Notes: a model not told the origin generated them from the letters alone. A stretch of 64,000 nucleotides of DNA from Halobacteroides halobius DSM 5150 (GCF_000328625.1 NC_019978.1:1054001-1118000), one strand, 5' to 3'. Counted from the stretch's first letter, positions 1 to 64,000 are shown. Numbers and translations: made by a program.

Positions 1-752
1 AGATTAAAGGAGTCGATGAATTATTTGCAGAAGGTTATGATGCTGTCTTTGTAGGAACAGGAGCTGGTTTACCAAAGTTTTTAGGCTTAGAAGGAGAAAA
101 CTTAAATGGAGTTTATTCTGCTAATGAATTTTTAACTCGAGTTAATTTAATGAAGGCCTATAAATTTCCTAAGTACAAAACACCAGTTCATGTTGGAGAT
201 AAAGTAGCAGTTGTAGGGGCAGGTAATGTAGCTATGGATGCTGCTCGAACAGCATTAAGATTAGGGGCCAAGGAATCAATGATCGTTTATCGTCGAGGTC
301 GAGAAGAGATGCCAGCTCGAGAAGAAGAAATTCATCATGCTCAAGAAGAAGGAGTTGAGTTTAAGTTACTAAATAATCCAACTCGTATTTTAGGAGATCA
401 AGATGGATTTGTAAGAGGTATGGAATGTGTTAAGATGGAGTTAGGAGAGCGTGATGAATCAGGTCGAAGACGTCCGATTGCAATTGAAGGATCTGAATTT
501 GAAATAGATGTTGATACAGTAATTATGGCAATTGGACAAAATCCTAATCCAATTCTTTTACAGGATACTCCAGAGATAAAAACAACTGATTGGGGTACAA
601 TCAAAACTGATGAGAGTAAAGAAACAAGTAAAGAAGGTGTCTTTGCTGGTGGAGATGTAGTAACTGGTGCTGCTACAGTAATTGAGGCTATGGGAGCAGG
701 TAAACAGGCTGCTCAATCTATTGATCAATATATAAAAAGTAGAAAGAAATGA
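1..752 (+). CDS. NADPH-dependent glutamate synthase small subunit-type flavoprotein (5' partial)
   Basis: The 5' end lies outside the window; the frame is open from base 3, about 249 residues. This is the C-terminal half of the FAD/NAD(P)H oxidoreductase family that supplies electrons for glutamate synthesis from glutamine and 2-oxoglutarate, and that also includes NfnB/sulfide dehydrogenase alpha. The sequence shows VFVGTGAGLPKFLGLEGE (end of the first dinucleotide fold), then VAVVGAGNVAMDAARTALRL (NADPH-binding GxGxxA fold), VYRRGREEMPAREEE, and a C-terminal FAD segment with GVFAGGDVVTGAATVIEAMG. It ends without an extra ferredoxin domain, which argues against a YgfK-like protein. NfnB and GltA cannot be told apart from this fragment. 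Confidence 0.9.
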   Translation, partial: IKGVDELFAEGYDAVFVGTGAGLPKFLGLEGENLNGVYSANEFLTRVNLMKAYKFPKYKTPVHVGDKVAVVGAGNVAMDAARTALRLGAKESMIVYRRGREEMPAREEEIHHAQEEGVEFKLLNNPTRILGDQDGFVRGMECVKMELGERDESGRRRPIAIEGSEFEIDVDTVIMAIGQNPNPILLQDTPEIKTTDWGTIKTDESKETSKEGVFAGGDVVTGAATVIEAMGAGKQAAQSIDQYIKSRKK

Positions 753-905
753 ATATTGTATTAGGGATATTATTAGATTAGAAAAGAAATATTTTAGCCA
801 AAAACTATGATGCGATTTAAAATAGCCTACTGCTTCATATAATTAATAACCTATAAAATCCCTGAGCAATTAGTTTGGTTTAATTATAATCTAAGGAGGG
901 ATATT

Positions 906-1838
906 ATGTCTAGAATGGTAGTGGCTTTAGGAGGGAATGCTTTAGGAGAAACTCCTTTAGAACAAAGGGAAATAGTACAACATACAGCTAAACAGATTGT
1001 TGATTTCATAGAGGAAGGTCATGAGGTTATTTTAGCGCATGGTAATGGCCCACAAGTGGGGATGATTAATCTTGCCTTTGAAAATTCAGCCCAATGCCAG
1101 GGCCAAACTCCTAAGATGCCATTTCCAGAATGTGGAGCAATGAGTCAAGGCTATATAGGATATCACTTGCAAAATGGTATTAAAGAGGAATTAAATAATA
1201 GAGGGATTGATAAAGCTGTTACTTCGGTAGTTAGTCAAGTGATTGTAGATAAAGATGATAATGCTTTTAAAAATCCTACTAAACCAATTGGTAGTTTTTA
1301 TTCTAAAACAGAAGCAAAAAAGTTAGAAAAAGAAGGATATGATTTTATAGAAGATTCTGGTCGAGGCTATCGTCGTGTTGTTCCAAGTCCTATGCCGGTA
1401 GATATAGTAGAGAAGGATGTGATTAGTACTTTAGTAGAGAATGAACATATTTTAATTGCTTGTGGTGGGGGTGGGGTTCCTGTAGTAAGAGAAAATGGAA
1501 GTTTAAAAGGAGTTTCAGCTGTAATTGATAAAGATTTTGCTAGTGAAAAACTTGCAGAAATATTAGAAGTAGATTTATTTCTGATTTTAACCGCTGTAGA
1601 GAAGGTAGCAATTAATTTTGGAACTACTAATGAAGAATGGTTATCTAAGATGGATATTAAAACTGCAAAAAGATATTGTCAAGAAGGTCATTTTGCTCCT
1701 GGTAGTATGTTACCTAAAGTTAAAGCAGCAATTAAATTTGCTGAAAGTAAAAAAGATAGAAAGGCATTAATAACTTCTTTAGATAAATCTAAAGAAGCTT
1801 TATTAGGGCAGACAGGAACAATTATATATGATGATTAG
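906..1838 (+). CDS. arcC: Carbamate kinase
   Basis: 310 residues, full length for the family. The enzyme interconverts carbamoyl phosphate + ADP and carbamate + ATP in the cytoplasm, usually the ATP-yielding end of arginine, agmatine or purine breakdown. Family motifs: ALGGNAL at the N-terminus (about residues 7-13), HGNGPQVG (about 45-52), a PMP(V)DIVE segment, IACGGGGVPV (about 197-206), and a C-terminal HFAPGSMLPKV. The ATG is preceded by AAGGAGGG. It is 11 bp upstream of a MocA-like gene; the arcC-mocA pairing is known from purine/xanthine catabolism (yqeA-ygfJ) clusters, which suggests that role here by inference. Confidence 0.95.
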   Translation: MSRMVVALGGNALGETPLEQREIVQHTAKQIVDFIEEGHEVILAHGNGPQVGMINLAFENSAQCQGQTPKMPFPECGAMSQGYIGYHLQNGIKEELNNRGIDKAVTSVVSQVIVDKDDNAFKNPTKPIGSFYSKTEAKKLEKEGYDFIEDSGRGYRRVVPSPMPVDIVEKDVISTLVENEHILIACGGGGVPVVRENGSLKGVSAVIDKDFASEKLAEILEVDLFLILTAVEKVAINFGTTNEEWLSKMDIKTAKRYCQEGHFAPGSMLPKVKAAIKFAESKKDRKALITSLDKSKEALLGQTGTIIYDD

Positions 1839-1849
1839 AGGAGATAAAA

Positions 1850-2455
1850 ATGGTTTCAGCGATAGTTTTAGCTGCTGGGATGTCAACTAGATTAGATAAA
1901 GATAAATCTAAGCAATTACTTTCACTAGGTAAGAAAACAATTATAGAAACTGTTATAAATAAATTATTAGCTAGTGAGGTAGAAGAAATAATAGTAGTTG
2001 TTGGTTATCAAGCAGGTATGATTAGGAGTTTAATACAGAGTAAGGAAGTTAAAATCTGTTATAATAAAGATTATAAATTAGGTCAAAGTACTTCCTTAAA
2101 AAAAGGTTTGTTATCAATTGCTAGTAATTGTAAAGCAATTCTTTGTGTATTAGCAGACCAGCCTTTAGTTAGAAAAGAGACGATTAATCAATTAATTACT
2201 GAGTTTAAGGTAGAAGGAGAATTAATAGTAGCTCCAGAATATAAAGAACACAGAGGTAATCCAGTCTTGTTCTCAGCTGATTTAAAGTCAGAAATGTTAA
2301 AGATTAGTGGTGATCGAGGAGCTAGAGATTTAATTGATAAATATCGTAAGCAAAGTAAGTTAATTAAGGTAGATGATCAAGGAGTTATTTTTGATGTTGA
2401 TACCAAAGAAGATTATTTAAGGTTATTAATCAAACATATTTATAGATTATTGTAA
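1850..2455 (+). CDS. MocA-like molybdenum cofactor nucleotidyltransferase
   Basis: 201 residues, typical family length. MobA/MocA-family NTP transferases attach CMP or GMP to molybdopterin during maturation of molybdenum hydroxylases. The N-terminal nucleotide-binding motif is LAAGMSTRL (about residues 7-15) followed by a lysine-containing SKQLLSL. The metal-binding region is CVLADQPLV (about 101-109), and EHRGNPVLF and GDRGARDLI follow, as in MocA/YgfJ. SD GAGGAG is 5 nt before the ATG, and the gene directly follows carbamate kinase, so they are probably one transcript. The exact nucleotide (CTP or GTP) is not determinable here. Confidence 0.85.
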   Translation: MVSAIVLAAGMSTRLDKDKSKQLLSLGKKTIIETVINKLLASEVEEIIVVVGYQAGMIRSLIQSKEVKICYNKDYKLGQSTSLKKGLLSIASNCKAILCVLADQPLVRKETINQLITEFKVEGELIVAPEYKEHRGNPVLFSADLKSEMLKISGDRGARDLIDKYRKQSKLIKVDDQGVIFDVDTKEDYLRLLIKHIYRLL

Positions 2456-2511
2456 AATTTTTATTTATAATAATTATAGCTGAATAATTTAACAAAGAGG
2501 AGGAGATTTCT

Positions 2512-3168
2512 TTGAAACATAAAAATATTCCCCAAAAACTTGAATATTTTATACCAATGGTTCATTTTCTTGCTAATACATTAGGTGAACATTTTGAATT
2601 AATTGTATATGAGATTGATCAAGAAGAAGCAGAAGCTTCAATTATAGCCATTGAGAATTCCCATATTAGTAATCGAAAGGTAGGAGATAAGGCACCAAAA
2701 CTGTTAAAAGATATATCAAATTCAATAAAAAAAGATGAAGATATGGTATTAAACTATATAACTAAAACTAATGAAGGTAGGCCTTTAAAATCTTCAACAT
2801 ATTTTATTCGAAATAATGAAGGTGAAATTATAGGTGCGTTTTGTATTAATCTTGATCTCACAAATATAAAGATTGCTCAAAACTTTTTGGGTGAGATTTC
2901 TAGTATAGAAGAAGAAGATTCATTAAGAGATAAATTCCCAGAGAATGTAGATCGATTCTTAGAGATAATTATAAGAAATAGTTTAGAAGAGGTAGATAAA
3001 CCTGTTCCTTTATTAACTAAAGATGATAAACTAAAGATTGTTGAATATCTTGACGATAATAATGCCTTTAATATTAAAGATACCATTAATACTTTAGCTG
3101 ATGAGTTAAATGTTTCCCGTTATACTATATATAACTATCTTGATGAAGTTCGGACCAATAAAAAATAA
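2512..3168 (+). CDS. YheO-like PAS/HTH transcriptional regulator
   Basis: 218 residues from a TTG start with a strong GAGGAG SD 8 nt upstream. The N-terminal half matches the YheO-like PAS-type sensor domain (LEYFIPMVHFLANTLGEHFELIVYE pattern, then TNEGRPLKSSTYFIRN and IGAFCINLDLT). The C-terminal region has a helix-turn-helix of the HTH_22 type (TINTLADELNVSRYTIYNYLDEV, about residues 190-212). Such proteins are predicted DNA-binding regulators with unknown small-molecule ligands. It lies downstream of arcC/mocA and is followed by a strong terminator, so it may regulate that operon; this is inference. Confidence 0.8.
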   Translation: MKHKNIPQKLEYFIPMVHFLANTLGEHFELIVYEIDQEEAEASIIAIENSHISNRKVGDKAPKLLKDISNSIKKDEDMVLNYITKTNEGRPLKSSTYFIRNNEGEIIGAFCINLDLTNIKIAQNFLGEISSIEEEDSLRDKFPENVDRFLEIIIRNSLEEVDKPVPLLTKDDKLKIVEYLDDNNAFNIKDTINTLADELNVSRYTIYNYLDEVRTNKK

Positions 3169-3182
3169 AGACTACTAGAAAT

Positions 3183-3222
3183 AAAGTTGCTTCTGTTCTT
3201 AGCTAAGAACAGAAGCAACTTT
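3183..3222 (+). terminator. Intrinsic terminator
   Basis: A perfect 40-nt inverted repeat (AAAGTTGCTTCTGTTCTTAG and its complement) followed by TTGTTTT. It closes the arcC-mocA-regulator block. Confidence 0.85.
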
Positions 3223-3266
3223 TGTTTTAACTTATACTATCTTTTTTATAATCTTGGGCTGATTTA

Positions 3267-3286
3267 TTATTGACATATGTTCATAA
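3267..3286. promoter_or_regulatory. CATATG operator, copy 1
   Basis: TTATTGACATATGTTCATAA is a 20-bp near-palindrome with the form TTAT-N3-CATATG-N3-ATAA. It overlaps the -35 box and spacer of the promoter for the Fur-family gene, as expected of a repressor site. Three relatives are at 3686, 5541 and 5610. Confidence 0.65.
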
Positions 3287-3298
3287 TTTCCTTATAAT
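3270..3298 (+). promoter_or_regulatory. Sigma-A-type promoter of the Fur-family gene
   Basis: Consensus TTGACA (3270-3275), a 17-bp spacer and TATAAT (3293-3298). The predicted transcript start is about 3305, only about 20 nt before the GTG at 3326. The -35 box lies inside the CATATG operator. Confidence 0.8.
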
Positions 3299-3325
3299 AA
3301 GAATAGAAAAATTATAGAGATATTA

Positions 3326-3667
3326 GTGGATAATCAGGAACAACATCTAAGTGCTGATGATATATATGCTTTAGTTAAAGCTGAAGGAGCATCAGTTGGA
3401 TTAGCAACAATTTATCGTACACTAAATTTATTAGAATCAGCAGAAGTAGTAGCTAAGAGAGATTTAGGGGCTGATTCAGCTTGTTATGAATTTGTATTTG
3501 CTGAGAGTAATCAACACCATCATTTAGTTTGTAAAAAGTGTGGTAAAGTAATAGAAACCGAAAAATTACTTGTTGCTGATTTAAAGCAAAGATTATTAGT
3601 ACAAATTGGTTTTCAAGTGGTTGATTGTTGTGTGCAAATAGAGGGTTATTGTCAAAATTGTAGATAG
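3326..3667 (+). CDS. Fur-family metal-responsive regulator, short N-terminus
   Basis: 113 residues from a GTG start; Fur/PerR/Zur proteins are usually about 135-150. The winged-helix core is present (HLSADDIYALVKAEGASVGLATIY, with the recognition-helix TIYRTL motif). The metal/dimer part follows: HHHLVCKKCGK with one CxxC pair and EGYCQNC with the second pair for structural zinc. About 20 N-terminal residues (first helix) are missing. No ATG/GTG/TTG exists upstream before an in-frame TAA at 3284, and the consensus promoter occupies that space, so GTG 3326 is the best start. The regulated metal or signal is unknown. Neighbouring CATATG operators suggest autoregulation and control of the genes downstream (inference). 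Confidence 0.75.
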   Translation: MDNQEQHLSADDIYALVKAEGASVGLATIYRTLNLLESAEVVAKRDLGADSACYEFVFAESNQHHHLVCKKCGKVIETEKLLVADLKQRLLVQIGFQVVDCCVQIEGYCQNCR

Positions 3668-3685
3668 CACTTATTTTTTTATAGT

Positions 3686-3705
3686 TTATTATCATATGTT
3701 AATAA
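3686..3705. promoter_or_regulatory. CATATG operator, copy 2
   Basis: TTATTATCATATGTTAATAA is a near-palindrome of the same form as the site at 3267. It sits 34 bp upstream of the ATG of the NifX-like gene. No clear -10 box accompanies it. Confidence 0.55.
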
Positions 3706-3738
3706 CAAATTTTATCATCAAATAAGGAGTTGATAGTG

Positions 3739-4107
3739 ATGAAGATAGCAGTAACTGCTAAAGATGATGTAGGTTTAGAGGCCAAGGTTGATTCTAGATT
3801 TGGAAGAGCATTTTATTTTGCTATTATTGATCTTGATACTGAAGAGGTAGAATTTATTAATAATACAGCAGCTAATGCTGCTAGTGGAGCTGGAGTAAAG
3901 GCAGCTCAATTAGTAACAGATGAAGAGGTAGAAGCATTAATTTCAGGAAGAGTTGGCCCTAAAGCTTTTAGAGGATTAGATAAAGCAGGAATTAAGATTT
4001 ATATTACTAAGGAAGCTACTATTAAAGAAACCTTAGCTGATTATAAGGATAATAATTTAAAAGAAATAGACGGGCCAACTAATCAAGGCCATGTTGGTAT
4101 GAAATAA
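3739..4107 (+). CDS. NifX/NifB-C-terminal-like dinitrogenase Fe-Mo cofactor family protein
   Basis: 122 residues from ATG 3739, chosen because AAGGAG (3724-3729) is 9 nt upstream; the in-frame TTG at 3730 abuts the SD. It has the RNase H-like fold family signature of NifX/NafY/NifB tails: MKIAVTAKDD, DSRFGRAFYFAIID, and a central GAGVKAAQL. Family members bind iron-sulfur or Fe-Mo cofactor precursors. In non-diazotrophs, single-domain copies sit beside MinD-type Fe-S ATPases, as here (the broken ATPase gene follows after 9 bp). Its specific client is unknown. The CATATG operator upstream suggests Fur-family control. Confidence 0.85.
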   Translation: MKIAVTAKDDVGLEAKVDSRFGRAFYFAIIDLDTEEVEFINNTAANAASGAGVKAAQLVTDEEVEALISGRVGPKAFRGLDKAGIKIYITKEATIKETLADYKDNNLKEIDGPTNQGHVGMK

Positions 4108-4116
4108 GGTGATAAG

Positions 4117-4820
4117 ATGAAACTAACAGTTTTAAGTGGTAAAGGAGGAACCGGAAAGACTACTGTTACTGCTAATTTAGCAGCTGCAATTTTGGTGCTA
4201 TAAATTCTGATAAGCAGGTAAATGATATCAAGTGTGAAGGTTGTGGTCTTTGTGTTGCTAAGTGTCCTACCGATGCTTTAGAACTTATAGCTGAAGATAC
4301 AGGAAAGATTTATTATTCTACAGCTCAAAGCGGGCCAATGGTGCATGCAAAATTAAAGATTGGTGCTGAAAACTCTGGTAAATTAGTTAGTCAAGTGAAA
4401 GAAGAAGCAGAGAAGTTGGCCCGAGAAAAGGATAAAAAATTAGTTTTAGTTGATGGTTCCCCAGGAATTGGTTGCCCAGTAATTGCTTCTCTTAATGGAG
4501 TAGATGCTACATTAGTAGTTACTGAACCAACTAAATCAGGATTAGTTGATTTAAAAAGAGTGCTTCAAATAATAGAGCATTTTTCTATTCCAGTTTTAGT
4601 TGTGATTAATAAATATGATTTAAATCAGGAATTGACATCTGAGATTATAGAATTTTGTCAGGAACAGGATATATCTATAGTAGGTAAGATTCCATTTGAT
4701 GGTACTATTGTTGAAGCCATGGAACAAGGTAAACTTGTAATTGATTATGCTGAGAATAGTAATTCTGCTAAAGCAATTAAAGAAGTTTGGGAAGCGATAA
4801 AGAATAAACTCTCAATGTAG
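4117..4820 (+). pseudogene. MinD-superfamily P-loop ATPase with ferredoxin domain, broken
   Basis: The start encodes MKLTVLSGKGGTGKTTVTAN, a complete deviant Walker A, then runs into TAA at 4201. The rest continues in another frame from about 4188: FGAINSDKQVND, then CEGCGLCVAKCP (one 4Fe-4S cluster), then VLVDGSPGIGCPV, VVTEPTKSGL and VINKYDLN. Family members are about 280-290 residues with two ferredoxin motifs. Here about 60 residues, including the switch region and most of the first ferredoxin, are gone at the junction near 4188 and the frame is shifted. An internal open frame starts at ATG 4338. A functional product is unlikely because the ATPase core is interrupted. Confidence 0.85.
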
Positions 4821-4908
4821 ATTAAATATAATATAGTCAATTTAAATTGATTTTAAAGGTTTTAATTGTTAATTCTCAATTATAAATTAATATTAAGGAG
4901 TGATTAAT

Positions 4909-5268
4909 ATGCAAAAATTAGCTATTCCTACCAATGGAGAACAGGTTGCATCACATTTTGGTCGTTGTCCAGAGTTTACTATTGTTGAGATTGAAGGTGA
5001 TGAAATTGTTAAGCAGCAAGTAATTGAAAATCCCGGACATAAACCAGGTTTTTTACCTCGATTTCTTAATGAGAAAGGAGTAGATTTTATTTTAGCTGGT
5101 GGAATGGGTAGAAAAGCTGTTAACTTATTTGATGAAAATAATATTGAAGTAGTAACTGGAGCAACTGGTGAAATTGATACAGTAATTAAATCTTATTTAG
5201 CAAATAGTTTAGAGACAGAAGAAGATATTTGTGACCATGATCATGATGATCATGATTGTGATCATTAG
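4909..5268 (+). CDS. NifX-like Fe-Mo cofactor family protein with His/Asp tail
   Basis: 119 residues from ATG 4909, with AAGGAG ending 8 nt upstream. Family features: KLAIPTNGEQVASHFGRCPEFTIVEI, then the conserved GFLPRFLNEKGVDFILAGGMG block, and GATGEIDTVIKSYL. The C-terminus is a run of Asp, His and two Cys (CDHDHDDHDCDH), which looks like a metal-binding tail. It is the second NifX-like gene in the locus and is followed by an Mrp remnant, consistent with a scaffold or carrier of iron-sulfur or molybdenum-type cofactors. The actual cofactor is unknown. Confidence 0.85.
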   Translation: MQKLAIPTNGEQVASHFGRCPEFTIVEIEGDEIVKQQVIENPGHKPGFLPRFLNEKGVDFILAGGMGRKAVNLFDENNIEVVTGATGEIDTVIKSYLANSLETEEDICDHDHDDHDCDH

Positions 5269-5333
5269 TTGATATATAGTTGCGCTTCTCAATCAGGCAT
5301 TGTGTGGGTTTTTCCTTAAATAGTTTTTGTTCA

Positions 5334-5468
5334 TTATTGTTAGGTAAAGAACCTTTAGTTCCTGAAGTAAGAGAAAGTAGTGATCAAGGTGCTCCAATTG
5401 TTGTTTCCAATCCTGAGTTTGAAGTTACTCAAGAATTTAATAAAATAGCTGATAAAATTAGTGAATAA
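5334..5468 (+). pseudogene. 3' remnant of an Mrp/NBP35 Fe-S carrier ATPase
   Basis: About 44 residues remain, beginning LLGKEPLVPEVRESSDQG and continuing through PIVVSNPEFEVTQEF. This matches the very C-terminus of Mrp/NBP35 ATPases (final strand, then the E..RE..D.G.P pattern). The Walker A and the rest of a roughly 270-residue protein are absent. The bases just upstream (5280-5333) do not resemble the family. It is a relic of a gene that belonged to the Fe-S/NifX cluster. Confidence 0.8.
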
Positions 5469-5540
5469 AAAATAAGGGCGTATAGTTTGCGCCCAGTTTT
5501 AAATAGACTTTTCATAATGTGAGAGATCTTTTTTAAATGG

Positions 5541-5560
5541 TTATCGACATATGATCATAA
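5541..5560. promoter_or_regulatory. CATATG operator, copy 3, on a promoter
   Basis: TTATCGACATATGATCATAA is the best palindrome of the four copies. It overlaps a -35-like TCGACA (5544-5549), which is 17 bp from TATAAT (5567-5572). The -35 starts 3 bp inside the operator, exactly as at 3267/3270. The promoter would drive the DUF5320 gene. Confidence 0.65.
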
Positions 5561-5609
5561 AAAGTATATAATATAATTGAAAAGAATTAATGTTTAAAAA
5601 GTTTAGTTG

Positions 5610-5629
5610 TTATTATCATATGTTTAAAA
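5610..5629. promoter_or_regulatory. CATATG operator, copy 4
   Basis: TTATTATCATATGTTTAAAA is the weakest right half-site of the four. It lies 27 bp before the DUF5320 start and 69 bp downstream of copy 3, so the DUF5320 gene has a tandem pair. Confidence 0.5.
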
Positions 5630-5655
5630 CGAAATGATTAAAAGGAGTGATTAAT

Positions 5656-6087
5656 ATGCCTAGAGGAGATAACAAGCTTTTTAGAAGAAAGACTTGTTAT
5701 TCAAAAAAGGTTCGAGCTAATAATAATAGAAGATGGGCAACTAATAAACTTCATTATCAGCACGAAAGTGCTGAGAAGGATGGAACAGGTCCAGAAGGAT
5801 TAGGGCCTAGAACTGGAAGAGCTGCTGGTTACTGTGCAGGATTTGATCAACCAGGTTATGCAAATGATGTAGCATCTTGTATGAGATTAGGAAGAAGAGG
5901 TGCTGGTCGAGGTAGAAGAAATGCACCTCGTCGATTCTATAATTCTAATGCAACTGCTCAATCTACTAATCAAGAAGCAGCTAAAGAGAATGAAATTAAT
6001 TATCTTAAGCAAGAAAAAGAAATGTTAAAAGAAGAATTAGAAGATATTAAAAATCAATTGTCCAAATTAGAAAATACAGAGGAATAA
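5656..6087 (+). CDS. DUF5320 family protein with an unusual N-terminal insert
   Basis: 143 residues from ATG 5656 (AAAGGAG upstream). DUF5320 proteins are small and Gly/Arg-rich, of unknown function, and usually encoded beside NifX-like and MinD-type genes. The family pattern is MPRGD followed directly by GTGPxGxGPxTGRxxGYCAG. Here MPRGD and DGTGPEGLGPRTGRAAGYCA are separated by about 35 basic residues (residues 6-40). After a GR-rich stretch (GRRGAGRGRRN) the C-terminus (about 115-141) is a heptad coiled coil (LKQEKEMLKEELEDIKNQL). Two CATATG operators precede it and a terminator follows, so it is monocistronic. Confidence 0.8.
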   Translation: MPRGDNKLFRRKTCYSKKVRANNNRRWATNKLHYQHESAEKDGTGPEGLGPRTGRAAGYCAGFDQPGYANDVASCMRLGRRGAGRGRRNAPRRFYNSNATAQSTNQEAAKENEINYLKQEKEMLKEELEDIKNQLSKLENTEE

Positions 6088-6095
6088 TTATTTTA

Positions 6096-6125
6096 AGAAA
6101 GGCTAGCTTTTAAGCTAGCCTTTCT
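6096..6125 (+). terminator. Intrinsic terminator
   Basis: AGAAAGGCTAGCTT and its exact complement with a TT loop, a 14-bp stem. The T-rich tail is short. It ends the DUF5320 unit. Confidence 0.75.
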
Positions 6126-6187
6126 GTATGTAGTTAATTTGGTTTCTAATTATTTGTTTTATTTTTTGGGATAATTTTAGTTAATCA

Positions 6188-6216
6188 TTGACTGATTCAA
6201 GTTACAATATTATAAT
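6188..6216 (+). promoter_or_regulatory. Promoter of the permease/chromate/DUF364/arsR operon
   Basis: TTGACT (6188-6193), a 17-bp spacer and TATAAT (6211-6216). The -10 box runs into a palindrome at 6215. Confidence 0.75.
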
Positions 6217-6242
6217 TCAATTAAGTAACCACTTAATTGAAT
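6215..6242. promoter_or_regulatory. 12-4-12 palindromic operator
   Basis: ATTCAATTAAGT, spacer AACC, ACTTAATTGAAT: a perfect 12-bp inverted repeat that overlaps the end of the -10 and the start site. Size and ATTCAA/TTGAAT ends fit ArsR/SmtB-family operators. An ArsR gene is the last gene of the same operon, so autoregulation is likely (inference). Confidence 0.7.
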
Positions 6243-6259
6243 GAAGGTGAGGTAAATGT

Positions 6260-7003
6260 ATGATTGTAAATGTAAACATCTTGATTTGGGCAATTTTTAA
6301 AAAGAATATGAAGATTTATTATCTGGAGCCCCCAGTACTTATTTTTGGGGTTTTATTTCCTGGTTTTTTATTTTTAGCCTTTACTCAAGGGCGTAATATA
6401 GAGGTTAATAGTTTACTACCTGGATTATTAGGTATTATTTTCTTTTTTACTGGTTCTTCTGTAGGACCTTACATAACTCCCTGGGAGACAAGAACTAAAA
6501 CTTTAGAACGGGTGCTAAGCACGCCAATTTCGGTAACAATATTAATTTTAGGTGATATAACAAGTGGTTTAATTTTTGGGATTAGTTTTTCTGCTTTGAT
6601 ATTATTAGGAGGAGTTTTGTTTTTTTAGATTACTATTAGTAATTTAGTTTTATTAGTTGGAGCTATTATTTTAGCTGCTTTTTGTTTTGCTTCTTTAGGT
6701 ACTGTTTTTTCTGCTTTACCTACTGATAAACCATCTAATGTGATGATGATTTCTAATTTAGTTCGACTACCTTTAATTTTTATCAGTGGAGTTTTTATTC
6801 CAATTAATCAGCTTCCTTACTGGGGAAAACTCATAGCTCCTTTATCTCCTGTTACCTATGTTACTGATGTAATGCGGTATTTATTAAATCAATCTCATTA
6901 CTTTACAGTTGAATATAATTTTTTTATGTTATTAGTTTTTAGTATATTATTATTTAGTTTAAGTATTTATTTTCATAAAAAAACTTTATTAAAGAGGATT
7001 TAA
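6260..7003 (+). pseudogene. ABC-2 type permease interrupted by an in-frame TAG
   Basis: The 247-codon frame from ATG 6260 encodes a membrane protein with about six hydrophobic segments. ABC-2 permease features are GSSVGPYITPWETRTKTLERV (first half), and PLIFISGVFIPINQLP and PLSPVTYVTDVMRYLL (second half). A single TAG at 6626-6628 interrupts the frame after residue 122, inside a transmembrane segment. The frame stays open and homologous on both sides. No ATP-binding partner gene is adjacent. TAG is used as a normal stop by many genes in the window, so a nonsense mutation is the simplest reading. Confidence 0.75.
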
Positions 7004-7032
7004 TAGTAAAAGGGGGGGAGTTAAGATAAGAA

Positions 7033-7548
7033 ATGTTATTAGTTAAATTATTTTTTACTTTTATGAAAATAGGAGCATTTACTTTTGGTAGCGGATATGC
7101 GATGTTGGCTTTAGCAGAAGAGGAGGTAGTAGAAGTTCATCAATGGTTAAGTGCAGAAGAATTTGCTGATGCTGTTTCTTTATCTGAAATGACTCCTGGG
7201 CCAATTATGATTAATTTAGCAACTTTTGTTGGTACTAAATTAAAAGGGACTTTTGGAGCAATAATAGCCAGTTTAGGTTTGATTATTCCTCCAATTATTG
7301 CTTTAATAATAATTACTAGGTTATATATAGATTATAAGGATAATCAAATTGTAGATAAAATTTTTAAAGGACTTAAACCTGCTGTAATTGGATTAATTAT
7401 TACTGTAGTTATAAAATTAGGTAGGTCTACTTTTGTGGAAGTAAAGAGTGTTTTAATAACTATTATGACTATAATTAGTATATTAATAGGATTACATCCT
7501 ATTTTAGCAGTAGTTGGAGCAGGTACTTTAGGAATTATAATTTTTTAA
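7033..7548 (+). CDS. Half-size chromate (CHR family) transporter
   Basis: 171 residues, the usual size of a single-domain CHR protein; long ChrA proteins are two fused copies. Such proteins act in the membrane, and half-size ones often work as pairs. The signature includes FTFGSGYAMLALAEEEVVE (about residues 17-35) and LSEMTPGPIMINLATFVGTK (about 55-74), followed by three or four hydrophobic helices. No second half-size gene is adjacent. It lies in an operon with a DUF364 heavy-metal-chelation protein and ArsR, so an oxyanion or metal substrate is plausible but not shown. Confidence 0.85.
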   Translation: MLLVKLFFTFMKIGAFTFGSGYAMLALAEEEVVEVHQWLSAEEFADAVSLSEMTPGPIMINLATFVGTKLKGTFGAIIASLGLIIPPIIALIIITRLYIDYKDNQIVDKIFKGLKPAVIGLIITVVIKLGRSTFVEVKSVLITIMTIISILIGLHPILAVVGAGTLGIIIF

Positions 7549-7562
7549 AGGAGATATTAAAA

Positions 7563-8309
7563 ATGATTAATAAGATTAGGACTAAGCTAATTAATTTAGT
7601 TGAAGAAAATAATTTAAGAGATAAGGAAATTGAGATTACTGCTAGACCATTATCTACTAAGGAAGCTATTGGAGAAACTACTAGAGAAGACTTCCCCTTA
7701 CAAACTGGAAAAGAAGTGCTTATTCAAGCTAAATTTAAAGGTTGTTTAGGTCAAGCATTTACTGATACTCCTAAAAGTTTTAGTGGAACAATAGATGATA
7801 TTTTGAATCTTAAATTGAATGATAATTTTAATCGAGCTTTATTAATTGCTACTTTAAATTCAATTACTAAGTATTTAGATATTACTTGTGACACTATTCA
7901 TTGTAAAGATGATGAGCCAGAAAATTGTGGAGAAGAAATAGCAACTAGAATAGCAACTGAGTATAAGGTGGATAATAAAATAGGAATTATTGGTTTTCAA
8001 CCGGCTATTATCGAAAATATTGTGCAAATGTTTGATGCAGAAAAAGTAAGAGTTACTGATTTAAATCCAGATAATATTAATACTATAATAGCAGGAGTTA
8101 AAGTTTGGGATGGGAAAGAAAAAACAGAAAAGTTAGTTAAAGAAAGTGATCTTGTGTTAGCTACTGGTTCAACAGTAGTTAATAATTCATTAGAGGAGAT
8201 TATAAATCTAACAGAGAATTATAATAAAAAGTTAATTTTATTTGGAACTACTATTGCTGGGACTGCTGCTTTATTAGAATTAGATAGAATATGCCCTTAT
8301 AGTTGTTAA
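7563..8309 (+). CDS. DUF4213/DUF364 putative heavy-metal chelation protein
   Basis: 248 residues, AAGGAG SD, ATG start. DUF364 proteins have an enolase-like N-terminal fold (DUF4213) and a Rossmann-like C-terminal domain predicted to bind metals or metal cofactors. The sequence shows KGCLGQAFTDTP near residue 60, IGIIGFQPAIIENI (about 140-153), the ATGSTVVNNSLEEI segment (about 200-213) and FGTTIAGTAALL near the C-terminus. Several cysteines lie at CDTIHCKDDEPENCGEE and CPYSC. It sits between the chromate transporter and arsR. The ligand is unknown. Confidence 0.8.
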   Translation: MINKIRTKLINLVEENNLRDKEIEITARPLSTKEAIGETTREDFPLQTGKEVLIQAKFKGCLGQAFTDTPKSFSGTIDDILNLKLNDNFNRALLIATLNSITKYLDITCDTIHCKDDEPENCGEEIATRIATEYKVDNKIGIIGFQPAIIENIVQMFDAEKVRVTDLNPDNINTIIAGVKVWDGKEKTEKLVKESDLVLATGSTVVNNSLEEIINLTENYNKKLILFGTTIAGTAALLELDRICPYSC

Positions 8310-8331
8310 ATTATTTATAGGAGGAATTGAA

Positions 8332-8634
8332 TTGGAAGAATTAGTTACTAATTTAAAAGCGATAGCTGATGCAAACCGATTAAAATTATTAGCTTTATTA
8401 TTAAATAAAGACTATTGTGTTAAAGCATTAGCTAAGGAATTAGAAATTTCTGAATCGGCTGTCTCTCAACATTTAAAAAAACTTCGAGAAGCTGGTCTAG
8501 TAATTGGAATAAAGAAGGGATATTGGGTTCATTATTCAGCTAAGGATGAAAAATTAGTAACTTTAGCTGATAAACTTAAAAATCTTTCTTCTTTTGTTGA
8601 CCATCAAGATAACAGTTGTTGTAAAAATCAATAA
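8332..8634 (+). CDS. ArsR-family transcriptional repressor
   Basis: 100 residues from a TTG start (AGGAGG upstream). It is a winged-helix ArsR/SmtB regulator: LKAIADANRLKLLALLL (helix 1-2), then the HTH ELEISESAVSQHLKKLREAG and a beta-wing (GYWVHYSA). ArsR-type cysteines near the recognition helix are partly present (DYCVKAL), and the C-terminus ends SCCKNQ, so cysteine metal or metalloid sensing is possible. It is the last gene of the operon starting at 6260. The palindrome at 6215 is the obvious candidate binding site. Confidence 0.85.
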   Translation: MEELVTNLKAIADANRLKLLALLLNKDYCVKALAKELEISESAVSQHLKKLREAGLVIGIKKGYWVHYSAKDEKLVTLADKLKNLSSFVDHQDNSCCKNQ

Positions 8635-8654
8635 TTATAAAACCAGATTATAAA

Positions 8655-8822
8655 GTTATAAGAGTAGAATTAAATGTAAGAAAAGATATTATGGCTACTA
8701 TGTTAAATACACTATTATTAGTTCCATTACATTGTACTGGATTTAAAACTGTAAAAGCAATGATGCAGAAATTTAAGGATAAAGTAAAGTTAGGTCAAGT
8801 AGGAGAAAAGTTTATTTTTTAA
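8655..8822 (+). pseudogene. 3' remnant of an MBL-fold metallo-hydrolase
   Basis: About 55 residues in one frame ending at TAA 8820-8822 include VPLHCTGFKTVKAMMQKF and KVKLGQVGEKF. The HCTG motif followed by a helix and a V-G-x-K/R ending is characteristic of the C-terminus of MBL-fold proteins related to the 7,8-dihydropterin-methyl-ribofuranosylaminobenzene synthase group. The metal-binding HxHxDH portion is absent. An ATG at 8691 could give 43 residues, but this is best read as a relic. Confidence 0.7.
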
Positions 8823-8903
8823 TAAATGAAATCAAGTAGTTAATCTAAGTTGATATCTTCTAATAATCTATGATATAATTTAAGAAAAAATGGAGATGAT
8901 AAT

Positions 8904-9287
8904 ATGGTTCGCCCTACTAAAAAGCGAAGAGTAGAATATATACCAGAAGTTAAATTTTTCAAACCAGCTGGAATTCCTAAATGCGATTTAAAAAAGGTGG
9001 CGTTAACTATTGAAGAAATAGAGGCAATTAGATTAAAGGATAAAGAGAGGTTAACTCAAGCTGAAGCAGCAGAACGAATGGAGGTTTCTCGACCAACTTT
9101 TCAGAGGATATTAACTAAAGCTAGAGAAAAAATTGCCGAAGGTTTGATTGAAGGGAAAGCAATTAAATTTCAGGGAGGAGATTATAAGTTCAAACCACGT
9201 TGTAAAAAATGTGGTGGAGATATTACTCCAAATCAAAAAAGAAATGGTCATCGATCTAGGAAAGAAACTTGTCCTAAATGTGAGTAG
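8904..9287 (+). CDS. DUF134 (UPF0251) DNA-binding protein with C-terminal zinc ribbon
   Basis: 127 residues. It starts MVRPTKKRRVEYIPEVKFFK, as UPF0251 proteins do, followed by KPAGIP and a sigma-factor-like HTH (LTIEEIEAIRLKDKERLTQA then AAERMEVSRPTFQRIL). The C-terminus adds a CKKCGG...CPKC zinc ribbon (about residues 101-126). These proteins are predicted regulators and often accompany MinD/NifX/DUF5320 genes, so this is probably the distal part of that cluster. A weak promoter (TTGATA, 18 bp, TATAAT just before 8880) is visible upstream. Confidence 0.85.
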   Translation: MVRPTKKRRVEYIPEVKFFKPAGIPKCDLKKVALTIEEIEAIRLKDKERLTQAEAAERMEVSRPTFQRILTKAREKIAEGLIEGKAIKFQGGDYKFKPRCKKCGGDITPNQKRNGHRSRKETCPKCE

Positions 9288-9308
9288 ATAAAATTTAGTT
9301 GAAGCTTC

Positions 9309-9337
9309 TTGACAGAAGGTTATATCTATAGTATAAT
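9309..9337 (+). promoter_or_regulatory. tRNA-Pro promoter
   Basis: Consensus TTGACA (9309-9314), 17-bp spacer, TATAAT (9332-9337), 30 bp before the tRNA. Confidence 0.8.
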
Positions 9338-9366
9338 TTTGTACAAAAATAGATGTTATTTACTGT

Positions 9367-9443
9367 CGGGCTGTGGCGCAGTTTGGTAGCGCACTATGCT
9401 GGGGGCGTAGGGGTCGCTGGTTCAAATCCAGTCAGCCCGACCA
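9367..9443 (+). tRNA. tRNA-Pro (anticodon GGG)
   Basis: A 77-nt cloverleaf. The acceptor CGGGCTG pairs with CAGCCCG, with discriminator A and encoded CCA. The D-arm is GCGCAGTTTGGTAGCGC. The anticodon stem CTATG/CGTAG holds loop CTGGGGG, with GGG at positions 34-36. The T-arm carries TTCAAAT. Confidence 0.95.
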
Positions 9444-9468
9444 CATATTTTCCTTGGGATATCAAGGG

Positions 9469-9498
9469 GAGTCTGTCGTAATGGCAGGCTCTTTTTTT
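9469..9498 (+). terminator. Intrinsic terminator after tRNA-Pro
   Basis: GAGTCTG and CAGGCTC pair (one G-U) around a short loop, followed by seven T residues. Confidence 0.75.
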
Positions 9499-9569
9499 AT
9501 TTCAATTCTTTATTGTGACTTGGGGATAATATGTTATAATAAAAGTAGCATGTCATTTGGAGGGGTAAG

Positions 9570-9869
9570 ATGATAGATAAATTAGAGAAACTAAGAGAAG
9601 AAAGATTACACAATCATACTGAAGATGTTGTTTTAGAAAAAATAGAAGAGTTATTACAAGAAGATAATTTTAAGCAGATATGTACATGTGAACAGTGTTT
9701 ACTCGATATTGCATCTCATGCTTTAAATCAACTACCAGCTAAATATACTACTAGTTCTAAAGGGGAAGTTATGACTCGTTTAGATGAATTTGAAGAACAG
9801 CCTCAGGTTGACTTTGAGTTAAAAGTAATTCAGGCAATAAAAATTGTAGCTAAAAATCCAAACCATTAA
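9570..9869 (+). CDS. ComFB-family late competence protein
   Basis: 99 residues, ATG with GGAGGGG upstream and a TATAAT at about 9535. ComFB-like features: NHTEDVVLEKIEELL, then CTCEQCLLDIASHALNQLPA (cysteines CxCxxC) and the YTTSSKGEVMTRL block. Bacillus ComFB is encoded with the competence helicase ComFA, but free-standing ComFB-like proteins of unknown role are widespread. No other com gene is in the window. It is of interest here because of the uptake-sequence-like heptamer described in the findings. Confidence 0.85.
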   Translation: MIDKLEKLREERLHNHTEDVVLEKIEELLQEDNFKQICTCEQCLLDIASHALNQLPAKYTTSSKGEVMTRLDEFEEQPQVDFELKVIQAIKIVAKNPNH

Positions 9870-9873
9870 AAAA

Positions 9874-9900
9874 TACCCGGGCCAATTGGTCGGGGGGTTT
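9874..9900 (+). terminator. Probable terminator after comFB-like gene
   Basis: ACCCGGGCC-AATT-GGTCGGGGGGT forms an imperfect GC-rich stem followed by TTTATTAT. It contains one GGGCCAA heptamer. Confidence 0.5.
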
Positions 9901-10003
9901 ATTATATAAGAAGGAATATTTGGGATTTTATTTAGCTTAGCAAGCATCTTAACTTGATCCGGTAGATGACTTTAAGATATGAATAAAAATTTTAAAATTA
10001 ATT

Positions 10004-10032
10004 TTGACAATCATGTAATCATGTGTTAATAT
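10004..10032 (+). promoter_or_regulatory. Promoter of cold-shock gene, copy 1
   Basis: TTGACA (10004-10009), 17-bp spacer, TAATAT (10027-10032). A roughly 65-nt leader follows that is nearly identical to the leader of the second copy, as expected for cold-shock mRNAs with regulatory 5' UTRs. Confidence 0.65.
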
Positions 10033-10101
10033 AATAATATATTGATTGATGAGACAGTTCAATTGATAAATTTTTTGAATTTTTTAGGAGGAGTTTGTGT
10101 A

Positions 10102-10302
10102 ATGGAACAAGGTAATGTTAAATGGTTTGACGGAGAAAAAGGTTATGGATTTATTGAGCGTGAAACAGGAGATGACGTATTCGTTCATTTTTCTGCAATT
10201 GAAGAAGAAGGATTCAAGAGTTTAGAAGATGGTCAGGCAGTAGAATTTGAAGTAGTTGAGGGAGATCGTGGACCTCAAGCTGAATCAGTCGTCAAACTAT
10301 AA
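10102..10302 (+). CDS. Cold-shock protein, copy 1
   Basis: 66 residues, the standard length. It is an OB-fold single-stranded nucleic acid-binding protein. The RNP1-type motif is KGYGFIE (about residues 13-19) and the RNP2-type motif is VFVHFSAI (about 26-33). The ATG at 10102 is preceded by TAGGAGGAG; upstream in-frame codons from 10042 lie in the untranslated leader. It differs from the second copy (12175) at only two residues, and both carry the same promoter type, leader and terminator. Confidence 0.95.
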
Positions 10303-10321
10303 TTAACATAGATTACGACTA

Positions 10322-10350
10322 AAGCCCTCGGGATATTATCCCGAGGGCTT
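10322..10350 (+). terminator. Intrinsic terminator of cold-shock gene, copy 1
   Basis: AAGCCCTCGGGAT and its complement around loop ATT, then TGTTTTTTT. The same terminator occurs at 12394. Confidence 0.9.
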
Positions 10351-10501
10351 GTTTTTTTATAAGAAGATATTGATCTCTAGTATTATAAAGATCCTGGGCC
10401 AATTAATAATGATCTAGAATTTTTTATTTATTATAATCATTTAAAATGCTTACTGAATTATCATTAAGGACGAAAAGAATTGCTGGGGAATTTTAATGCA
10501 T

Positions 10502-10510
10502 CAGCTAAAG
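10502..10510. repeat. Left 9-bp target-site duplication of the ISLre2 element
   Basis: CAGCTAAAG, identical to 12062-12070. Nine bp is the usual duplication length for ISLre2-family insertion. Confidence 0.85.
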
Positions 10511-10555
10511 GATAGCGTAAAAAAAGTATAGGTGAATTTATCCAAAAAATTAGAA

Positions 10556-10620
10556 AAGAGCCACTCCTTTTGATAAGGTATTGTTAACCACAACAAAACC
10601 AAAGAAAGGAGATGGCTCTT
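10556..10620 (+). promoter_or_regulatory. Hairpin that would hide the transposase ribosome-binding site
   Basis: AAGAGCCACTCCTTT (10556-10570) pairs with AAAGGAGATGGCTCTT (10605-10620): 15 pairs with one bulged base. The right arm contains the SD (AAGGAG) and ends at the ATG at 10621. Transcripts entering from outside would fold the SD away, a known self-limiting device in IS elements such as IS10. Confidence 0.7.
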
Positions 10621-12013
10621 ATGGACAATATTATACAACAATTTGAGGAAAATATCAGCATTGAATTAGAAAAAATATTAAAAGAGGTGCTATTAGATTC
10701 AGGAAGGGATATATCAGAAGTAATAAATTTAATCAAAAGTAATCTTGATGAGTTAGGTAGAAAGCTTTCTAAATGGGTTATAGAAATAGTAGATGAAACA
10801 ATAAAGGAAAGTACTAAAAGAAAAAAGAATGGAAGATAGTAAAAAAGAAACAAAGAAAATTAATGACTAAGTTTGGGGAAGTGAAGTATAAAAGAAGATA
10901 TTATCGTTCTAAAAGCAGTGATAAGTATAAATATTTAGCAGAAGAAAGATTAGGAATAAAGAAATATCAAAGGATGGATAGTTCGTTAGAAGCTGAATTA
11001 GTAGATTTAGCATCGGAAAATGCTTATAATAAGGTAGGTAAAGAGGCAGTAGACGATTTAGAAATAAGTGACCAAACAGTGATGAATAAGGTAAGAAAGC
11101 TAGGGCAAATAGAAAACAATGAATTAAATGAAGTAACAGAAAAACGGGAAGTAAACTGTTTGTATATAGAAGCAGATGAAGATCATGTAGCTTTACAAAA
11201 TGGGAAGAAATCAATGCCTAGATTAGTTTATATTCATGAAGGAATAAGTGAAGTTGGAGATAAGAGAGAATTAAAGAATAAATACTATTTTTCTGGAGTA
11301 TATAAAGATTCAGAAGAGCTGTGGTTAGAAGTACTGGATTATATAGATGAAAATTATAAGTTAGAGAAAGTGGAAAAGATCTTTTTACTAGGGGATGGAG
11401 CACCATGGATTAAAAGCGGCTTAAAGTGGCTTCCTAAGTCTAAATACATATTAGATAGATATCATTTAATTAAGTATTTTAGGAGAGCTAGTAGATATGG
11501 AAGAAAAGAAGTTAAAGAAAAACTGTGGAGTGGATTAGAAGAACCAGACCAAGAGTTAGTTAAAGAAGCTTTTAGTGAATTGATATCTAATGAAGAAAAT
11601 GAGAAAAGAAAGAGTTTAATTAGAAAATCACGTCATTATATTTACAATAATTGGGATGGAATAGTGAATTATACCCAGGATAAAGATGCAATTGGTTGTA
11701 GTGCTGAGGGACATATAAGCCATATATTGGCAGATAGATTAAGTTCAAGACCAATGGCTTGGTCAAAGACTGGTGTTGATCAAATGTCTAGATTACAAGC
11801 ATTTAAGTTTAATGGTGGAAATAAAGAAAAACTGAAAGAATTGTTTTTGAGAAAGGAAGAAAAAATAAAAAAGAAGAAACTTTAACAGAGATTGAATCTA
11901 AAACGATAAATAGTAAGTTAAAAAAGAAGTTTGCTCAATCTAAGAAGAATATACCTAGCATAAATATAGGAAGAAGAACAGGTTTAACTAGAGCTTTAAA
12001 GGCAATTGTTTGA
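10621..12013 (+). pseudogene. ISLre2 (UPF0236) transposase with two frame changes
   Basis: The intact reading is about 464 residues. The first part, from ATG 10621, ends TKRKKNGR at TAG 10837-10839. The main part continues one base back (KKEWKIV...MTKFGEVKYKRRYYRS) to TAA at 11883-11885. The tail continues again one base back (TLTEIESKTINSK...GRRTGLTRALKAIV) to TGA 12011-12013. Family features are VNCLYIEADEDHVALQ, FLLGDGAPWIKSGL and YILDRYHLIKYF. Both shifts are -1 and lie exactly on A AAA AAG heptamers (10821-10827, 11867-11873). They could be programmed slippage sites, homopolymer mutations or sequencing errors. ISLre2 transposases are normally one frame. Confidence 0.8.
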
Positions 12014-12061
12014 TTGGGAAAATAATTTTTAACTATTAACCTATAAAAAATTGATGCTATC

Positions 12062-12070
12062 CAGCTAAAG
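12062..12070. repeat. Right 9-bp target-site duplication of the ISLre2 element
   Basis: CAGCTAAAG, matching 10502-10510. Confidence 0.85.
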
Positions 12071-12077
12071 AAGTTGT

Positions 12078-12106
12078 TTGACAATCGTTTAATTATGTGT
12101 TAATAT
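12078..12106 (+). promoter_or_regulatory. Promoter of cold-shock gene, copy 2
   Basis: TTGACA (12078-12083), 17-bp spacer, TAATAT (12101-12106). The spacer and leader are nearly the same as in copy 1. Confidence 0.65.
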
Positions 12107-12174
12107 AATAATAGATTAATTGATGAAATAGTTCAATTGATGAATTTTCAGATTTTTTAGGAGGAGTTTGTATA

Positions 12175-12375
12175 ATGGAACAAGGTAATGTTAAATGGTT
12201 TGACGGAGAAAAAGGTTATGGATTTATCGAACGTGAAGCAGGAGATGACGTATTCGTTCATTTTTCTGCAATTGAAGAAGAAGGATTCAAGAATTTAGAA
12301 GATGGTCAGGCAGTAGAATTTGAAGTAGTTGAGGGAGATCGTGGACCTCAAGCTGAATCAGTCGTCAAACTATAA
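12175..12375 (+). CDS. Cold-shock protein, copy 2
   Basis: 66 residues. It differs from copy 1 only at residue 22 (A for T) and residue 41 (N for S). It has the same KGYGFIE and VFVHFSAI nucleic-acid-binding motifs and the same AGGAGGAG ribosome site. Gene, leader, promoter and terminator were duplicated as a unit; the ISLre2 element now lies between the copies, just upstream of this promoter. Confidence 0.95.
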
Positions 12376-12393
12376 TTAATATAGAGTACGGCT

Positions 12394-12422
12394 AAGCCCT
12401 CGGGATGATATCCCGAGGGCTT
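12394..12422 (+). terminator. Intrinsic terminator of cold-shock gene, copy 2
   Basis: AAGCCCTCGGGAT and its complement around loop GAT, followed by GTTTTTTT. A second, weaker hairpin with a T-run lies at about 12464-12490. Confidence 0.9.
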
Positions 12423-12586
12423 GTTTTTTTGTAAAGTTATATTTAAAGTTACTACCCTCAGGCCAAGAGCTTGGGGGTTTTTTAGTTAAAAAAGGTAATT
12501 TATTATAAACCGAGAATTAAATTAAAAGCTTGTAAGTTTTTTATCAATAATAATAGATAAAAAGTATTATTGGGAGGGTAGTTAGA

Positions 12587-15178
12587 ATGAATTCAATTAA
12601 TTTTTCTTTCTTAAAAAATAAGTGGCCTGATCTAAATGAATTAGGTAAATTAGCAGAAAAGAATCTATATAGTGACCCTAATACAACATTATTCAAATTA
12701 CGAAAGTTTGGAGAAAGAATAGTAGATTATATTTTTGAATATGAGAATATAACAGAATTAAAAGATAAGAGGCAATTTAATAAACTTAAAAGATTAGAAA
12801 AAGAAGAATTAATGGATGATAAGATATTAGAAATTTTTCATTCATTACGAAAAACAGGAAATGAAGCTGTTCATAATTCTTATGATTGTAGTGAGGATGC
12901 TAAAAGATTAATATCTTTAGCCTATGAAGCTGGAGTCTGGTTTATGCAACTTTATGATGAGTGGGATTTTGAACCAGAGGGATTTAAGTTACCAGATGAA
13001 AAAATGATGACTTTTTTAGATAGTAATAGAAAATTTATAACAACTGATCCTTTTGGAACTCAAGATAAGAAAGCAGAGAAGAAAGTTTGGAAAGCAGTTA
13101 AGAAATCATTTAGAGATAAAGAGTGTTTGGCTTATTGGAAGTATCCTATCTTTTCTAAGCGTGGAGAAGATCGCAGTGAACCTGATGTCTTACTTGTTGA
13201 TAAAGATCTAGGTTTAGTTGTATTAGAAGTTAATGAAGTAACTATAGATCAAATTAGTAGTATTAATGGTGGAGATTGGAGATATATAGACTTTACTAGA
13301 GATTATGGCTCTCCAATTAAAGAAGTTGAAGATCAATTATTTGCTTTATTAGGTTATTGTAATTCAGAACGAGAATTAAGAAGGAAAGTAACAGGAAGGT
13401 CAATTGTTACTCTACCAAATATTACTCGAAAAGAGTGGGAAAATAGCAATTTACCAGAAGTAAAAGAAGTTGGCCCGATTATTTTCGGGGATCAACTAGG
13501 AGAAAAAACTTTAGTAGAGGCGATTAATAAATGGAGACCAATGGCCGTAGGTCAGAAGTTAGATAATCAAAAGTGGAAGACATTAATTTCAGTTTTAACA
13601 GGTACAGTTCTATATCGACAGAAGGATAGTCATGATAATAAAGATAGACAGACTCGAGCTGGAGTAAAGAAAGAAATTAAAGAACAGTTACATAAGATTG
13701 ATCTTAAGCAAGAGAATATTGGAAAGACTATTCCACCAGGTCCTCAACGAATAAGAGGGATAGCTGGATCAGGCAAGAGTGTATTGTTGGCCCAAAAGGC
13801 GGCACATATGCATTTAAAGAATCCTGACTGGAAGATAGCCTTAGTATTCTTTACTCGTAGTTTATATGATGCTACTATTCAGCAACTAGATAGGTGGATG
13901 AAAAGGTTTACTAATGGAGAACAAGGTTATGATTCCCAAAAAGATACAAATTTAGAAGTATTACATGCTTGGGGGTCTAAAAACCAGGCTGGATTTTATC
14001 GTAAGGTCTGTGAAGAACATGGAGTCAAAGCTTTAGGAGCTATGAATAATAAACTAGGTGATAGAGATCCTAATCAGAAGTTGATTATGGCAGCTAAAAT
14101 ATTTTTACAGGAAACTAGTAATATAAATCAGTTGTATGATGCTATTTTAATTGATGAAGCCCAAGATTTAGTGGCAGATGATAGTGATTTAAAGTATGAA
14201 GGTAAACAACCTTTCTTTTGGTTAGCTTATAAAGTCTTAAAAGAGGTTAGTGATGATTATCAGAGACGATTAATCTGGGCTTATGATGAAGCTCAAAGTT
14301 TAACTTCCTTAAATATTCCTACAGCTCCTGAGTTATTTGGCGATGATCCTAAGTTTAAAAGAATGGTTAGTGGATTTCATGATGGTGGGATTAGAAAAAG
14401 TGAAATTATGCATAAGTGTTATCGAACTCCTGGGCCAATATTAGTAGCAGCTCATGCTATTGGAATGGGCTTATTAAGAGAAGAAGGTATGTTAAGAGGT
14501 TTTACTAGACAAAAAGATTGGGAAAATGTAGGTTATGAAGTTAGAGAAGGTAGCTTTAGGCTAGGAAATGAAATTGTATTACATCGCCCTAAGAAGACTA
14601 CTCCTAATCGGGTACCAGAGTTATGGGAGGATAAGACTATAGAGTTTAATAATTATAGAACTAGAGAAGAAGAGTTAGAAACCTTAGCCAAAAATTTAAA
14701 GAAGAATATCAAGCAAGAAGGTCTTAATCCTAGCCGTGATATATTAGTTATTGCTTTGGGAGAACATAGACCTGGTTATAAATTAAAGACTAAAACAGCT
14801 AAGCTTTTACAAAAACATGATATAGATATTTATATTCCTAAAGCAATAGATAAGAATGTAATCTATCCTAGGTATCCACAAGTAGATCCTAATAAATTTT
14901 GGCATCAGGATGCAGTAACAATTGCTAATATCTTTAGAGCTAAGGGTAATGAAGCATATCTAGTCTATGTAATTGGTTTAGACGAGATAGCTAAAAATGA
15001 AGCTGATGTTAGTTTGCGTAACCAGTTATTTGTAGCTTTAACTCGGGCCAAGGGTTGGGTTAAGATAAGTGGGATTGGTAATTACACTATGTATAAGGAG
15101 CTTAAAAATGTGATTGATAGTAAGAATACATTTGAATTTGAGTTTCAACGTCCAGTAGCCGATACAATTAGTAGTTAA
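12587..15178 (+). CDS. DUF4145/NERD/UvrD-type helicase fusion protein
   Basis: 863 residues, ATG with GGGAGGG upstream. The N-terminus (about 1-130) resembles the DUF4145 HEPN-like domain found in some HsdR proteins, with the R-x7-H motif RKTGNEAVH (about 88-96). A NERD-like PD-(D/E)xK nuclease region follows (about 155-300: EPDVLLVD...LVVLEVNE); the usual ExK lysine appears as N. An SF1 helicase follows: Walker A GIAGSGKS (about 391-398), DEAQD (about 522-526), YRTPGPILVAAHAI, and the C-terminal FVALTRAKGWVKISG (about 812-826). The gene has its own terminator and opens the defence island. A DNA-processing defence role is inferred from domains and context. Confidence 0.75.
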   Translation: MNSINFSFLKNKWPDLNELGKLAEKNLYSDPNTTLFKLRKFGERIVDYIFEYENITELKDKRQFNKLKRLEKEELMDDKILEIFHSLRKTGNEAVHNSYDCSEDAKRLISLAYEAGVWFMQLYDEWDFEPEGFKLPDEKMMTFLDSNRKFITTDPFGTQDKKAEKKVWKAVKKSFRDKECLAYWKYPIFSKRGEDRSEPDVLLVDKDLGLVVLEVNEVTIDQISSINGGDWRYIDFTRDYGSPIKEVEDQLFALLGYCNSERELRRKVTGRSIVTLPNITRKEWENSNLPEVKEVGPIIFGDQLGEKTLVEAINKWRPMAVGQKLDNQKWKTLISVLTGTVLYRQKDSHDNKDRQTRAGVKKEIKEQLHKIDLKQENIGKTIPPGPQRIRGIAGSGKSVLLAQKAAHMHLKNPDWKIALVFFTRSLYDATIQQLDRWMKRFTNGEQGYDSQKDTNLEVLHAWGSKNQAGFYRKVCEEHGVKALGAMNNKLGDRDPNQKLIMAAKIFLQETSNINQLYDAILIDEAQDLVADDSDLKYEGKQPFFWLAYKVLKEVSDDYQRRLIWAYDEAQSLTSLNIPTAPELFGDDPKFKRMVSGFHDGGIRKSEIMHKCYRTPGPILVAAHAIGMGLLREEGMLRGFTRQKDWENVGYEVREGSFRLGNEIVLHRPKKTTPNRVPELWEDKTIEFNNYRTREEELETLAKNLKKNIKQEGLNPSRDILVIALGEHRPGYKLKTKTAKLLQKHDIDIYIPKAIDKNVIYPRYPQVDPNKFWHQDAVTIANIFRAKGNEAYLVYVIGLDEIAKNEADVSLRNQLFVALTRAKGWVKISGIGNYTMYKELKNVIDSKNTFEFEFQRPVADTISS

Positions 15179-15186
15179 AAATCTTG

Positions 15187-15226
15187 AATAATAAGCCATG
15201 AGTTTTAAAACTCATGGCTTATTATT
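15187..15226 (+). terminator. Intrinsic terminator
   Basis: A perfect 20-bp inverted repeat (AATAATAAGCCATGAGTTTT and complement) that can work in both directions. It separates the helicase fusion from the hsdMS-like genes. Confidence 0.8.
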
Positions 15227-15330
15227 ATAATTTCTTAGAGGGGTTAGTCTTTTTATTTTAGCATATTACACAAAACACAACAGTTTAAATAATAGAAAAC
15301 TATCAAAAACACGAATAATTAAATATTATA

Positions 15331-15359
15331 TTGACATAATAAATTAAAACAAGTATAAT
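15331..15359 (+). promoter_or_regulatory. Promoter of the hsdMS-like operon
   Basis: TTGACA (15331-15336), 17-bp spacer, TATAAT (15354-15359). About 70 bp around it are clearly related to 18195-18260. Confidence 0.8.
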
Positions 15360-15386
15360 AAACACAGAAGTTGAAAGGGTGATATA

Positions 15387-16757
15387 ATGGATAAGATAAG
15401 AAATAAACTACAAGAAATAGGTTGTGATGAAATTAAGAAGAAGACTACTATTGAAGTAGAAGGTAAAGAGATTACTTATGATCTAGTAGGTTTGATTAAT
15501 AAGCAGCCAGTAGTAGGGATCGATATAACAGAAGATAATAATGATACAAAGCAGATTGGGATTTTATCTATGTTAAGCCAGAGTGAGCAGATAAATTATT
15601 ATGGAAGTTTTAATACTACTACTGAAGAATTTAACTGGTATCAACTGACTGAAGGAAACATATCTCAAATAGAGAAAGTGCCAGTATTACAAAAGGAGCA
15701 AGAGCTTAATCTAGAAGAAGTAAAGAAGTGGTATCAAGAGATCTTTCGCCTGTTTACTGCTAATAGTTCTTTAGGACATGATACTATTATAGAAGTACTT
15801 AAAGTTATACTAGTTAAGGTTGAACTTGATAATGGTAGATTAAATGCTTTAGAAGAAAATCTGACACTAGAAAATATTAAGTCAGCTTATCAAGAGATTA
15901 TTGCAACTAGTGGCTATAATCTAACTCAAGAGGTTTCTGTAACTGATAAGGTATTAGCAGAGTTTGCAACCATTAATTTAGCTAAGTTTAGAAGAGAAGA
16001 TCTATTAGCTGTATTTAATCAGGTTGTTTTTGATGCTTTAGGCAGTAAGCAAGGGCCAATCTTAACGCCTCAACCTCTCGTTAAGGCACTAGGAGAAATC
16101 TTTTCTCAGCAAGAAGGAGTAGAGACTATCTTTGATGGGTCAGCTAAAATGGGCCAACTTCTGACAGCCTGTAAAAGCAAACAGCCTCAGGCTAAGGTAT
16201 GGGGGATGAATCGAGACTTGACTTTAACTGAGATAGCTAAATTAAGATCATTAATTTTAGAACAAGATAATCAGTTTTTAGAAGGCAGTAGTTTAGAGTT
16301 AGAGAGAGAGAAAATTGATCAGTTACCAACTGAATTTGATTTAATAGTTTCCAATCCTGAGTTTAGTAAGCCGATTAAAGATAAAGAACTGATCAAAGAG
16401 TATCAGATAACTGATAAGTCTAGAGCTAAAGCAGAAGAGTTATATATCAATCTCTATTTAGACTTACTTACTGCAGGAGGTTATTTAGCTATTATTCTTC
16501 CTGATGGAGTCTTGACTAATAATAGAGCCCAAAATATTAGGGAATTTATCTTAGATAAGTCAGTCTTAAAGGCTGTAATCAGTCTACCAGAAACTATCTT
16601 TCGGCCAGCTACTTCTGTTAGAACTAGTTTAGTTATTCTTAAGAAAAAAGAGACTTTGGCCCAAGAGCAACCAGAGGTCTTTATGGCGACACCAGAAGAT
16701 AATCAAGCATTAGAAGAAGTAGTAGCTGACTTAGTAGAGTGGGGTGGATTGTTTTAA
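15387..16757 (+). CDS. HsdM-like N6-adenine methylase homologue with degenerate catalytic motifs
   Basis: 456 residues, ATG. The overall layout is that of a type I modification subunit: an N-terminal domain; HTPQPLVKAL-like target (here LTPQPLVKALGEIF); motif I region TIFDGSAKMGQLL (about 248-260); motif IV region DLIVSNPEFSKPI (about 312-324); then LDLLTAGGYLAIILPDGVL and FRPATSVRTSLVILKKK, as in HsdM. Motif I is normally DPACGTGG and is reduced to DGSAKMGQ; motif IV NPPF/Y is NPEF. Both SAM binding and catalysis are therefore doubtful. It overlaps the HsdS-like gene by one base (TAATG). It may serve as a structural partner rather than an enzyme (inference). Confidence 0.8.
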   Translation: MDKIRNKLQEIGCDEIKKKTTIEVEGKEITYDLVGLINKQPVVGIDITEDNNDTKQIGILSMLSQSEQINYYGSFNTTTEEFNWYQLTEGNISQIEKVPVLQKEQELNLEEVKKWYQEIFRLFTANSSLGHDTIIEVLKVILVKVELDNGRLNALEENLTLENIKSAYQEIIATSGYNLTQEVSVTDKVLAEFATINLAKFRREDLLAVFNQVVFDALGSKQGPILTPQPLVKALGEIFSQQEGVETIFDGSAKMGQLLTACKSKQPQAKVWGMNRDLTLTEIAKLRSLILEQDNQFLEGSSLELEREKIDQLPTEFDLIVSNPEFSKPIKDKELIKEYQITDKSRAKAEELYINLYLDLLTAGGYLAIILPDGVLTNNRAQNIREFILDKSVLKAVISLPETIFRPATSVRTSLVILKKKETLAQEQPEVFMATPEDNQALEEVVADLVEWGGLF

Positions 16758-18109
16758 TGGTTGCAGAGAATAGTTTCTTAGTTAACCCTGATCAAAAGGA
16801 GTTTATCGATAGACTTGATGCAGAATTTTATCATCCTAAGTACAGAAAAAATCCCTTTGTTAAAGACTTATTAGAACCCTTAGGTAGAGTAGCAGAGACT
16901 GTTAACCGAAAACCTGAACCAGGCCAAAGGTATCATTATATTGAGTTGAGTTCACTAGATAAAGAGACTAAAAGGATTAAAGAGGCAGAACAATTAGAGC
17001 TGTATGATTATCAAGACCTACCTTCTCGGGCCAAAACTATAGTCCAAGCAGGAGATATTCTAGTCTCTAAGTTAGGAGAGAAGATGATAACTGTAGTAGA
17101 GCAGAAGCATCAAGGTTCTGTAGCTACTAATGCCTTTATTGTTTTGCGACCTCAGGTGGATTTATCGTCAGAGGCCTTTGCTTTTATATTAGAGTTAGAA
17201 CCAGTTAAAAAACAGTTAGAGAGATACTCTTATGGTCTACGACAGAGAATTACTAATCGTGATTTTAAGAAGATAAAGCTTCCTATTCCAAAGAGGATAG
17301 AAGATAGAAGAAGGTTAGAGAGTAGAGTGGACTATTATCTTGCAGAGAAGAAGAGAGTAGTAGAGGAGTATCAGAGTTTATTCTCTCAACTAGAAGATAT
17401 ACTGTTAGAAGAGTTATCAATTGAAGTTACTACAGAAGAAGATAGAGACTCTTTTCAAGTGCCTGGAGAGATGATAGAAGTTGCTAGTTTTGCCCCTAAG
17501 TTTTATAGTCCAGAGTATGTGGTAGTATTAAATCAGATTAAAGAGCATGATTATAAAAGTTATAGATTAAGAGAATTAGTAGAGCAAGTAGCAGTGGGGC
17601 GGCCTTTAAGAGCTTCTAAAGAAGGAGATACTAAGTATTTAACAAGTAAAAATATAGAGCAGTTAGAAATCGATCTATCTAAGCTTGCTTCTACAGAGGT
17701 AAGTGGTACTATTTCTTCTTTAGAGGAAGGAGATCTAGTAGTAGTTACAGCAGGTAGTAAATTAGGAACTACAGCTTTAGTCTCAGAAGAAGCTGCTGGA
17801 GTTACCTTTAATAATCATATTTATCGCTTGGTAACAACAGAAAGAATTGACCAGTTTTATCTAGCTGTTTATTTAAATAGTATATTAGGGGATAAGCAGT
17901 TTAAGCGATATATAGGAGGAGCAATGCATCAGAATATTAGTAAACAAGACCTGTCTAACCTAGAGATATTACTGCCTCCTAAAGAGATACAACAGAGAAT
18001 AAGTAATAAGCTAAGAGAGGTTTATAAGCGGATCAAAGCTGGTTATCAACAATTAGAAGAAGAGAAGGAAGAAATAGAAGAAAAAGTAATTAGTATGTTG
18101 AGTAAGTGA
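16757..18109 (+). CDS. HsdS-like DNA specificity subunit
   Basis: 450 residues from ATG 16757, which shares its A with the stop of the HsdM-like gene. Two target-recognition halves are visible. The first has GQRYHYIELSSLD, AGDILVSKLGEK, ATNAFIVLRP and RITNRDFKKIKLPIP (about residues 50-180). The second has GDTKYLTSKNIEQ, EGDLVVVTAGSKLGTTALVS, NNHIYRLV and NISKQDLSNLEILLPP (about 285-410). Each half is followed by a long coiled helix. There is no HsdR gene before or after it. It would provide sequence-specific DNA recognition to the HsdM-like partner or to neighbouring helicase/nuclease genes (inference). Confidence 0.85.
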   Translation: MVAENSFLVNPDQKEFIDRLDAEFYHPKYRKNPFVKDLLEPLGRVAETVNRKPEPGQRYHYIELSSLDKETKRIKEAEQLELYDYQDLPSRAKTIVQAGDILVSKLGEKMITVVEQKHQGSVATNAFIVLRPQVDLSSEAFAFILELEPVKKQLERYSYGLRQRITNRDFKKIKLPIPKRIEDRRRLESRVDYYLAEKKRVVEEYQSLFSQLEDILLEELSIEVTTEEDRDSFQVPGEMIEVASFAPKFYSPEYVVVLNQIKEHDYKSYRLRELVEQVAVGRPLRASKEGDTKYLTSKNIEQLEIDLSKLASTEVSGTISSLEEGDLVVVTAGSKLGTTALVSEEAAGVTFNNHIYRLVTTERIDQFYLAVYLNSILGDKQFKRYIGGAMHQNISKQDLSNLEILLPPKEIQQRISNKLREVYKRIKAGYQQLEEEKEEIEEKVISMLSK

Positions 18110-18119
18110 AAATCTAATT

Positions 18120-18150
18120 AAATCGGGCTAGGAAGTTGGCCCGATTTTTT
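18120..18150 (+). terminator. Intrinsic terminator of the hsdMS-like operon
   Basis: AAATCGGGC and GCCCGATTT around a 10-nt loop, followed by TTT. The right arm contains TTGGCCC. Confidence 0.8.
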
Positions 18151-18215
18151 AGCACCTATTTTATAAAAACGCATAAAATTAAGTTTATAAAAACTAAGAT
18201 AATTAAGTATTAATA

Positions 18216-18244
18216 TTGACACAATGAATTAAAATTAGTATAAT
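18216..18244 (+). promoter_or_regulatory. Second copy of the hsdMS-type promoter
   Basis: TTGACA (18216-18221), 17-bp spacer, TATAAT (18239-18244). Like the promoter at 15331, it is followed by AAACACA and then a GAAGGGATAGTATG stretch resembling the hsdM start region. Confidence 0.75.
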
Positions 18245-18287
18245 AAACACAAGAAATGAAGGGATAGTATGGTGAATTAGTTAATAT

Positions 18288-18324
18288 TCAGAAGATAAAG
18301 TTATTAATATGTTGAATGGGTAAA
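18288..18324 (+). pseudogene. Scar: fused remnant of a duplicated hsdMS cassette
   Basis: The bases encode EDKVINMLNG and stop. The end of the intact hsdS-like gene reads EEKVISMLSK and stop, and the DNA is also alignable (18077-18112). With the promoter copy just upstream, this segment looks like a second hsdMS cassette in which everything between the start region and the last codons was deleted. Confidence 0.6.
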
Positions 18325-18339
18325 AAATGGAGGGGTAAA

Positions 18340-18864
18340 ATGTTAGCAGAAGATACAATTGAAGACGTATTAGAAGGTCAGGAGACTAGTGGACAGACTA
18401 CTATCAAGAATCCTAATTTAGAAGTAGATTTAGGTAGCAAGAAGGTCTTTCAAAGAAAAAAAGAAAGACTAGATAAAGAATCAAATATAGTTGAAGAGAT
18501 ATCTAAACTTAATGAGCGAAGTTCATCAGCAGTAAAGTTTGTTAATTATACTTCGCATCCAATTAGAGTTGTAAATGAAGAAGGTGATCTTGTTTTAAGT
18601 TTGGAACCGGCTAAAAGGGCAGTTAGAGTGAAGACTAGAATGGAAGATGTAGTTGACGTTGCAGGAGTACCGATAGCAACTAAGACTACTCGTAGAGTAA
18701 ATAAGCTACCCCCACCTAAACCAGGAGTATTGTATGTAGTCAGTGGCTACGTAAAGAATGTATTATCTCATCGAAGTGATTTAGTGGTGCCTGATATATC
18801 ATCTAAATCAATAATTCGAGATGAGAATGGAGAAGTAGAAGCTGTTCGCAGATTAAGTAGATAA
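18340..18864 (+). CDS. Uncharacterised protein with a conserved C-terminal domain
   Basis: 174 residues from ATG 18340, chosen because GGAGGGG (18329-18335) is 4 nt upstream; ATG 18316 lies in the hsdMS scar and lacks an SD. The N-terminal 60 residues are charged and probably disordered. The C-terminal domain contains KFVNYTSHPIRVVNEEGDLV, LEPAKRAVRV, GVPIATKTTRRVNKLPPPKP and GVLYVVSGYVKN...LVVPDIS. It recalls small beta-rich proteins found in phages and accessory regions, but I cannot name the family or a function. It uses the promoter left by the hsdMS scar and lies 39 bp before the next gene. Confidence 0.6.
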   Translation: MLAEDTIEDVLEGQETSGQTTIKNPNLEVDLGSKKVFQRKKERLDKESNIVEEISKLNERSSSAVKFVNYTSHPIRVVNEEGDLVLSLEPAKRAVRVKTRMEDVVDVAGVPIATKTTRRVNKLPPPKPGVLYVVSGYVKNVLSHRSDLVVPDISSKSIIRDENGEVEAVRRLSR

Positions 18865-18903
18865 ATAAAAGCCTAAAATAGAAACTGTAAGGAGGAGAGA
18901 TTA

Positions 18904-19650
18904 ATGGAAGAGATAATTGAAAGTATTAACTGGTCAGAAACTTCATTAAAAGAAGGTGCTAATTTAGTAGTTAAAGAGGTTTTAGGAGCTGATTTTGATT
19001 TATTAACAGCAATTGAGAATCCAAAATCAGAAAAATCTCAACAGGTATTTAGGGTAGCCAATCAAGTTATGTTTGATTATATGATTGATGAAGATTGGGA
19101 AATTATTAAGTCAATGCAACGAGAGATTGAAGAGGGAGATAAGAATCAACAACTTAGATATAAGTATATAGAACTAGGAGATTTTATGATTATTGCAAGA
19201 AAGGTTGAACCTTTTAGACCACGTAATCTAGAAGAGAGAAAAAAGGACTGGTATGTTTTAGGGTTCTGTACTTATCAAGACTTTCCTAAACTAGAAGAGA
19301 TCTATCCTAGACTGAAAGAAGAACTTAAGGACTATCAGGACTCTGAATGGGATTTACGTTTAGAAGTTGTAGGTGGTTTATTGAAGAATAGATTTTTAAT
19401 TGATGTAGAAACCAAAAAGTACTGGGCTGAAAAAGGTATTAGAGTAGAGACAGTTGGCTTTGATAAAGAGGGAGGCTGGAGAAGGAAGAGTCAAGTTGTT
19501 GGTAAGCAGATGGATGAATTAAATAAAGATGTAGCTAAGATAAAAGAGAAAGGCGGGCCAACTACTCTACATGAAGCACGACTGTTGAAAATGAAAGGAC
19601 AGTTTAATGATAACTGGTTAGGACAACTAAATCCTTATTATGGAGAATAA
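18904..19650 (+). CDS. Protein of unknown function in the nuclease-helicase operon
   Basis: 248 residues, ATG with AAGGAGGAG upstream. No signal peptide, membrane segment or recognisable catalytic motif. Acidic N-terminus; a middle part with YKYIELGDFMIIARKVEPF and WYVLGFCTYQDFPKLEEIY; a basic, Gly/Lys-rich C-terminal third (GGWRRKSQVVGKQMDEL) ending DNWLGQLNPYYGE. It lies between the conserved small gene and the AddB-like gene, in the same direction with short gaps, so it may be a subunit of that system. No function is assigned. Confidence 0.55.
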   Translation: MEEIIESINWSETSLKEGANLVVKEVLGADFDLLTAIENPKSEKSQQVFRVANQVMFDYMIDEDWEIIKSMQREIEEGDKNQQLRYKYIELGDFMIIARKVEPFRPRNLEERKKDWYVLGFCTYQDFPKLEEIYPRLKEELKDYQDSEWDLRLEVVGGLLKNRFLIDVETKKYWAEKGIRVETVGFDKEGGWRRKSQVVGKQMDELNKDVAKIKEKGGPTTLHEARLLKMKGQFNDNWLGQLNPYYGE

Positions 19651-19651
19651 T

Positions 19652-19687
19652 ATGTGGTTAGGAGAGTTTAACCAGTTTTATGAGTAG
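19652..19687 (+). other. Short echo of the upstream gene's C-terminus
   Basis: Directly after the stop of the previous gene, an 11-codon frame reads MWLGEFNQFYE and stop. It resembles that gene's own end, NWLGQLNPYYGE. It looks like the leftover tail of a second, diverged and deleted copy. Similarity is short, so chance cannot be excluded. Confidence 0.35.
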
Positions 19688-19724
19688 CAGATTAGATTGA
19701 TTTCCATAAAGGAGTGTGTTAAGG

Positions 19725-22334
19725 ATGGAGATGAATTATATAGATTATTCTGATAATCTATTTGAAACTGTAGTAGATAGCAGTAAGTCTAGGGTCTATG
19801 TCTTTAATAATTATGATAGTAAATTAGAAGCAGAGAATTATTATACCAGGCCTTTTTTAGCAGAAGAGAGTTCATTTTTATTGATGTCTGAATTTAAAGA
19901 AAGATTATTTCCTAGCGATAAACTACTTTTAAAAGAAGAAAAGTTAGTTATCATTTTTTATGAACTTTTAACTGAGGAAGATAAGAAGCAGTTAAAGATC
20001 AGTGGTTATAATGATGTAATTAATTTGGCCCATGACTTTTTTAATTTCTATAGAGAGTTAGCTGAATATAAGGTTGATGAGATTAAGGGACTGAAGGGCT
20101 GGCAGCAAGAGAAGTATCAGATTTTTGAGAGGCTACGCCAGAGGTATATAGCTAAGATGGAGCAGTTAGATTATACAGACAAAATATTAACTTATAATGA
20201 GGCTAATTTTAATTTAAAATTTCTTCAGAAATTTACCGAAGTAGTCTTTGTCAGTATTCTTAGTTTTACGCCATTAGAGAAAGAGATAATAGCTAAGTTA
20301 CAAACAGCAGGTCATAGAGTGCAGCTTTATAATCAGATCAAACCAGAAGACTATGATGAAGAGACTTTGCAGTTAAAGTCAGTTACTCTACCTGACAAGT
20401 TAGAACAGGAGATAGAAATCTATCAGACTAATGAAGATTTATTGCAATTGGTAACTGCTCTTACTAAAGTAGATAGAGCTGAAGATGGTTATACTATCTT
20501 GGATGCTGATCTGCAGAATAGTAATTATCATAACTTATTATCTAGTGCTAAGGTTAACATAGATCAAGATATCAGTTTTACTAAGACTAGGCTGTATCGG
20601 TTTCTAGAAACTCTTTATAATCTATTACAGAATGCTAGTCTAAGTAATGGTGAGGTTAGATTGAAGTTAGAAGATCTAGTGGAGGCCAGTTATTTAAATA
20701 GCTTTAGAGATTACTATAATTTAGGTTGGAGTGAGTTGGATGGTCTTCAGCAGTTGGCCCAAGATGATTATGTCTATTTCTGTGAAGAATTAATTACTGA
20801 CCAATTAACTTCCTTTAGAGCTATATTAAAGGAGATAGAAGAGTTAAGTCAATTAAGAACTTTAAATCAGTTTTGTAGTTATTTAGAAGATATCGAGATA
20901 GAAAAGTTGAATGATAGTCAGTATAGAGATGATCTCTCTACCTTTTTTAGTTCACTAGCAGAGTTACAGTCAATTGAAGAGTTGGAGGTTGTCAGCTCCT
21001 GGGATCAATATTTTACTAATAGTCCTCAAGGCTTATTCTTATTAATACTCAATTATTTAAAGTTTAAGCAGGTTAAAAAGGTAGGTACTGGTAATGAAGC
21101 TGATATTGAAGTTAGAGATTTATTGACTAGCAGTTTTGCTCAGCGGGATCAAATTATGCTGTTAAATCTAGCTGAAGGTAGAGTTCCCTTGGCCCAGGAA
21201 GCTAATTTTTTATTAACTGACAGCCAAAGGACTCAATTAGGTTTAAAAAGCTATCAGCAGCAGCGCTTGGAGATGAAGTATAAATTCTTTCGCCATCTAT
21301 TAAGCTCTAAGCAAGTGGTAATCTTTGCCATTAAAGATCAAGCTAACAATATAGCTACTAGTTCTTTTGTCGAAGAGTTGAAACTAAAGTATAATCTAAC
21401 TAGTAAAGAGCTAGAGGTTACTAGTCAAGATTATCCAGAAATTATGAAGAATATCTTTAATTCTAATTCTGACTTACTGGCTAGTAATTTCAATTTAACT
21501 ACTGAGGATGGAGATAAATTAAAGATAATAGCCGATGATTTCTCCAATCAAGAACTATCAATGACTTACTATAAGTATTCTACTCTAAAGCGCTACTGTA
21601 GTTATAGATTTTATTTAGATCATATTGTTGGATTAGAAGAACAGGTAGAATTTAGTAAACAGATGAGTCCGAAGATCATAGGGATACTTGTTCATCAAAC
21701 TTTTGCAGAACTAATTGATAAGCTAGAAGGTAAGATTAAGGCTAATGATCTTCGATTTGATAGAGCAGTAGTTAAAGAGATATTAACTAATAAAATAGAA
21801 TTATTTGATCTGAAAATTCCTGATTATTATGAACAATACTATTTAGAAGTAATGTTTAAGTCGATTGAGGAATCTATTGAGTACTTCTTTAAGATGCTAT
21901 CTAATAGAGTTGAAGGAACTATCACAGATATTACTACAGAATGGCAACCCTCTCAGAATGATAAGCGAAGTTTTATTGAAAATGAAGCATTTGATATTTG
22001 CTTAAATGGTAGAGTTGATTTAATTATTGAAACAGATAAAAGTAAGCAGATTATAGATTATAAGACTGGTAGTGGAAATACAGACCAGTTAGATTTTTAT
22101 CACTTACTTTATGAATCGGATTTTGAAGTAGGAGAGATAATTAATAAGAGTATGTATAATGTAATGGAGAGAAAATTTGAAAGAACTTATCCTGGCTCTG
22201 AAGAGAAGTTTGCAGAAACATTAAAGGAAGTATTAGAAGAGCAGATTGTTAATAGTCTAGAGTATCAGACTGACTTTAAGTCACGGTGTAAGAGATGTAA
22301 CTATCTTGATGTCTGTCAGGAGGGATTAAAGTGA
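19725..22334 (+). CDS. AddB-like Fe-S PD-(D/E)xK nuclease/inactivated helicase subunit
   Basis: 869 residues from ATG 19725 (AAAGGAG about 10 nt upstream; the GTG at 19716 abuts the SD). The C-terminal nuclease domain has GRVDLIIE (Asp about 764) and IIDYKTGSG (Asp/Lys about 777/779). An AddB-type 4Fe-4S staple is formed by one Cys before the nuclease (RYCSYRFYLDHIVGLEE, about 625) and three at the end (SRCKRCNYLDVCQEG, about 855, 858, 864). No Walker A is visible, as in AddB/RexB-type partners. The gene overlaps the next, an SF1 helicase-nuclease, by 4 bases, so they probably form a two-subunit complex for DNA-end processing. Confidence 0.75.
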   Translation: MEMNYIDYSDNLFETVVDSSKSRVYVFNNYDSKLEAENYYTRPFLAEESSFLLMSEFKERLFPSDKLLLKEEKLVIIFYELLTEEDKKQLKISGYNDVINLAHDFFNFYRELAEYKVDEIKGLKGWQQEKYQIFERLRQRYIAKMEQLDYTDKILTYNEANFNLKFLQKFTEVVFVSILSFTPLEKEIIAKLQTAGHRVQLYNQIKPEDYDEETLQLKSVTLPDKLEQEIEIYQTNEDLLQLVTALTKVDRAEDGYTILDADLQNSNYHNLLSSAKVNIDQDISFTKTRLYRFLETLYNLLQNASLSNGEVRLKLEDLVEASYLNSFRDYYNLGWSELDGLQQLAQDDYVYFCEELITDQLTSFRAILKEIEELSQLRTLNQFCSYLEDIEIEKLNDSQYRDDLSTFFSSLAELQSIEELEVVSSWDQYFTNSPQGLFLLILNYLKFKQVKKVGTGNEADIEVRDLLTSSFAQRDQIMLLNLAEGRVPLAQEANFLLTDSQRTQLGLKSYQQQRLEMKYKFFRHLLSSKQVVIFAIKDQANNIATSSFVEELKLKYNLTSKELEVTSQDYPEIMKNIFNSNSDLLASNFNLTTEDGDKLKIIADDFSNQELSMTYYKYSTLKRYCSYRFYLDHIVGLEEQVEFSKQMSPKIIGILVHQTFAELIDKLEGKIKANDLRFDRAVVKEILTNKIELFDLKIPDYYEQYYLEVMFKSIEESIEYFFKMLSNRVEGTITDITTEWQPSQNDKRSFIENEAFDICLNGRVDLIIETDKSKQIIDYKTGSGNTDQLDFYHLLYESDFEVGEIINKSMYNVMERKFERTYPGSEEKFAETLKEVLEEQIVNSLEYQTDFKSRCKRCNYLDVCQEGLK

Positions 22335-25300
22335 TTAATATTTTAAAAGCCAGTGCTGGAACAGGAAAGACATATCGATTATCTTTAGAGTATGTAGCAG
22401 CTTTATTAAATGGAGAAGATTTTGAAGAAATAGTAGTGATGACCTTTACTCGTAAGGCTACAGCTGAGATACGAGAGCGAATATTTGAGCATTTAGCTGA
22501 TATCTTAGATCAAGGTAGTGCAAGTCAAGTTTTTCAAAATTTACAGGAAGTATATGATAGTATTGAATTAGACTTAAATCAGTTAGAGACAGTCTATAGA
22601 AAAATGCTACATAATAAGGATGAAATTAAAATTTATACTATAGATAGTTTTATTAATAGTATCTTTAAACAGGCTATAGCCCCCTATCTTGATATTTATT
22701 CCTATCAGATAGTGGATGGTGAACAAAACAAGGAAGTAATAGAGCGAGTATTTAAAGGTTTACTTGATAATCCATCAGATTTTAGACTAATGGAGCAGTT
22801 TCTACTTGATAATGTAGAGCGAGATATAGATAATTACCTTACCTTAATACAGCGATTGCTAAAGAATAGGTGGAAGTTATTATTGCTTGAGGAAGAGGAG
22901 CGATCTCAGCGGAAGATAGGTAATTTGGTAGCAGAATTTGAATCTGCTGTAGATACTTTAAAGGCTATTGCTGTAGAGAAAGGGAATGATTTTTCTGAAA
23001 AATACTTTAAAAAAGATTTTCGGCAGTATCTTGACCAGGAGGGTTTGACTAGTAAAAAGGATTATATTATTAAGAATTATAAGCAGTTTTTTAAAGATAA
23101 GTTTTGGAATGGTAATAAGACACGAGGCAAGAAAGTAGCTAGTTTACGACAGGATTTAGAGGTTAGGTATGATAACTTTAGACAACAGTTAGCTAATTAC
23201 TTTTATAATCAAGAGCTGATCCCCTATGAAAGAGAATTATTTAAATTATCTCAGCGAGTATTTAAGATCTATGATAGAGTTAAATTTAAAGAGAAGCTAT
23301 TTACGCATGCTGATATTAGCAACTATACATATCAGTACCTCTATTCTGAAGAATTAAATTTATTGGAAGGAGAAAGTGTTAGTGATTATTTTTTTGAGCT
23401 GTTAGGTAGTGAGGTAAATAACCTCTTAATTGATGAATTTCAGGATACCAGTATCTTACAGTGGAGAATACTACAACCTTTAGTAGCTGAATGTGAGAAT
23501 GTAATAGCTGTTGGTGATGAAAAACAGTCTATCTATGGTTGGCGAGGAGGAGAGAAAGAGTTATTTGCTAATTTAGAAGAGATACTAAATGGAGATAGTG
23601 AATCACTGCAGACTTCATATCGGAGCCACAAAGAGATTATTGACTTTGTAAATCGCTTTTTTGAGGGGATTTATGGTAACTGGGATTATCAGGGGGTAAA
23701 TCATCTATCTAACAAAGATGGAGGATATGTTGAGGTTTTATATGGTAATCAAGAGGCCAAGATTAATACTGATACTAAAGCCTTTAGCAAGCTCAGTGAG
23801 GAAGAGCAAGAACAACTGCATCAACTTAATCAGACAATAACTGCTGATTTAAAGGCTGAAATAGCTGAGACTATCAAAGAGAACTTCAATAATTATAATG
23901 AGCTAGGGATTTTGGCCCGGTCTAATAATGAACTAGCAGAGATTGCTGATCAGTTAGATAAGGAAGGGATTCCTTATATCTTAGAAAGTAAAGATAGTTT
24001 AATCGAACATCAAGCAGTAAAGCCACTTTATTTTTTATTGACTTATCTAACTTATAATGATTACTTGGCCCTTATTAAGTTTTTACGTAGTGAGTTAGTA
24101 GGTGTCAATAATGGCTTATTAAAGTATTTGCTTCAAAATAAAAGTAAGGTTATAGAGTATCTGGCTGGTAGAGATGTAGAATTAAGAGATACTGTTTTAA
24201 CTGAAGTGTTAGCTACTATTAGAGATTTAAAAGAGTTAGATTTTAATTCATTAACTAACTATCTAGTAGAAGATTTAGGTTTGCTACAGTTATATCAAGA
24301 TAATGCTAGTGCACTTAAGAATATTTATTATTTCTTTGCAGAGTTAAAGAAATTTGAATCTCTAGCTAAGTTTATGGCTTATATAGAAGAGAATAAAGAC
24401 AGCACAGAACTAAAACAGGTGGGAGTGCAGAATGCTAATGCAGTGCAGCTGATGACGATTCATAAAGCTAAGGGACTTTCTTTTGAGACAGAATTCTTCT
24501 ACTGGAATCCTAAGTCTTATAGCAGTAGAGGAGATAACTTAAAAATTTATCTAGACTTTGATGAGCAATTTGAGCAGGTTGAAGATTATCTCCTGACTAA
24601 TTCGAGATATAGTCATCTCTTTGAGTATCTTGATTTAGATTTTCAAGAGCAAGAAGAGGAGAAGGCCTTTGTCGAAGAGATTAATAACGTTTATGTAGCA
24701 CTGACCCGACCAGTGAGAAATTTATTTCTTTATATTAAGGCTCCCTGTCGTTATCAACGTACCTGGGCTACTAAGGAATGGCAAGGGAAGGATTATGAAA
24801 TCTATGAAGATGCAATCTTAAGAGGAACTGGCCAAGAGTTACTGAAGGATTTGGCCCAGAAAAAGACTTTTGGTGAGTTAATAGTTAATGATCAGGGGCA
24901 GGATCAACGACATATTGAATTGCCTAATCTGCAGGAGTATTTTCAAGTAGAAGAGGTTAAGGAGCTAGATAATTCACAAGACTTACAGTTGAATATAGAT
25001 AAAGAGGTTAAGAGGATTAAAGGATTAGCTGTTCATTATTATTTAGAGTATATTAAGTATGCTACAGTAGAGGAGAGAGAGTATGCCCAAAGTATGGTCT
25101 TAGCCAAGTATGGCAATATACTTGGCCCGGAGAGAATAAAAGAAGTCATTACTAGAGTAGAAAGATTGATTAGTAGCCACCAAGATTACTTTAGCCAGAG
25201 ATGGGATGTCTATACTGAATATCAGTTAATGGCTGGAGATGAAAGTTATAGAATTGATAGGTTACTAGTAGATCAGCAGAAGCAGGAAGTTATGATAGTT

Positions 25301-25414
25301 GATTATAAGACAGGAAGTACACAAGAGCAAGAGCAATTAGATAACTATGCAGCTATAGTTGAGTCTAAGTTGACTGCTGATTATGAAGTTAGTGCTGAGT
25401 TTTTAGAAGTATAG
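22331..25414 (+). CDS. AddA-like UvrD/RecB helicase-nuclease
   Basis: 1027 residues from a GTG inside the stop of the preceding gene (GTGA overlap). SF1A motifs: Walker A ASAGTGKT (residues 7-14), VVMTFTRKATAEIRERI, LLIDEFQDTSILQWRIL (about 365-381), GDEKQSIYGWRGG (about 394-406), TSYRSHKEI, MTIHKAKGLSFETEF, VYVALTRPVRNLF. A C-terminal RecB-type nuclease domain has YRIDRLLVD and MIVDYKTGS (about 973-995). It is shorter than typical AddA (about 1200). With the AddB-like partner it should unwind and degrade duplex DNA ends. The location in a defence island suggests an accessory rather than housekeeping copy (inference). Confidence 0.85.
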   Translation: MINILKASAGTGKTYRLSLEYVAALLNGEDFEEIVVMTFTRKATAEIRERIFEHLADILDQGSASQVFQNLQEVYDSIELDLNQLETVYRKMLHNKDEIKIYTIDSFINSIFKQAIAPYLDIYSYQIVDGEQNKEVIERVFKGLLDNPSDFRLMEQFLLDNVERDIDNYLTLIQRLLKNRWKLLLLEEEERSQRKIGNLVAEFESAVDTLKAIAVEKGNDFSEKYFKKDFRQYLDQEGLTSKKDYIIKNYKQFFKDKFWNGNKTRGKKVASLRQDLEVRYDNFRQQLANYFYNQELIPYERELFKLSQRVFKIYDRVKFKEKLFTHADISNYTYQYLYSEELNLLEGESVSDYFFELLGSEVNNLLIDEFQDTSILQWRILQPLVAECENVIAVGDEKQSIYGWRGGEKELFANLEEILNGDSESLQTSYRSHKEIIDFVNRFFEGIYGNWDYQGVNHLSNKDGGYVEVLYGNQEAKINTDTKAFSKLSEEEQEQLHQLNQTITADLKAEIAETIKENFNNYNELGILARSNNELAEIADQLDKEGIPYILESKDSLIEHQAVKPLYFLLTYLTYNDYLALIKFLRSELVGVNNGLLKYLLQNKSKVIEYLAGRDVELRDTVLTEVLATIRDLKELDFNSLTNYLVEDLGLLQLYQDNASALKNIYYFFAELKKFESLAKFMAYIEENKDSTELKQVGVQNANAVQLMTIHKAKGLSFETEFFYWNPKSYSSRGDNLKIYLDFDEQFEQVEDYLLTNSRYSHLFEYLDLDFQEQEEEKAFVEEINNVYVALTRPVRNLFLYIKAPCRYQRTWATKEWQGKDYEIYEDAILRGTGQELLKDLAQKKTFGELIVNDQGQDQRHIELPNLQEYFQVEEVKELDNSQDLQLNIDKEVKRIKGLAVHYYLEYIKYATVEEREYAQSMVLAKYGNILGPERIKEVITRVERLISSHQDYFSQRWDVYTEYQLMAGDESYRIDRLLVDQQKQEVMIVDYKTGSTQEQEQLDNYAAIVESKLTADYEVSAEFLEV

Positions 25415-25545
25415 GTGAAGATTAAAGTTAATCTATTTTATAGTTAGGGCATTGTTATTCTTTTAGCAGGTAATTAAATACAAGTCTAGAAAGGATAAGA
25501 TAGGATTAATAAAATTGGATTGTATAAATAGGGAGTTGATTTATA

Positions 25546-26046
25546 GTGGGTACAATGACAGCACAAATTTTAGTAGGTAGAGCTCATCCAAATCATGGTG
25601 GGATTAATCCGAGCCATTATCTATTTTTATCAGAGGCTTTGACCTTAGTTCCTCAAAATATCTTTCCTGAGGAAGTAGAAGATCAGAGAAGGATAACTTG
25701 GATTCCTACTAGGGAAAATATATTAGAGGATGCTTTATTAATGATTGGCCTTTATGTCTTAGAAGATGAAAGATTACTTGAACTGGCTCATGAGTATTTT
25801 ACTGACTTTTCAGCTGATAGGATAGAATTACATAATGATATTGATGAAGATAAGCTTGAAGAATTATATCAGGAGTGTCGTAAGTTAGATTATCAATACA
25901 AAATTGTAATTAATGACTTTGATGATGGTAGATTACATCATAAAGTATTAGAAGAGTATTCAATGGATGTTAATCTCTGTACTCCAGATTATAAGCGTTG
26001 GTATTCTAGGTGGCAAGATGAGGTTAGAACTGAAGGAACTTTGTAA
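25546..26046 (+). CDS. Uncharacterised 166-residue protein
   Basis: Starts at GTG 25546, with AGGGAG 10 nt upstream; ATG 25555 would be too far from the SD. The sequence begins MGTMTAQILVGRAHPNHGGI, then NPSHYLFLSEALTLVPQNIF and WIPTRENILEDALLMIGLYV, and is acidic towards the C-terminus. There is no membrane segment and no known catalytic motif that I can identify. It sits 131 bp after the AddAB-like pair and about 180 bp before the dynamin-like operon, probably as its own unit. Confidence 0.55.
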   Translation: MGTMTAQILVGRAHPNHGGINPSHYLFLSEALTLVPQNIFPEEVEDQRRITWIPTRENILEDALLMIGLYVLEDERLLELAHEYFTDFSADRIELHNDIDEDKLEELYQECRKLDYQYKIVINDFDDGRLHHKVLEEYSMDVNLCTPDYKRWYSRWQDEVRTEGTL

Positions 26047-26226
26047 TAGAATCCTTACAAGATTAGAGGTGAAAAATATATTGATTAAAAGAGTCCAATT
26101 CTTTTAAGGATTGGTCTATATTTATGTTAACTTGAAATATTTTAAAATTTAGAAAGGTAATATTATATAATATATATAAATATAGTAAATAGAATAATTA
26201 TATGATAGAGAATGGGAGGTAAAGGA

Positions 26227-28794
26227 ATGAACAAACAGAAATGGGAAGAAGAAAAGAAAAAATATATTTCTATACTAGAGAATAGTAATGAAGTTATAGA
26301 ATATGTATTAAAAATAAGTAATAAAGAAGCAATTATTAATCAAGAAACTTTAGATGAAATAAGAGGGTATTATGAAAAAAATAAATTTTATTTAGAGAAA
26401 TTAGAGAAAGATATATTTGAATTGGCAATTGTAGGGCTTGAAAAAGCAGGAAAAAGTACTTTTTCTAATGCGTTGATATCCAATGATGTATTACCATCTA
26501 AATCTACTAGATGTACTTTTACTTCTACTCAATTAGAGTATGGTGATGATGAAGCAATAGTTGAATTTTATGATAGAGAAGAATTTAATCAGCTTTTTAG
26601 AGAAATGTTACATAATATTAAGTATGAAAATGCTGATCAGATTAATTTTGATACTTTAGAATTAAAAGAAGTAGAATTATATTTTGATAACTTACGTGAA
26701 ACAGATCCAAATCTATATAAAGCTGTTGCAAGTAAAACTGAAGAGGATATTAAAGAAATTATTAAAGGTAAAGATCAAATAGCAAGATATTTAGATAAGA
26801 GACCACGTACTTTTAAAAATAAAGAGCTTAATTCAGAAGAATTAAGAGGTTTTATAACTGATAAGACAAAGTCCCGAGCTGTAAAGAAAGTAAAAATAAA
26901 ATCTTCTAAATTAAATAGTATGAAGAATATAATTATTTATGATGTTCCGGGATTTGATTCACCTACTCAAGTACATGAAGAACAGACATTAGAAAAATTA
27001 AAAAATGCTGACGGGATTATTTTAATTACAGATGTTGGTGGTACTCCTAATTTAAGGGGAACTCAACTTAACTTATTAAATAGAGAAAGTGATTACGATG
27101 GAATTAAATTAAATGAGAAGTTATTTATATTCGGAAATAAGATAGATAACGTTAATGATGAAAAGGAAGCAAAAGAGAACATAGCAGCTTTAAGGTCTGA
27201 TGCAGTTGATAAACATAAAATATTAAAAGAAGATAGATTCTTTGTTGGATCTGCTTATGCTTATTTAGAAAAACAAGGTATTTTATCTTCAATTGGCGCT
27301 GAAAAAGATTTAGTAAGATTAGGTTTAAGTGATAATATAGAAAAATTAAAAGAATCATTAGAAGATTATTATCGAACAGAGAGATTCGAAATCTTAAAGA
27401 AGAGAGTTAATAGAAATATAGAAGAGATTAAACAGATTTTTAATATAGTAATAAAAAATAATAAGAAAAACTTTGATATTGAAAATATAAATTATTTAAA
27501 TCGAAAATTATTATTAAATTTTATAACAGAGTCTGAGAAAAAGATTAAAGATTTATTGTCTGATTTAAGAGATAGATTAAGATCAGATATTTTAAGTGAA
27601 AGATATTTTTCTGAAAAATTACAAGATTTGATTGATAAATCTTTTGTCCAGATAACTGAGGATCAAATAGAAGAAGTTAGAAAAAAGGAAAGTGATACTT
27701 CAACGGAAGAATTTCCTGCGACTGCTGTAAATTCTTCAGTTAGAAAAGAATTATATAAAGATTTTATGGAGAAATTTACTACAATAATAGTAGATTTAGC
27801 AGATGAAAAAGCTGAAGAAATTAATGATGAAATTGTAGAGTTATTTATGCAGGATATTTTTGATATGTCTCAGGAACATATATATTATGAAGAAGTTAAA
27901 GAAGAAGTAGAAAATTTGATTCAAAAATTAACCTTTGATGTTTCTTATGATAAAAGAAGTTTTATTCAATTAATAGAGAGATTCTCTGGAGATTTATTTG
28001 ATATTTTAATTAAATATCCCTTTGGTACAGTAGATAGGTTTAATAAATTTAAAGAGGCTAAAGAAGACTTTTATAGTTTAGCTATGTATCATAGCGATAA
28101 AAATTCAAATAAGCCTTATTATATGCAACCATTAGTTAATACTATATTAGCTCATAAAAAGTCTGGTACTACTTTAAATAAAATAGAAAAGAGATTATTT
28201 GATGCGTTGGATCAAGTTTCTGCAACTTCTGGATTGTTTTCAGATAAAACAGATGAACGATTTATAAATAATGTAGCTAATGAATTAGAAGATGCAGGAA
28301 TGGATTTAGATATTATTCTGAAAGATATAAGAGAAGATTTAGATGAAATTAACCAGGATGAATTTTCTGATCATAGGAAAGAAATAGCTAAAACTATTAT
28401 AAAAAGAAAGTTAAATAACTATTTAAATGAAGAAAACTTTATTAGTGAAGGTACTTATTTAAAAGAGATAACTAAACAATTAACTCCTGCTCAGACTAAG
28501 GATGAAGTTTTACAAGAAATTAATACAGATATAAGTCATCTAAAAGAATTGCTAAAAGAAGCAGTTATTAATGCTATTTCTTTAGAAAAGCCTTTTGTTT
28601 CTACAGTTACTAAAAAGATATATAGGTTAATAGATAAAAGTGATGGAGAAGAATTTAGTGATTTTTATTCTAAATATACTAATAAAATTCTATATGATGA
28701 GTTTTCTGAGAATGAAAGAAAAGAAGCTATTTATAAAAATAGGAAGAAAATAATTAAAAAAATAAAAGAGGCTACTAGAAAACTGGAGGTATAG
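26227..28794 (+). CDS. Bacterial dynamin-like GTPase, first of a pair
   Basis: 855 residues from ATG 26227 (GGGAGG 7 nt upstream). GTPase motifs: G1 GLEKAGKST (about 70-78) followed by ALISNDVLPSKSTRCTFT with the G2 threonines; G3 DVPGFD (about 239-244); G4 NKID (about 304-307). After about residue 380 it is a long helical, charged region, as in dynamin stalks. There is no clear transmembrane segment; a paddle region cannot be recognised by eye. It is followed after 3 bp by a second dynamin-like gene. Paired bacterial dynamins (for example LeoA/LeoBC-type or DynAB) remodel membranes, and some act in phage defence. Confidence 0.8.
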   Translation: MNKQKWEEEKKKYISILENSNEVIEYVLKISNKEAIINQETLDEIRGYYEKNKFYLEKLEKDIFELAIVGLEKAGKSTFSNALISNDVLPSKSTRCTFTSTQLEYGDDEAIVEFYDREEFNQLFREMLHNIKYENADQINFDTLELKEVELYFDNLRETDPNLYKAVASKTEEDIKEIIKGKDQIARYLDKRPRTFKNKELNSEELRGFITDKTKSRAVKKVKIKSSKLNSMKNIIIYDVPGFDSPTQVHEEQTLEKLKNADGIILITDVGGTPNLRGTQLNLLNRESDYDGIKLNEKLFIFGNKIDNVNDEKEAKENIAALRSDAVDKHKILKEDRFFVGSAYAYLEKQGILSSIGAEKDLVRLGLSDNIEKLKESLEDYYRTERFEILKKRVNRNIEEIKQIFNIVIKNNKKNFDIENINYLNRKLLLNFITESEKKIKDLLSDLRDRLRSDILSERYFSEKLQDLIDKSFVQITEDQIEEVRKKESDTSTEEFPATAVNSSVRKELYKDFMEKFTTIIVDLADEKAEEINDEIVELFMQDIFDMSQEHIYYEEVKEEVENLIQKLTFDVSYDKRSFIQLIERFSGDLFDILIKYPFGTVDRFNKFKEAKEDFYSLAMYHSDKNSNKPYYMQPLVNTILAHKKSGTTLNKIEKRLFDALDQVSATSGLFSDKTDERFINNVANELEDAGMDLDIILKDIREDLDEINQDEFSDHRKEIAKTIIKRKLNNYLNEENFISEGTYLKEITKQLTPAQTKDEVLQEINTDISHLKELLKEAVINAISLEKPFVSTVTKKIYRLIDKSDGEEFSDFYSKYTNKILYDEFSENERKEAIYKNRKKIIKKIKEATRKLEV

Positions 28795-28797
28795 GAA

Positions 28798-31323
28798 ATG
28801 AAGGTAGAAAGAATAAAAGGAAAAGAATATATTGAAGATTCTTCTATTATAAAGGATACTCTAGATAAGAAACGCAGGAGTAAAGAAGAGTATGTATTTA
28901 TCTTACAAGATGATATGCCAATCTTTGAATTTATAGAACAACTAGATCTTTCTGGATACTATATGTATATTCTAAAAGTTGCTAAAGAAATTGAATTTGA
29001 TTTTAAGGTTTCATTGAAGACAGATGAAGAGCAAGTATTAAAAGAAGATGTTGAGACATTAAGTGAAGTTATAGAAGAGGTAGATGAAGATAATTTGGAG
29101 CAGTATAAGTTAGTTTTATATACTGAAGATAAAGATGTAGTTAGTGATGTTATTCAGCAGTTAATTTACTTAGACTGTGATATTGATGTTTTATTAAAGG
29201 AAGAGGAAAGAGAAAGAAAACTGATTGAATATTTTAAAAGAGAATTTAACGAACTAGAGAAGGCTGTTAAGAACTCTAGATCTGAAATTGAAGAAATAGA
29301 AGTTGAAAGTATAGAACAAGAAAAAGAAAATATTATTAATATCTTAGCAAGTATTGAAACAAATCTAGATGAAGTGGTAAATAGAGATCTACGTATATCT
29401 GTAATGGCAACTAAAAAAGCTGGTAAAAGTATGGTTGTTAATTCATTTTTAGGAGAGGAATATGCTCCAACTAGTTTGGAATTACCTACTCCTAATACAT
29501 GTATTTATAAGCAAGGGAAAGAAAATGAAATTACTTTAAGGTATAATGAAAAGGAAAAAAAGTTTAATACTCCTAAAAAGATAAAAAAGTTTATTCATAA
29601 GAAGTTTAAGGAAGCACAGAATGATCAAGAAAATGGATATGCTTTAGATGATATGGAAATTGAATATGAGAATAAAGATAAAGAGAATGTTTTTTCTAAT
29701 TATACTATTATTGATACTCCTGGCCCAGATTTAGCAGGAACAGAACATAAAGATATTGCGTATAAATGGATTAAAAATTCTGATGTAGTATTATTTGTTG
29801 TAGATTATACTAAACATTTAACAGATAATGAAGAAGAATTCTTAAAGGACATTAAAAAAACCTTTGAAAGATATGATAAGTTCCATTCAATGATAATTGT
29901 AGTTAATAAGTTAGATCAAATGTATACTAGTGAAGAAAGCAAATCAGCTATTAGATTTTTAGATTATTTAAGGTCTAGATTGAAGGATTTAGGATATGAA
30001 GGGATAAGAATTTTAGGCACATCAGCATTACAGTATTTTTATGCATTGAAAGCTCCTCAACTTAAGGGGTGTGAGGGATTAGATACTGATGATAATAGGG
30101 AATTAATGGATAATTTAGATATGGCAATAGCTGATTATATTGGTCAAAAAGAAATGACATTGTTAGATTTTATAGAGGGACAACTTAGAAAACTGAAAAG
30201 ATTTCATGGTATTAGAGATGCTACATTAGAAACATTAAAAAAAGAGAGTGGAATGATTAGGTTAAAAGAGTTTACTAACTATATTGCAACAGAAAAAGCT
30301 AATACCGAGTCATATAAGGCTTTAATGCGTAAAATAGATGAAAAATTTTCTGAATTAAAGAATAAATTATTAATCTCTCAATTACAGAAATTAGAAGATA
30401 AGAAAGAAGAATTAGAAGAGAAGATAGATAAATTAATTGAATTTTTTGAGGATAGAAAAAAAGCTATTCAAGAAAAAGTTAGTTTTCAGGAAATTAAGTC
30501 TGAAATTGAAGGTGATATAGAACGAACTAAAAATTTCGTTGCTGAAGAATTAAAGGATGGAGTAGAATTTATAGTTGAAGAAGAAATCAAGAAGATAAAA
30601 AAAGAAAACTCAGATAAGTTGCAACAAAGGAAGAAAGGTTATAATAAAGCAGATATTATTCCTTTTGATATGAAGATTATAGAGAATAGATTCAATAATG
30701 TTTTAGGTGAATTTGAAAAAGATTTAAATAGTGAATTAGATAAAAAAGAGAAAGAACTACAAGAAATCGATATTGAAATACAGAATAAAATAAAAGAATT
30801 TAATCAAGAATTGAAGAAAGAATATAATTTAGAAGAATTTGATATAGTTTTACCAAAGCTAGATGCTTCTTTTTCACGTCCAGATGTATTTCAAGATAAA
30901 ATACCTTTTGACTCAAATAAATTAAATCAGAATTTAAGAGAAGCTATAGAAAAGAAAGATGGTTTCTTTGAATTTATAAAGAGAATCTTTAGAGGTGAAA
31001 AATGGGAAGTAAACCAAGATAAATTACGAGATAAAAAGAATGAGTTACTAGGTTACTATGGAGGAAAAGCAGATGCATATACGGAAGAAAAAACTGCTAA
31101 ATTAAAAAATAACGTAACTATATCTTTAGAGAATTTAAAAGAAGATTTAAATAAACAGACCAATGAAATAGTAGAAGAGTATAAGCAGATATTTGAAAAT
31201 ATAAAACATGATTTAAGGTTATCAAAAAAAGAGATAGATGAAAAAGTTGAATTTTTACAAGAAGTTGAAGAGAAAATAAGTGAATTTGAAATATTATGGA
31301 ATGATATTCGAATTCAAAAATAA
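28798..31323 (+). CDS. Bacterial dynamin-like GTPase, second of a pair
   Basis: 841 residues, ATG with GGAGG upstream, 3 bp after the first dynamin gene. The N-terminal about 180 residues are an acidic extension without GTPase motifs. The GTPase domain then has G1 ATKKAGKSM (about 204-212), G2-like LPTPNTCIYKQG, G3 DTPGPD (about 306-311) and G4 NKLD (about 369-372). Long coiled-coil segments follow (for example KLEDKKEELEEKIDKLIEFF). The two proteins are only distantly alike, so they likely form a hetero-oligomer. Two small genes follow in the same transcript. Confidence 0.8.
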   Translation: MKVERIKGKEYIEDSSIIKDTLDKKRRSKEEYVFILQDDMPIFEFIEQLDLSGYYMYILKVAKEIEFDFKVSLKTDEEQVLKEDVETLSEVIEEVDEDNLEQYKLVLYTEDKDVVSDVIQQLIYLDCDIDVLLKEEERERKLIEYFKREFNELEKAVKNSRSEIEEIEVESIEQEKENIINILASIETNLDEVVNRDLRISVMATKKAGKSMVVNSFLGEEYAPTSLELPTPNTCIYKQGKENEITLRYNEKEKKFNTPKKIKKFIHKKFKEAQNDQENGYALDDMEIEYENKDKENVFSNYTIIDTPGPDLAGTEHKDIAYKWIKNSDVVLFVVDYTKHLTDNEEEFLKDIKKTFERYDKFHSMIIVVNKLDQMYTSEESKSAIRFLDYLRSRLKDLGYEGIRILGTSALQYFYALKAPQLKGCEGLDTDDNRELMDNLDMAIADYIGQKEMTLLDFIEGQLRKLKRFHGIRDATLETLKKESGMIRLKEFTNYIATEKANTESYKALMRKIDEKFSELKNKLLISQLQKLEDKKEELEEKIDKLIEFFEDRKKAIQEKVSFQEIKSEIEGDIERTKNFVAEELKDGVEFIVEEEIKKIKKENSDKLQQRKKGYNKADIIPFDMKIIENRFNNVLGEFEKDLNSELDKKEKELQEIDIEIQNKIKEFNQELKKEYNLEEFDIVLPKLDASFSRPDVFQDKIPFDSNKLNQNLREAIEKKDGFFEFIKRIFRGEKWEVNQDKLRDKKNELLGYYGGKADAYTEEKTAKLKNNVTISLENLKEDLNKQTNEIVEEYKQIFENIKHDLRLSKKEIDEKVEFLQEVEEKISEFEILWNDIRIQK

Positions 31324-31360
31324 GTTAGTATAGGGAGGGATAAAAATCATATTTTATCAT

Positions 31361-31648
31361 ATGGAATTAAGACGTGCTATAAAATTGTGTAAAGAAGATT
31401 TAAAAGGTTTATTGAACCAACTTGATTTATTAAATGAGAAACTAGATCTTAAGGATGATGATTATTTAGAAGAGTTATCTGTAAAAATAGAAAAAAAAGT
31501 GAAGGAACGTTTAGGTAATGAGAATATCATTATGGCATTACATAATATCTTAGGAGATATTAGAGAAAATAGAAGTTTTACATTAGGTGAAGCAATAGAT
31601 GAAATTGTGGAGAATAAAGAGGAAATACTAAGAAAAGCAGAAGATTAA
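31361..31648 (+). CDS. Small helical protein of the dynamin operon
   Basis: 95 residues from ATG 31361. The best SD-like run (AGGGAGGG, 31332-31339) is about 21 nt upstream, so a rarer start closer to it is possible. The sequence is highly charged and mostly helical (LNQLDLLNEKLDLKDDDYLE; KKVKERLGNENIIMALHNIL; EAIDEIVENKEEILRKAED). No known domain. Gaps of 37 and 22 bp tie it to the second dynamin and to the next gene; it is probably an accessory or adaptor subunit. Confidence 0.6.
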   Translation: MELRRAIKLCKEDLKGLLNQLDLLNEKLDLKDDDYLEELSVKIEKKVKERLGNENIIMALHNILGDIRENRSFTLGEAIDEIVENKEEILRKAED

Positions 31649-31670
31649 TATTAGGAGTGGGTAAATAATA

Positions 31671-31886
31671 ATGATTAATAGAGAAGTTTTATTATTAGTT
31701 TTTTTGTTGGGAATAGGAGGAGTTGCATTATATGTCTTTTTGGGAAAGAATAGAAAAGTTGAAAAAAAGGCTAATAGGGGGATCCATTCAGGAGGAACAG
31801 CAAAAAAAAATTATTCTAAAAAAGAATTAAAAGATATAATTGAAATTTTAGAACAGGTTAAAAAGATTAAAGATAAAATAAAGTAA
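31671..31886 (+). CDS. Small single-pass membrane protein of the dynamin operon
   Basis: 71 residues. Residues 4-24 (REVLLLVFLLGIGGVALYVFL) form one membrane helix, followed by a basic, then helical cytoplasmic tail (KKELKDIIEILEQVKKIKDKI). AGGAG is upstream. As the last gene of the dynamin operon it could anchor the GTPases to the membrane; this is inference. A terminator follows. Confidence 0.6.
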   Translation: MINREVLLLVFLLGIGGVALYVFLGKNRKVEKKANRGIHSGGTAKKNYSKKELKDIIEILEQVKKIKDKIK

Positions 31887-31903
31887 TAGTATTTTCTAAT
31901 CTG

Positions 31904-31934
31904 AGGCCAATTTTTAAAGAGTTGGCCTTTTTTT
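31904..31934 (+). terminator. Intrinsic terminator of the dynamin operon
   Basis: AGGCCAA and TTGGCCT around an 11-nt loop, followed by seven T residues. Confidence 0.8.
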
Positions 31935-32142
31935 AATGCTTATGTATTAGCTTAAAAAAGAAGAAAGTATATTAAATTCATCTTATAATATCAGTTGAAT
32001 AATGATAGTTTTTAATTATATTAGGTAGGGAAATTCTTATTTGTATTGAAGTATGAATAGTAGTGTTAGTCTTTAAATAAAATCTTAATTTCGGTTATAA
32101 TAATAGATGTAGTAATATTAAGTTACAAGGAAGTGATAGTGT

Positions 32143-32745
32143 ATGAAGAAATATAGCACTAGAATTAAATCTACGGATTTTATGTATATAGAGTTCAAAA
32201 AGGTTGCTAGACTTAAGTTAGAAAATCCAAATTTAACTTCTAAAGAAATAAAGACTAGAGCAGTAGAAGATAATATATTTCAAGTTGATACCGTAAATAG
32301 AAGAAAGACTATTGCTAAAGCTATGATTAGAAGACTTAAAGTAGTAGATGAATATTTGCTTGAGCAATTAGCAAATGGAGTTCTTGATACCAGTAAGCAG
32401 ATAACATTATATACCATTTTAAAAAATGACCGATTATTTTTTGAATTTATGAGAGAGGTATATAGAGAAAAGTATTTAATTAAAGATCCATATCTAACTG
32501 ATAAAGACTTTAATATCTTCTTTCATAAAAAAAGTGAACAAAGTGAAAAAGTAGCTGGGTGGAAAGATTATACATATTATAAATTAAAGCAGACAATTGT
32601 TAGAATTTTATTTGAAGCTGGATTTATTAATCATCAGGATGAACGAAGAATAGTTAAGCCAATTATGAACCAAGAACTGATTGAACATTTAAATGAATTA
32701 GGAGATCAAGAATATGCAAAAGTAATGTTAGCTAAAATCAGATAA
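32143..32745 (+). CDS. brxA: BREX protein BrxA (DUF1819)
   Basis: 200 residues, the normal BrxA size. BrxA is a small helical, DNA-binding protein of BREX type 1, a phage-defence system that marks self DNA and blocks phage replication. Here it starts MKKYSTRIKSTDFMYIEFKK, has NRRKTIAKAMIRRLKVVDEY and ends with YYKLKQTIVRILFEAGFINH, as in the family. ATG with AAGGAAGTG upstream; TATAAT at 32096-32101 suggests a promoter. It is the first gene of a five-gene run with gaps of 14-25 bp. Confidence 0.85.
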   Translation: MKKYSTRIKSTDFMYIEFKKVARLKLENPNLTSKEIKTRAVEDNIFQVDTVNRRKTIAKAMIRRLKVVDEYLLEQLANGVLDTSKQITLYTILKNDRLFFEFMREVYREKYLIKDPYLTDKDFNIFFHKKSEQSEKVAGWKDYTYYKLKQTIVRILFEAGFINHQDERRIVKPIMNQELIEHLNELGDQEYAKVMLAKIR

Positions 32746-32759
32746 CAAGGAGGGGTTGA

Positions 32760-33341
32760 ATGTCTCGGATTCATGATCGTTTAGATGAGATATTGCCACG
32801 GATTCAGGAAGAAAGTTTTATGGAGGGAAAGGGATTAGGTAATGAAGTAGGATATTATGTATTTGACTATGAACCAGAAGATGAATTATTAGTTAGGGAT
32901 CATGTACAATTTGTTAAAGAGAAAATGAATAATAAAGAAATATATCCTGATATTATAGAATTTAATCTGTATCATGTAATGTTAGATATATTAGAAGATA
33001 AAGGTTATTTAAGAAAAATAATGAAGATGGAAGAGAGTAGGGGAACTGATAAAGCTCTAAATGGACTTAAATCTAGTTTGCGATTAACCAGTAGTGGTAG
33101 TAATTCTTTGGTGAAATATATTACGGATAAGGTTTCTGATGATCAAATTGTATTTATAACTGGTGTTGGCCAAGCTTGGCCCGTAATTAGATCACATACT
33201 GTACTCAATAATTTACACCAAGTCTTAGATAGTGTGCCAGTAGTTATGTTCTTTCCTGGTGAGTATAGTGGTTCTGAATTAATTTTATTTGGAAAGATTA
33301 AAGATGATAATTACTATCGTGCTTTTAGATTGGTTGAGTAG
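32760..33341 (+). CDS. brxB: BREX protein BrxB (DUF1788)
   Basis: 193 residues, typical BrxB length. Features: GNEVGYYVFDYEPEDELLVR near residue 30, VEFNLYHVMLDIL-type segment (here IEFNLYHVMLDILEDKGYL), and VFITGVGQAWPVIRSHTVLN followed by PVVMFFPGEYSG...ELILFG. This last block is the characteristic DUF1788 end. BrxB is an essential BREX component of unclear mechanism. Strong AAGGAGGGG SD; 14 bp after brxA. Confidence 0.9.
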   Translation: MSRIHDRLDEILPRIQEESFMEGKGLGNEVGYYVFDYEPEDELLVRDHVQFVKEKMNNKEIYPDIIEFNLYHVMLDILEDKGYLRKIMKMEESRGTDKALNGLKSSLRLTSSGSNSLVKYITDKVSDDQIVFITGVGQAWPVIRSHTVLNNLHQVLDSVPVVMFFPGEYSGSELILFGKIKDDNYYRAFRLVE

Positions 33342-33360
33342 AAGATAGAGGAGGGATTAG

Positions 33361-36300
33361 ATGAATTTAAAAGAGATGTTTTATAAGGATATTGACCGTG
33401 ATATTAAAGGTGTTATTAAGGTTGGTCAAGCCGATGAAGAAAATATGAAACAAGAGTTAGAAGAATATGTAGTGACTAATGAATTAGCAGATCACTTTTC
33501 TGAGTTTTATAATAATTATGAACAGGGGATTAATAGTTTAACTGATAAAATGGGTGTTTGGGTATCAGGATTCTTTGGCTCTGGTAAATCTCATTTTATT
33601 AAAATTTTATCTTATTTGTTAGAAAATAGACAAGTAGATAACAAACCTGCAGTTGAATTTTTTAATGATAAACATGTTGAGCAAGAACTACTAGCTCAAA
33701 TGAAGGAAGCAGGCCAAGTTCCTACTGATGTAGTCTTATTTAATATTGATTCTAAAAGTTCTTCTGATAGCAAAGCTAATAAGGATGCAATAGTTAAAGT
33801 ATTTATGAAGGTATTTAATGAAATGCAGGGCTTTTGTGGTAGTATTCCTTGGTTAGCTGATATGGAACGAAAACTTGTAGATAATGGTTTTTACGAAGAT
33901 TTTAAAGCTGAATTTGAGAGTAATGTAGGTTTTAGTTGGGAAGAGAAAAGACAAGATGCTTACTTTGAAGCTGATGCAATTATTGAGGCTTTAGTTGCCA
34001 CTACTGATATGAGTCAAAAGGCAGCAGAGAACTGGTATTATAATGCTGAAGATAATTATAGTTTAAGTGTGGAGCAGTTTGCTCAATATGTAAATCAATA
34101 TATTGAAGAGCAAGCTGGTGACCATCATGTAGTATTTTTAGTAGATGAGATTGGTCAGTATATAGGTGATGATACAGGGTTGATGTTAAACTTACAGACT
34201 GTAGTAGAAGACTTGGGTACATATTGTGGAGGTAAAGCTTGGGTATTAGTTACTTCACAGCAGGATATGGATTCAATTACTGAAGTTAAAGGTAGTGATT
34301 TCTCTAAAATTCAAGGACGATTTGATACTAGATTAAGCCTATCTAGTGCTAATGTAGATGAAGTAATTAAGAAACGGATTTTAAGGAAGACTGACAGTGC
34401 TAGAGAAAGTTTGGAGTTACTATATAATGAGAATGAATCTATTTTAAAGAACTTAATTACTTTTTCTAGTGATACAGCTGAAATGAAAAACTATAGTAAT
34501 GCTCAAGATTTTGCTCAAGTATATCCTTTTATTCCGTATCAATTTGATTTATTACAGAAGGTATTTGAGGAAGTCCGATTACATGGAGCTTCTGGTAAGC
34601 ATTTGTCTGAGGGAGAGAGATCATTATTAAGTGCTTTTCAGGAATCTGCTCAAAAGTATGGTACAGATGAATTAGGTAGATTAGTTCCATTTTCAGCCTT
34701 TTATAATTCAATTGAAACTTTTTTAGATTCAACTATTAGTCGAGTAATTACTAAAGCTAAACAGAATAGTCGTTTAACAGAAGAGGATGTAGAAGTACTA
34801 AAGTTATTATTTATGATTCGCTATATTGATGAAGTTCCTTCAGACCTTGAAAATATAGCTACTTTAATGATTAGCAATATTGATGAAGATAAATTGGCTT
34901 TACAAGAAAGAATAGCTGAGTCATTAGATAGATTGGTTAGTGAGACTTTAATTCAAAAAAATGGGCCAGAATATATGTTCTTAACTAATGAAGAACAAGA
35001 TGTAAATAGAGAGATTAAAGGTACTAGTATTGATGTTAAAAAGACAATAGAAAAAGTAGGAGAAATATTATTTGAAGATATTTATCCAGATAAAAGATAT
35101 AGTTATTCTACAGAGTATAATTTTAGCTTTAATAAATTAGTTGATGATCAGGCTCGGGGGCGTCAAAAGAATGAAATTGGAGTTCAGGTTTTAACTCCTT
35201 ATTCTCAATTTAATAGTGAAGAAGAATTAAAACTTAAGACTTCTGCAGATGATAAAGTAATTATTAAACTGCCTAGTGAAAGTAATTTAATGTCTGAAAT
35301 TGAACAATCTTTAAAGCTAAGTACCTATTTGAAGAAGAAGAGTGGAACAGCTAAAAATGAAAGTATGGAAGATATCTTAACGGCTAAGAGTAGAGAATTA
35401 AGAGAAAGACAGAAGCGAATTAAGAAGTTACTTATGTCTGATCTGAAGAAGGCTGATTTTTATGTTAAAGGTGAAAAGATGAATTTGCAGACTAGTGACC
35501 CAGTAGAAAATATTAACCAGAGTTTTGAACGGTTAATTGATACTATCTATAATAAGCTTAATTTAATTGAAGAGTTTGTTAAAAGTAAACAAGGCTTACT
35601 TGATAAATTAGATAGTCAAGAAGTACAGATTAATTTTAGTGGTCAACAAGCTAATAGTATAGCTCTGGAAGAGGTTAGAACTTATATTGAGCGACAGAAT
35701 GAACGTAACTTGAAGGTAACAATGAAGAAGTTAGTAGATAGATTCAGTTCTAAGCCCTATGGTTGGAAAGAATTTGATATTGCTGCTTTAGTAATTGATT
35801 TATTAAAGGCTCAAGAGATTGATTTATTATATAGTAGCCAAAATGTAAATTCTCAAACTAATAAGCTAATTAAATATTTAACTAGATCTAGACATAAAGA
35901 AAGATTAATTGTGCGGAAGAGAAGAAAAGTTGAACAACGATTAATCAATAAAGCCAAGAAGTTAGGTCGAGAAGTCTTTTATGAGTCAGGTCTGCCAACT
36001 GATGAAGACGGTTTGAAGGAAGAGCTACAGGATAGATTAATTTATAATGAGCGAAATGTTATTAGAGATCTATTAGATAATTATAAATCTAATCCAGCTA
36101 ATGAATATGAAACATATCCTGGCCAAGATACTTTAGAAGAGGGAGATAGTCTATTAGAAGAATTAATGGAGATAAATGATTCTTTTGAGTTTTACAATAC
36201 TTTAGCAGATAAAGAGGATCAATTATTAGATTATGAAGAAGAGGTTAGCAAAATTAAAGATTTCTTCAATAGTCAGCAGCAGAAGTATTATGATAGAGCC

Positions 36301-36954
36301 TTAAAGGCTTTAGATATATATGAACAAGATAAGAATTATGTTAATGATAAGGAACTTATCTCTATTGTAGAAGAATTACAAGAAATCTTAACTATGGAGA
36401 CTCCATATAGTAGAATCCATGAGCTTTCTATTTTAAGAAATGAGTTTCAGGATGGATTAACGGCTTTATTAGAAAAGGAGACTACTCCAATTGCTGAAAC
36501 CATAAACAACTGTCAGTATAGAGTTATTAAGGTCTTAGAAGGATATAATCTACAAGATGAATTTGAAGCAGAAGTAAAAGAAAAGTTTGCTGCTTTATTA
36601 GAGGAATTAAATCATGCTAATGACTTTACAGAGATCTTTTCTATGGAAACAAAGGCTAAGAAGTTAGAAGAGAAGTTTATTGCTCAAATAGATAGTAAAG
36701 TAGAAGAGCTAAGAAGAAAGCGAGAAGAGCAAGAAAATAATAGTCCTGAAGAAGATACTACTGATACTGGACAGACTAAAAAAATAGCTGAAGAAACTGA
36801 TACTTATAAAGAGACTGTTGATGTCAAATTAAGTGATATTATAAAAGATAGAGTTTTTGTGAAGTCAGAGGAAGAAGTAGAAGAAGTGGTTGCTGAGATT
36901 AAAGATGAATTAAAGCGCCATATTAAGGATAATAAGCAAGTTAGACTAGGATAG
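33361..36954 (+). CDS. brxC: BREX P-loop protein BrxC
   Basis: 1197 residues, normal for BrxC. N-terminal AAA-type ATPase with Walker A VSGFFGSGKSHF (about 68-79), VVFLVDEIGQYIGDD as Walker B (about 257-271) and GGKAWVLVTSQQDMD. The C-terminal half is long and helical with a charged coiled-coil segment. BrxC is an essential ATPase of BREX and forms complexes with PglX, PglZ and BrxB. It lies 19 bp after brxB and 25 bp before pglX. Confidence 0.95.
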   Translation: MNLKEMFYKDIDRDIKGVIKVGQADEENMKQELEEYVVTNELADHFSEFYNNYEQGINSLTDKMGVWVSGFFGSGKSHFIKILSYLLENRQVDNKPAVEFFNDKHVEQELLAQMKEAGQVPTDVVLFNIDSKSSSDSKANKDAIVKVFMKVFNEMQGFCGSIPWLADMERKLVDNGFYEDFKAEFESNVGFSWEEKRQDAYFEADAIIEALVATTDMSQKAAENWYYNAEDNYSLSVEQFAQYVNQYIEEQAGDHHVVFLVDEIGQYIGDDTGLMLNLQTVVEDLGTYCGGKAWVLVTSQQDMDSITEVKGSDFSKIQGRFDTRLSLSSANVDEVIKKRILRKTDSARESLELLYNENESILKNLITFSSDTAEMKNYSNAQDFAQVYPFIPYQFDLLQKVFEEVRLHGASGKHLSEGERSLLSAFQESAQKYGTDELGRLVPFSAFYNSIETFLDSTISRVITKAKQNSRLTEEDVEVLKLLFMIRYIDEVPSDLENIATLMISNIDEDKLALQERIAESLDRLVSETLIQKNGPEYMFLTNEEQDVNREIKGTSIDVKKTIEKVGEILFEDIYPDKRYSYSTEYNFSFNKLVDDQARGRQKNEIGVQVLTPYSQFNSEEELKLKTSADDKVIIKLPSESNLMSEIEQSLKLSTYLKKKSGTAKNESMEDILTAKSRELRERQKRIKKLLMSDLKKADFYVKGEKMNLQTSDPVENINQSFERLIDTIYNKLNLIEEFVKSKQGLLDKLDSQEVQINFSGQQANSIALEEVRTYIERQNERNLKVTMKKLVDRFSSKPYGWKEFDIAALVIDLLKAQEIDLLYSSQNVNSQTNKLIKYLTRSRHKERLIVRKRRKVEQRLINKAKKLGREVFYESGLPTDEDGLKEELQDRLIYNERNVIRDLLDNYKSNPANEYETYPGQDTLEEGDSLLEELMEINDSFEFYNTLADKEDQLLDYEEEVSKIKDFFNSQQQKYYDRALKALDIYEQDKNYVNDKELISIVEELQEILTMETPYSRIHELSILRNEFQDGLTALLEKETTPIAETINNCQYRVIKVLEGYNLQDEFEAEVKEKFAALLEELNHANDFTEIFSMETKAKKLEEKFIAQIDSKVEELRRKREEQENNSPEEDTTDTGQTKKIAEETDTYKETVDVKLSDIIKDRVFVKSEEEVEEVVAEIKDELKRHIKDNKQVRLG

Positions 36955-36979
36955 TATCTAAAAACTGGAGGGATATGCT

Positions 36980-39900
36980 TTGGATAAGACAGCAATTAAG
37001 AATTTTGCCGTGCAGGCTAGAAATAAATTAATTGAACAAGTGGCTCACAAGGCCTATCAAGTTGGAATTACCGAGAATGAAATCAAAGAAGCATCAGCAA
37101 GTAGTAGTGACGCTTTGACTATTGGTGAGCGTCACTTGAATCAGAAAGAAGTTGAGCAGAGAAATGAGTTAATTGCTGAGATAGAAGAAAAAGATTATCA
37201 GCAGGTGATAGAGGAAGTAGCGTATACTTGGTTTAATCGTTTTGTAGCACTTAGATATATGGAAGTTAACGATTATCTACCGACAGGAGTTAGAGTCTTA
37301 TCGTCAGTTAAAGGGGCCAAGGCTGACCCTGATATTATGCGAGAGGCTCTAAATGTAGATTTAGATATTGATCGAGAAGAGGTCTATCAGTATCAGGATG
37401 ATAATGATCCTGATGGGTTATATAAGTATTTATTAATCCAACAGTGTAATGAACTACATCAGATTATGCCCTTTATTTTTGAAGAGATTAATGATTATAC
37501 AGAACTGTTACTACCAGATAATCTACTGGCCGAAGGTTCAGTAATTGATGATCTAGTAACAGAGATAGAAGAAGAAGATTGGTTAGAGGGAGTAGAGATA
37601 ATTGGCTGGTTGTATCAGTTTTATATTTCAGAGAAGAAGGATGAAGTCTTTGCTAGTAAGAGCAAAATTAGTAAGGAAGAGATACCAGCTGCTACTCAAT
37701 TATTTACTCCTAAATGGATAGTTAAGTATATGGTAGAGAATTCTTTAGGGAGATATTGGTTAGAATCTAATCCTAATGAAGACCTACAAGAAGAATGGGA
37801 ATACTACTTAGAAGAGGCAGAGCAGGAGCCAGAGGTTAAAGAAGAATTAGAAGAGATTAGAGATAGAGATGTTAGACCAGAAGAGATTAAAGTATTAGAT
37901 CCTGCTTGTGGTAGTGGCCATATTCTAGTTTATGCTTTTGATGTCTTGTATGAAATCTATCAGTCAGTTGGTTATATGAGAAGTGATATTCCAAAGCTGA
38001 TTCTTGAGAATAACTTGTATGGGTTAGATATAGATGACCGAGCAGCTCAACTAGCTTATTTTGCAGTAATGATGAAAGCAAGAGAAAAGAATAGAAGAAT
38101 ATTCAGAGATCCAGTAGAGTTAAATATTTGTGCTATTCAAGAAAGTAATACTATTGATAAGGCTGAACGAAAGATGATTGAACAGAGTGGAGCAGAAAAT
38201 ATTAGTTATTTGATAGATGTTTTTGAAGATGCTAAGGATTATGGTTCTATTTTAGATATTGAGTTCATTGATGATCAGGTTATTGAGGAAGAACTTGAGA
38301 TGTTGAAAGATAAATTAGGGTTGTCATATACCAAGATTAAGGATAAGTTACAGAGCTTGATTAAACAGGCTCAGATAATGGGACAACAGTATGAAGTTGT
38401 AGTTACTAATCCACCATATATGGGTAATAGGAATATTAATTCTAAATTAAAAAAGTACTTAAAAAAGCATTTTAAAAATAGTAAAAAAGATTTATTTGCT
38501 GTATTTATGGAAAAATGTATTTCATTTACAAAAAGTAATGGGTTTTCTGCTATGATAACAATGCATTCTTGGATGTTTTTAAAAAGTTTTAGGAATTTAA
38601 GAAATAAGTTATTAAAAAATATTACAATTGAATCAATGGTACATTTAGGACCAAAAGCTTTTGAAGAAATAGGAGGAGAAGTTGTTCAAACAGTTTCTTT
38701 TATATTTAGAAATATTAATAAAAGAAAGTATAATGGTAAATATATTAGGCTGATTAAGTATAATACTGCCTCCAAAAAGCACCAAGAGTATTTTAATAAA
38801 GGTAATAAATATATATCCAAAATGAGTGACTTTGATAAGATACCAGATTTCCCTATTGCTTATTGGATTAGTAATTGTATTATAGAAATATTTGAATCTG
38901 GAATTCCTTTGTCTGAATTAGGAAAACCAAGAGAAGGAATTCATACTGGTGATACAAAACAATTTGTGAAGTGTTGGAGTGAAATAGATATTAACAAATT
39001 CTCTCTTTCGGAGAATAGTTATGAGACAATAAAAGAAAATAATGTGAAATGGATACCATATAATAAAGGTGGTAGCTTTAGAAAATGGTATGGAAATAAT
39101 GAAATGGCAATTTGCTTCGATGAAGAGTCAAGAACACGAATGTCGAAATTAAAAAGTCATGTACGCCCAAGTGAAGATTTGTATTTTAAAAAGGGGATTA
39201 CTTGGTCATTAATTAGTACTTCTAATTTTGGAGTAAGATGTTTTAAAGATGGAATGCTTTTTGACGTTTCATCGCATTCATTTTTTTGTGAAGAAAGTAT
39301 GTATCTATTTTTTGCAGGGTTATTAAATACAAATATAGTTAATAACTTATTGAATATATTGAATCCAACTTTGAATTTTAGCTCTGGAGTAATAGGTAAA
39401 ATACCAGTTATTAAAGATTATACTCAAGGTCAATTTAAAAATATAAATAATTTAGTAGAGAAAAACATCAAAATATCCAAAGCCGACTGGGATTCTTTTG
39501 AAACTTCTTGGGACTTCAAACGCCATCCACTACTAAAACATAAAAACGATACAACCAAAATTGAAGAAGCCTTCAATAACTGGCAAGAAGTAGCCGAAGA
39601 TAGATTCTATCAACTCAAAGAAAACGAAGAGAAATTAAATGAAATCTTTATTGATATTTACGGTTTAGAAGATGAACTAGATCCTGAAGTAGCTGAAGAA
39701 GATATAACAGTCAGAAAGGCAGATAAAGAACGAGATATTAAATCCTTTGTTTCTTATGCAGTTGGCTGTATGCTAGGTAGATATTCTTTAGACGAAGAAG
39801 GTCTAGCCTATGCCGGCGGAGAATTTGATGAGAGTAAGTACCAAACTTTCAAACCTAATCAAGCAGGTATTATCCCTATCTGCAAGGATGAATACTTTGA

Positions 39901-40447
39901 TGATGATATTGTAACTCGCTTTATCGAATTCTTGAAGGTAACTTTTGGTGAAGAGCACTTAGAAGAAAATCTAGAGTTTATTGCTGATGCTCTACCAGGG
40001 AGAAGAAAGAATCCACGAGATAGAATCAGAAGGTACTTTCTTACTAAGTCTAGATTCTATAAAGACCATACCAGAAAGTATAATAAACGACCAATCTATT
40101 GGTTATTCCAGTCTGATAGTCGAGGTAAAGCCTTTAATGCTTTAATGTATATGCACCGTTATGATAAAGGAACAGTATCGAAGATTCGAGTAGATTACTT
40201 ACATGAATTACAGAAGAAGATGGAGGCCGAAAAGCTTCGTTTAGAGCGAACAGTAGAATCAGATGTATCTAGCCGAGAAAAAGGAAAAGCTAAAAAAAGA
40301 ATCAGTAAACTAGAGAAGGATTTAGAAGAGTTAACAGAGTATGATAAGGAATTAAATCATATAGCCAATCAACAGATAGAGATTGATTTAGATGATGGTG
40401 TCAAAGAGAATTATCCTAAGTTTTCGGATATACTAGCAAATATGTAA
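36980..40447 (+). CDS. pglX: BREX-1 adenine methyltransferase PglX
   Basis: 1155 residues from a TTG start (GGAGGGA 7 nt upstream), full length. It methylates adenine in the BREX recognition site. Methylase motif I is LDPACGSGHILVYAFD (about 305-320) and motif IV is VVTNPPYMGNRN (about 474-485), both intact. N-terminal block WFNRFVALRYMEVNDYLP and C-terminal blocks GRYSLDEEGLAYAGG and RRYFLTKSRFYKDH...PIYWLFQS are typical of PglX. The middle (about 38.4-39.5 kb) is more AT-rich and Lys/Asn/Ile-rich than both sides, suggesting replacement of the specificity part. Confidence 0.95.
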   Translation: MDKTAIKNFAVQARNKLIEQVAHKAYQVGITENEIKEASASSSDALTIGERHLNQKEVEQRNELIAEIEEKDYQQVIEEVAYTWFNRFVALRYMEVNDYLPTGVRVLSSVKGAKADPDIMREALNVDLDIDREEVYQYQDDNDPDGLYKYLLIQQCNELHQIMPFIFEEINDYTELLLPDNLLAEGSVIDDLVTEIEEEDWLEGVEIIGWLYQFYISEKKDEVFASKSKISKEEIPAATQLFTPKWIVKYMVENSLGRYWLESNPNEDLQEEWEYYLEEAEQEPEVKEELEEIRDRDVRPEEIKVLDPACGSGHILVYAFDVLYEIYQSVGYMRSDIPKLILENNLYGLDIDDRAAQLAYFAVMMKAREKNRRIFRDPVELNICAIQESNTIDKAERKMIEQSGAENISYLIDVFEDAKDYGSILDIEFIDDQVIEEELEMLKDKLGLSYTKIKDKLQSLIKQAQIMGQQYEVVVTNPPYMGNRNINSKLKKYLKKHFKNSKKDLFAVFMEKCISFTKSNGFSAMITMHSWMFLKSFRNLRNKLLKNITIESMVHLGPKAFEEIGGEVVQTVSFIFRNINKRKYNGKYIRLIKYNTASKKHQEYFNKGNKYISKMSDFDKIPDFPIAYWISNCIIEIFESGIPLSELGKPREGIHTGDTKQFVKCWSEIDINKFSLSENSYETIKENNVKWIPYNKGGSFRKWYGNNEMAICFDEESRTRMSKLKSHVRPSEDLYFKKGITWSLISTSNFGVRCFKDGMLFDVSSHSFFCEESMYLFFAGLLNTNIVNNLLNILNPTLNFSSGVIGKIPVIKDYTQGQFKNINNLVEKNIKISKADWDSFETSWDFKRHPLLKHKNDTTKIEEAFNNWQEVAEDRFYQLKENEEKLNEIFIDIYGLEDELDPEVAEEDITVRKADKERDIKSFVSYAVGCMLGRYSLDEEGLAYAGGEFDESKYQTFKPNQAGIIPICKDEYFDDDIVTRFIEFLKVTFGEEHLEENLEFIADALPGRRKNPRDRIRRYFLTKSRFYKDHTRKYNKRPIYWLFQSDSRGKAFNALMYMHRYDKGTVSKIRVDYLHELQKKMEAEKLRLERTVESDVSSREKGKAKKRISKLEKDLEELTEYDKELNHIANQQIEIDLDDGVKENYPKFSDILANM

Positions 40448-40471
40448 CCCTTTGTTACGGAGGTGTGATAG

Positions 40472-42994
40472 TTGGAGTTAGAACAGATAGAAAAGATACT
40501 AACTGAGAAATTTAATCAACCATTAACTGAAGAAAAGGATCGTCAGATTATCTTCTGGTATGATGCAGAAGGTGACTTTAAAGAAGATATAGATCGGCTA
40601 CAAGTAGCTAACGCTAAGATTTGGAAGTTGACTGGAGATAATAAATTTGCTACTAAGTATCAACTAGAAGTTAAAGATCAAGAGTCTAATTACTTAGTCT
40701 ATGCTAGTTATCCCCAACCTGATTACCGAGAGGACTGGTTATTGGATATCTCCTCTTATGCAGATGACTTTACTGCTGATAAAGTGACAGTCATTATGAA
40801 GGACTTTGGAGTTGAAGATCCTTCTTTGCGGCCAGTATTTAAGAAGTATAAGAAGTTTTTCAATAATAAACGACGTTATAATCGGCTACTTGATTATGAT
40901 ATTGAAGACTATACAGAACGAAAATTAGATACTGCTATTATCTCTGCTGTCTGTAAGTTGAAAGCAACTGACCTAGAAGAGGCAGTCAAGAAAGTATTAA
41001 TGAATTCGCTAACTAATGATCAGAATAAATGGTTAACAAAGATTAAGAAGTTTGCTAATGAAGATAAATTCTGGGAGCTAATAGAAAATAAATATGGTTA
41101 TTTAGCAGAAGATAAAGACTTAGCAGATTTAATGGCTTTATTAACAGTAACCAACCTAGAACATGATTTAAACGTTACTTTACCAGAAGAGTGGTCAGAT
41201 TATCTATCCTATAAAGATAATAATTGTATTGTATTTATTGACCACTGGATGAATCACAGTAGCCAGGCTGAAGTTTATGATAACTTAAGTACAGAAATTG
41301 AAACTAAATTAAATTTGCAAGAGTATATCACTAACTGGGAACTAGAAGACTTCTTAGAATGTGATACTTTTAAATCTTTTGATACTGCTATTATTGATCG
41401 AATTGTTGATAACTTGTTAAATGATATTGATGACTTTAAGCGTTATCAAGATATCATCTCTTTACGGCGGACTAAACACTGGTATCCAGAATTTGAGGAA
41501 GTCTATGAAGCAATCTATTGGGCAGTAGAATTATTCAAACAAGCTAAAGAACAATCTATTAGGCAGATAAAAGCAACAGATTTCTTTAACAAGTATACTG
41601 AAAAATATTATTTATTTGACCAGGCCTATCGTAAATTCTATTCTACTTATGATCAGGCCAAGAATAAGAGTCTGTTACGAGAGTTAAGAGATAAAGTGGA
41701 AAATCTATATACTAACTCTTACTTACATGAATTATCTATCAACTGGTCTAATAGTGTTGACCAAGAACTAAAAGAGTCTTGGCCATTAGGCGGGATTACT
41801 CAACAGCAGGAGTTTTATCAAGAGTTTATAGCTGATAAAAGTGAACGTACTTTTGTAATTATCTCTGATGCTCTACGATATGAAGTTGCCCAAGAGTTTA
41901 GTCAAAAGCTTAATAATCGCTTAAAAGGAACTACTGAACTATATGCTATGCAGGGTAGTTTACCAAGCTATACTAAGCTAGGTATGGCCAGCCTACTACC
42001 TCATCAAGAGCTTAATATCAATCAGCAGGGGCAGATATCTGTAGATGGAATCAGCTCACAAGGACTGAAGAATCGGGAAAAAATATTAGCAGAAAAAGAG
42101 CCTGATTCAACTGTTATAACTTACGAAGAGTTAGTCGAATTGAGTCGGAGTGAGCTAAGAGAAAGAATGAAAGGGACTCAAGTAGTTTATATCTATCATA
42201 ATGAGATAGATGCTAAAGGAGACCATGCTACTACAGAAAAAGAAGTCTTTTCTGCTGTAGAGAATACTTTTACCCAGTTAGATACTATTTTAAGGATTTT
42301 GAAGCATAGTTTAAGTGCTACTCATGTCTATATTACAGCTGATCATGGCTTTATTTATCGTCGCCGTGCTTTAGAGTCTAGTGATAAGACTGAGCGGTTA
42401 AAGTCAGATTTAATTGAGCGCAAAAGAAGATTTATTATTAGTGACCAGCAGGTAGAGCCTGATGGAACTTTAAGTGTTAATTTAGATTATATCTTTGGTG
42501 AGGATAGTAATCTACAGGCCCTTGTACCACGAGGAGTTAATAGATTTACTCTACAAGGGCCAGGTCAAAATTATGTCCATGGTGGAGCTGCACTTCAAGA
42601 GATAGTTATTCCTGTAGTCCAATTTAGAAATGATAGAAGTAAAGAAAGTGATAATGAAGTCAATAAAGTTGAGGTCAAATTAACTAGTATTACACGAGAA
42701 CTTACTAATAATATTTCCTACCTTGATTTTTTCCAGACAGAAAAGGTAGCAGAGAAATTAATTCCTAGGCGCTTGAAGTTATATTTTACTGATGAATCTG
42801 GTGAAAAAATATCAAATGAAAATATTATTATAGCTGATAGTAATTCTTCTGAACCTAATCAAAGATCATTTAAAGAGAAATTTACTCTTAAGAATCGAGA
42901 GTATAGTAGAGAAGAAGATTATTATCTAGTGATGATTGACCAAGAAAATAATCAAGTCTATAAAGAGATTAAATTTTCTATTAACTTATTATAG
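40472..42994 (+). CDS. pglZ: BREX-1 phosphatase-domain protein PglZ (type A)
   Basis: 840 residues, TTG start with GGAGGTG upstream. It carries the alkaline-phosphatase-like PglZ domain: VIISDALRYEVAQEFSQKL (about 462-480), MQGSLPSYTKLGMASLLPH, VYIYHNEIDAKGDH and YITADHGFIYRRR (about 619-631), followed by the C-terminal GPGQNYVHGGAALQEIVIPV typical of the family. PglZ is essential for BREX. It is the last BREX gene; the expected brxL (Lon-like) does not follow. A hairpin and the zorABCD genes come next. Confidence 0.95.
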   Translation: MELEQIEKILTEKFNQPLTEEKDRQIIFWYDAEGDFKEDIDRLQVANAKIWKLTGDNKFATKYQLEVKDQESNYLVYASYPQPDYREDWLLDISSYADDFTADKVTVIMKDFGVEDPSLRPVFKKYKKFFNNKRRYNRLLDYDIEDYTERKLDTAIISAVCKLKATDLEEAVKKVLMNSLTNDQNKWLTKIKKFANEDKFWELIENKYGYLAEDKDLADLMALLTVTNLEHDLNVTLPEEWSDYLSYKDNNCIVFIDHWMNHSSQAEVYDNLSTEIETKLNLQEYITNWELEDFLECDTFKSFDTAIIDRIVDNLLNDIDDFKRYQDIISLRRTKHWYPEFEEVYEAIYWAVELFKQAKEQSIRQIKATDFFNKYTEKYYLFDQAYRKFYSTYDQAKNKSLLRELRDKVENLYTNSYLHELSINWSNSVDQELKESWPLGGITQQQEFYQEFIADKSERTFVIISDALRYEVAQEFSQKLNNRLKGTTELYAMQGSLPSYTKLGMASLLPHQELNINQQGQISVDGISSQGLKNREKILAEKEPDSTVITYEELVELSRSELRERMKGTQVVYIYHNEIDAKGDHATTEKEVFSAVENTFTQLDTILRILKHSLSATHVYITADHGFIYRRRALESSDKTERLKSDLIERKRRFIISDQQVEPDGTLSVNLDYIFGEDSNLQALVPRGVNRFTLQGPGQNYVHGGAALQEIVIPVVQFRNDRSKESDNEVNKVEVKLTSITRELTNNISYLDFFQTEKVAEKLIPRRLKLYFTDESGEKISNENIIIADSNSSEPNQRSFKEKFTLKNREYSREEDYYLVMIDQENNQVYKEIKFSINLL

Positions 42995-43007
42995 TTTTTA
43001 GAGTTTG

Positions 43008-43031
43008 GCCCCTTCTAATAATAGGAGGGGC
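43008..43031 (+). terminator. Hairpin between pglZ and zorA
   Basis: GCCCCTTCT and AGGAGGGGC (one G-U pair) around loop AATAAT. Only a weak T-tract follows, so termination may be partial. Confidence 0.45.
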
Positions 43032-43124
43032 TATCTTATAGATATCTATTAGTTTTGCAGGATTTTTAAGGAATTAATTGAAATAAATAATAAAGAAGTT
43101 TATTAAATTATGGAGGGGAACGAA

Positions 43125-45083
43125 ATGAAGAAATTAATCTGGACAATACTTTTTAGTATTATATTTATTATAACAACTTGGTTTTTTGTGGTATATCTTG
43201 AGTTTCCACCAGATATAATTGTACAAAGTATGTTTGTTATGATTGTAGGAGTTACTTTAATTACAGGAGGAAGATTATATTTCAATTTACATAAGAAACA
43301 AAAACAGATTACAGAAGCAATTAAATTTTTAAAAGAATTTAAGGCTGATAAAGATAATAATTCAATTACACATAATGATTTTATAAAGCTTGATAATTAT
43401 TTTCAAGATAAAGAAGAATTAAAGAACACTTGGGAACAATATAAAGATACTATCAGAAGAATTAAGGACGATGCTATTGGAGAACAGAAGAACAATTATT
43501 TTGCTACTATTGAAGCAGATTATTTTTTCGATGAGGCATTTATAACTAACAAAATTAATATCAAGTTATTTAATTATATTCCACAGTTATTAATTGCTTT
43601 AGGTATTTTTGGAACATTCTTAGGGTTAGTACAAGGATTAGAAGGCTTAAAAATAGGAAATGCTTCTCAAACACAGAATAGTATTAAAAATTTGATTAGT
43701 GGAGTAAATCTATCTTTTTTGACTAGTTTATATGGAATTGCTTATTCTATTTTAGTTACTTTCTTTCAAAAATTATTTATTGGTGATATTGTTACAGAAT
43801 TAAACTCTTTAGCTAGTCAATTTGATTTAATTTTCCCTAAAAATACTCAAGAGGATGGAGTTAAAGAGCTATATAATGAACTAGAAAAACAGACTGCTTC
43901 GATGGAAAGTATGGCAACAGATTTTGCAGAAGTAGTTGATCAAAAAATAAGTGCTACTTTGGAAGAAAACTTAGGGCCAACATTAGAAAAACTGGGAGAG
44001 TCGGCAGAAAGATTGGCAGATATATCTGAAAATACTAATCAAAATGCTATTGAGAAATTAGTAGAAAATACTGGAGAAATAATTAGTGATGCCACGCAAG
44101 ATGAAATAAGTAAGTTGACTAACTCTTTAAGCGATGTTACTGCCCAAAATGAAGCATTATTCAATAATTTTGCTGCCTCAATTTCTAAGGTAGAAATGAT
44201 GATAGATAATCAACAACAAGTTATTGAACAGACTAATAATTCAGCAACAAATGTAAAGAAAACCAATGAAAATGTGATGCATATAGTAGGTGAATTAGAA
44301 AAATCAATAGAAAAAATGAATAATTTCTCTACTACTCAAGAATCAACGATTGAGAGTTTTGGGCAAATAATGACTGATATTAAGGGTTATATAGAACACC
44401 AAAGCAAATCTAATCAATTAATTGCAGCCACTTTAGAAGATAATTATAAAATGGCTGAACAACAAAAAGAATTAAATAGAGATCTCAATCAAGCAACTAG
44501 TAACCTAAAGGTAGTAAGTAAGACTTTAAATCCAATTTTAAATAGTTTAGAAGATAATATGACTGAGTTTGATGAACTATCTAAAAATATAAATAATCGT
44601 TTAGTAAATTCTATTTCAGATCTAGAAAACCATTATCAACATATTAATACATCAGTTGCTAGTACCATAGATGATTTAGATGGTACGGTAGAACAATTAG
44701 AAGATAATGTACTTGGTTATTTAGATAATATCAATCAAAACTATGACCATATTTCAAAGCAATTAAATCAGTTTGGTCAGCAAAGCAATCAATTAATTGA
44801 ATCACTGAAGAACTTCTCCTCTACTCAACAGCAAGCTCATGATTTATGGAAGTCATATAAAGATAGCTTTGATAATTTAAATCAAGAACTTGAAGAAGGG
44901 GTTGTAGAGTATACTAGTAATGTTCGAAGTGGAGTTAATAACATTTTAGGAGACTATGATAGCCATATTGAAAATGTTTTAGAGAACTTTAATGCTACTA
45001 TTAATCAATTTACTGATACCCTTGAAGAATTAAATGATATGCTTTATGAGTTAGAGAAAGTTAGTAAGGAGCGAACTAGATAA
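43125..45083 (+). CDS. zorA: Zorya protein ZorA (MotA/TolQ-like)
   Basis: 652 residues from ATG 43125 (GGAGGGG 6 nt upstream; ATG 43110 overlaps the SD). ZorA forms the proton-driven membrane motor of Zorya with ZorB. Membrane segments: about 3-25 and 28-50; then the MotA-like pair containing LLIALGIFGTFLGLVQGL (about 155-172) and LTSLYGIAYSILVTFFQ (about 199-216). The remaining about 400 residues form a long coiled-coil tail (repeated N/E/Q-rich helices), as in known ZorA, where it makes an intracellular tail. The stop overlaps the zorB start (TAATG). Confidence 0.9.
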   Translation: MKKLIWTILFSIIFIITTWFFVVYLEFPPDIIVQSMFVMIVGVTLITGGRLYFNLHKKQKQITEAIKFLKEFKADKDNNSITHNDFIKLDNYFQDKEELKNTWEQYKDTIRRIKDDAIGEQKNNYFATIEADYFFDEAFITNKINIKLFNYIPQLLIALGIFGTFLGLVQGLEGLKIGNASQTQNSIKNLISGVNLSFLTSLYGIAYSILVTFFQKLFIGDIVTELNSLASQFDLIFPKNTQEDGVKELYNELEKQTASMESMATDFAEVVDQKISATLEENLGPTLEKLGESAERLADISENTNQNAIEKLVENTGEIISDATQDEISKLTNSLSDVTAQNEALFNNFAASISKVEMMIDNQQQVIEQTNNSATNVKKTNENVMHIVGELEKSIEKMNNFSTTQESTIESFGQIMTDIKGYIEHQSKSNQLIAATLEDNYKMAEQQKELNRDLNQATSNLKVVSKTLNPILNSLEDNMTEFDELSKNINNRLVNSISDLENHYQHINTSVASTIDDLDGTVEQLEDNVLGYLDNINQNYDHISKQLNQFGQQSNQLIESLKNFSSTQQQAHDLWKSYKDSFDNLNQELEEGVVEYTSNVRSGVNNILGDYDSHIENVLENFNATINQFTDTLEELNDMLYELEKVSKERTR

Positions 45084-45769
45084 TGTTTAATAAGCCGATT
45101 AAAAAAAAGAAAACAACAAAAGATGAAGAAATTGATTATTGGCTATCATATAGTGATTTAATGGCTAGTATTTTAATTATATTTATTTTATTGTTTACTT
45201 ATAAGATATTAGATTATAATCAAACTCTAGAAAAGAAAGAAAATAAGATAAAAGAATTAACTAAGTTACGACAAATGGTAATTACTAAACTGGTTGAAGA
45301 GTTTGGTAATGAGATTCAAATTGATCCTAAAACTGGTGTAATTAAATTAAAAAGTAATATATTATTTGATTATGACCAAAGTAATTTAAAACCTAAAGGA
45401 AAAGAGTTTTTACAAAAATTTGTGCCACGTTATCTAAAAGTTTTGTTGGGAGATAAACAAATCAAAAAGAATATATCTAGAATTGTAATAGAAGGTCATA
45501 CTGATAATCAAGGTAGTTATTTATATAATTTAGAGTTAAGTCAAGCTCGAGCCTTTAATGTAGTCAAGTATATTTATAGTGATAATGTTCAGAGTAAATA
45601 TAAGGATGATTTAGAAGATTTTGTAGCAGCAATTGGTAGAAGTGAAATGGACTTAATAAAGGATAAAGCAGGCAATGTTATTAAGGATAAAAGTCGTCGA
45701 GTGGAATTTAAATTTGAATTAAAAAATGAAAAAATACTTAAAGAAATTTTACATGAAGTTAAGAAATAA
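45083..45769 (+). CDS. zorB: Zorya protein ZorB (MotB/OmpA-like)
   Basis: 228 residues. One membrane helix near the N-terminus (SYSDLMASILIIFILLFTY, about 22-40) with the critical proton-binding Asp at residue 25. An OmpA-like peptidoglycan-binding domain follows (FDYDQSNLKPKG, IEGHTDNQGSYLYNLELSQA, RRVEFKFEL). ZorA and ZorB together sense the envelope and drive ion flow. The order zorA-zorB with 1-bp overlap is standard. Confidence 0.9.
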   Translation: MFNKPIKKKKTTKDEEIDYWLSYSDLMASILIIFILLFTYKILDYNQTLEKKENKIKELTKLRQMVITKLVEEFGNEIQIDPKTGVIKLKSNILFDYDQSNLKPKGKEFLQKFVPRYLKVLLGDKQIKKNISRIVIEGHTDNQGSYLYNLELSQARAFNVVKYIYSDNVQSKYKDDLEDFVAAIGRSEMDLIKDKAGNVIKDKSRRVEFKFELKNEKILKEILHEVKK

Positions 45770-45785
45770 GTGAGGTGTAACTATA

Positions 45786-47039
45786 GTGGCTAAATCAAAA
45801 TATACATTGCCTAAATTTAAATTCTATAAACCACAGAAGTTAGAACGTACAGCTAAGAGAATAGAACAAGAAACTGATAAACGGTTGACGGCAACAGGTG
45901 TTTCTAAAAATCGATATGAGAGAACATTAGGTCATCTACGAGAAAATCGCAATTTGAGGCAAAGACACTATAAAATTCTTGCTTATTACTTATCCAGTTT
46001 AAAAGAAGATTATCCAAAATTATATAATCTTTTTATTTCTAAAGCTCAAGATTTCTTTAGTGGTCCAGGAAGATATTATTATCATTTAAAAGCATTATTG
46101 AGTAGTTATTATCAAGAATTTAAGGATAAAGAATTATATAATTTGATTAATTTAGTAATTAAAAATAATAACAAATGGAAATCAGAGATGGAATTTGTTA
46201 AAAATTTATTATATAAATCTAATAATGCTAATGAGTTTTTCTTTAAAATTGTTAGCAAAGTTAATGATTGTCGGTCATTAACTGATATAGAAGAATTAAA
46301 ATCTAAGTTACTAATGAATAATAACAATAATTTATTAAAGCAATCTTTATCTTATTATTGGTTACAGATATTAGATAATGGAGTAAGAAATATTAATAAT
46401 GATTTATGTATTCAAATAATCAAAGATTATATACCATTGGAAAAAAAGAAGAAACTCTTTGAAAAGGTCTTATTAGACAACAAAGATATTAATAATTTTG
46501 ATAGTATCGGCAATATATTTGAGAGATGGTTAAAGTTAATAGGTAATACTTTAGGTGGACCTTATGGGAGTAATAGTGCTAAATGGGCTAATATTGACCA
46601 AGAAGCTCGTGATTTATTTAAACGTTGGAAGGCACATAAAAATATAATTGTAACTTTTGGTGAAATTTCTGGAGACCAACGGAGATTAGATTTTTGGAAA
46701 CAGTACTCTGATTATTTTTATCGAGTAGAATACTTTGAGAAATATGACCAAGCAATATTGATGGAATCAAGTAATCATATCTTTATTGAATTTGCTGGTG
46801 GTGGAGCTTTATATATGTATAATAAAGATTATTTAACCATTCAAAATTTAATAGATAAAGAATGTGGTTACTCTAATACGAAGATGGTAAGTGAGGTATT
46901 AAAGGATACACAAGAAGAAGAATGTACAGAAAGATTGGAACATAGGGATAATTATCGTGGATATAAGAAATGGGAGCCAAGATTTTTTGATAGATTTTCA
47001 ACGCATGGATATGTAAAAAAGAGTTCCCGTAAGAAATAA
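45786..47039 (+). CDS. zorC: Zorya protein ZorC (EH-signature domain)
   Basis: 417 residues from GTG 45786 (GAGGTG upstream). The C-terminal part carries the EH-signature pattern of ZorC: GGPYGSNSAKWANID, FGEISGDQRRLDFWKQYSDY, then a strand-rich end with AILMESSNHIFIEFAGGGAL and YMYNKD. ZorC is a DNA-binding effector-recruiting component of type I Zorya. Spacing is 16 bp from zorB and 77 bp to the zorD start, consistent with one operon. Confidence 0.85.
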   Translation: MAKSKYTLPKFKFYKPQKLERTAKRIEQETDKRLTATGVSKNRYERTLGHLRENRNLRQRHYKILAYYLSSLKEDYPKLYNLFISKAQDFFSGPGRYYYHLKALLSSYYQEFKDKELYNLINLVIKNNNKWKSEMEFVKNLLYKSNNANEFFFKIVSKVNDCRSLTDIEELKSKLLMNNNNNLLKQSLSYYWLQILDNGVRNINNDLCIQIIKDYIPLEKKKKLFEKVLLDNKDINNFDSIGNIFERWLKLIGNTLGGPYGSNSAKWANIDQEARDLFKRWKAHKNIIVTFGEISGDQRRLDFWKQYSDYFYRVEYFEKYDQAILMESSNHIFIEFAGGGALYMYNKDYLTIQNLIDKECGYSNTKMVSEVLKDTQEEECTERLEHRDNYRGYKKWEPRFFDRFSTHGYVKKSSRKK

Positions 47040-47116
47040 AATTAATCTAGATATCAAAGTAAAGAAATATCTGTAAATGATATTGTCAAAAACTTGAGTT
47101 TGTGAGGTGGATTATA

Positions 47117-50100
47117 ATGGCTCTTAGAGATATAATTCGTGACTTTCTTAATTTTAATTCAGAAGAAAAACAAGAATTTGTAGTAAATTATTCTGATGAT
47201 AAGTGCATAAAAATATTTTTGCATGAAAATAATCAAAAAATTGAAATTGATCCTGAAAGTGATAATATCTTCACTTTACTTAGTATGACTAATCTAGAAT
47301 TAGCTCAAGATAATAGTTATTTAAAAATTGATTATGATCAAATATATGATTTGTATTTTGCTGATGGAGATCTTATAGATGATTATAAAATGTTAGGTTT
47401 ACCTGATTTATATCAAGGTTATATTAAAGTTGATAATGTAGGTAATTTTATTCAAGATGAGGAAGTAAAGTATTCTTTTTATTTTGAAGATAGTAAAGCC
47501 AATTATGATATTTGTATTTATAAAAATAATATAGTCCAGTATAACCAAGAGTATAGAGTATTACAACCAGATATTTATGAGTTGATAACTAGCATTAGAG
47601 ATTATAATAAAAAACAAAATAATTATGGCGATATGATGAAACAATTTGAAGTTTTCGGAAAGATTAAGGACTATGCAGATGAAAATAATATTTTATTAAA
47701 TTCTAGACTAAGTAATGAAGAAAAACCAATTATAGTAGATGAAATAACTATAGATTTTGATAAAAAGGAAGATGGATTAGAAATATATCCTAAAATTGAA
47801 GATAAAGATGATAGCTTTAATCAAGACTTAGTCGATAAGTTTGATAGAGGAGATCAAGTTAGAAATTTTTATAATGTAGATGATGATGGAATAAAGAGAA
47901 AAGTAATCTTTAAAAATAAGGATTCGGCAAAAAAGATTAAGGAAAACCGCTCTTTATCTGGAGAAGATGAACTAAAATTTTATAAGGGTGAGAATGAACT
48001 ATGGGAAGATGAAAATTTAGATTTATCTAACTTTGGCCCGCGAGTTAGAGGTTTTGGTTATCTAAATTATCGTGCTAATGCTATCTCTGATAGACAGGAG
48101 AGGGATGATAGTTGGTTTGATGCAGAAGTTGAAACAGAAATTCCAAAGGTATATTCTCAGTCTGGAGATTCTTTTAAATTAAAATATAAAGATAGAGAGA
48201 AGATGGCAGATAAGTTAAGAAAACTTAAAGAAGATTCTCTTGAGGTAATTGATGTAGGGTTTACTGATAATGAAGGAAAAAAATATAATATGGTATTAAA
48301 TGAGGACCAATTAAAAGCTGAAATAAATAAGATAAATCAAGCTACAATCAATATAGATAAGATTAAAAATATTGAAACTGTCAAGAATATTAAAGAATTA
48401 GTTAAAGAGCAAGAAGATAAAGAAGTCATAAAATTTGATGGTAGGTTTATAAGGTTTTTTAGTTTAGAATATTTAGAAGATCACTTAACAAAATTAGAAA
48501 AACGAAAACAAAGAAAAGAAGAGAAAAAAATCGATCAAGAAGATGAAGACGATAATAAAGAAATGACTACCATTATTGAAGATAATCTAGAAAAGAAAGA
48601 CATTAGTATTAATCCTAATATTAAAGATGAAGAAAAGAATTTAGAAGTTCCTAGTATTTTAGAAGCAGATCTATATCCACATCAGAAAGTTGGTGTTAGA
48701 AAGCTTCAATTTTTGTATAAAAATGATAAAGTGAATGGATTACTATTGGCTGATGACATGGGTTTGGGAAAGACTCTACAGTTATTAACCTTTATTGCTT
48801 GGATTAAAGAAAAGGATGAATTAAATAGAAGCCTAGTAGTAGCTCCTACAACTTTAATTAATGATTGGGATAATAATAGTACTAACAACCCAGGTGAAAT
48901 ACAAAAGTTTTTTCCAAATGACTTTTTTAATACTTATAAGATTAGGGGAAGAATTGATGATAAAGAAGTAAATAAAATAAAACAATCAGATATAGTATTT
49001 ACTTCCTATAATTCATTAAGAATTAATAATATAAAGTTAGGACAGATTCATTGGAATGTAATGGTTTGTGATGAAGCTCAAAAAGTGAAGAATGCTACAA
49101 CTCAAACTAGTGTTGCTGTGAAAGCTCAAAATGCTGATTTTAAGATTGCTTGTACTGCTACTCCTATTGAGAATAATCTATTAGATCTATGGAATATTAT
49201 GGATTATGCTGTGCCAGGAATCTTAAATGCTAGAACAGAATTTAAGAGAAAGTATGTTAATAAATTATCTAAATTAGGAAAAGATGAAAACGAGCAAAGA
49301 AAAAGATTAAATAATGAATTAACAGATAAAATTGATCAGAATTTTCTGAGAAGAAATAAGAAAGGAGAATTAGATGATTTACCTAAAAAGAAAATAAAAG
49401 TGTATGGTATTCCAGCTAACCAGAATGAACTTAATAAGATTAGGGAGTTGAATCAACTAAGGCAACAAGGTGAAAATCATCTACCTCTAATTCAAAAATT
49501 AGTAGCACTGTGTAGTCATATAAGTCTTATCGATAAAGATGTTACTGATAATAGTATTTCAGATTTAATAGAAATGTCATCTAAATTAAAAAAGATAAAA
49601 GCTATTCTCGATCCAATTAAGAAAAAGAATGAAAAAGTGTTAATTTTTACTGTATTTAAGAAGATGCAGAAAATATTGATTGAAACTATAAACTATTGGT
49701 ATGGTTTTGCTCCTAGTGTTTTAAATGGAGATATAGCTCAAAATAAAAGACAAAGAGTACTAGATAATTTTAGGAAGAGTGAAGGATTTAATGTAATAAT
49801 ATTATCTCCTGAAGTTGCTGGAGTTGGCATTGATTTAGTAGAAGCAAATCATGTTATTCATTATACTAGATTATGGAATCCGGCTAAAGAAGACCAGGCT
49901 ACTGATAGAGCATATAGAATTGGTCAGAAAAAGGATGTATCTGTTTATTATCCTATTTTAACTCTAGATAGAGAATATAATTATAAATTTGAGTCAGAAG
50001 TTGAGTATATAAATAGATGTTTAACAGAGAATGTTAAAGGAAAAAGTCCAGAAGAAAAGTTGAATAAATTGTTAGTAAATAAAAAGAATCTATTACTTAA

Positions 50101-50635
50101 CTTCTTTTTTGCTGCTGGTGATTCAACTATTGATTGGAATTCAATAGCTGATGAAAATGAAATGGAGCAAGTAGATTATATTAATATTGGGAATGTTTCT
50201 GAGTTAGTTGGCCCTTATGAATTTGAAATTTTAGTTGCTAAATTATATGAGCATAAAGGATATAAAGTTTATCCTACTATCAGAGTTGGAGATAACGGTG
50301 TTGATGTAGTAGCTATTAAAAATAAAAAAATAACTTTGATTCAATGTAAGCAACTAAAAAAGAATAAACTTTCAGGAAAAGCAATTAATGAAGTATATGG
50401 AGGTAGAAATCTTTATTCTAATAGTTTAAATAAAGAAGTAGAGGAGTTAGTTGTAGTTACAACTGCAGATGATATCACTAGCCAAGGTGAAAATTTAGCT
50501 AAACAAAATAATGTTAATGTTATCTTAAAACAAGAGTTAGCTAATAAATTAGTAAAGGATCAGGTTTATTATTCTGAAATAGATATAGCAAGAGAAGAGA
50601 GATATTCAATTGAAAAATTAAAAAGGATATTGTAA
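47117..50635 (+). CDS. zorD: Zorya protein ZorD (SNF2-type helicase with Mrr-like nuclease)
   Basis: 1172 residues from ATG 47117 (GAGGTGG 6 nt upstream). The N-terminal about 500 residues are acidic and unassigned. SNF2 motor: LLLADDMGLGKTLQLLTFIA (about 542-561), VMVCDEAQKVKN (about 649-660), and DQATDRAYRIGQ (about 924-935). The C-terminus (about 1032-1155) is an Mrr/restriction-type nuclease: YEFEILVAKLYEHKGYKV, GDNGVDVVAIKN and LIQCKQLKK, with the D...QxK catalytic layout intact. ZorD degrades invading DNA in type I Zorya. It is the last gene of zorABCD. Confidence 0.85.
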   Translation: MALRDIIRDFLNFNSEEKQEFVVNYSDDKCIKIFLHENNQKIEIDPESDNIFTLLSMTNLELAQDNSYLKIDYDQIYDLYFADGDLIDDYKMLGLPDLYQGYIKVDNVGNFIQDEEVKYSFYFEDSKANYDICIYKNNIVQYNQEYRVLQPDIYELITSIRDYNKKQNNYGDMMKQFEVFGKIKDYADENNILLNSRLSNEEKPIIVDEITIDFDKKEDGLEIYPKIEDKDDSFNQDLVDKFDRGDQVRNFYNVDDDGIKRKVIFKNKDSAKKIKENRSLSGEDELKFYKGENELWEDENLDLSNFGPRVRGFGYLNYRANAISDRQERDDSWFDAEVETEIPKVYSQSGDSFKLKYKDREKMADKLRKLKEDSLEVIDVGFTDNEGKKYNMVLNEDQLKAEINKINQATINIDKIKNIETVKNIKELVKEQEDKEVIKFDGRFIRFFSLEYLEDHLTKLEKRKQRKEEKKIDQEDEDDNKEMTTIIEDNLEKKDISINPNIKDEEKNLEVPSILEADLYPHQKVGVRKLQFLYKNDKVNGLLLADDMGLGKTLQLLTFIAWIKEKDELNRSLVVAPTTLINDWDNNSTNNPGEIQKFFPNDFFNTYKIRGRIDDKEVNKIKQSDIVFTSYNSLRINNIKLGQIHWNVMVCDEAQKVKNATTQTSVAVKAQNADFKIACTATPIENNLLDLWNIMDYAVPGILNARTEFKRKYVNKLSKLGKDENEQRKRLNNELTDKIDQNFLRRNKKGELDDLPKKKIKVYGIPANQNELNKIRELNQLRQQGENHLPLIQKLVALCSHISLIDKDVTDNSISDLIEMSSKLKKIKAILDPIKKKNEKVLIFTVFKKMQKILIETINYWYGFAPSVLNGDIAQNKRQRVLDNFRKSEGFNVIILSPEVAGVGIDLVEANHVIHYTRLWNPAKEDQATDRAYRIGQKKDVSVYYPILTLDREYNYKFESEVEYINRCLTENVKGKSPEEKLNKLLVNKKNLLLNFFFAAGDSTIDWNSIADENEMEQVDYINIGNVSELVGPYEFEILVAKLYEHKGYKVYPTIRVGDNGVDVVAIKNKKITLIQCKQLKKNKLSGKAINEVYGGRNLYSNSLNKEVEELVVVTTADDITSQGENLAKQNNVNVILKQELANKLVKDQVYYSEIDIAREERYSIEKLKRIL

Positions 50636-50746
50636 AAGATAATTATTTTGCTCACTGAATATTATTGTATCTAATAAGAAATTAGAAAAAGAAGATTAAT
50701 TATAAAAAAGGTATATATAATTGGTGAATGATTTTTATTTAGAGTT

Positions 50747-51267
50747 TTGATTAAGCCTGATAAAGCTTTAGAGATAGGTTATGGTTTAGAATTAGTACAA
50801 GAGACTTTAACTGGGCTTGAAGAGGAAATAAATGTTGAAGTTTCTCGATTAAATAAAGAAAAAGAATTTACTAAAGCTAAAGAATATATAGATAAGTTAG
50901 AAGAAATCGAGTTTTATAAATCTCAAACAGATAAATTAGTTAAGTACATGATGGTAGTTATGGTTTTTCTTTGCATGGAACAGGGAAGAAGCTAACAACT
51001 TGGAAAGAAATGTTGCAAGAAACTTTTTTAAGTTTTATAACTGATAGTAGTTTGCAAGGGCGAAAAAGAAAGTACTTTGCTTATAGTGATAAAAATATGG
51101 TAAGTCCAGTTAGAGTAAAATCAGGAGATGCCGAAGTTTGTGTTGAAACTAATTTAAGTGCTAATGCTACAAGTAATTTGATTAAAAAGATGATTGCTAA
51201 GTATGAAATAGATAAAGAAAACTATCATGTTTATTATAAAGCAGATTATTCTGATTTACATAAATAA
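50747..51267 (+). pseudogene. Frameshifted gene of unknown function after zorD
   Basis: An N-terminal part (from TTG 50747; GLELVQETLTGLEEEINVEV, then EKEFTKAKEYIDKLEEIEFY) runs out of frame at about 50945. In the next frame the continuation reads DGSYGFSLHGTGKKLTTWKE, then KRKYFAYSDKNMVSPVRVKS, and ends at 51267. Read together it would be about 173 residues. I do not recognise the family. No strong SD precedes it. Confidence 0.5.
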
Positions 51268-51350
51268 GTTAATGGAATAGAAGATATAGATTTTTTAGCT
51301 TTTGTTCTGTCAGTTAAAGTTTAGGTATATAGTATTATTTCGAATTAACC

Positions 51351-51378
51351 GGGCCAACTTTTGGCCCTTCTTCATTTA
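51351..51378 (+). terminator. Hairpin made of an inverted GGGCCAA pair
   Basis: GGGCCAA-CTT-TTGGCCC followed by TTCTTCATTT. A 7-bp stem that would terminate transcription from 50747-51267. Confidence 0.6.
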
Positions 51379-51402
51379 CTGCACTAAAGAAGGTGGTATC
51401 TT

Positions 51403-51521
51403 ATGAACAAAGAATTTCACTATTATATTACTTATTTAGTTGCTGCTAAAGCTGGTTTTGAACCTAAGAAAGCATCTACTTTATATTCAAAGTAGATGAT
51501 GATTTTCCATTAATTCGGTAA
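51403..51521 (+). pseudogene. N-terminal remnant of a DUF6765-type protein
   Basis: ATG 51403 (GAAGGTGG upstream) opens MNKEFHYYITYLVAAKAGFE, the start of DUF6765 proteins (MNKDFHYY-type), but reaches TAG at 51493 after 30 codons. The adjacent frame continues VDDDFPLIR and stops, close to the expected Y-V-D-D continuation. The rest of the gene (normally several hundred residues) is missing. Confidence 0.65.
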
Positions 51522-51582
51522 CTTCCCCCTAACTTGATGAATAGACTATAAAGAATATATCTCTTTAAGAGAGGGGGGTATT

Positions 51583-52212
51583 ATGAAAAATAGAGATTAT
51601 AAGTATAGTTATTTACCAGTTAAGATTAAGACCTCACGTTTAATCAGACCTAAGTTAGAAGTATTATATCCTAAGGTAGTAGGAATGAAGGATTTATCTA
51701 TTCAGCGCAAAATAAATAAAGATATCTATAGTTTAGTTCAAGAGATGATTAGAGATCAGGGCTATTATGAAAATCCTATGACTGTAATTGATGCTACTTA
51801 TCAGATTAAAAATAACCAAAATAGAGTTTTAAGCCTATCTTTAATTAATTACGCTTATGCTGGTGGTGCTCATGGTTTAACAATAGTTAAGTCCTTAACC
51901 TTTGATCTAAATACAGGGAAAAGCTATCAATTAAAAGAACTTTTTAAAGCAGATAGTAATTATCAAGAACGGCTATCTCAGATTATTGCTAAGGATATTG
52001 TAGATCGCGATATTCCTATTTTAGAAGAATTTGAAGGGATTAGAGAAGATCAGGATTATTATGTAGCTGATAATACATTAGTAATTTATTTTCAATTATA
52101 TGAAATTACTCCTTATTTTTATGGACTACCGTGTTTTCCAATTTCAGTTTATGAAATAAAGGATATTATAGATGATAGTAGTCCTTTAGGGATGATATTA
52201 AGATGTTTTTAA
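51583..52212 (+). CDS. DUF4163/DUF3298 (RsiV/PdaC-like) domain protein
   Basis: 209 residues, ATG with GAGGGGGG upstream. DUF4163 covers the first half (LPVKIKTSRLIRPKLEVLYP and SIQRKINKDIYSLV), and DUF3298 the second, with the YAGGAHG motif (about 93-99), FDLNTGKSYQLKELF and a closing DNTLVIYFQLYEITPYFYG. These domains occur in the extracytoplasmic parts of RsiV anti-sigma factors and PdaC deacetylases. Here no signal peptide or membrane helix is visible, so the location is unclear. Confidence 0.75.
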   Translation: MKNRDYKYSYLPVKIKTSRLIRPKLEVLYPKVVGMKDLSIQRKINKDIYSLVQEMIRDQGYYENPMTVIDATYQIKNNQNRVLSLSLINYAYAGGAHGLTIVKSLTFDLNTGKSYQLKELFKADSNYQERLSQIIAKDIVDRDIPILEEFEGIREDQDYYVADNTLVIYFQLYEITPYFYGLPCFPISVYEIKDIIDDSSPLGMILRCF

Positions 52213-52237
52213 AGTAATTGTAGTAGAATTTATTTTG

Positions 52238-53282
52238 TACCGGGCTGGGAAGTTGGCCCGGTATCTGTTTATGTAAAATAAAAAGTATGTTATAATTAAA
52301 TTGAAGCAGTTTTTACACAAAGGAGAGTCGATATGGAGATAATAAAGAATCCCCATGATAAATTCTTTAAAGAAACAATGACCGACTTAGAAGTAGCAAA
52401 AGATTTTATGAATAATTATCTTCCCCCAGAGATATTGGATTTGATAAACTTAGATGATATTGAACTAGAGAAGGATAGTTTTATTGAAAAGGAACTAGAA
52501 GAAGTATTTTCAGATATACTATATAAAGTTAGCTTAAATAATAAGGATGCTTATATATATCTACTATTTGAACATAAGAGCTATACCTATAAGAAGATAA
52601 GTATTCAGTTACTAAAGTATGTAATAAAGATCTGGGAACTAAAATTAAAGCAGACAGAAAGAGAAGAATTGCCATTAGTCATCCCTATGGTCTTCTATCA
52701 TGGTAGGCAGGAATGGAACGTTGGTTTAAATTTATCTAGTTTACTAGCAGAGATTCCAGAGGAATTAGAAAAATATATTCCTAATTTCGAGTATTTGTTA
52801 TATGACTTATCGCCATATAGTGAAAGAGGAGATTAAAGGAACAGCCAAGGCAAGAGTATTTTTAGAAATAATTAGGGCAATATTTAGTGATGACTTTAAG
52901 GAAAGGTTTAAAGAAGCACTATTAGTTTTAGATAAATTAGAGGAAAAAGAAACTGGTTTAGAGTATTTCGAAACGGTGGTTAAGTATATTATGAGTGCTA
53001 AGGATGATTTAACTGAGGAGGAGCTAGAAGAGGTAGCAAAAGAAATTTCTACTGAAAGGAGTGAAAAGATTATGACTATTGCTGAGAAGTTACGAGAAGA
53101 AGGCAAAAAGGAAGGTAAGAGAGAAGGGAAATTGGAAACAGCTAAAAATTTATTAGAGATGAATATGGATATTAAACAGATAGCTAAAGCAACACAGCTA
53201 TCAGAAGAAAAAATTAAGGAAATAAAAGAGAAGACACATCATTAAATTTATTTTGTACCGGGCCAAGCTTGGCTCGGTATTT
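52238..53282 (+). repeat. About 1-kb direct repeat, copy A (Rpn gene with flanking terminators)
   Basis: Nearly identical to 60011-61077. Both begin with the hairpin TACCGGGC...GCCCGGTA, carry the same AT-rich promoter region and ribosome site, one Rpn-family gene, and end with the same TACCGGGCCAAG/CTTGGCTCGGTA terminator. Copy A is shorter by two 12-bp units and has a 1-bp insertion. Confidence 0.85.
52333..53245 (+). pseudogene. Rpn-family nuclease/transposase-like gene, frameshifted copy
   Basis: Compared with the intact copy at 60106, it has one extra base near 52822 (GTGAAAGAGGAG against GTGAAGAAGAG). The frame beginning MEIIKNPHDKFFKETMTDLE stops at 52836, and the remainder reads on as a separate frame from TTG/ATG codons near 52802. 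Rpn (recombination-promoting nuclease) proteins have a PD-(D/E)xK core; FEHKSY with D upstream is the likely active-site region. The Glu/Lys/Gly repeat near the C-terminus has fewer 12-bp units than copy B. Confidence 0.8.
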
Positions 53283-53284
53283 TT
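53256..53284 (+). terminator. Intrinsic terminator and group II intron target
   Basis: TACCGGGCCAAG pairs completely with CTTGGCTCGGTA (one G-U), followed by five T residues. The group II intron begins immediately after the T-run, at 53285. Confidence 0.85.
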
Positions 53285-55378
53285 GTGTGCTCTGTATTCT
53301 ATGATGATAGTAGGTGTAAGTCCTGCCTATTCTGGAAGAATGGATAATATGGTTGAGATATTGTGGCACTCACAGACGAAATGGATGAGCAAACGGAGAA
53401 AACAAACGTCAACCTAAGTTAATAAAGAACAGAATATGAAGCCAACAGTAACAGGGTGTTCATCGTGAGATGTAATCTGAAGAGTTTGAGGCGAAAAATC
53501 AGTCCGGAACAATATGTGAACCGAAGGTGGCATTCATTAGTGACGATCTACCAAAAAGCTGGAGAAGTCCAAAGCTGACTTACAGACCATTGGAGTATGT
53601 TAGACTAATGAGTGTGATTATGGTCGGAATGATTGGAATATAGCATAGGTGACCAGAGGATGCTCTAATATGGTCTTTATAGAAATCTATAAAGATAAGT
53701 GATGATATAACCTGAATAGGGAAAGTCAAAGCGATGAAATATTAGAGTTCAGAAGCTATCATAGTAGTGAAAAAAATCAATGAAAGTTGATTACAGTGAA
53801 GGATAGCCAGGTTATTGAAGTTTAGAATTGAGTGTTGATGGTATTTAAATCAAAATGGTTTAAACATTGTTAAAGACAATAAGTCTTAAAAGAAATAGCG
53901 GACAGAAAATCATAACTGGAAGCGTGATGAATTTAAGAAAAACCATGACCTAAGTAGTAGTAAACTAAGAGGTGCGATTGGCGAGAGCTTAGAAGACGTG
54001 CTTAGGAATGCTACGAATATAGGGGTTTAGATATTAAGACAGGATAGGAAGAACTGGTAAGTCGTGAGGTAGGATAGGTGGAAAAAAATTAGTTCGCTAT
54101 ATAGTATAAAAGATTTAGTGACTAAGAAAAGACATTTACATTGTGCAGCTCAGAAAGTTTTGAATAATGGTGGTTGTGGAGGGATTGACGGTGTAGAAGT
54201 TGAAGAATTTAGAGAAAATTACACTAAGAATATGAGTGCTTTATATCGCCAGTTAACAGAAGATAGATATGAGCCACAACCAGTTCTAAGAACGTATATC
54301 TCAAAAGGAAATGGAGAACAAAGACCACTAGGTATTCCAGTAATTAAAGACCGAATTGCCCAACAAGCAGTGAAACAGATTCTAGAGATACACTTTGAAG
54401 AAATATTCTGCGACTGTTCTTATGGTTTTAGACCTAATAGGTCAACCGAAGATGCAATTAAGAAAGTAGAAGAATATAAAGAACAAGGTTATAATTGGGT
54501 ATTAGACGCAGATGTCAAATCTTACTTTGATACAATAGACCATGAAATTTTAATGGAGCTGATAGCAGAGGAAGTAAGTGATGGTTGGATATTAGATATT
54601 ATTAGGTCGTGGCTTACTATAGGTGTCATGACTGAGAAAGGAAGAGAAGAAACAATGGAGGGAACTCCACAAGGAGGCGTAATTTCTCCACTTTTAGCAA
54701 ATATCTACCTACATCACTTTGATAAGAAAATGACGTGTCGAGGATATAAGATAGTTAGATTTGCAGATGACTTTATAATTATGGCTAAGAGTAAAGCTAA
54801 AGCAGAACGTGCTTTGGAAGTAACTCGCCAGATTATAGAAAATGAATTAAACTTAAGACTACATCCTCGGAAAACAGTAATTACGAATTTTAATGATGGA
54901 TTTAAATTTCTAGAATTTAAATTTTATAATTGTGATTATAAAAAGCCAAAAGAGAGCTCTATTAAAAGTTTCAAGGACAAAGTAAGAAAGAAAACTAAAA
55001 GGAATAGGTCAATAGGAGTAGCTGTAATGATTGATGAGCTTAATTTAATTATTAGAGGTTGGGGTAATAGTTTTCTACTAGGAAATGTTAAAGGACTATA
55101 CAAAAAGTTAGATGGTTGGATAAGAATGAGAGTACGTTGTTTTATAGAAGGAAAGAAGGCGAAAGGGCAGAATTATCGCCTTCCTAATAAAATATTAAGA
55201 GATTTAGGACTAGAATCACTGCTTACCGATGTGCTTTAGACAAGAGTAAAATATACATTTGAGGCAACACAAAGACGATAGCTTGCTCTCTGTTAAGGAG
55301 CAACAATGACCAAAAGCTGTATACGGGAGAACCGTACGTGCAGTTTGACAAGAGGTCCCGCCGTGAGGCTGGTCCTAC
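53285..55378 (+). mobile_element. Group II intron, bacterial class C type
   Basis: The 5' end is GTGTGCTCTG, matching the GUGYG rule. Structured RNA sequence fills 53.3-54.1 kb, a reverse transcriptase/maturase gene lies in domain IV, and the 3' end has a domain V-like hairpin (AGCTGTATACGG-GAGA-ACCGTACGTGCAGTTT region, 55315-55346) and domain VI ending CCTAC at 55378. Insertion directly behind a Rho-independent terminator stem and lack of an endonuclease domain are hallmarks of class C introns. The exact 3' base is estimated to within a few nucleotides. No other gene is seen in 53.3-54.1 kb. Confidence 0.85.
54118..55239 (+). CDS. Group II intron reverse transcriptase/maturase
   Basis: 373 residues from GTG 54118. 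RT blocks: GGIDGVEVEEF, RPLGIPVIKDRIAQQAV, CDCSYGFRPNRSTEDAI, LDADVKSYFDTIDHE, GTPQGGVISPLLANIYLHH, and the catalytic RFADDF (the usual YADD as FADD). A maturase X domain follows (LNLIIRGWGNSFLLGNV to the end). There is no HNH endonuclease domain, as in class C. Homology continues upstream of the GTG (WKKISSLYSIKDL, from about 54079) without ATG/GTG/TTG. An ATT at 54088 with GGTGG upstream could be the true start. Confidence 0.9.
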   Translation: MTKKRHLHCAAQKVLNNGGCGGIDGVEVEEFRENYTKNMSALYRQLTEDRYEPQPVLRTYISKGNGEQRPLGIPVIKDRIAQQAVKQILEIHFEEIFCDCSYGFRPNRSTEDAIKKVEEYKEQGYNWVLDADVKSYFDTIDHEILMELIAEEVSDGWILDIIRSWLTIGVMTEKGREETMEGTPQGGVISPLLANIYLHHFDKKMTCRGYKIVRFADDFIIMAKSKAKAERALEVTRQIIENELNLRLHPRKTVITNFNDGFKFLEFKFYNCDYKKPKESSIKSFKDKVRKKTKRNRSIGVAVMIDELNLIIRGWGNSFLLGNVKGLYKKLDGWIRMRVRCFIEGKKAKGQNYRLPNKILRDLGLESLLTDVL

Positions 55379-55690
55379 TTTATTGTATTTCTCTGTTGAA
55401 AAAATAAATTAATTTTTTAAATCAATATTTATTTGCATTGGTTATTAAAGTTATAAATAGAGTCAGTAGTTCCATGATTTATATCTGTTAATAAGCGATA
55501 ATTCGTCGGAAACACGAGGTTAACTAAATGGTTTAAATATATTGATAAAATAAATTATCACTGGAAATATCTTTTGTTTAACAGCCTAATATTTAATTAA
55601 AAACATATAAGTATATCTATAATTATAATCTCTTTCTATGCACCTAATTGTTAATATTAACAATTTCATATAATATAAAAAGGCACAAGT
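55379..55690. other. AT-rich intergenic stretch
   Basis: About 310 bp between the intron and the transposase remnant. I see no open frame, strong promoter or stable terminator. A GC-richer patch at about 55498-55520 (AATTCGTCGGAAACACGAGG) can form a small hairpin but is not recognised. Confidence 0.4.
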
Positions 55691-55745
55691 AATCTCCTTA
55701 TGATATAATATTAGTGACCGCTAATATCAACAAAGGAGATGATAC
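55691..55745 (+). promoter_or_regulatory. Hairpin hiding the ribosome-binding site of the IS701-like gene
   Basis: ATCTCCTT (55692-55699) pairs with the SD AAGGAGAT (55733-55740); AAGTA upstream can also pair with TACTT after a small bulge. Inside the loop, ATATTAG and CTAATAT make a second stem. The design matches the hairpin in front of the ISLre2 gene. Confidence 0.6.
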
Positions 55746-55747
55746 TT

Positions 55748-56870
55748 ATGCCTGATAAAATTATATCACAAGAATTTAATGTTGCCAACTACTTAAATAA
55801 TTTAAATTTATCTCTAAGAAAATCATATTTAAATCATATAAAGCACTTAACATCAGGCATTATTAATTGTAATGGTTCTAAAAATATTTCTAATCTTTCT
55901 AAAGAAGAATTTAATTATCGTCATCAAAGCTCTATTTCACGATTTTTAAATAAGTCTAATTGGCTAGATGAATTAGTTAATTCTTCTCGAATCAAAAATA
56001 GTATTGAATTTACTACTAAAAAAGCTAATTAAGATGATGTTGGATTTCTAACAATAGATGATACTTTAACTCCTAAAAATTCAGAACTAAATATCGAAGG
56101 TCTAGACCTTCATCATTCTCATGTTGAAAAGGGATACGTTAATTCTCATTGTTTAACAGCTTCTTATTTCTCAATGGGAAAAGTATCTATTCCATACTAA
56201 ACAAAAGATGTATGTGCTTACTGATAGTTGGTATACTTCTAAAGATCTTATAGAATATTCATTATCTAAAGGATTTCACTATATTGGTGGATTAAGAAGT
56301 AATTACACACTCAAACCTGCTGGCATACCAATTAAAATTTCTGATTTCTATCAATACATTGAAAAAGACGAATTAGATTTTGTTAAATTAGATGACGATT
56401 ATTACTATGTCTATCGCTATCAAGGTAAAGTTGGTAAAATAGACTATGCTACTGTTTTATTATGCTGGAAAAATGATTTTTCAAATAGTGATTCGCCAAA
56501 GTGCATTTTAAGCACTGATACAAAATTAAGTACTCAAACTATTTTAGAGTATTATGCCAAAAGGTGGAATATAGAAACTAGTTTCTATTATTTTAAAAAC
56601 ACATTAGGATTAAATGATTATAGAATTAAATCATTACAAGGTGTTATTAGATTTTGGCATATAGTTTATTTAGCTTATAATTATTTAGAAATCTTAAGAG
56701 TACTAACACCTAACGATATAAATTTAGGTGATACGCTTATAATAGCTAGAGATTATATTCTTAAAGATTTAATTCGTTTTATCTATTATGCTATAAAAGA
56801 AGAAATTCCTATAACCAAAATTTATGATACCTTAAACTTGGATGGTAATGATTTATATTTAGTTGCATGA
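55748..56870 (+). pseudogene. IS701-like transposase, broken
   Basis: From ATG 55748 the frame reads MPDKIISQEFNVANYLNNLN, then SISRFLNKSNWLDELVNSSR. It meets an in-frame TAA at 56030-56032, resumes as DDVGFLTIDDTLTPKNSELN with the first catalytic Asp region, and stops again after GKVSIPY. A shifted frame from about 56200 gives YVLTDSWYTSKDLIEYSLSK (second Asp), and YYAKRWNIETSFYYFKNTLG (catalytic Glu). Sequence between GKVSIPY and the second Asp block is shorter than in intact relatives, so a nonsense change, a frameshift and an internal deletion have accumulated. I could not define terminal inverted repeats. Confidence 0.75.
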
Positions 56871-57052
56871 ATCAAGTAATTATAATGTAATTTTTAGCGA
56901 GTAATGGGATAAATCTTAAATATTTATATAGAAATGAAGGTAATTGTACTTTGTTATATAAATAATACTATGTAGGAATATAATAGATTATTTTTATAAT
57001 TTTTATCAATCTAGCTAAAGTATAATTATTTTAAAGTTAGGAGGAATAATTA

Positions 57053-57730
57053 ATGAGTTATTATTTAGAAGTGTTAAAAGAGTATACTGAATTTGGTGGT
57101 CGGATAAGAAGAAAGAAATATTGGATGTTTAATCTTATCAGTTTTATTGTTGCTTTTATTCTTGCAGCTGTAGAACCTAGTCTTGCTGGTTTATATGGCG
57201 TAGCAATATTTCTTCCATCGTTAGGAGCTAATATAAGAAGGTTACATGATACAGGTCGTAGTGGTTGGTGGTTCTTAATTAGTTTTGTTCCTTTTGTAGG
57301 TCCTATAATTCTTTTAGTATTTTTAATACAAGATAGTAAACCTGGAGAGAACCAATATGGGCTAAATCCTAAAGTAAAATTGCAAAATAATCTAACTGAT
57401 AATGGTAATATCAAACCAAGAAGGGTGTCTAGCCCTAAAGAACAGTTAGCATTAGATAATTCTAAGGTGGAATGTAATGAATGTAATAAAATATTAGATG
57501 TAGATTCTGAATTCTGTCCAAATTGTGGTGTCAAAGTAATTCCAGAAGGAAAGAAGGAATGTGATAATTGTAATTCATTAATCGATGAGGAAGCTGAATT
57601 TTGTTCTAAGTGTGGAGAAAAAGCTATAGTAACTTGTCCTGAATGTGAAAACAAATTAAATTTTGGAATTGATTTTTGCCCTGATTGTGGTTTTGATGTT
57701 AATAATAAAAATAGCAGTAAGGAAGTTTAA
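57053..57730 (+). CDS. DUF805 membrane protein with C-terminal zinc ribbons
   Basis: 225 residues, AGGAGG SD, ATG. The N-terminal DUF805 domain has EYTEFGGRIRRKKYWMFNLI, two or three membrane helices and RRLHDTGRSGWWFLISFVPF...QDSKPGENQYGLNP (about residues 1-115). The C-terminal part has three CxxC pairs-of-pairs (CNECNK...CPNCG, CDNCNS...CSKCG, CPECEN...CPDCG), that is, three zinc-ribbon units. The function is unknown. It is 1 bp from the next gene and belongs to a cluster of zinc-ribbon or membrane proteins. Confidence 0.8.
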   Translation: MSYYLEVLKEYTEFGGRIRRKKYWMFNLISFIVAFILAAVEPSLAGLYGVAIFLPSLGANIRRLHDTGRSGWWFLISFVPFVGPIILLVFLIQDSKPGENQYGLNPKVKLQNNLTDNGNIKPRRVSSPKEQLALDNSKVECNECNKILDVDSEFCPNCGVKVIPEGKKECDNCNSLIDEEAEFCSKCGEKAIVTCPECENKLNFGIDFCPDCGFDVNNKNSSKEV

Positions 57731-57731
57731 A

Positions 57732-58367
57732 ATGAATAAACAAAACTTTTTAATGGTATTAGTTACTTTATTATTAATTGGGACAGGAATTTTAATTGGT
57801 ATTAAAATATCAAATCTTGATTTAGCTGGACAGTTTTTAACTAAAGCTTTAGTGACAAAAATTATAATAAGTGGTTTAATACTTAGTAGTTTGATACTAA
57901 TAATATATTTAATCATCAAGTTCAATATTTGGAACAAGATTTTAAGTTTTTATAGATTAAACTTAAATGGTAAATTCATATTGAGAGCTACTTCTATGAT
58001 TAATTATCGCTCTGAAATTACTAATTATCAGCAATTTAAAGATAAACTAGCTCAATTTCAAGGGGAGTATGACTTTTTAGAATATAATGTTAATTATAGT
58101 TCTAAATCAATTGATATTGAATTAAATACTCCGCAACAATTAGGTATTAGAAATGGAGAAGAGTTTTTAGAGGAGTTTGTAGGTGATTTAAATGAAATGA
58201 TTGCTTTATTATCTACAGAGCAAATATTTATTGATTTAAACATAACAGGTGAAGTTAATAATTTAGTAGAAAATATAAATTTTGTAGTTGCTAATCAAAA
58301 TAATAAAGTAGGGCTTAATAAAAATAGATATTCTAATAATATTTTAGGTAAATTTATATATAATTGA
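57732..58367 (+). CDS. Two-helix membrane protein of unknown function
   Basis: 211 residues from ATG 57732 (AAGGAAG upstream). Two membrane helices (about 7-26, and about 43-65: IIISGLILSSLILIIYLII) precede a soluble domain of about 145 residues with NYRSEITNYQQFKDKLAQFQ and EYNVNYSSKSIDIELNTPQ. No metal motif. Tight spacing to the DUF805 gene upstream and the zinc-ribbon gene downstream (17 bp) suggests one operon. Family not recognised. Confidence 0.6.
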   Translation: MNKQNFLMVLVTLLLIGTGILIGIKISNLDLAGQFLTKALVTKIIISGLILSSLILIIYLIIKFNIWNKILSFYRLNLNGKFILRATSMINYRSEITNYQQFKDKLAQFQGEYDFLEYNVNYSSKSIDIELNTPQQLGIRNGEEFLEEFVGDLNEMIALLSTEQIFIDLNITGEVNNLVENINFVVANQNNKVGLNKNRYSNNILGKFIYN

Positions 58368-58384
58368 AGAAGGGAGATATTAAT

Positions 58385-58972
58385 ATGTCTTTGTTTTGGA
58401 TAATTTTTTGTGTAGTAGTAGCTTATTTTGCTGATCAAAGAGGACGTAATCCAGTATTGTGGGGACTCTTAGCTTTATTTATTTCTCCTTTATTAGCAGG
58501 ATTAGCTTTGGCAGTTATGAAAGATATGAGTGTAGAAGAAAAAATAGATGAATTAGATAAAACTACTGAAAATATAAAGCGAGAAGTGAAATCTAATCAA
58601 AAATATAATGAACAAGAGAGAGAAAGAATTCAAAATAGATTGTCAGGAGCCAAAAGGAGTTCTTCAGTTGATAATCAAATTGCTACTACTAAATCAGTCC
58701 CAGCTTTAGAAGCTAAAAAAATAAAATGTGAAGAATGTGGTAAAAATGTATCAGCAGATACTAACTATTGTGTTAATTGTGGTAATAGAGTAATTGAAGA
58801 TAATAAAAAGGAATGTCCTAACTGTCAAGAACTAATAGATGAAAAAGCAAAATTTTGTGTTAAATGTGGTGAAAAATTAATTAGTGAGTGTTCTAATTGT
58901 GGTCAAGAAGTGAATTCAAATGTTAAATTTTGCATGAAATGTGGAGAAGAAATTATTACTACAGAAGAATAA
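58385..58972 (+). CDS. Membrane protein with tandem zinc ribbons
   Basis: 195 residues from ATG 58385 (GGGAG upstream). N-terminus: two short membrane segments around YFADQRGRNPVLWGLLALF and ISPLLAGLALAVM. A charged coiled segment follows (about 50-85), then three CxxC zinc-ribbon units (CEECGK...CVNCG, CPNCQE...CVKCG, CSNCGQ...CMKCG). The arrangement echoes the DUF805 gene two positions upstream, with a different membrane part. Function unknown. Confidence 0.7.
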   Translation: MSLFWIIFCVVVAYFADQRGRNPVLWGLLALFISPLLAGLALAVMKDMSVEEKIDELDKTTENIKREVKSNQKYNEQERERIQNRLSGAKRSSSVDNQIATTKSVPALEAKKIKCEECGKNVSADTNYCVNCGNRVIEDNKKECPNCQELIDEKAKFCVKCGEKLISECSNCGQEVNSNVKFCMKCGEEIITTEE

Positions 58973-59001
58973 AAATTAGAAAATATAATTGAGTTAAAGT
59001 A

Positions 59002-59030
59002 AAAATCGCCATATGGCGATTTTACTTTTT
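59002..59030 (+). terminator. Intrinsic terminator of the zinc-ribbon operon
   Basis: AAAATCGCCAT and ATGGCGATTTT, a perfect 11-bp palindrome, followed by ACTTTTT. Confidence 0.8.
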
Positions 59031-59237
59031 AGATTTCTTTTTCTATGTAGCTATGTGTTAATATTATCTAACAATTAAAATAAAGATAAACATAAATTAT
59101 TTCTTTTGATAAAGCAAAAATAACATAAATGATTTTAAGGATTAATTAAAAGGATATAATACAAAAAATTTTAAGAAACTTGGTCAAAATCGTGGAAATG
59201 ATTAATTAAACTCATTAATTTATAAAGGAGGTATATT

Positions 59238-59873
59238 ATGTCAAAATTAATTGTAACCGTTGGACCATGGATTATTGTAATAATAATATTAAGTTTTTTA
59301 ATCGGTCGGAGTAGAAAAAAAGCTTCAAAAGAAAAACAAGGATATTGTTCAAGTTGTGGAAAAAAAGTAGGTGATGATTGGGAAGTATGTGCATATTGTG
59401 GAGAAACTATTGGTTATGACAAAGAATCAATTGAATTAAAAAATAGTGAATATAATGGTTTTCGTAGACTAATTAATGATAATTATCTTTTTTTTCATGA
59501 AGTTGCTAAAATATTAGGTGGAATTGGGGTTTTATTAGTTTGTTTAGGTGGATACTTTTATGTAAATAGTGTAATAAAATCATATAATAATGATATACTT
59601 TATTCATGGAATTGGAGATCTACAATGATATCTTCAACTATTATTGGATCATTTTTAGGTTTGTTGTTGTCTTTTAAGAGAAAAAACTATGGGAGTATAA
59701 TAGTTTTAGTTAGTTACTGTTCATTTATAACTATGGGATTTTTAGCAGAAATTAACACTGAAATTTATTATTGGATGGTTAGTATTTTTGTTGGATTACC
59801 AGGAGGCATATTTTTGTTTTTAGATCAAGAAATTGAAACTGATAGTAATAAATATTTTAATAAGTATAGATAA
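59238..59873 (+). CDS. Zinc-ribbon membrane protein
   Basis: 211 residues, AAAGGAGG SD, ATG. One N-terminal membrane helix (PWIIVIIILSFLIG), then a zinc ribbon (CSSCGKKVG...CAYCGE, about 37-56), then three or four further helices (ILGGIGVLLVCLGGYFYV; TIIGSFLGLLLSF; IIVLVSYCSFITMGFLA; GLPGGIFLFL). Function unknown. It is a separate unit 265 bp after the three-gene zinc-ribbon operon. Confidence 0.65.
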   Translation: MSKLIVTVGPWIIVIIILSFLIGRSRKKASKEKQGYCSSCGKKVGDDWEVCAYCGETIGYDKESIELKNSEYNGFRRLINDNYLFFHEVAKILGGIGVLLVCLGGYFYVNSVIKSYNNDILYSWNWRSTMISSTIIGSFLGLLLSFKRKNYGSIIVLVSYCSFITMGFLAEINTEIYYWMVSIFVGLPGGIFLFLDQEIETDSNKYFNKYR

Positions 59874-60010
59874 ATAAAAAAAGAGGATATATTATGAAAA
59901 AACAATAATATTTTTACTTAGAGTTCTATATTTAGTCAATTTAGCGACTTTTAAAATTAATCTGTATCAGTCTAATGTAAGGGTTTATTTTCGAAATTAA
60001 TATTATTGTA

Positions 60011-61077
60011 TACCGGGCTGGGAAGTTGGCCCGGTATCTGTTTATGTAAAATAAAAAGTATGTTATAATTAAATTGAAGCAGTTTTTATACAAAGGAGAG
60101 TCGATATGGACATAATAAAGAATCCCCATGATAAATTCTTTAAAGAAACAATGACCGACTTAGAAGTAGCAGAAGATTTTATGAATAATTATCTTCCCAC
60201 AGAGATATTGGATTTGATAAACTTAGATGATATTGAACTAGAGAAGGATAGTTTTATTGAAAAGGAACTAGAAGAAGTATTTTCAGATATACTATATAAA
60301 GTCAGCTTAAATAATAAGGATGCATATATATATCTACTATTTGAACATAAGAGCTATACCTATAAGAAGATAAGTATTCAGCTGCTAAAATATGTAATCA
60401 AGATCTGGGAACTAAAATTAAAGCAGACAGAAAGAGAAGAATTGCCATTAGTCATCCCTATGGTCTTCTATCATGGTAGGCAGGAATGGAACGTTGGATT
60501 AAATTTATCTAGTTTATTAACAGAGATTCCAGAGGAATTAGAAAAATATATTCCTAATTTCGAGTATTTGTTATATGATTTATCGCCATATAGTGAAGAA
60601 GAGATTAAAGGAACAGCCAAGGCAAGAGTATTTTTAGAAATAATTAGGGCAATATTTAGTGATGACTTTAAGGAAAGGTTTAAAGAAGCACTATTAGTTT
60701 TAGATAAATTAGAGGAAAAAGAAACTGGTTTAGAGTATTTCGAAACGGTGGTTAAGTATATTATGAGTGCTAAGGATGATTTAACTGAGGAGGAGCTAGA
60801 AGAGGTAGCAAAAGAAATTTCTACTGAAAGGAGTGAAAAGATTATGACTATTGCTGAGAAGTTACGAGAAGAAGGCAAAAAGGAAGGTAAAAAGGAAGGT
60901 AAAAAGGAAGGTAAGAGAGAAGGAAAATTGGAAACAGCTAAAAATTTATTAGAGATGAATATGGATATTAAACAGATAGCTAAAGCAACACAGCTATCAG
61001 AAGAAAAAATTAAGGAAATAAAAGAGAAGACACATCATTAAATTTATTCTGTACCGGGCCAAGCTTGGCTCGGTATT
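60011..61077 (+). repeat. About 1-kb direct repeat, copy B (Rpn gene with flanking terminators)
   Basis: Counterpart of 52238-53282; the copies are about 7 kb apart in the same orientation. Copy B has an intact gene and two more 12-bp (Lys-Glu-Gly-Lys) units. It ends at the same terminator that is the intron insertion point in copy A, but carries no intron. Confidence 0.85.
60106..61041 (+). CDS. Rpn-family recombination-promoting nuclease/transposase-like protein
   Basis: 311 residues, ATG with AAAGGAGAG upstream. N-terminus NPHDKFFKETMTDLEVAEDF and FMNNYLP, as in Rpn/YhgA-like proteins. The PD-(D/E)xK core includes the Asp of FSDILYKVS and AYIYLLFEHKSYTYKKI (about 72-88). LPLVIPMVFYHGRQEWNVG follows, and a C-terminal helical part with a tandem KEGK repeat and an HTH-like MNMDIKQIAKATQLSEEKI. 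Such proteins act as DNA nucleases promoting recombination. It is the intact member of the duplicated pair. Confidence 0.85.
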   Translation: MDIIKNPHDKFFKETMTDLEVAEDFMNNYLPTEILDLINLDDIELEKDSFIEKELEEVFSDILYKVSLNNKDAYIYLLFEHKSYTYKKISIQLLKYVIKIWELKLKQTEREELPLVIPMVFYHGRQEWNVGLNLSSLLTEIPEELEKYIPNFEYLLYDLSPYSEEEIKGTAKARVFLEIIRAIFSDDFKERFKEALLVLDKLEEKETGLEYFETVVKYIMSAKDDLTEEELEEVAKEISTERSEKIMTIAEKLREEGKKEGKKEGKKEGKREGKLETAKNLLEMNMDIKQIAKATQLSEEKIKEIKEKTHH

Positions 61078-61080
61078 CTT
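61052..61080 (+). terminator. Intrinsic terminator of Rpn gene, copy B
   Basis: TACCGGGCCAAG and CTTGGCTCGGTA, then TTCTTT. Same hairpin as at 53256. Confidence 0.75.
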
Positions 61081-61217
61081 TACTTAGAGCAGTCATTTTA
61101 GGAGGAGAAAATTATTTTGAAGCTGGTAGAATAGAGAACATTAGATCAAAGCTTTCTGTAGCTGTATTGTTAAGATTAATAGAAGATGATATAATAAAAG
61201 GGAAGATAATTTATTAA
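61080..61217 (+). other. Short unidentified gene fragment
   Basis: An open stretch without a start codon reads RAVILGGENYFEAGRIENIR, then SKLSVAVLLRLIEDDIIKG, and stops at 61215-61217. It has protein-like composition and looks like the 3' end of a lost gene, but I cannot assign it. Confidence 0.35.
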
Positions 61218-61244
61218 CTACAGATGAGTTTTTAGGGGGGTAAC

Positions 61245-62327
61245 ATGTTAACAATTAATTGTACTGGAAAGTTAAGAAAAGAGATTGATTTTGAGATTGA
61301 AGAAAGTTTAGAAGCCAAACGAGATGATTTTTATAATTGGCATGCTCATTTAATTACTATTAAGAGAAGAAAGACCTTAGTTTTAATGAATGTTCAAACT
61401 AGGTATGCTATTGTTCTATATGGTTTAAAGAAACCAGATTTTAAAAATTTAGGTCAATTGATTTTTGATGCTATTAAAGATAATTTTAAAGCTGAAGGAA
61501 TAAAAGAATTTTATCTAAATGAATATTTAGAGAATATTGACCAAATAAAATATACTAAAACATATAGTCGTAGTATTATCTCTTCAATAAATTATTTAAA
61601 AAGATTTATTAAACAGGGAATAGCTGATTACATACCGACTGATAATCATAATATAATTGAGTTAAATAAAGAGAATAATAGGATTCCTATTTTAAAATTA
61701 GAGTTTGTTTATCCAATTGATGAATTGCGAAATCAATTTAAGAAGAGATTAGGCCAATCTTATAATAAGGTTTATCGTTTTAAAGTAAGTCTAACAGGAT
61801 TGAAACCTTTAATTTGGAGAAGAATAGAAGTTCCTGCTGATTATACTTTCTGGGATTTACATGTAGCGATTCAAGATGCTATGGGCTGGTCTGACTATCA
61901 TTTACATGGATTTAGGATAAATAAGGGTAACTTAGAGATAGGTGTCCCGGATGAAGACTTTAATAGTCATGTTCTTGCCAGTTGGGAAGAAAAAATTTCT
62001 GATTACTTTATCAAAGAAGAAAGTAGCGCAAAGTATATTTATGATTTTGGTGATTACTGGGAGCATCTTATAGAGTTAGAGGAGATTAATTTAGCTAAAA
62101 AACAGATCGATTATCCTATTTGTCTAGCTGGTGATAGAGCATGTCCGCCTGAAGATTGTGGTGGTATTCCTGGTTATCAGAGATTAGTAGGGATATTAGA
62201 TGATCCTAATCATGAAGAGTATGATTTTATTTTAGAGTGGTTAGGAGGAGCATATAAGCCAGATGATTTTGATAGTTCTAAAGTGAAATTTGATGATCCT
62301 CAGAAAAGATTTAATAATTTAGATTAA
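61245..62327 (+). CDS. DUF6933-like plus plasmid pRiA4b ORF-3-like protein
   Basis: 360 residues, ATG with GGGGGG upstream. The N-terminal about 150 residues resemble DUF6933 (MLTINCTGKLRKEIDF; DDFYNWHAHLITIKRRKTLV; NVQTRYAIVLYGLKKPDF). From about residue 180 it is a pRiA4b ORF-3/IS1096 TnpR-like domain (YRFKVSLTGLKPLIWRRIEV; FWDLHVAIQDAMGWSDYHLH; YIYDFGDYWEHLIELE; CPPEDCGGIPGYQRL). The molecular function is unknown; these proteins are common near mobile elements. It lies 20 bp before a broken SNF2 helicase gene. Confidence 0.8.
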   Translation: MLTINCTGKLRKEIDFEIEESLEAKRDDFYNWHAHLITIKRRKTLVLMNVQTRYAIVLYGLKKPDFKNLGQLIFDAIKDNFKAEGIKEFYLNEYLENIDQIKYTKTYSRSIISSINYLKRFIKQGIADYIPTDNHNIIELNKENNRIPILKLEFVYPIDELRNQFKKRLGQSYNKVYRFKVSLTGLKPLIWRRIEVPADYTFWDLHVAIQDAMGWSDYHLHGFRINKGNLEIGVPDEDFNSHVLASWEEKISDYFIKEESSAKYIYDFGDYWEHLIELEEINLAKKQIDYPICLAGDRACPPEDCGGIPGYQRLVGILDDPNHEEYDFILEWLGGAYKPDDFDSSKVKFDDPQKRFNNLD

Positions 62328-62347
62328 GCTAGATTGAGGTGTAAATA

Positions 62348-63141
62348 ATGAAATTAATCGATCAATTACAGAATAAAGTAGACAGAAAGATTTATAAGCG
62401 AGGGAAGAAGTATTATAAGCAAGGTCGAGTTATTAATTATAACTATTCTTTTGGTGGGCCAAAACAAGTTAATATCAAAGCTCAAGTTATCGGAAGTAAA
62501 CACTATGGAATTAGTCTTAGTTTAGAATTAAGTAATAATCAATTAGTTTTTATTGGTCAGTGTAGCTGTCCTTATGATTGGGGGCCAATTTGTAAACATA
62601 AGGTAGCAGTTGCTTATAAGTTTTTGAATGAAGACTATTCACAGTTAGATTCTACTTCTTTACAAAAAGCTAATTTTAATAAACTAGTGACATTAAGTAA
62701 AGAACTGAGTCAAAAAGAAGTTGATTTAAAGTATTTTGTAAAAGGGCTACTGGCAGATTCAATGGTCAATTTCAAACTCAAGTTAGAATCTAAAGACTTA
62801 AGCTTGGCCCAGTTAGAGGAGGTTATAAAAGAAAGGTATTTTTAATCAGTTTAAAAGCTGGAGGTACAGGATTAAATTTAACTGCAGCAGATATTGTAGT
62901 TCATGTTGACCCATGGTGGAATCCAATGGTAGAACGTCAGGCTAGTGATAGAGTTCATCGTATTGGTCAAGAGAATAAAGTATTAATTTATAAGTTAATA
63001 ACATCTGGGACAGTAGAAGAGAAGATGTTAAAATTAAAGCAGCGAAAAAAAGATATTTTTGAACAAATAATTGAAGATAATGATAGTCCACTACAAGGTA
63101 TTAGTTGGGAGGATATCAAAGAATTACTAAGCTATCAATAA
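62348..63141 (+). pseudogene. SWIM/SNF2 helicase gene with its core deleted
   Basis: The first 165 residues (ATG 62348) give a SWIM zinc-finger module: YKRGKKYYKQGRVINYNYSF, then CSCPYDWGPICKHKVAVAY, stopping at 62845. Immediately afterwards, in another frame, comes [40 protein letters not shown] and [20 protein letters not shown], the last motifs (V and VI) of SNF2 helicases, ending at 63141. Intact relatives are about 1000-1100 residues, so most of the motor (motifs I-IV) was removed at a junction near 62840. Confidence 0.85.
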
Positions 63142-63166
63142 AAAGGGCCAAGCTTGGCCCTTTTTA
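63141..63166 (+). terminator. Intrinsic terminator built from an inverted GGGCCAA pair
   Basis: AAAAGGGCCAAGC and its complement: GGGCCAA and TTGGCCC separated by GC, flanked by A- and T-runs. Confidence 0.85.
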
Positions 63167-63268
63167 TATTTAGTGTAGAAGGAATGAGGATTATTAAAGC
63201 AAGAGATTTATTTTAGAGGTGATTAGTGGTATACTAAGTAAAAAGTAGCATTTGGGGAGGTTTGGCTG

Positions 63269-64000
63269 ATGATTAAGGGACGGATTAATAAAATATACTA
63301 TGATAAAGATAATTTTTATATCTTCTCGATTATAAGAGATAATCACGAACAATTAACCCTTAAGGGGAATTTACCAACTGAGATTACTAAAAAAATAAGA
63401 CCAGGAAATCTAGTTAGTACAACAGGTCAAAAAGTATGGAATGATAAATATAAAAATCATCAGATTACGGTCAATAAGCATAATATCGAGATTGAAGAGA
63501 AGGGAGCTAGTGAAGAAGATTTAGAGGTTTTAGAAGGAGAAGTAACTAGTATAGTTTATAAGGATGATGGGTTTAATGTTTTTAGAATAGATACCGCAGA
63601 AGATTTTACCTGTGTCTCAAGTTCACCCGTCTTTATTGGGACTCAACTTGAATTAAAGGGCTATTTTGAGAAGAATGATTACGGGTTAAATTTTAATGTA
63701 GTACAAAGTAAAGAGTTACCTTTCTCTGATAAACAGGCATTAATTCATTTCTTAAGTTCTAAATTTTTTAAAGGAATTGGTAAACATTTTGCGACTAAAA
63801 TTGTAGATAGATTTGGCTTAGATACGTTAGATGTTTTTAGAGAAACTCCAGAGAAGCTAACTACTATCTCAGGCATTGGTGATAAAAGGGCGGCTACTAT
63901 TATTGAATCTTTTCAAGAAAAAATGAAGATTAAAGAAGTAATTAAGTTTGCAGTTAAGTATGAGATTACTGAAAATATGATTTTTAAGTTATATGAAAAG
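63269..64000 (+). CDS. recD2: RecD2-like ATP-dependent DNA helicase (3' partial)
   Basis: 244 codons from ATG 63269 (GGGGAGG 8 nt upstream), open to the end of the window. The N-terminal OB-like domain is duplicated in outline (GRINKIYYDKDNFYIFSIIR and GEVTSIVYKDDGFNVFRI). The helix-hairpin-helix region typical of RecD2 follows: FFKGIGKHFATKIVDRFGLD, PEKLTTISGIGDKRAATIIE. The ATPase motifs would lie beyond the window. RecD2 is a 5'-3' SF1B helicase acting in DNA repair without RecBC. Confidence 0.85.
   Translation, partial: MIKGRINKIYYDKDNFYIFSIIRDNHEQLTLKGNLPTEITKKIRPGNLVSTTGQKVWNDKYKNHQITVNKHNIEIEEKGASEEDLEVLEGEVTSIVYKDDGFNVFRIDTAEDFTCVSSSPVFIGTQLELKGYFEKNDYGLNFNVVQSKELPFSDKQALIHFLSSKFFKGIGKHFATKIVDRFGLDTLDVFRETPEKLTTISGIGDKRAATIIESFQEKMKIKEVIKFAVKYEITENMIFKLYEK

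Follow-up and report, generated by a model that had tools for sequence, protein, structure and literature searches.

A candidate HsdM-HsdS cassette with a Crn4-related partner in a defence island of Halobacteroides halobius DSM 5150

The locus described here was compared with type I restriction-modification (R-M) systems (HsdRMS), MADS, Crn4 ring nucleases and AddAB/RecB-like helicase-nucleases. Orphan M-S pairs are known. N6-methylases of the HsdM type carry motif I, canonically D-P-x-C-G-x-G, and motif IV, NPP[FY]. Formation of m6A by PacII is affected by N-A/F-A changes in its NPPF (PMC9613975), and BrxX lost methylation when its NPPY carried Y511A (PMC11842806). The dimeric ring nuclease Crn4, once called Unk01, requires H15 and R112 (PMC12830947).

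Locus and HsdM*-HsdS pair

The window, i.e. the whole stretch of DNA analysed (64,000 nucleotides), corresponds to positions 1054001-1118000 of the closed, low-GC genome of H. halobius DSM 5150 (2,649,255 bases; G000). The family of this organism also includes Orenia metallireducens (G005, hereafter Orenia). Features of the hsdM*-hsdS region are collected in Table 1. A type I BREX set (32143-42994) lies downstream of AddAB and is followed by a type I Zorya set (43110-50635). The region around hsdM*-hsdS is thus a defence island, and transposase and group II intron genes are found at its flanks.

Table 1. Features of the hsdM*-hsdS region, numbered from the first letter of the window
Feature	Position	Strand	Remarks
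DUF4145 + putative PD-(D/E)XK + SF1 helicase protein	12587..15178	+	863 aa; own terminator 15187-15226; judged independent
Sigma-70 type promoter of hsdM*-hsdS	15331..15359	+	TTGACA-17-TATAAT, 12/12 consensus positions
HsdM*	15387..16757	+	456 aa; N6-methylase family; extra N-terminal ~100 aa; motifs I (DGSAKMGQ) and IV (NPEF) degenerate
HsdS	16739..18109	+	456 aa; two recognition domains; 19-base overlap with hsdM*
Terminator-like hairpin 3' of hsdS	18127..18153	+	-
Second sigma-70 type promoter, before U182-U248	18216..18244	+	12/12 consensus, spacer 17
U182	18316..18864	+	~70 aa N-terminal extension + Crn4/Unk01-family domain; T79-x-H81, R168 kept
U248	18904..19650	+	function unassigned; homologues in Orenia and G028
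AddB	19716..22334	+	PDDEXK_1 at 7e-22; judged neighbour, outside cassette
AddA	22331..25414	+	UvrD domains, RecB-like helicase models; judged neighbour, outside cassette

The initial annotation had placed two genes of unassigned function and then AddB/AddA after hsdS on the same strand, and these positions and this order were confirmed. It had also described the genes as linked by a shared promoter type. The two perfect promoters are indeed similar, their surroundings aligning at 70/92 columns, i.e. beyond the hexamers alone, but together with the hairpin they split the genes rather than join them. This promoter type was considered ordinary because the window has four perfect copies on its plus strand, including one that precedes a tRNA-Pro gene. 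Judged from the sequence, hsdM*-hsdS and U182-U248-addB-addA are the likely transcription units, with gaps of 39, 65 and -4 bases in the latter. Comparison with relatives suggests that the real start of U182 is at 18340.

HsdM* was matched by Pfam N6_Mtase (1e-24), the fold being recognised over 217 residues, and scored just 52 bits against TIGR00497 (hsdM; cut-off 243). Its N-terminal ~100 aa had no match among solved structures, and its AlphaFold model was of low confidence (pLDDT 39.5). HsdS was intact, and the two recognition halves previously reported were recovered as two Methylase_S stretches, i.e. two recognition domains (TRDs); the protein also matched solved S subunits. An HsdM fold, overlapping genes, a two-TRD HsdS and matches in the PDB to M and S subunits of type I enzymes liken the pair to type I R-M systems. 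It differs from them by the lack of HsdR in the genome, by degenerate motifs I and IV and by TRDs that are conserved instead of diversifying. The best NCBIfam matches of HsdM* and HsdS were MAD2 and MAD5 of the MADS system, but their scores were far under the cut-offs (HsdM*, 78.5 bits against 720; HsdS, 83.8 against 400) and other MADS genes were not recognised at the window locus.

The initial annotation had reported that no HsdR follows. This holds genome-wide: no HsdR (PF04313) was detected in the closed genome, while the same search was positive in Orenia and in another relative, G006 (one each), and in 9/14 control genomes. HsdM* is the sole HsdM-type N6-methylase of the genome (the remaining PF02384 matches are the PglX of the window, a 286-aa frame and a 1105-aa frame), so that no canonical HsdM is available to HsdS. 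The 863-aa protein encoded just upstream of hsdM*, omitted from the initial annotation, carries an N-terminal DUF4145 that is ~60% identical to the HsdR N-termini of relatives over ~140 aa. As a substitute for HsdR it was rejected, homologues being present in five genomes without this cassette; in one of these (G001) an ordinary HsdM-like gene lies about 8 kb off. Near full-length homologues were found in several relatives. The protein is apparently a single-gene candidate.

The damage to motifs I and IV noticed initially was confirmed in the HsdM* frame. Motif I reads FDGSAKMGQLL, compared with a DP-x-C/A-G-rich motif in the neighbouring methylases, and neither GxG (DGSAKMG) nor NPP[FY] (NPEF) is present. 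In the two orthologues (window and Orenia), the second proline of motif IV is replaced by Glu or Met and the first G of the motif I GxG by Lys or Arg. Motif IV of the three U182-linked HsdM proteins reads NPEF (window), SPMF and IPPL. The control set consisted of the other N6-methylases with a readable motif in the same three genomes, and NPPF or NPPY was read in 10/10. Motif IV is thus broken in 3/3 U182-linked proteins vs 0/10 others (random labels: 1/286, about 0.0035). Activity of HsdM* has likely been lost, but NPEF retains the N and F of motif IV, and for that reason HsdM* may keep residual methylation.

HsdM* and HsdS of the window are 45% and 40% identical to those of Orenia, and identity is evenly spread. 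In this single pair, TRD1 is 47-60% and TRD2 30-50% identical, which is not below the rest of HsdS; in the single control pair, the canonical type I systems of G006 and Orenia, identity is 86% for HsdM, 73% for HsdR and 7-30% for the TRDs. Since the TRDs of the HsdM*-linked HsdS are as conserved as HsdM*, whereas the control TRDs drop to 7-30%, the alignments point to selection for a fixed target. Sequence-specific recognition without methylation, as initially proposed, can be inferred from these recognition domains conserved across two genera and from the motif IV loss in all three U182-linked HsdM proteins.

U182, U248 and the recurring cassette

U182 was found in 3/61 relatives sampled, and 3/3 adjoin an HsdM-HsdS pair, these three loci (n=3) all coming from one family. 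The order in Orenia is hsdM*-hsdS-U248-(PQQ propeller)-U182-(PDDEXK_13), after which comes a DUF499/DUF3780/DUF1156 set. In G006, hsdM-hsdS-U182 is followed on the same strand by an Mre11-like gene, two Rad50-like pieces, a NurA-like piece (called by motif) and HerA-like genes. The added Rad50-like and HerA-like genes match the mad3 and mad8 models, a likeness to MADS at this locus. In this Mre11-Rad50-NurA-HerA-like operon of G006 (L004 6786-12556), the Rad50, NurA and HerA frames are split or short, with draft errors possible. The Mre11-Rad50-NurA-HerA set was considered accessory in G006 because its Mre11 was matched, weakly, in only one other of the 61 genomes. HsdM and HsdS of G006 are 19% and 24% identical to those of the window. 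Given such divergence, the link of U182 to HsdM-HsdS is not merely the shared descent of one close cluster.

The smaller recurring cassette comprises HsdM*-HsdS and U182; U248 may be present or absent, and the neighbours vary. Pattern scans of genome and viral contigs, which are insensitive to distant relatives, returned only the Orenia copy, and a description of such a cassette was not found in the open-access literature. The main uncertainty is the strength of the association between U182 and HsdM-HsdS, seen in three genomes of one family.

The last ~110 residues of U182 matched PADLOC Unk_01 (1.6e-18), and the protein matched solved Crn4a (9sma_A) at 5.5e-5 with the single sequence and at 3.2e-8 once a profile of three sequences was used. 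All three cassette U182 proteins have the T-x-H motif. In the window, H81 and R168 align with H15 and R112 of Crn4; at the R112 position Orenia has K and G006 has L, and 12/12 stand-alone U182 homologues (genomes and plasmids) have R. The N-terminal extension is common to the three cassette proteins and conserved among them. U182 of the window has a C-terminal domain homologous to Crn4a, with T-x-H and, by alignment, R kept. The cassette proteins differ from Crn4 in the extension, in their association with HsdM-HsdS instead of type III CRISPR and in the replacement of the catalytic R in 2/3 members. Homologues of U182 were also found in Paenibacillus phages and in plasmids; none of the plasmid matches inspected had HsdM*/HsdS alongside. 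A Cas10 search, which scored E. coli too and is thus not specific, gave one sub-threshold match and none convincing in the H. halobius genome, and one barely over the cut-off in Orenia. A link of U182 with nucleotides is uncertain because Orenia and G006 carry K and L, respectively, in place of the catalytic R, and because no convincing Cas10 was found in H. halobius.

The Orenia homologue of U248 is encoded immediately 3' of hsdS, after a 29-base gap. Another homologue (G028, L081 8764-19801) lies in a region where an integrase, a primase-like protein and a ClpP-type protease were recognised by eye; U248 therefore also travels in a prophage-like element. The predicted structure of U248 was of moderate confidence (73.6). 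Foldseek returned no match under 1e-3 for this model; VIA-align Z scores did not exceed 5, and the weak rows included several restriction-endonuclease folds.

AddAB and competing explanations

The assignment of AddB and AddA in the initial annotation was borne out by the nuclease and helicase matches of Table 1 and by the adjacency of an AddA with UvrD helicase domains and an AddB with a PD-(D/E)XK nuclease. A homologue of AddB is present in 35/61 genomes sampled; within the window's own order it is not universal (3/13 sampled genomes). The AddB-AddA pairs of G011, Orenia, G016, G028 and G030 are 42-72% identical to that of the window, and no homologue of HsdM*, HsdS, U182 or U248 was found within about 9 kb of AddAB in these five loci. 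By eye, AddAB follows an inositol-monophosphatase-like gene in G011 and lies beside topoisomerase and chemotaxis genes in Orenia, where HsdM* and AddB are on different contigs (C26 and C8, respectively). The AddB-AddA pair of the window has Halanaerobiia counterparts and is unusual solely in its neighbours. The order hsdM*-hsdS-18340-18904-addB-addA, for which a search had been proposed, recurred nowhere among the genomes searched and so failed the recurrence test set beforehand. AddAB as the effector of the cassette was rejected on distribution and genomic context. It appears to be an independent recombination/repair enzyme, located downstream of U182-U248 by chance.

The preferred reading, held tentatively and at a little under an even chance, is a non-methylating DNA reader of fixed specificity with a nucleotide-binding partner, probably acting in defence, whose neighbouring effectors vary. 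HsdM*-HsdS would be a type-I-derived DNA-binding complex with methyl transfer lost or nearly lost. It would read a fixed target sequence and most likely mark or sense foreign DNA; a defence role is likely from the context beside BREX and Zorya. Through its Crn4 fold, U182 would bind cyclic or oligo-adenylate-like nucleotides and might cleave them; U248 would sometimes join HsdM*-HsdS and U182. The downstream effector would vary, being Mre11-Rad50-NurA-HerA directly after the cassette in G006 and, in Orenia, the product of a PD-(D/E)XK nuclease gene; the window shows no evident dedicated nuclease. If this is true, an R-M recogniser has become purely a reader of DNA, and one must ask how self DNA escapes without methylation; the newly described Crn4 fold is then also placed outside type III CRISPR. 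A bolder proposal, which we regard as doubtful, is a modular family of defence systems: a catalytically dead HsdM-HsdS would serve as fixed-target sensor, the Crn4-fold protein as nucleotide-responsive switch, and DNA-processing effectors (Mre11-Rad50-NurA-HerA, PD-(D/E)XK nucleases) would be exchanged between genomes.

Motif damage in a genome without HsdR would also be expected of a decaying type I R-M relic, in which hsdR is gone and hsdM drifts without function. This is unlikely: both genes are full length and intact in two genera, with ~45% and ~40% identity spread evenly and including the TRDs, whereas drift should have broken the frames by now. A consensus promoter precedes hsdM*, and the distant second pair of G006 has also lost motif IV beside U182. 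An orphan type I methyltransferase (M2S) that remains active, has an atypical motif IV and serves as epigenetic regulator or for self-protection would agree with the N and F kept in the window, with the extent of the recognised N6_Mtase fold and with the known occurrence of orphan M-S pairs. The substitutions in motifs I and IV of the two orthologues make this improbable, as motif IV changes affect m6A in PacII (PMC9613975) and abolish methylation in BrxX (PMC11842806). Equally improbable is a counter-defence or mobile-element cassette in which a dead HsdM-HsdS decoy is combined with a prophage gene and an anti-CRISPR ring nuclease of the Crn4 type. Crn4 homologues do occur in phages and plasmids (PMC12830947), a U248 homologue lies in the prophage-like region of G028, and the island is bordered by transposase and group II intron genes. 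However, the genome has neither an HsdR to block nor a convincing Cas10, the cassette adjoins BREX and Zorya, and the plasmid matches of U182 that were inspected have no HsdM*/HsdS beside them.

The model of the initial annotation, in which sequence recognition by HsdM*-HsdS delivers DNA to the neighbouring AddAB, a processive nuclease, is by far the least probable. The common strand, the short gaps from U182 to addA and the restriction of AddB to few genomes of its own order speak for it, but AddB and AddA occur without the cassette genes nearby in five relatives, with ordinary neighbours in G011 and Orenia. In Orenia both are present on different contigs, and hsdM*-hsdS looks like its own transcription unit. 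Should the preferred reading of a non-methylating DNA reader be false, the locus would still be an example of a repair enzyme beside a defence island mimicking an effector.

Other genes of the island and of the Orenia locus

U166 (25546-26046; 166 aa, without a significant Pfam family) was considered as a member of the cassette, being also near the G006 locus. It was rejected, as it is present in 16/398 phylum genomes sampled and in unrelated contexts. The ZorC-like protein of the Zorya set (45786-47039) has 417 aa, vs 551-575 aa for ZorC models, and its PADLOC match covers the C-terminal part only. In Orenia, a DUF1156 methylase, DUF3780 and DUF499 with Hma-like scores lie beside the cassette (L006 1217-9002), and a Zorya-like set was then recognised by eye on L007. 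Between AddAB and BREX (26212-31323), the window encodes tandem large dynamin-like GTPases of 860 and 841 aa (starts 26212 and 28798), the second of which matches the LeoA model at 2.6e-14.
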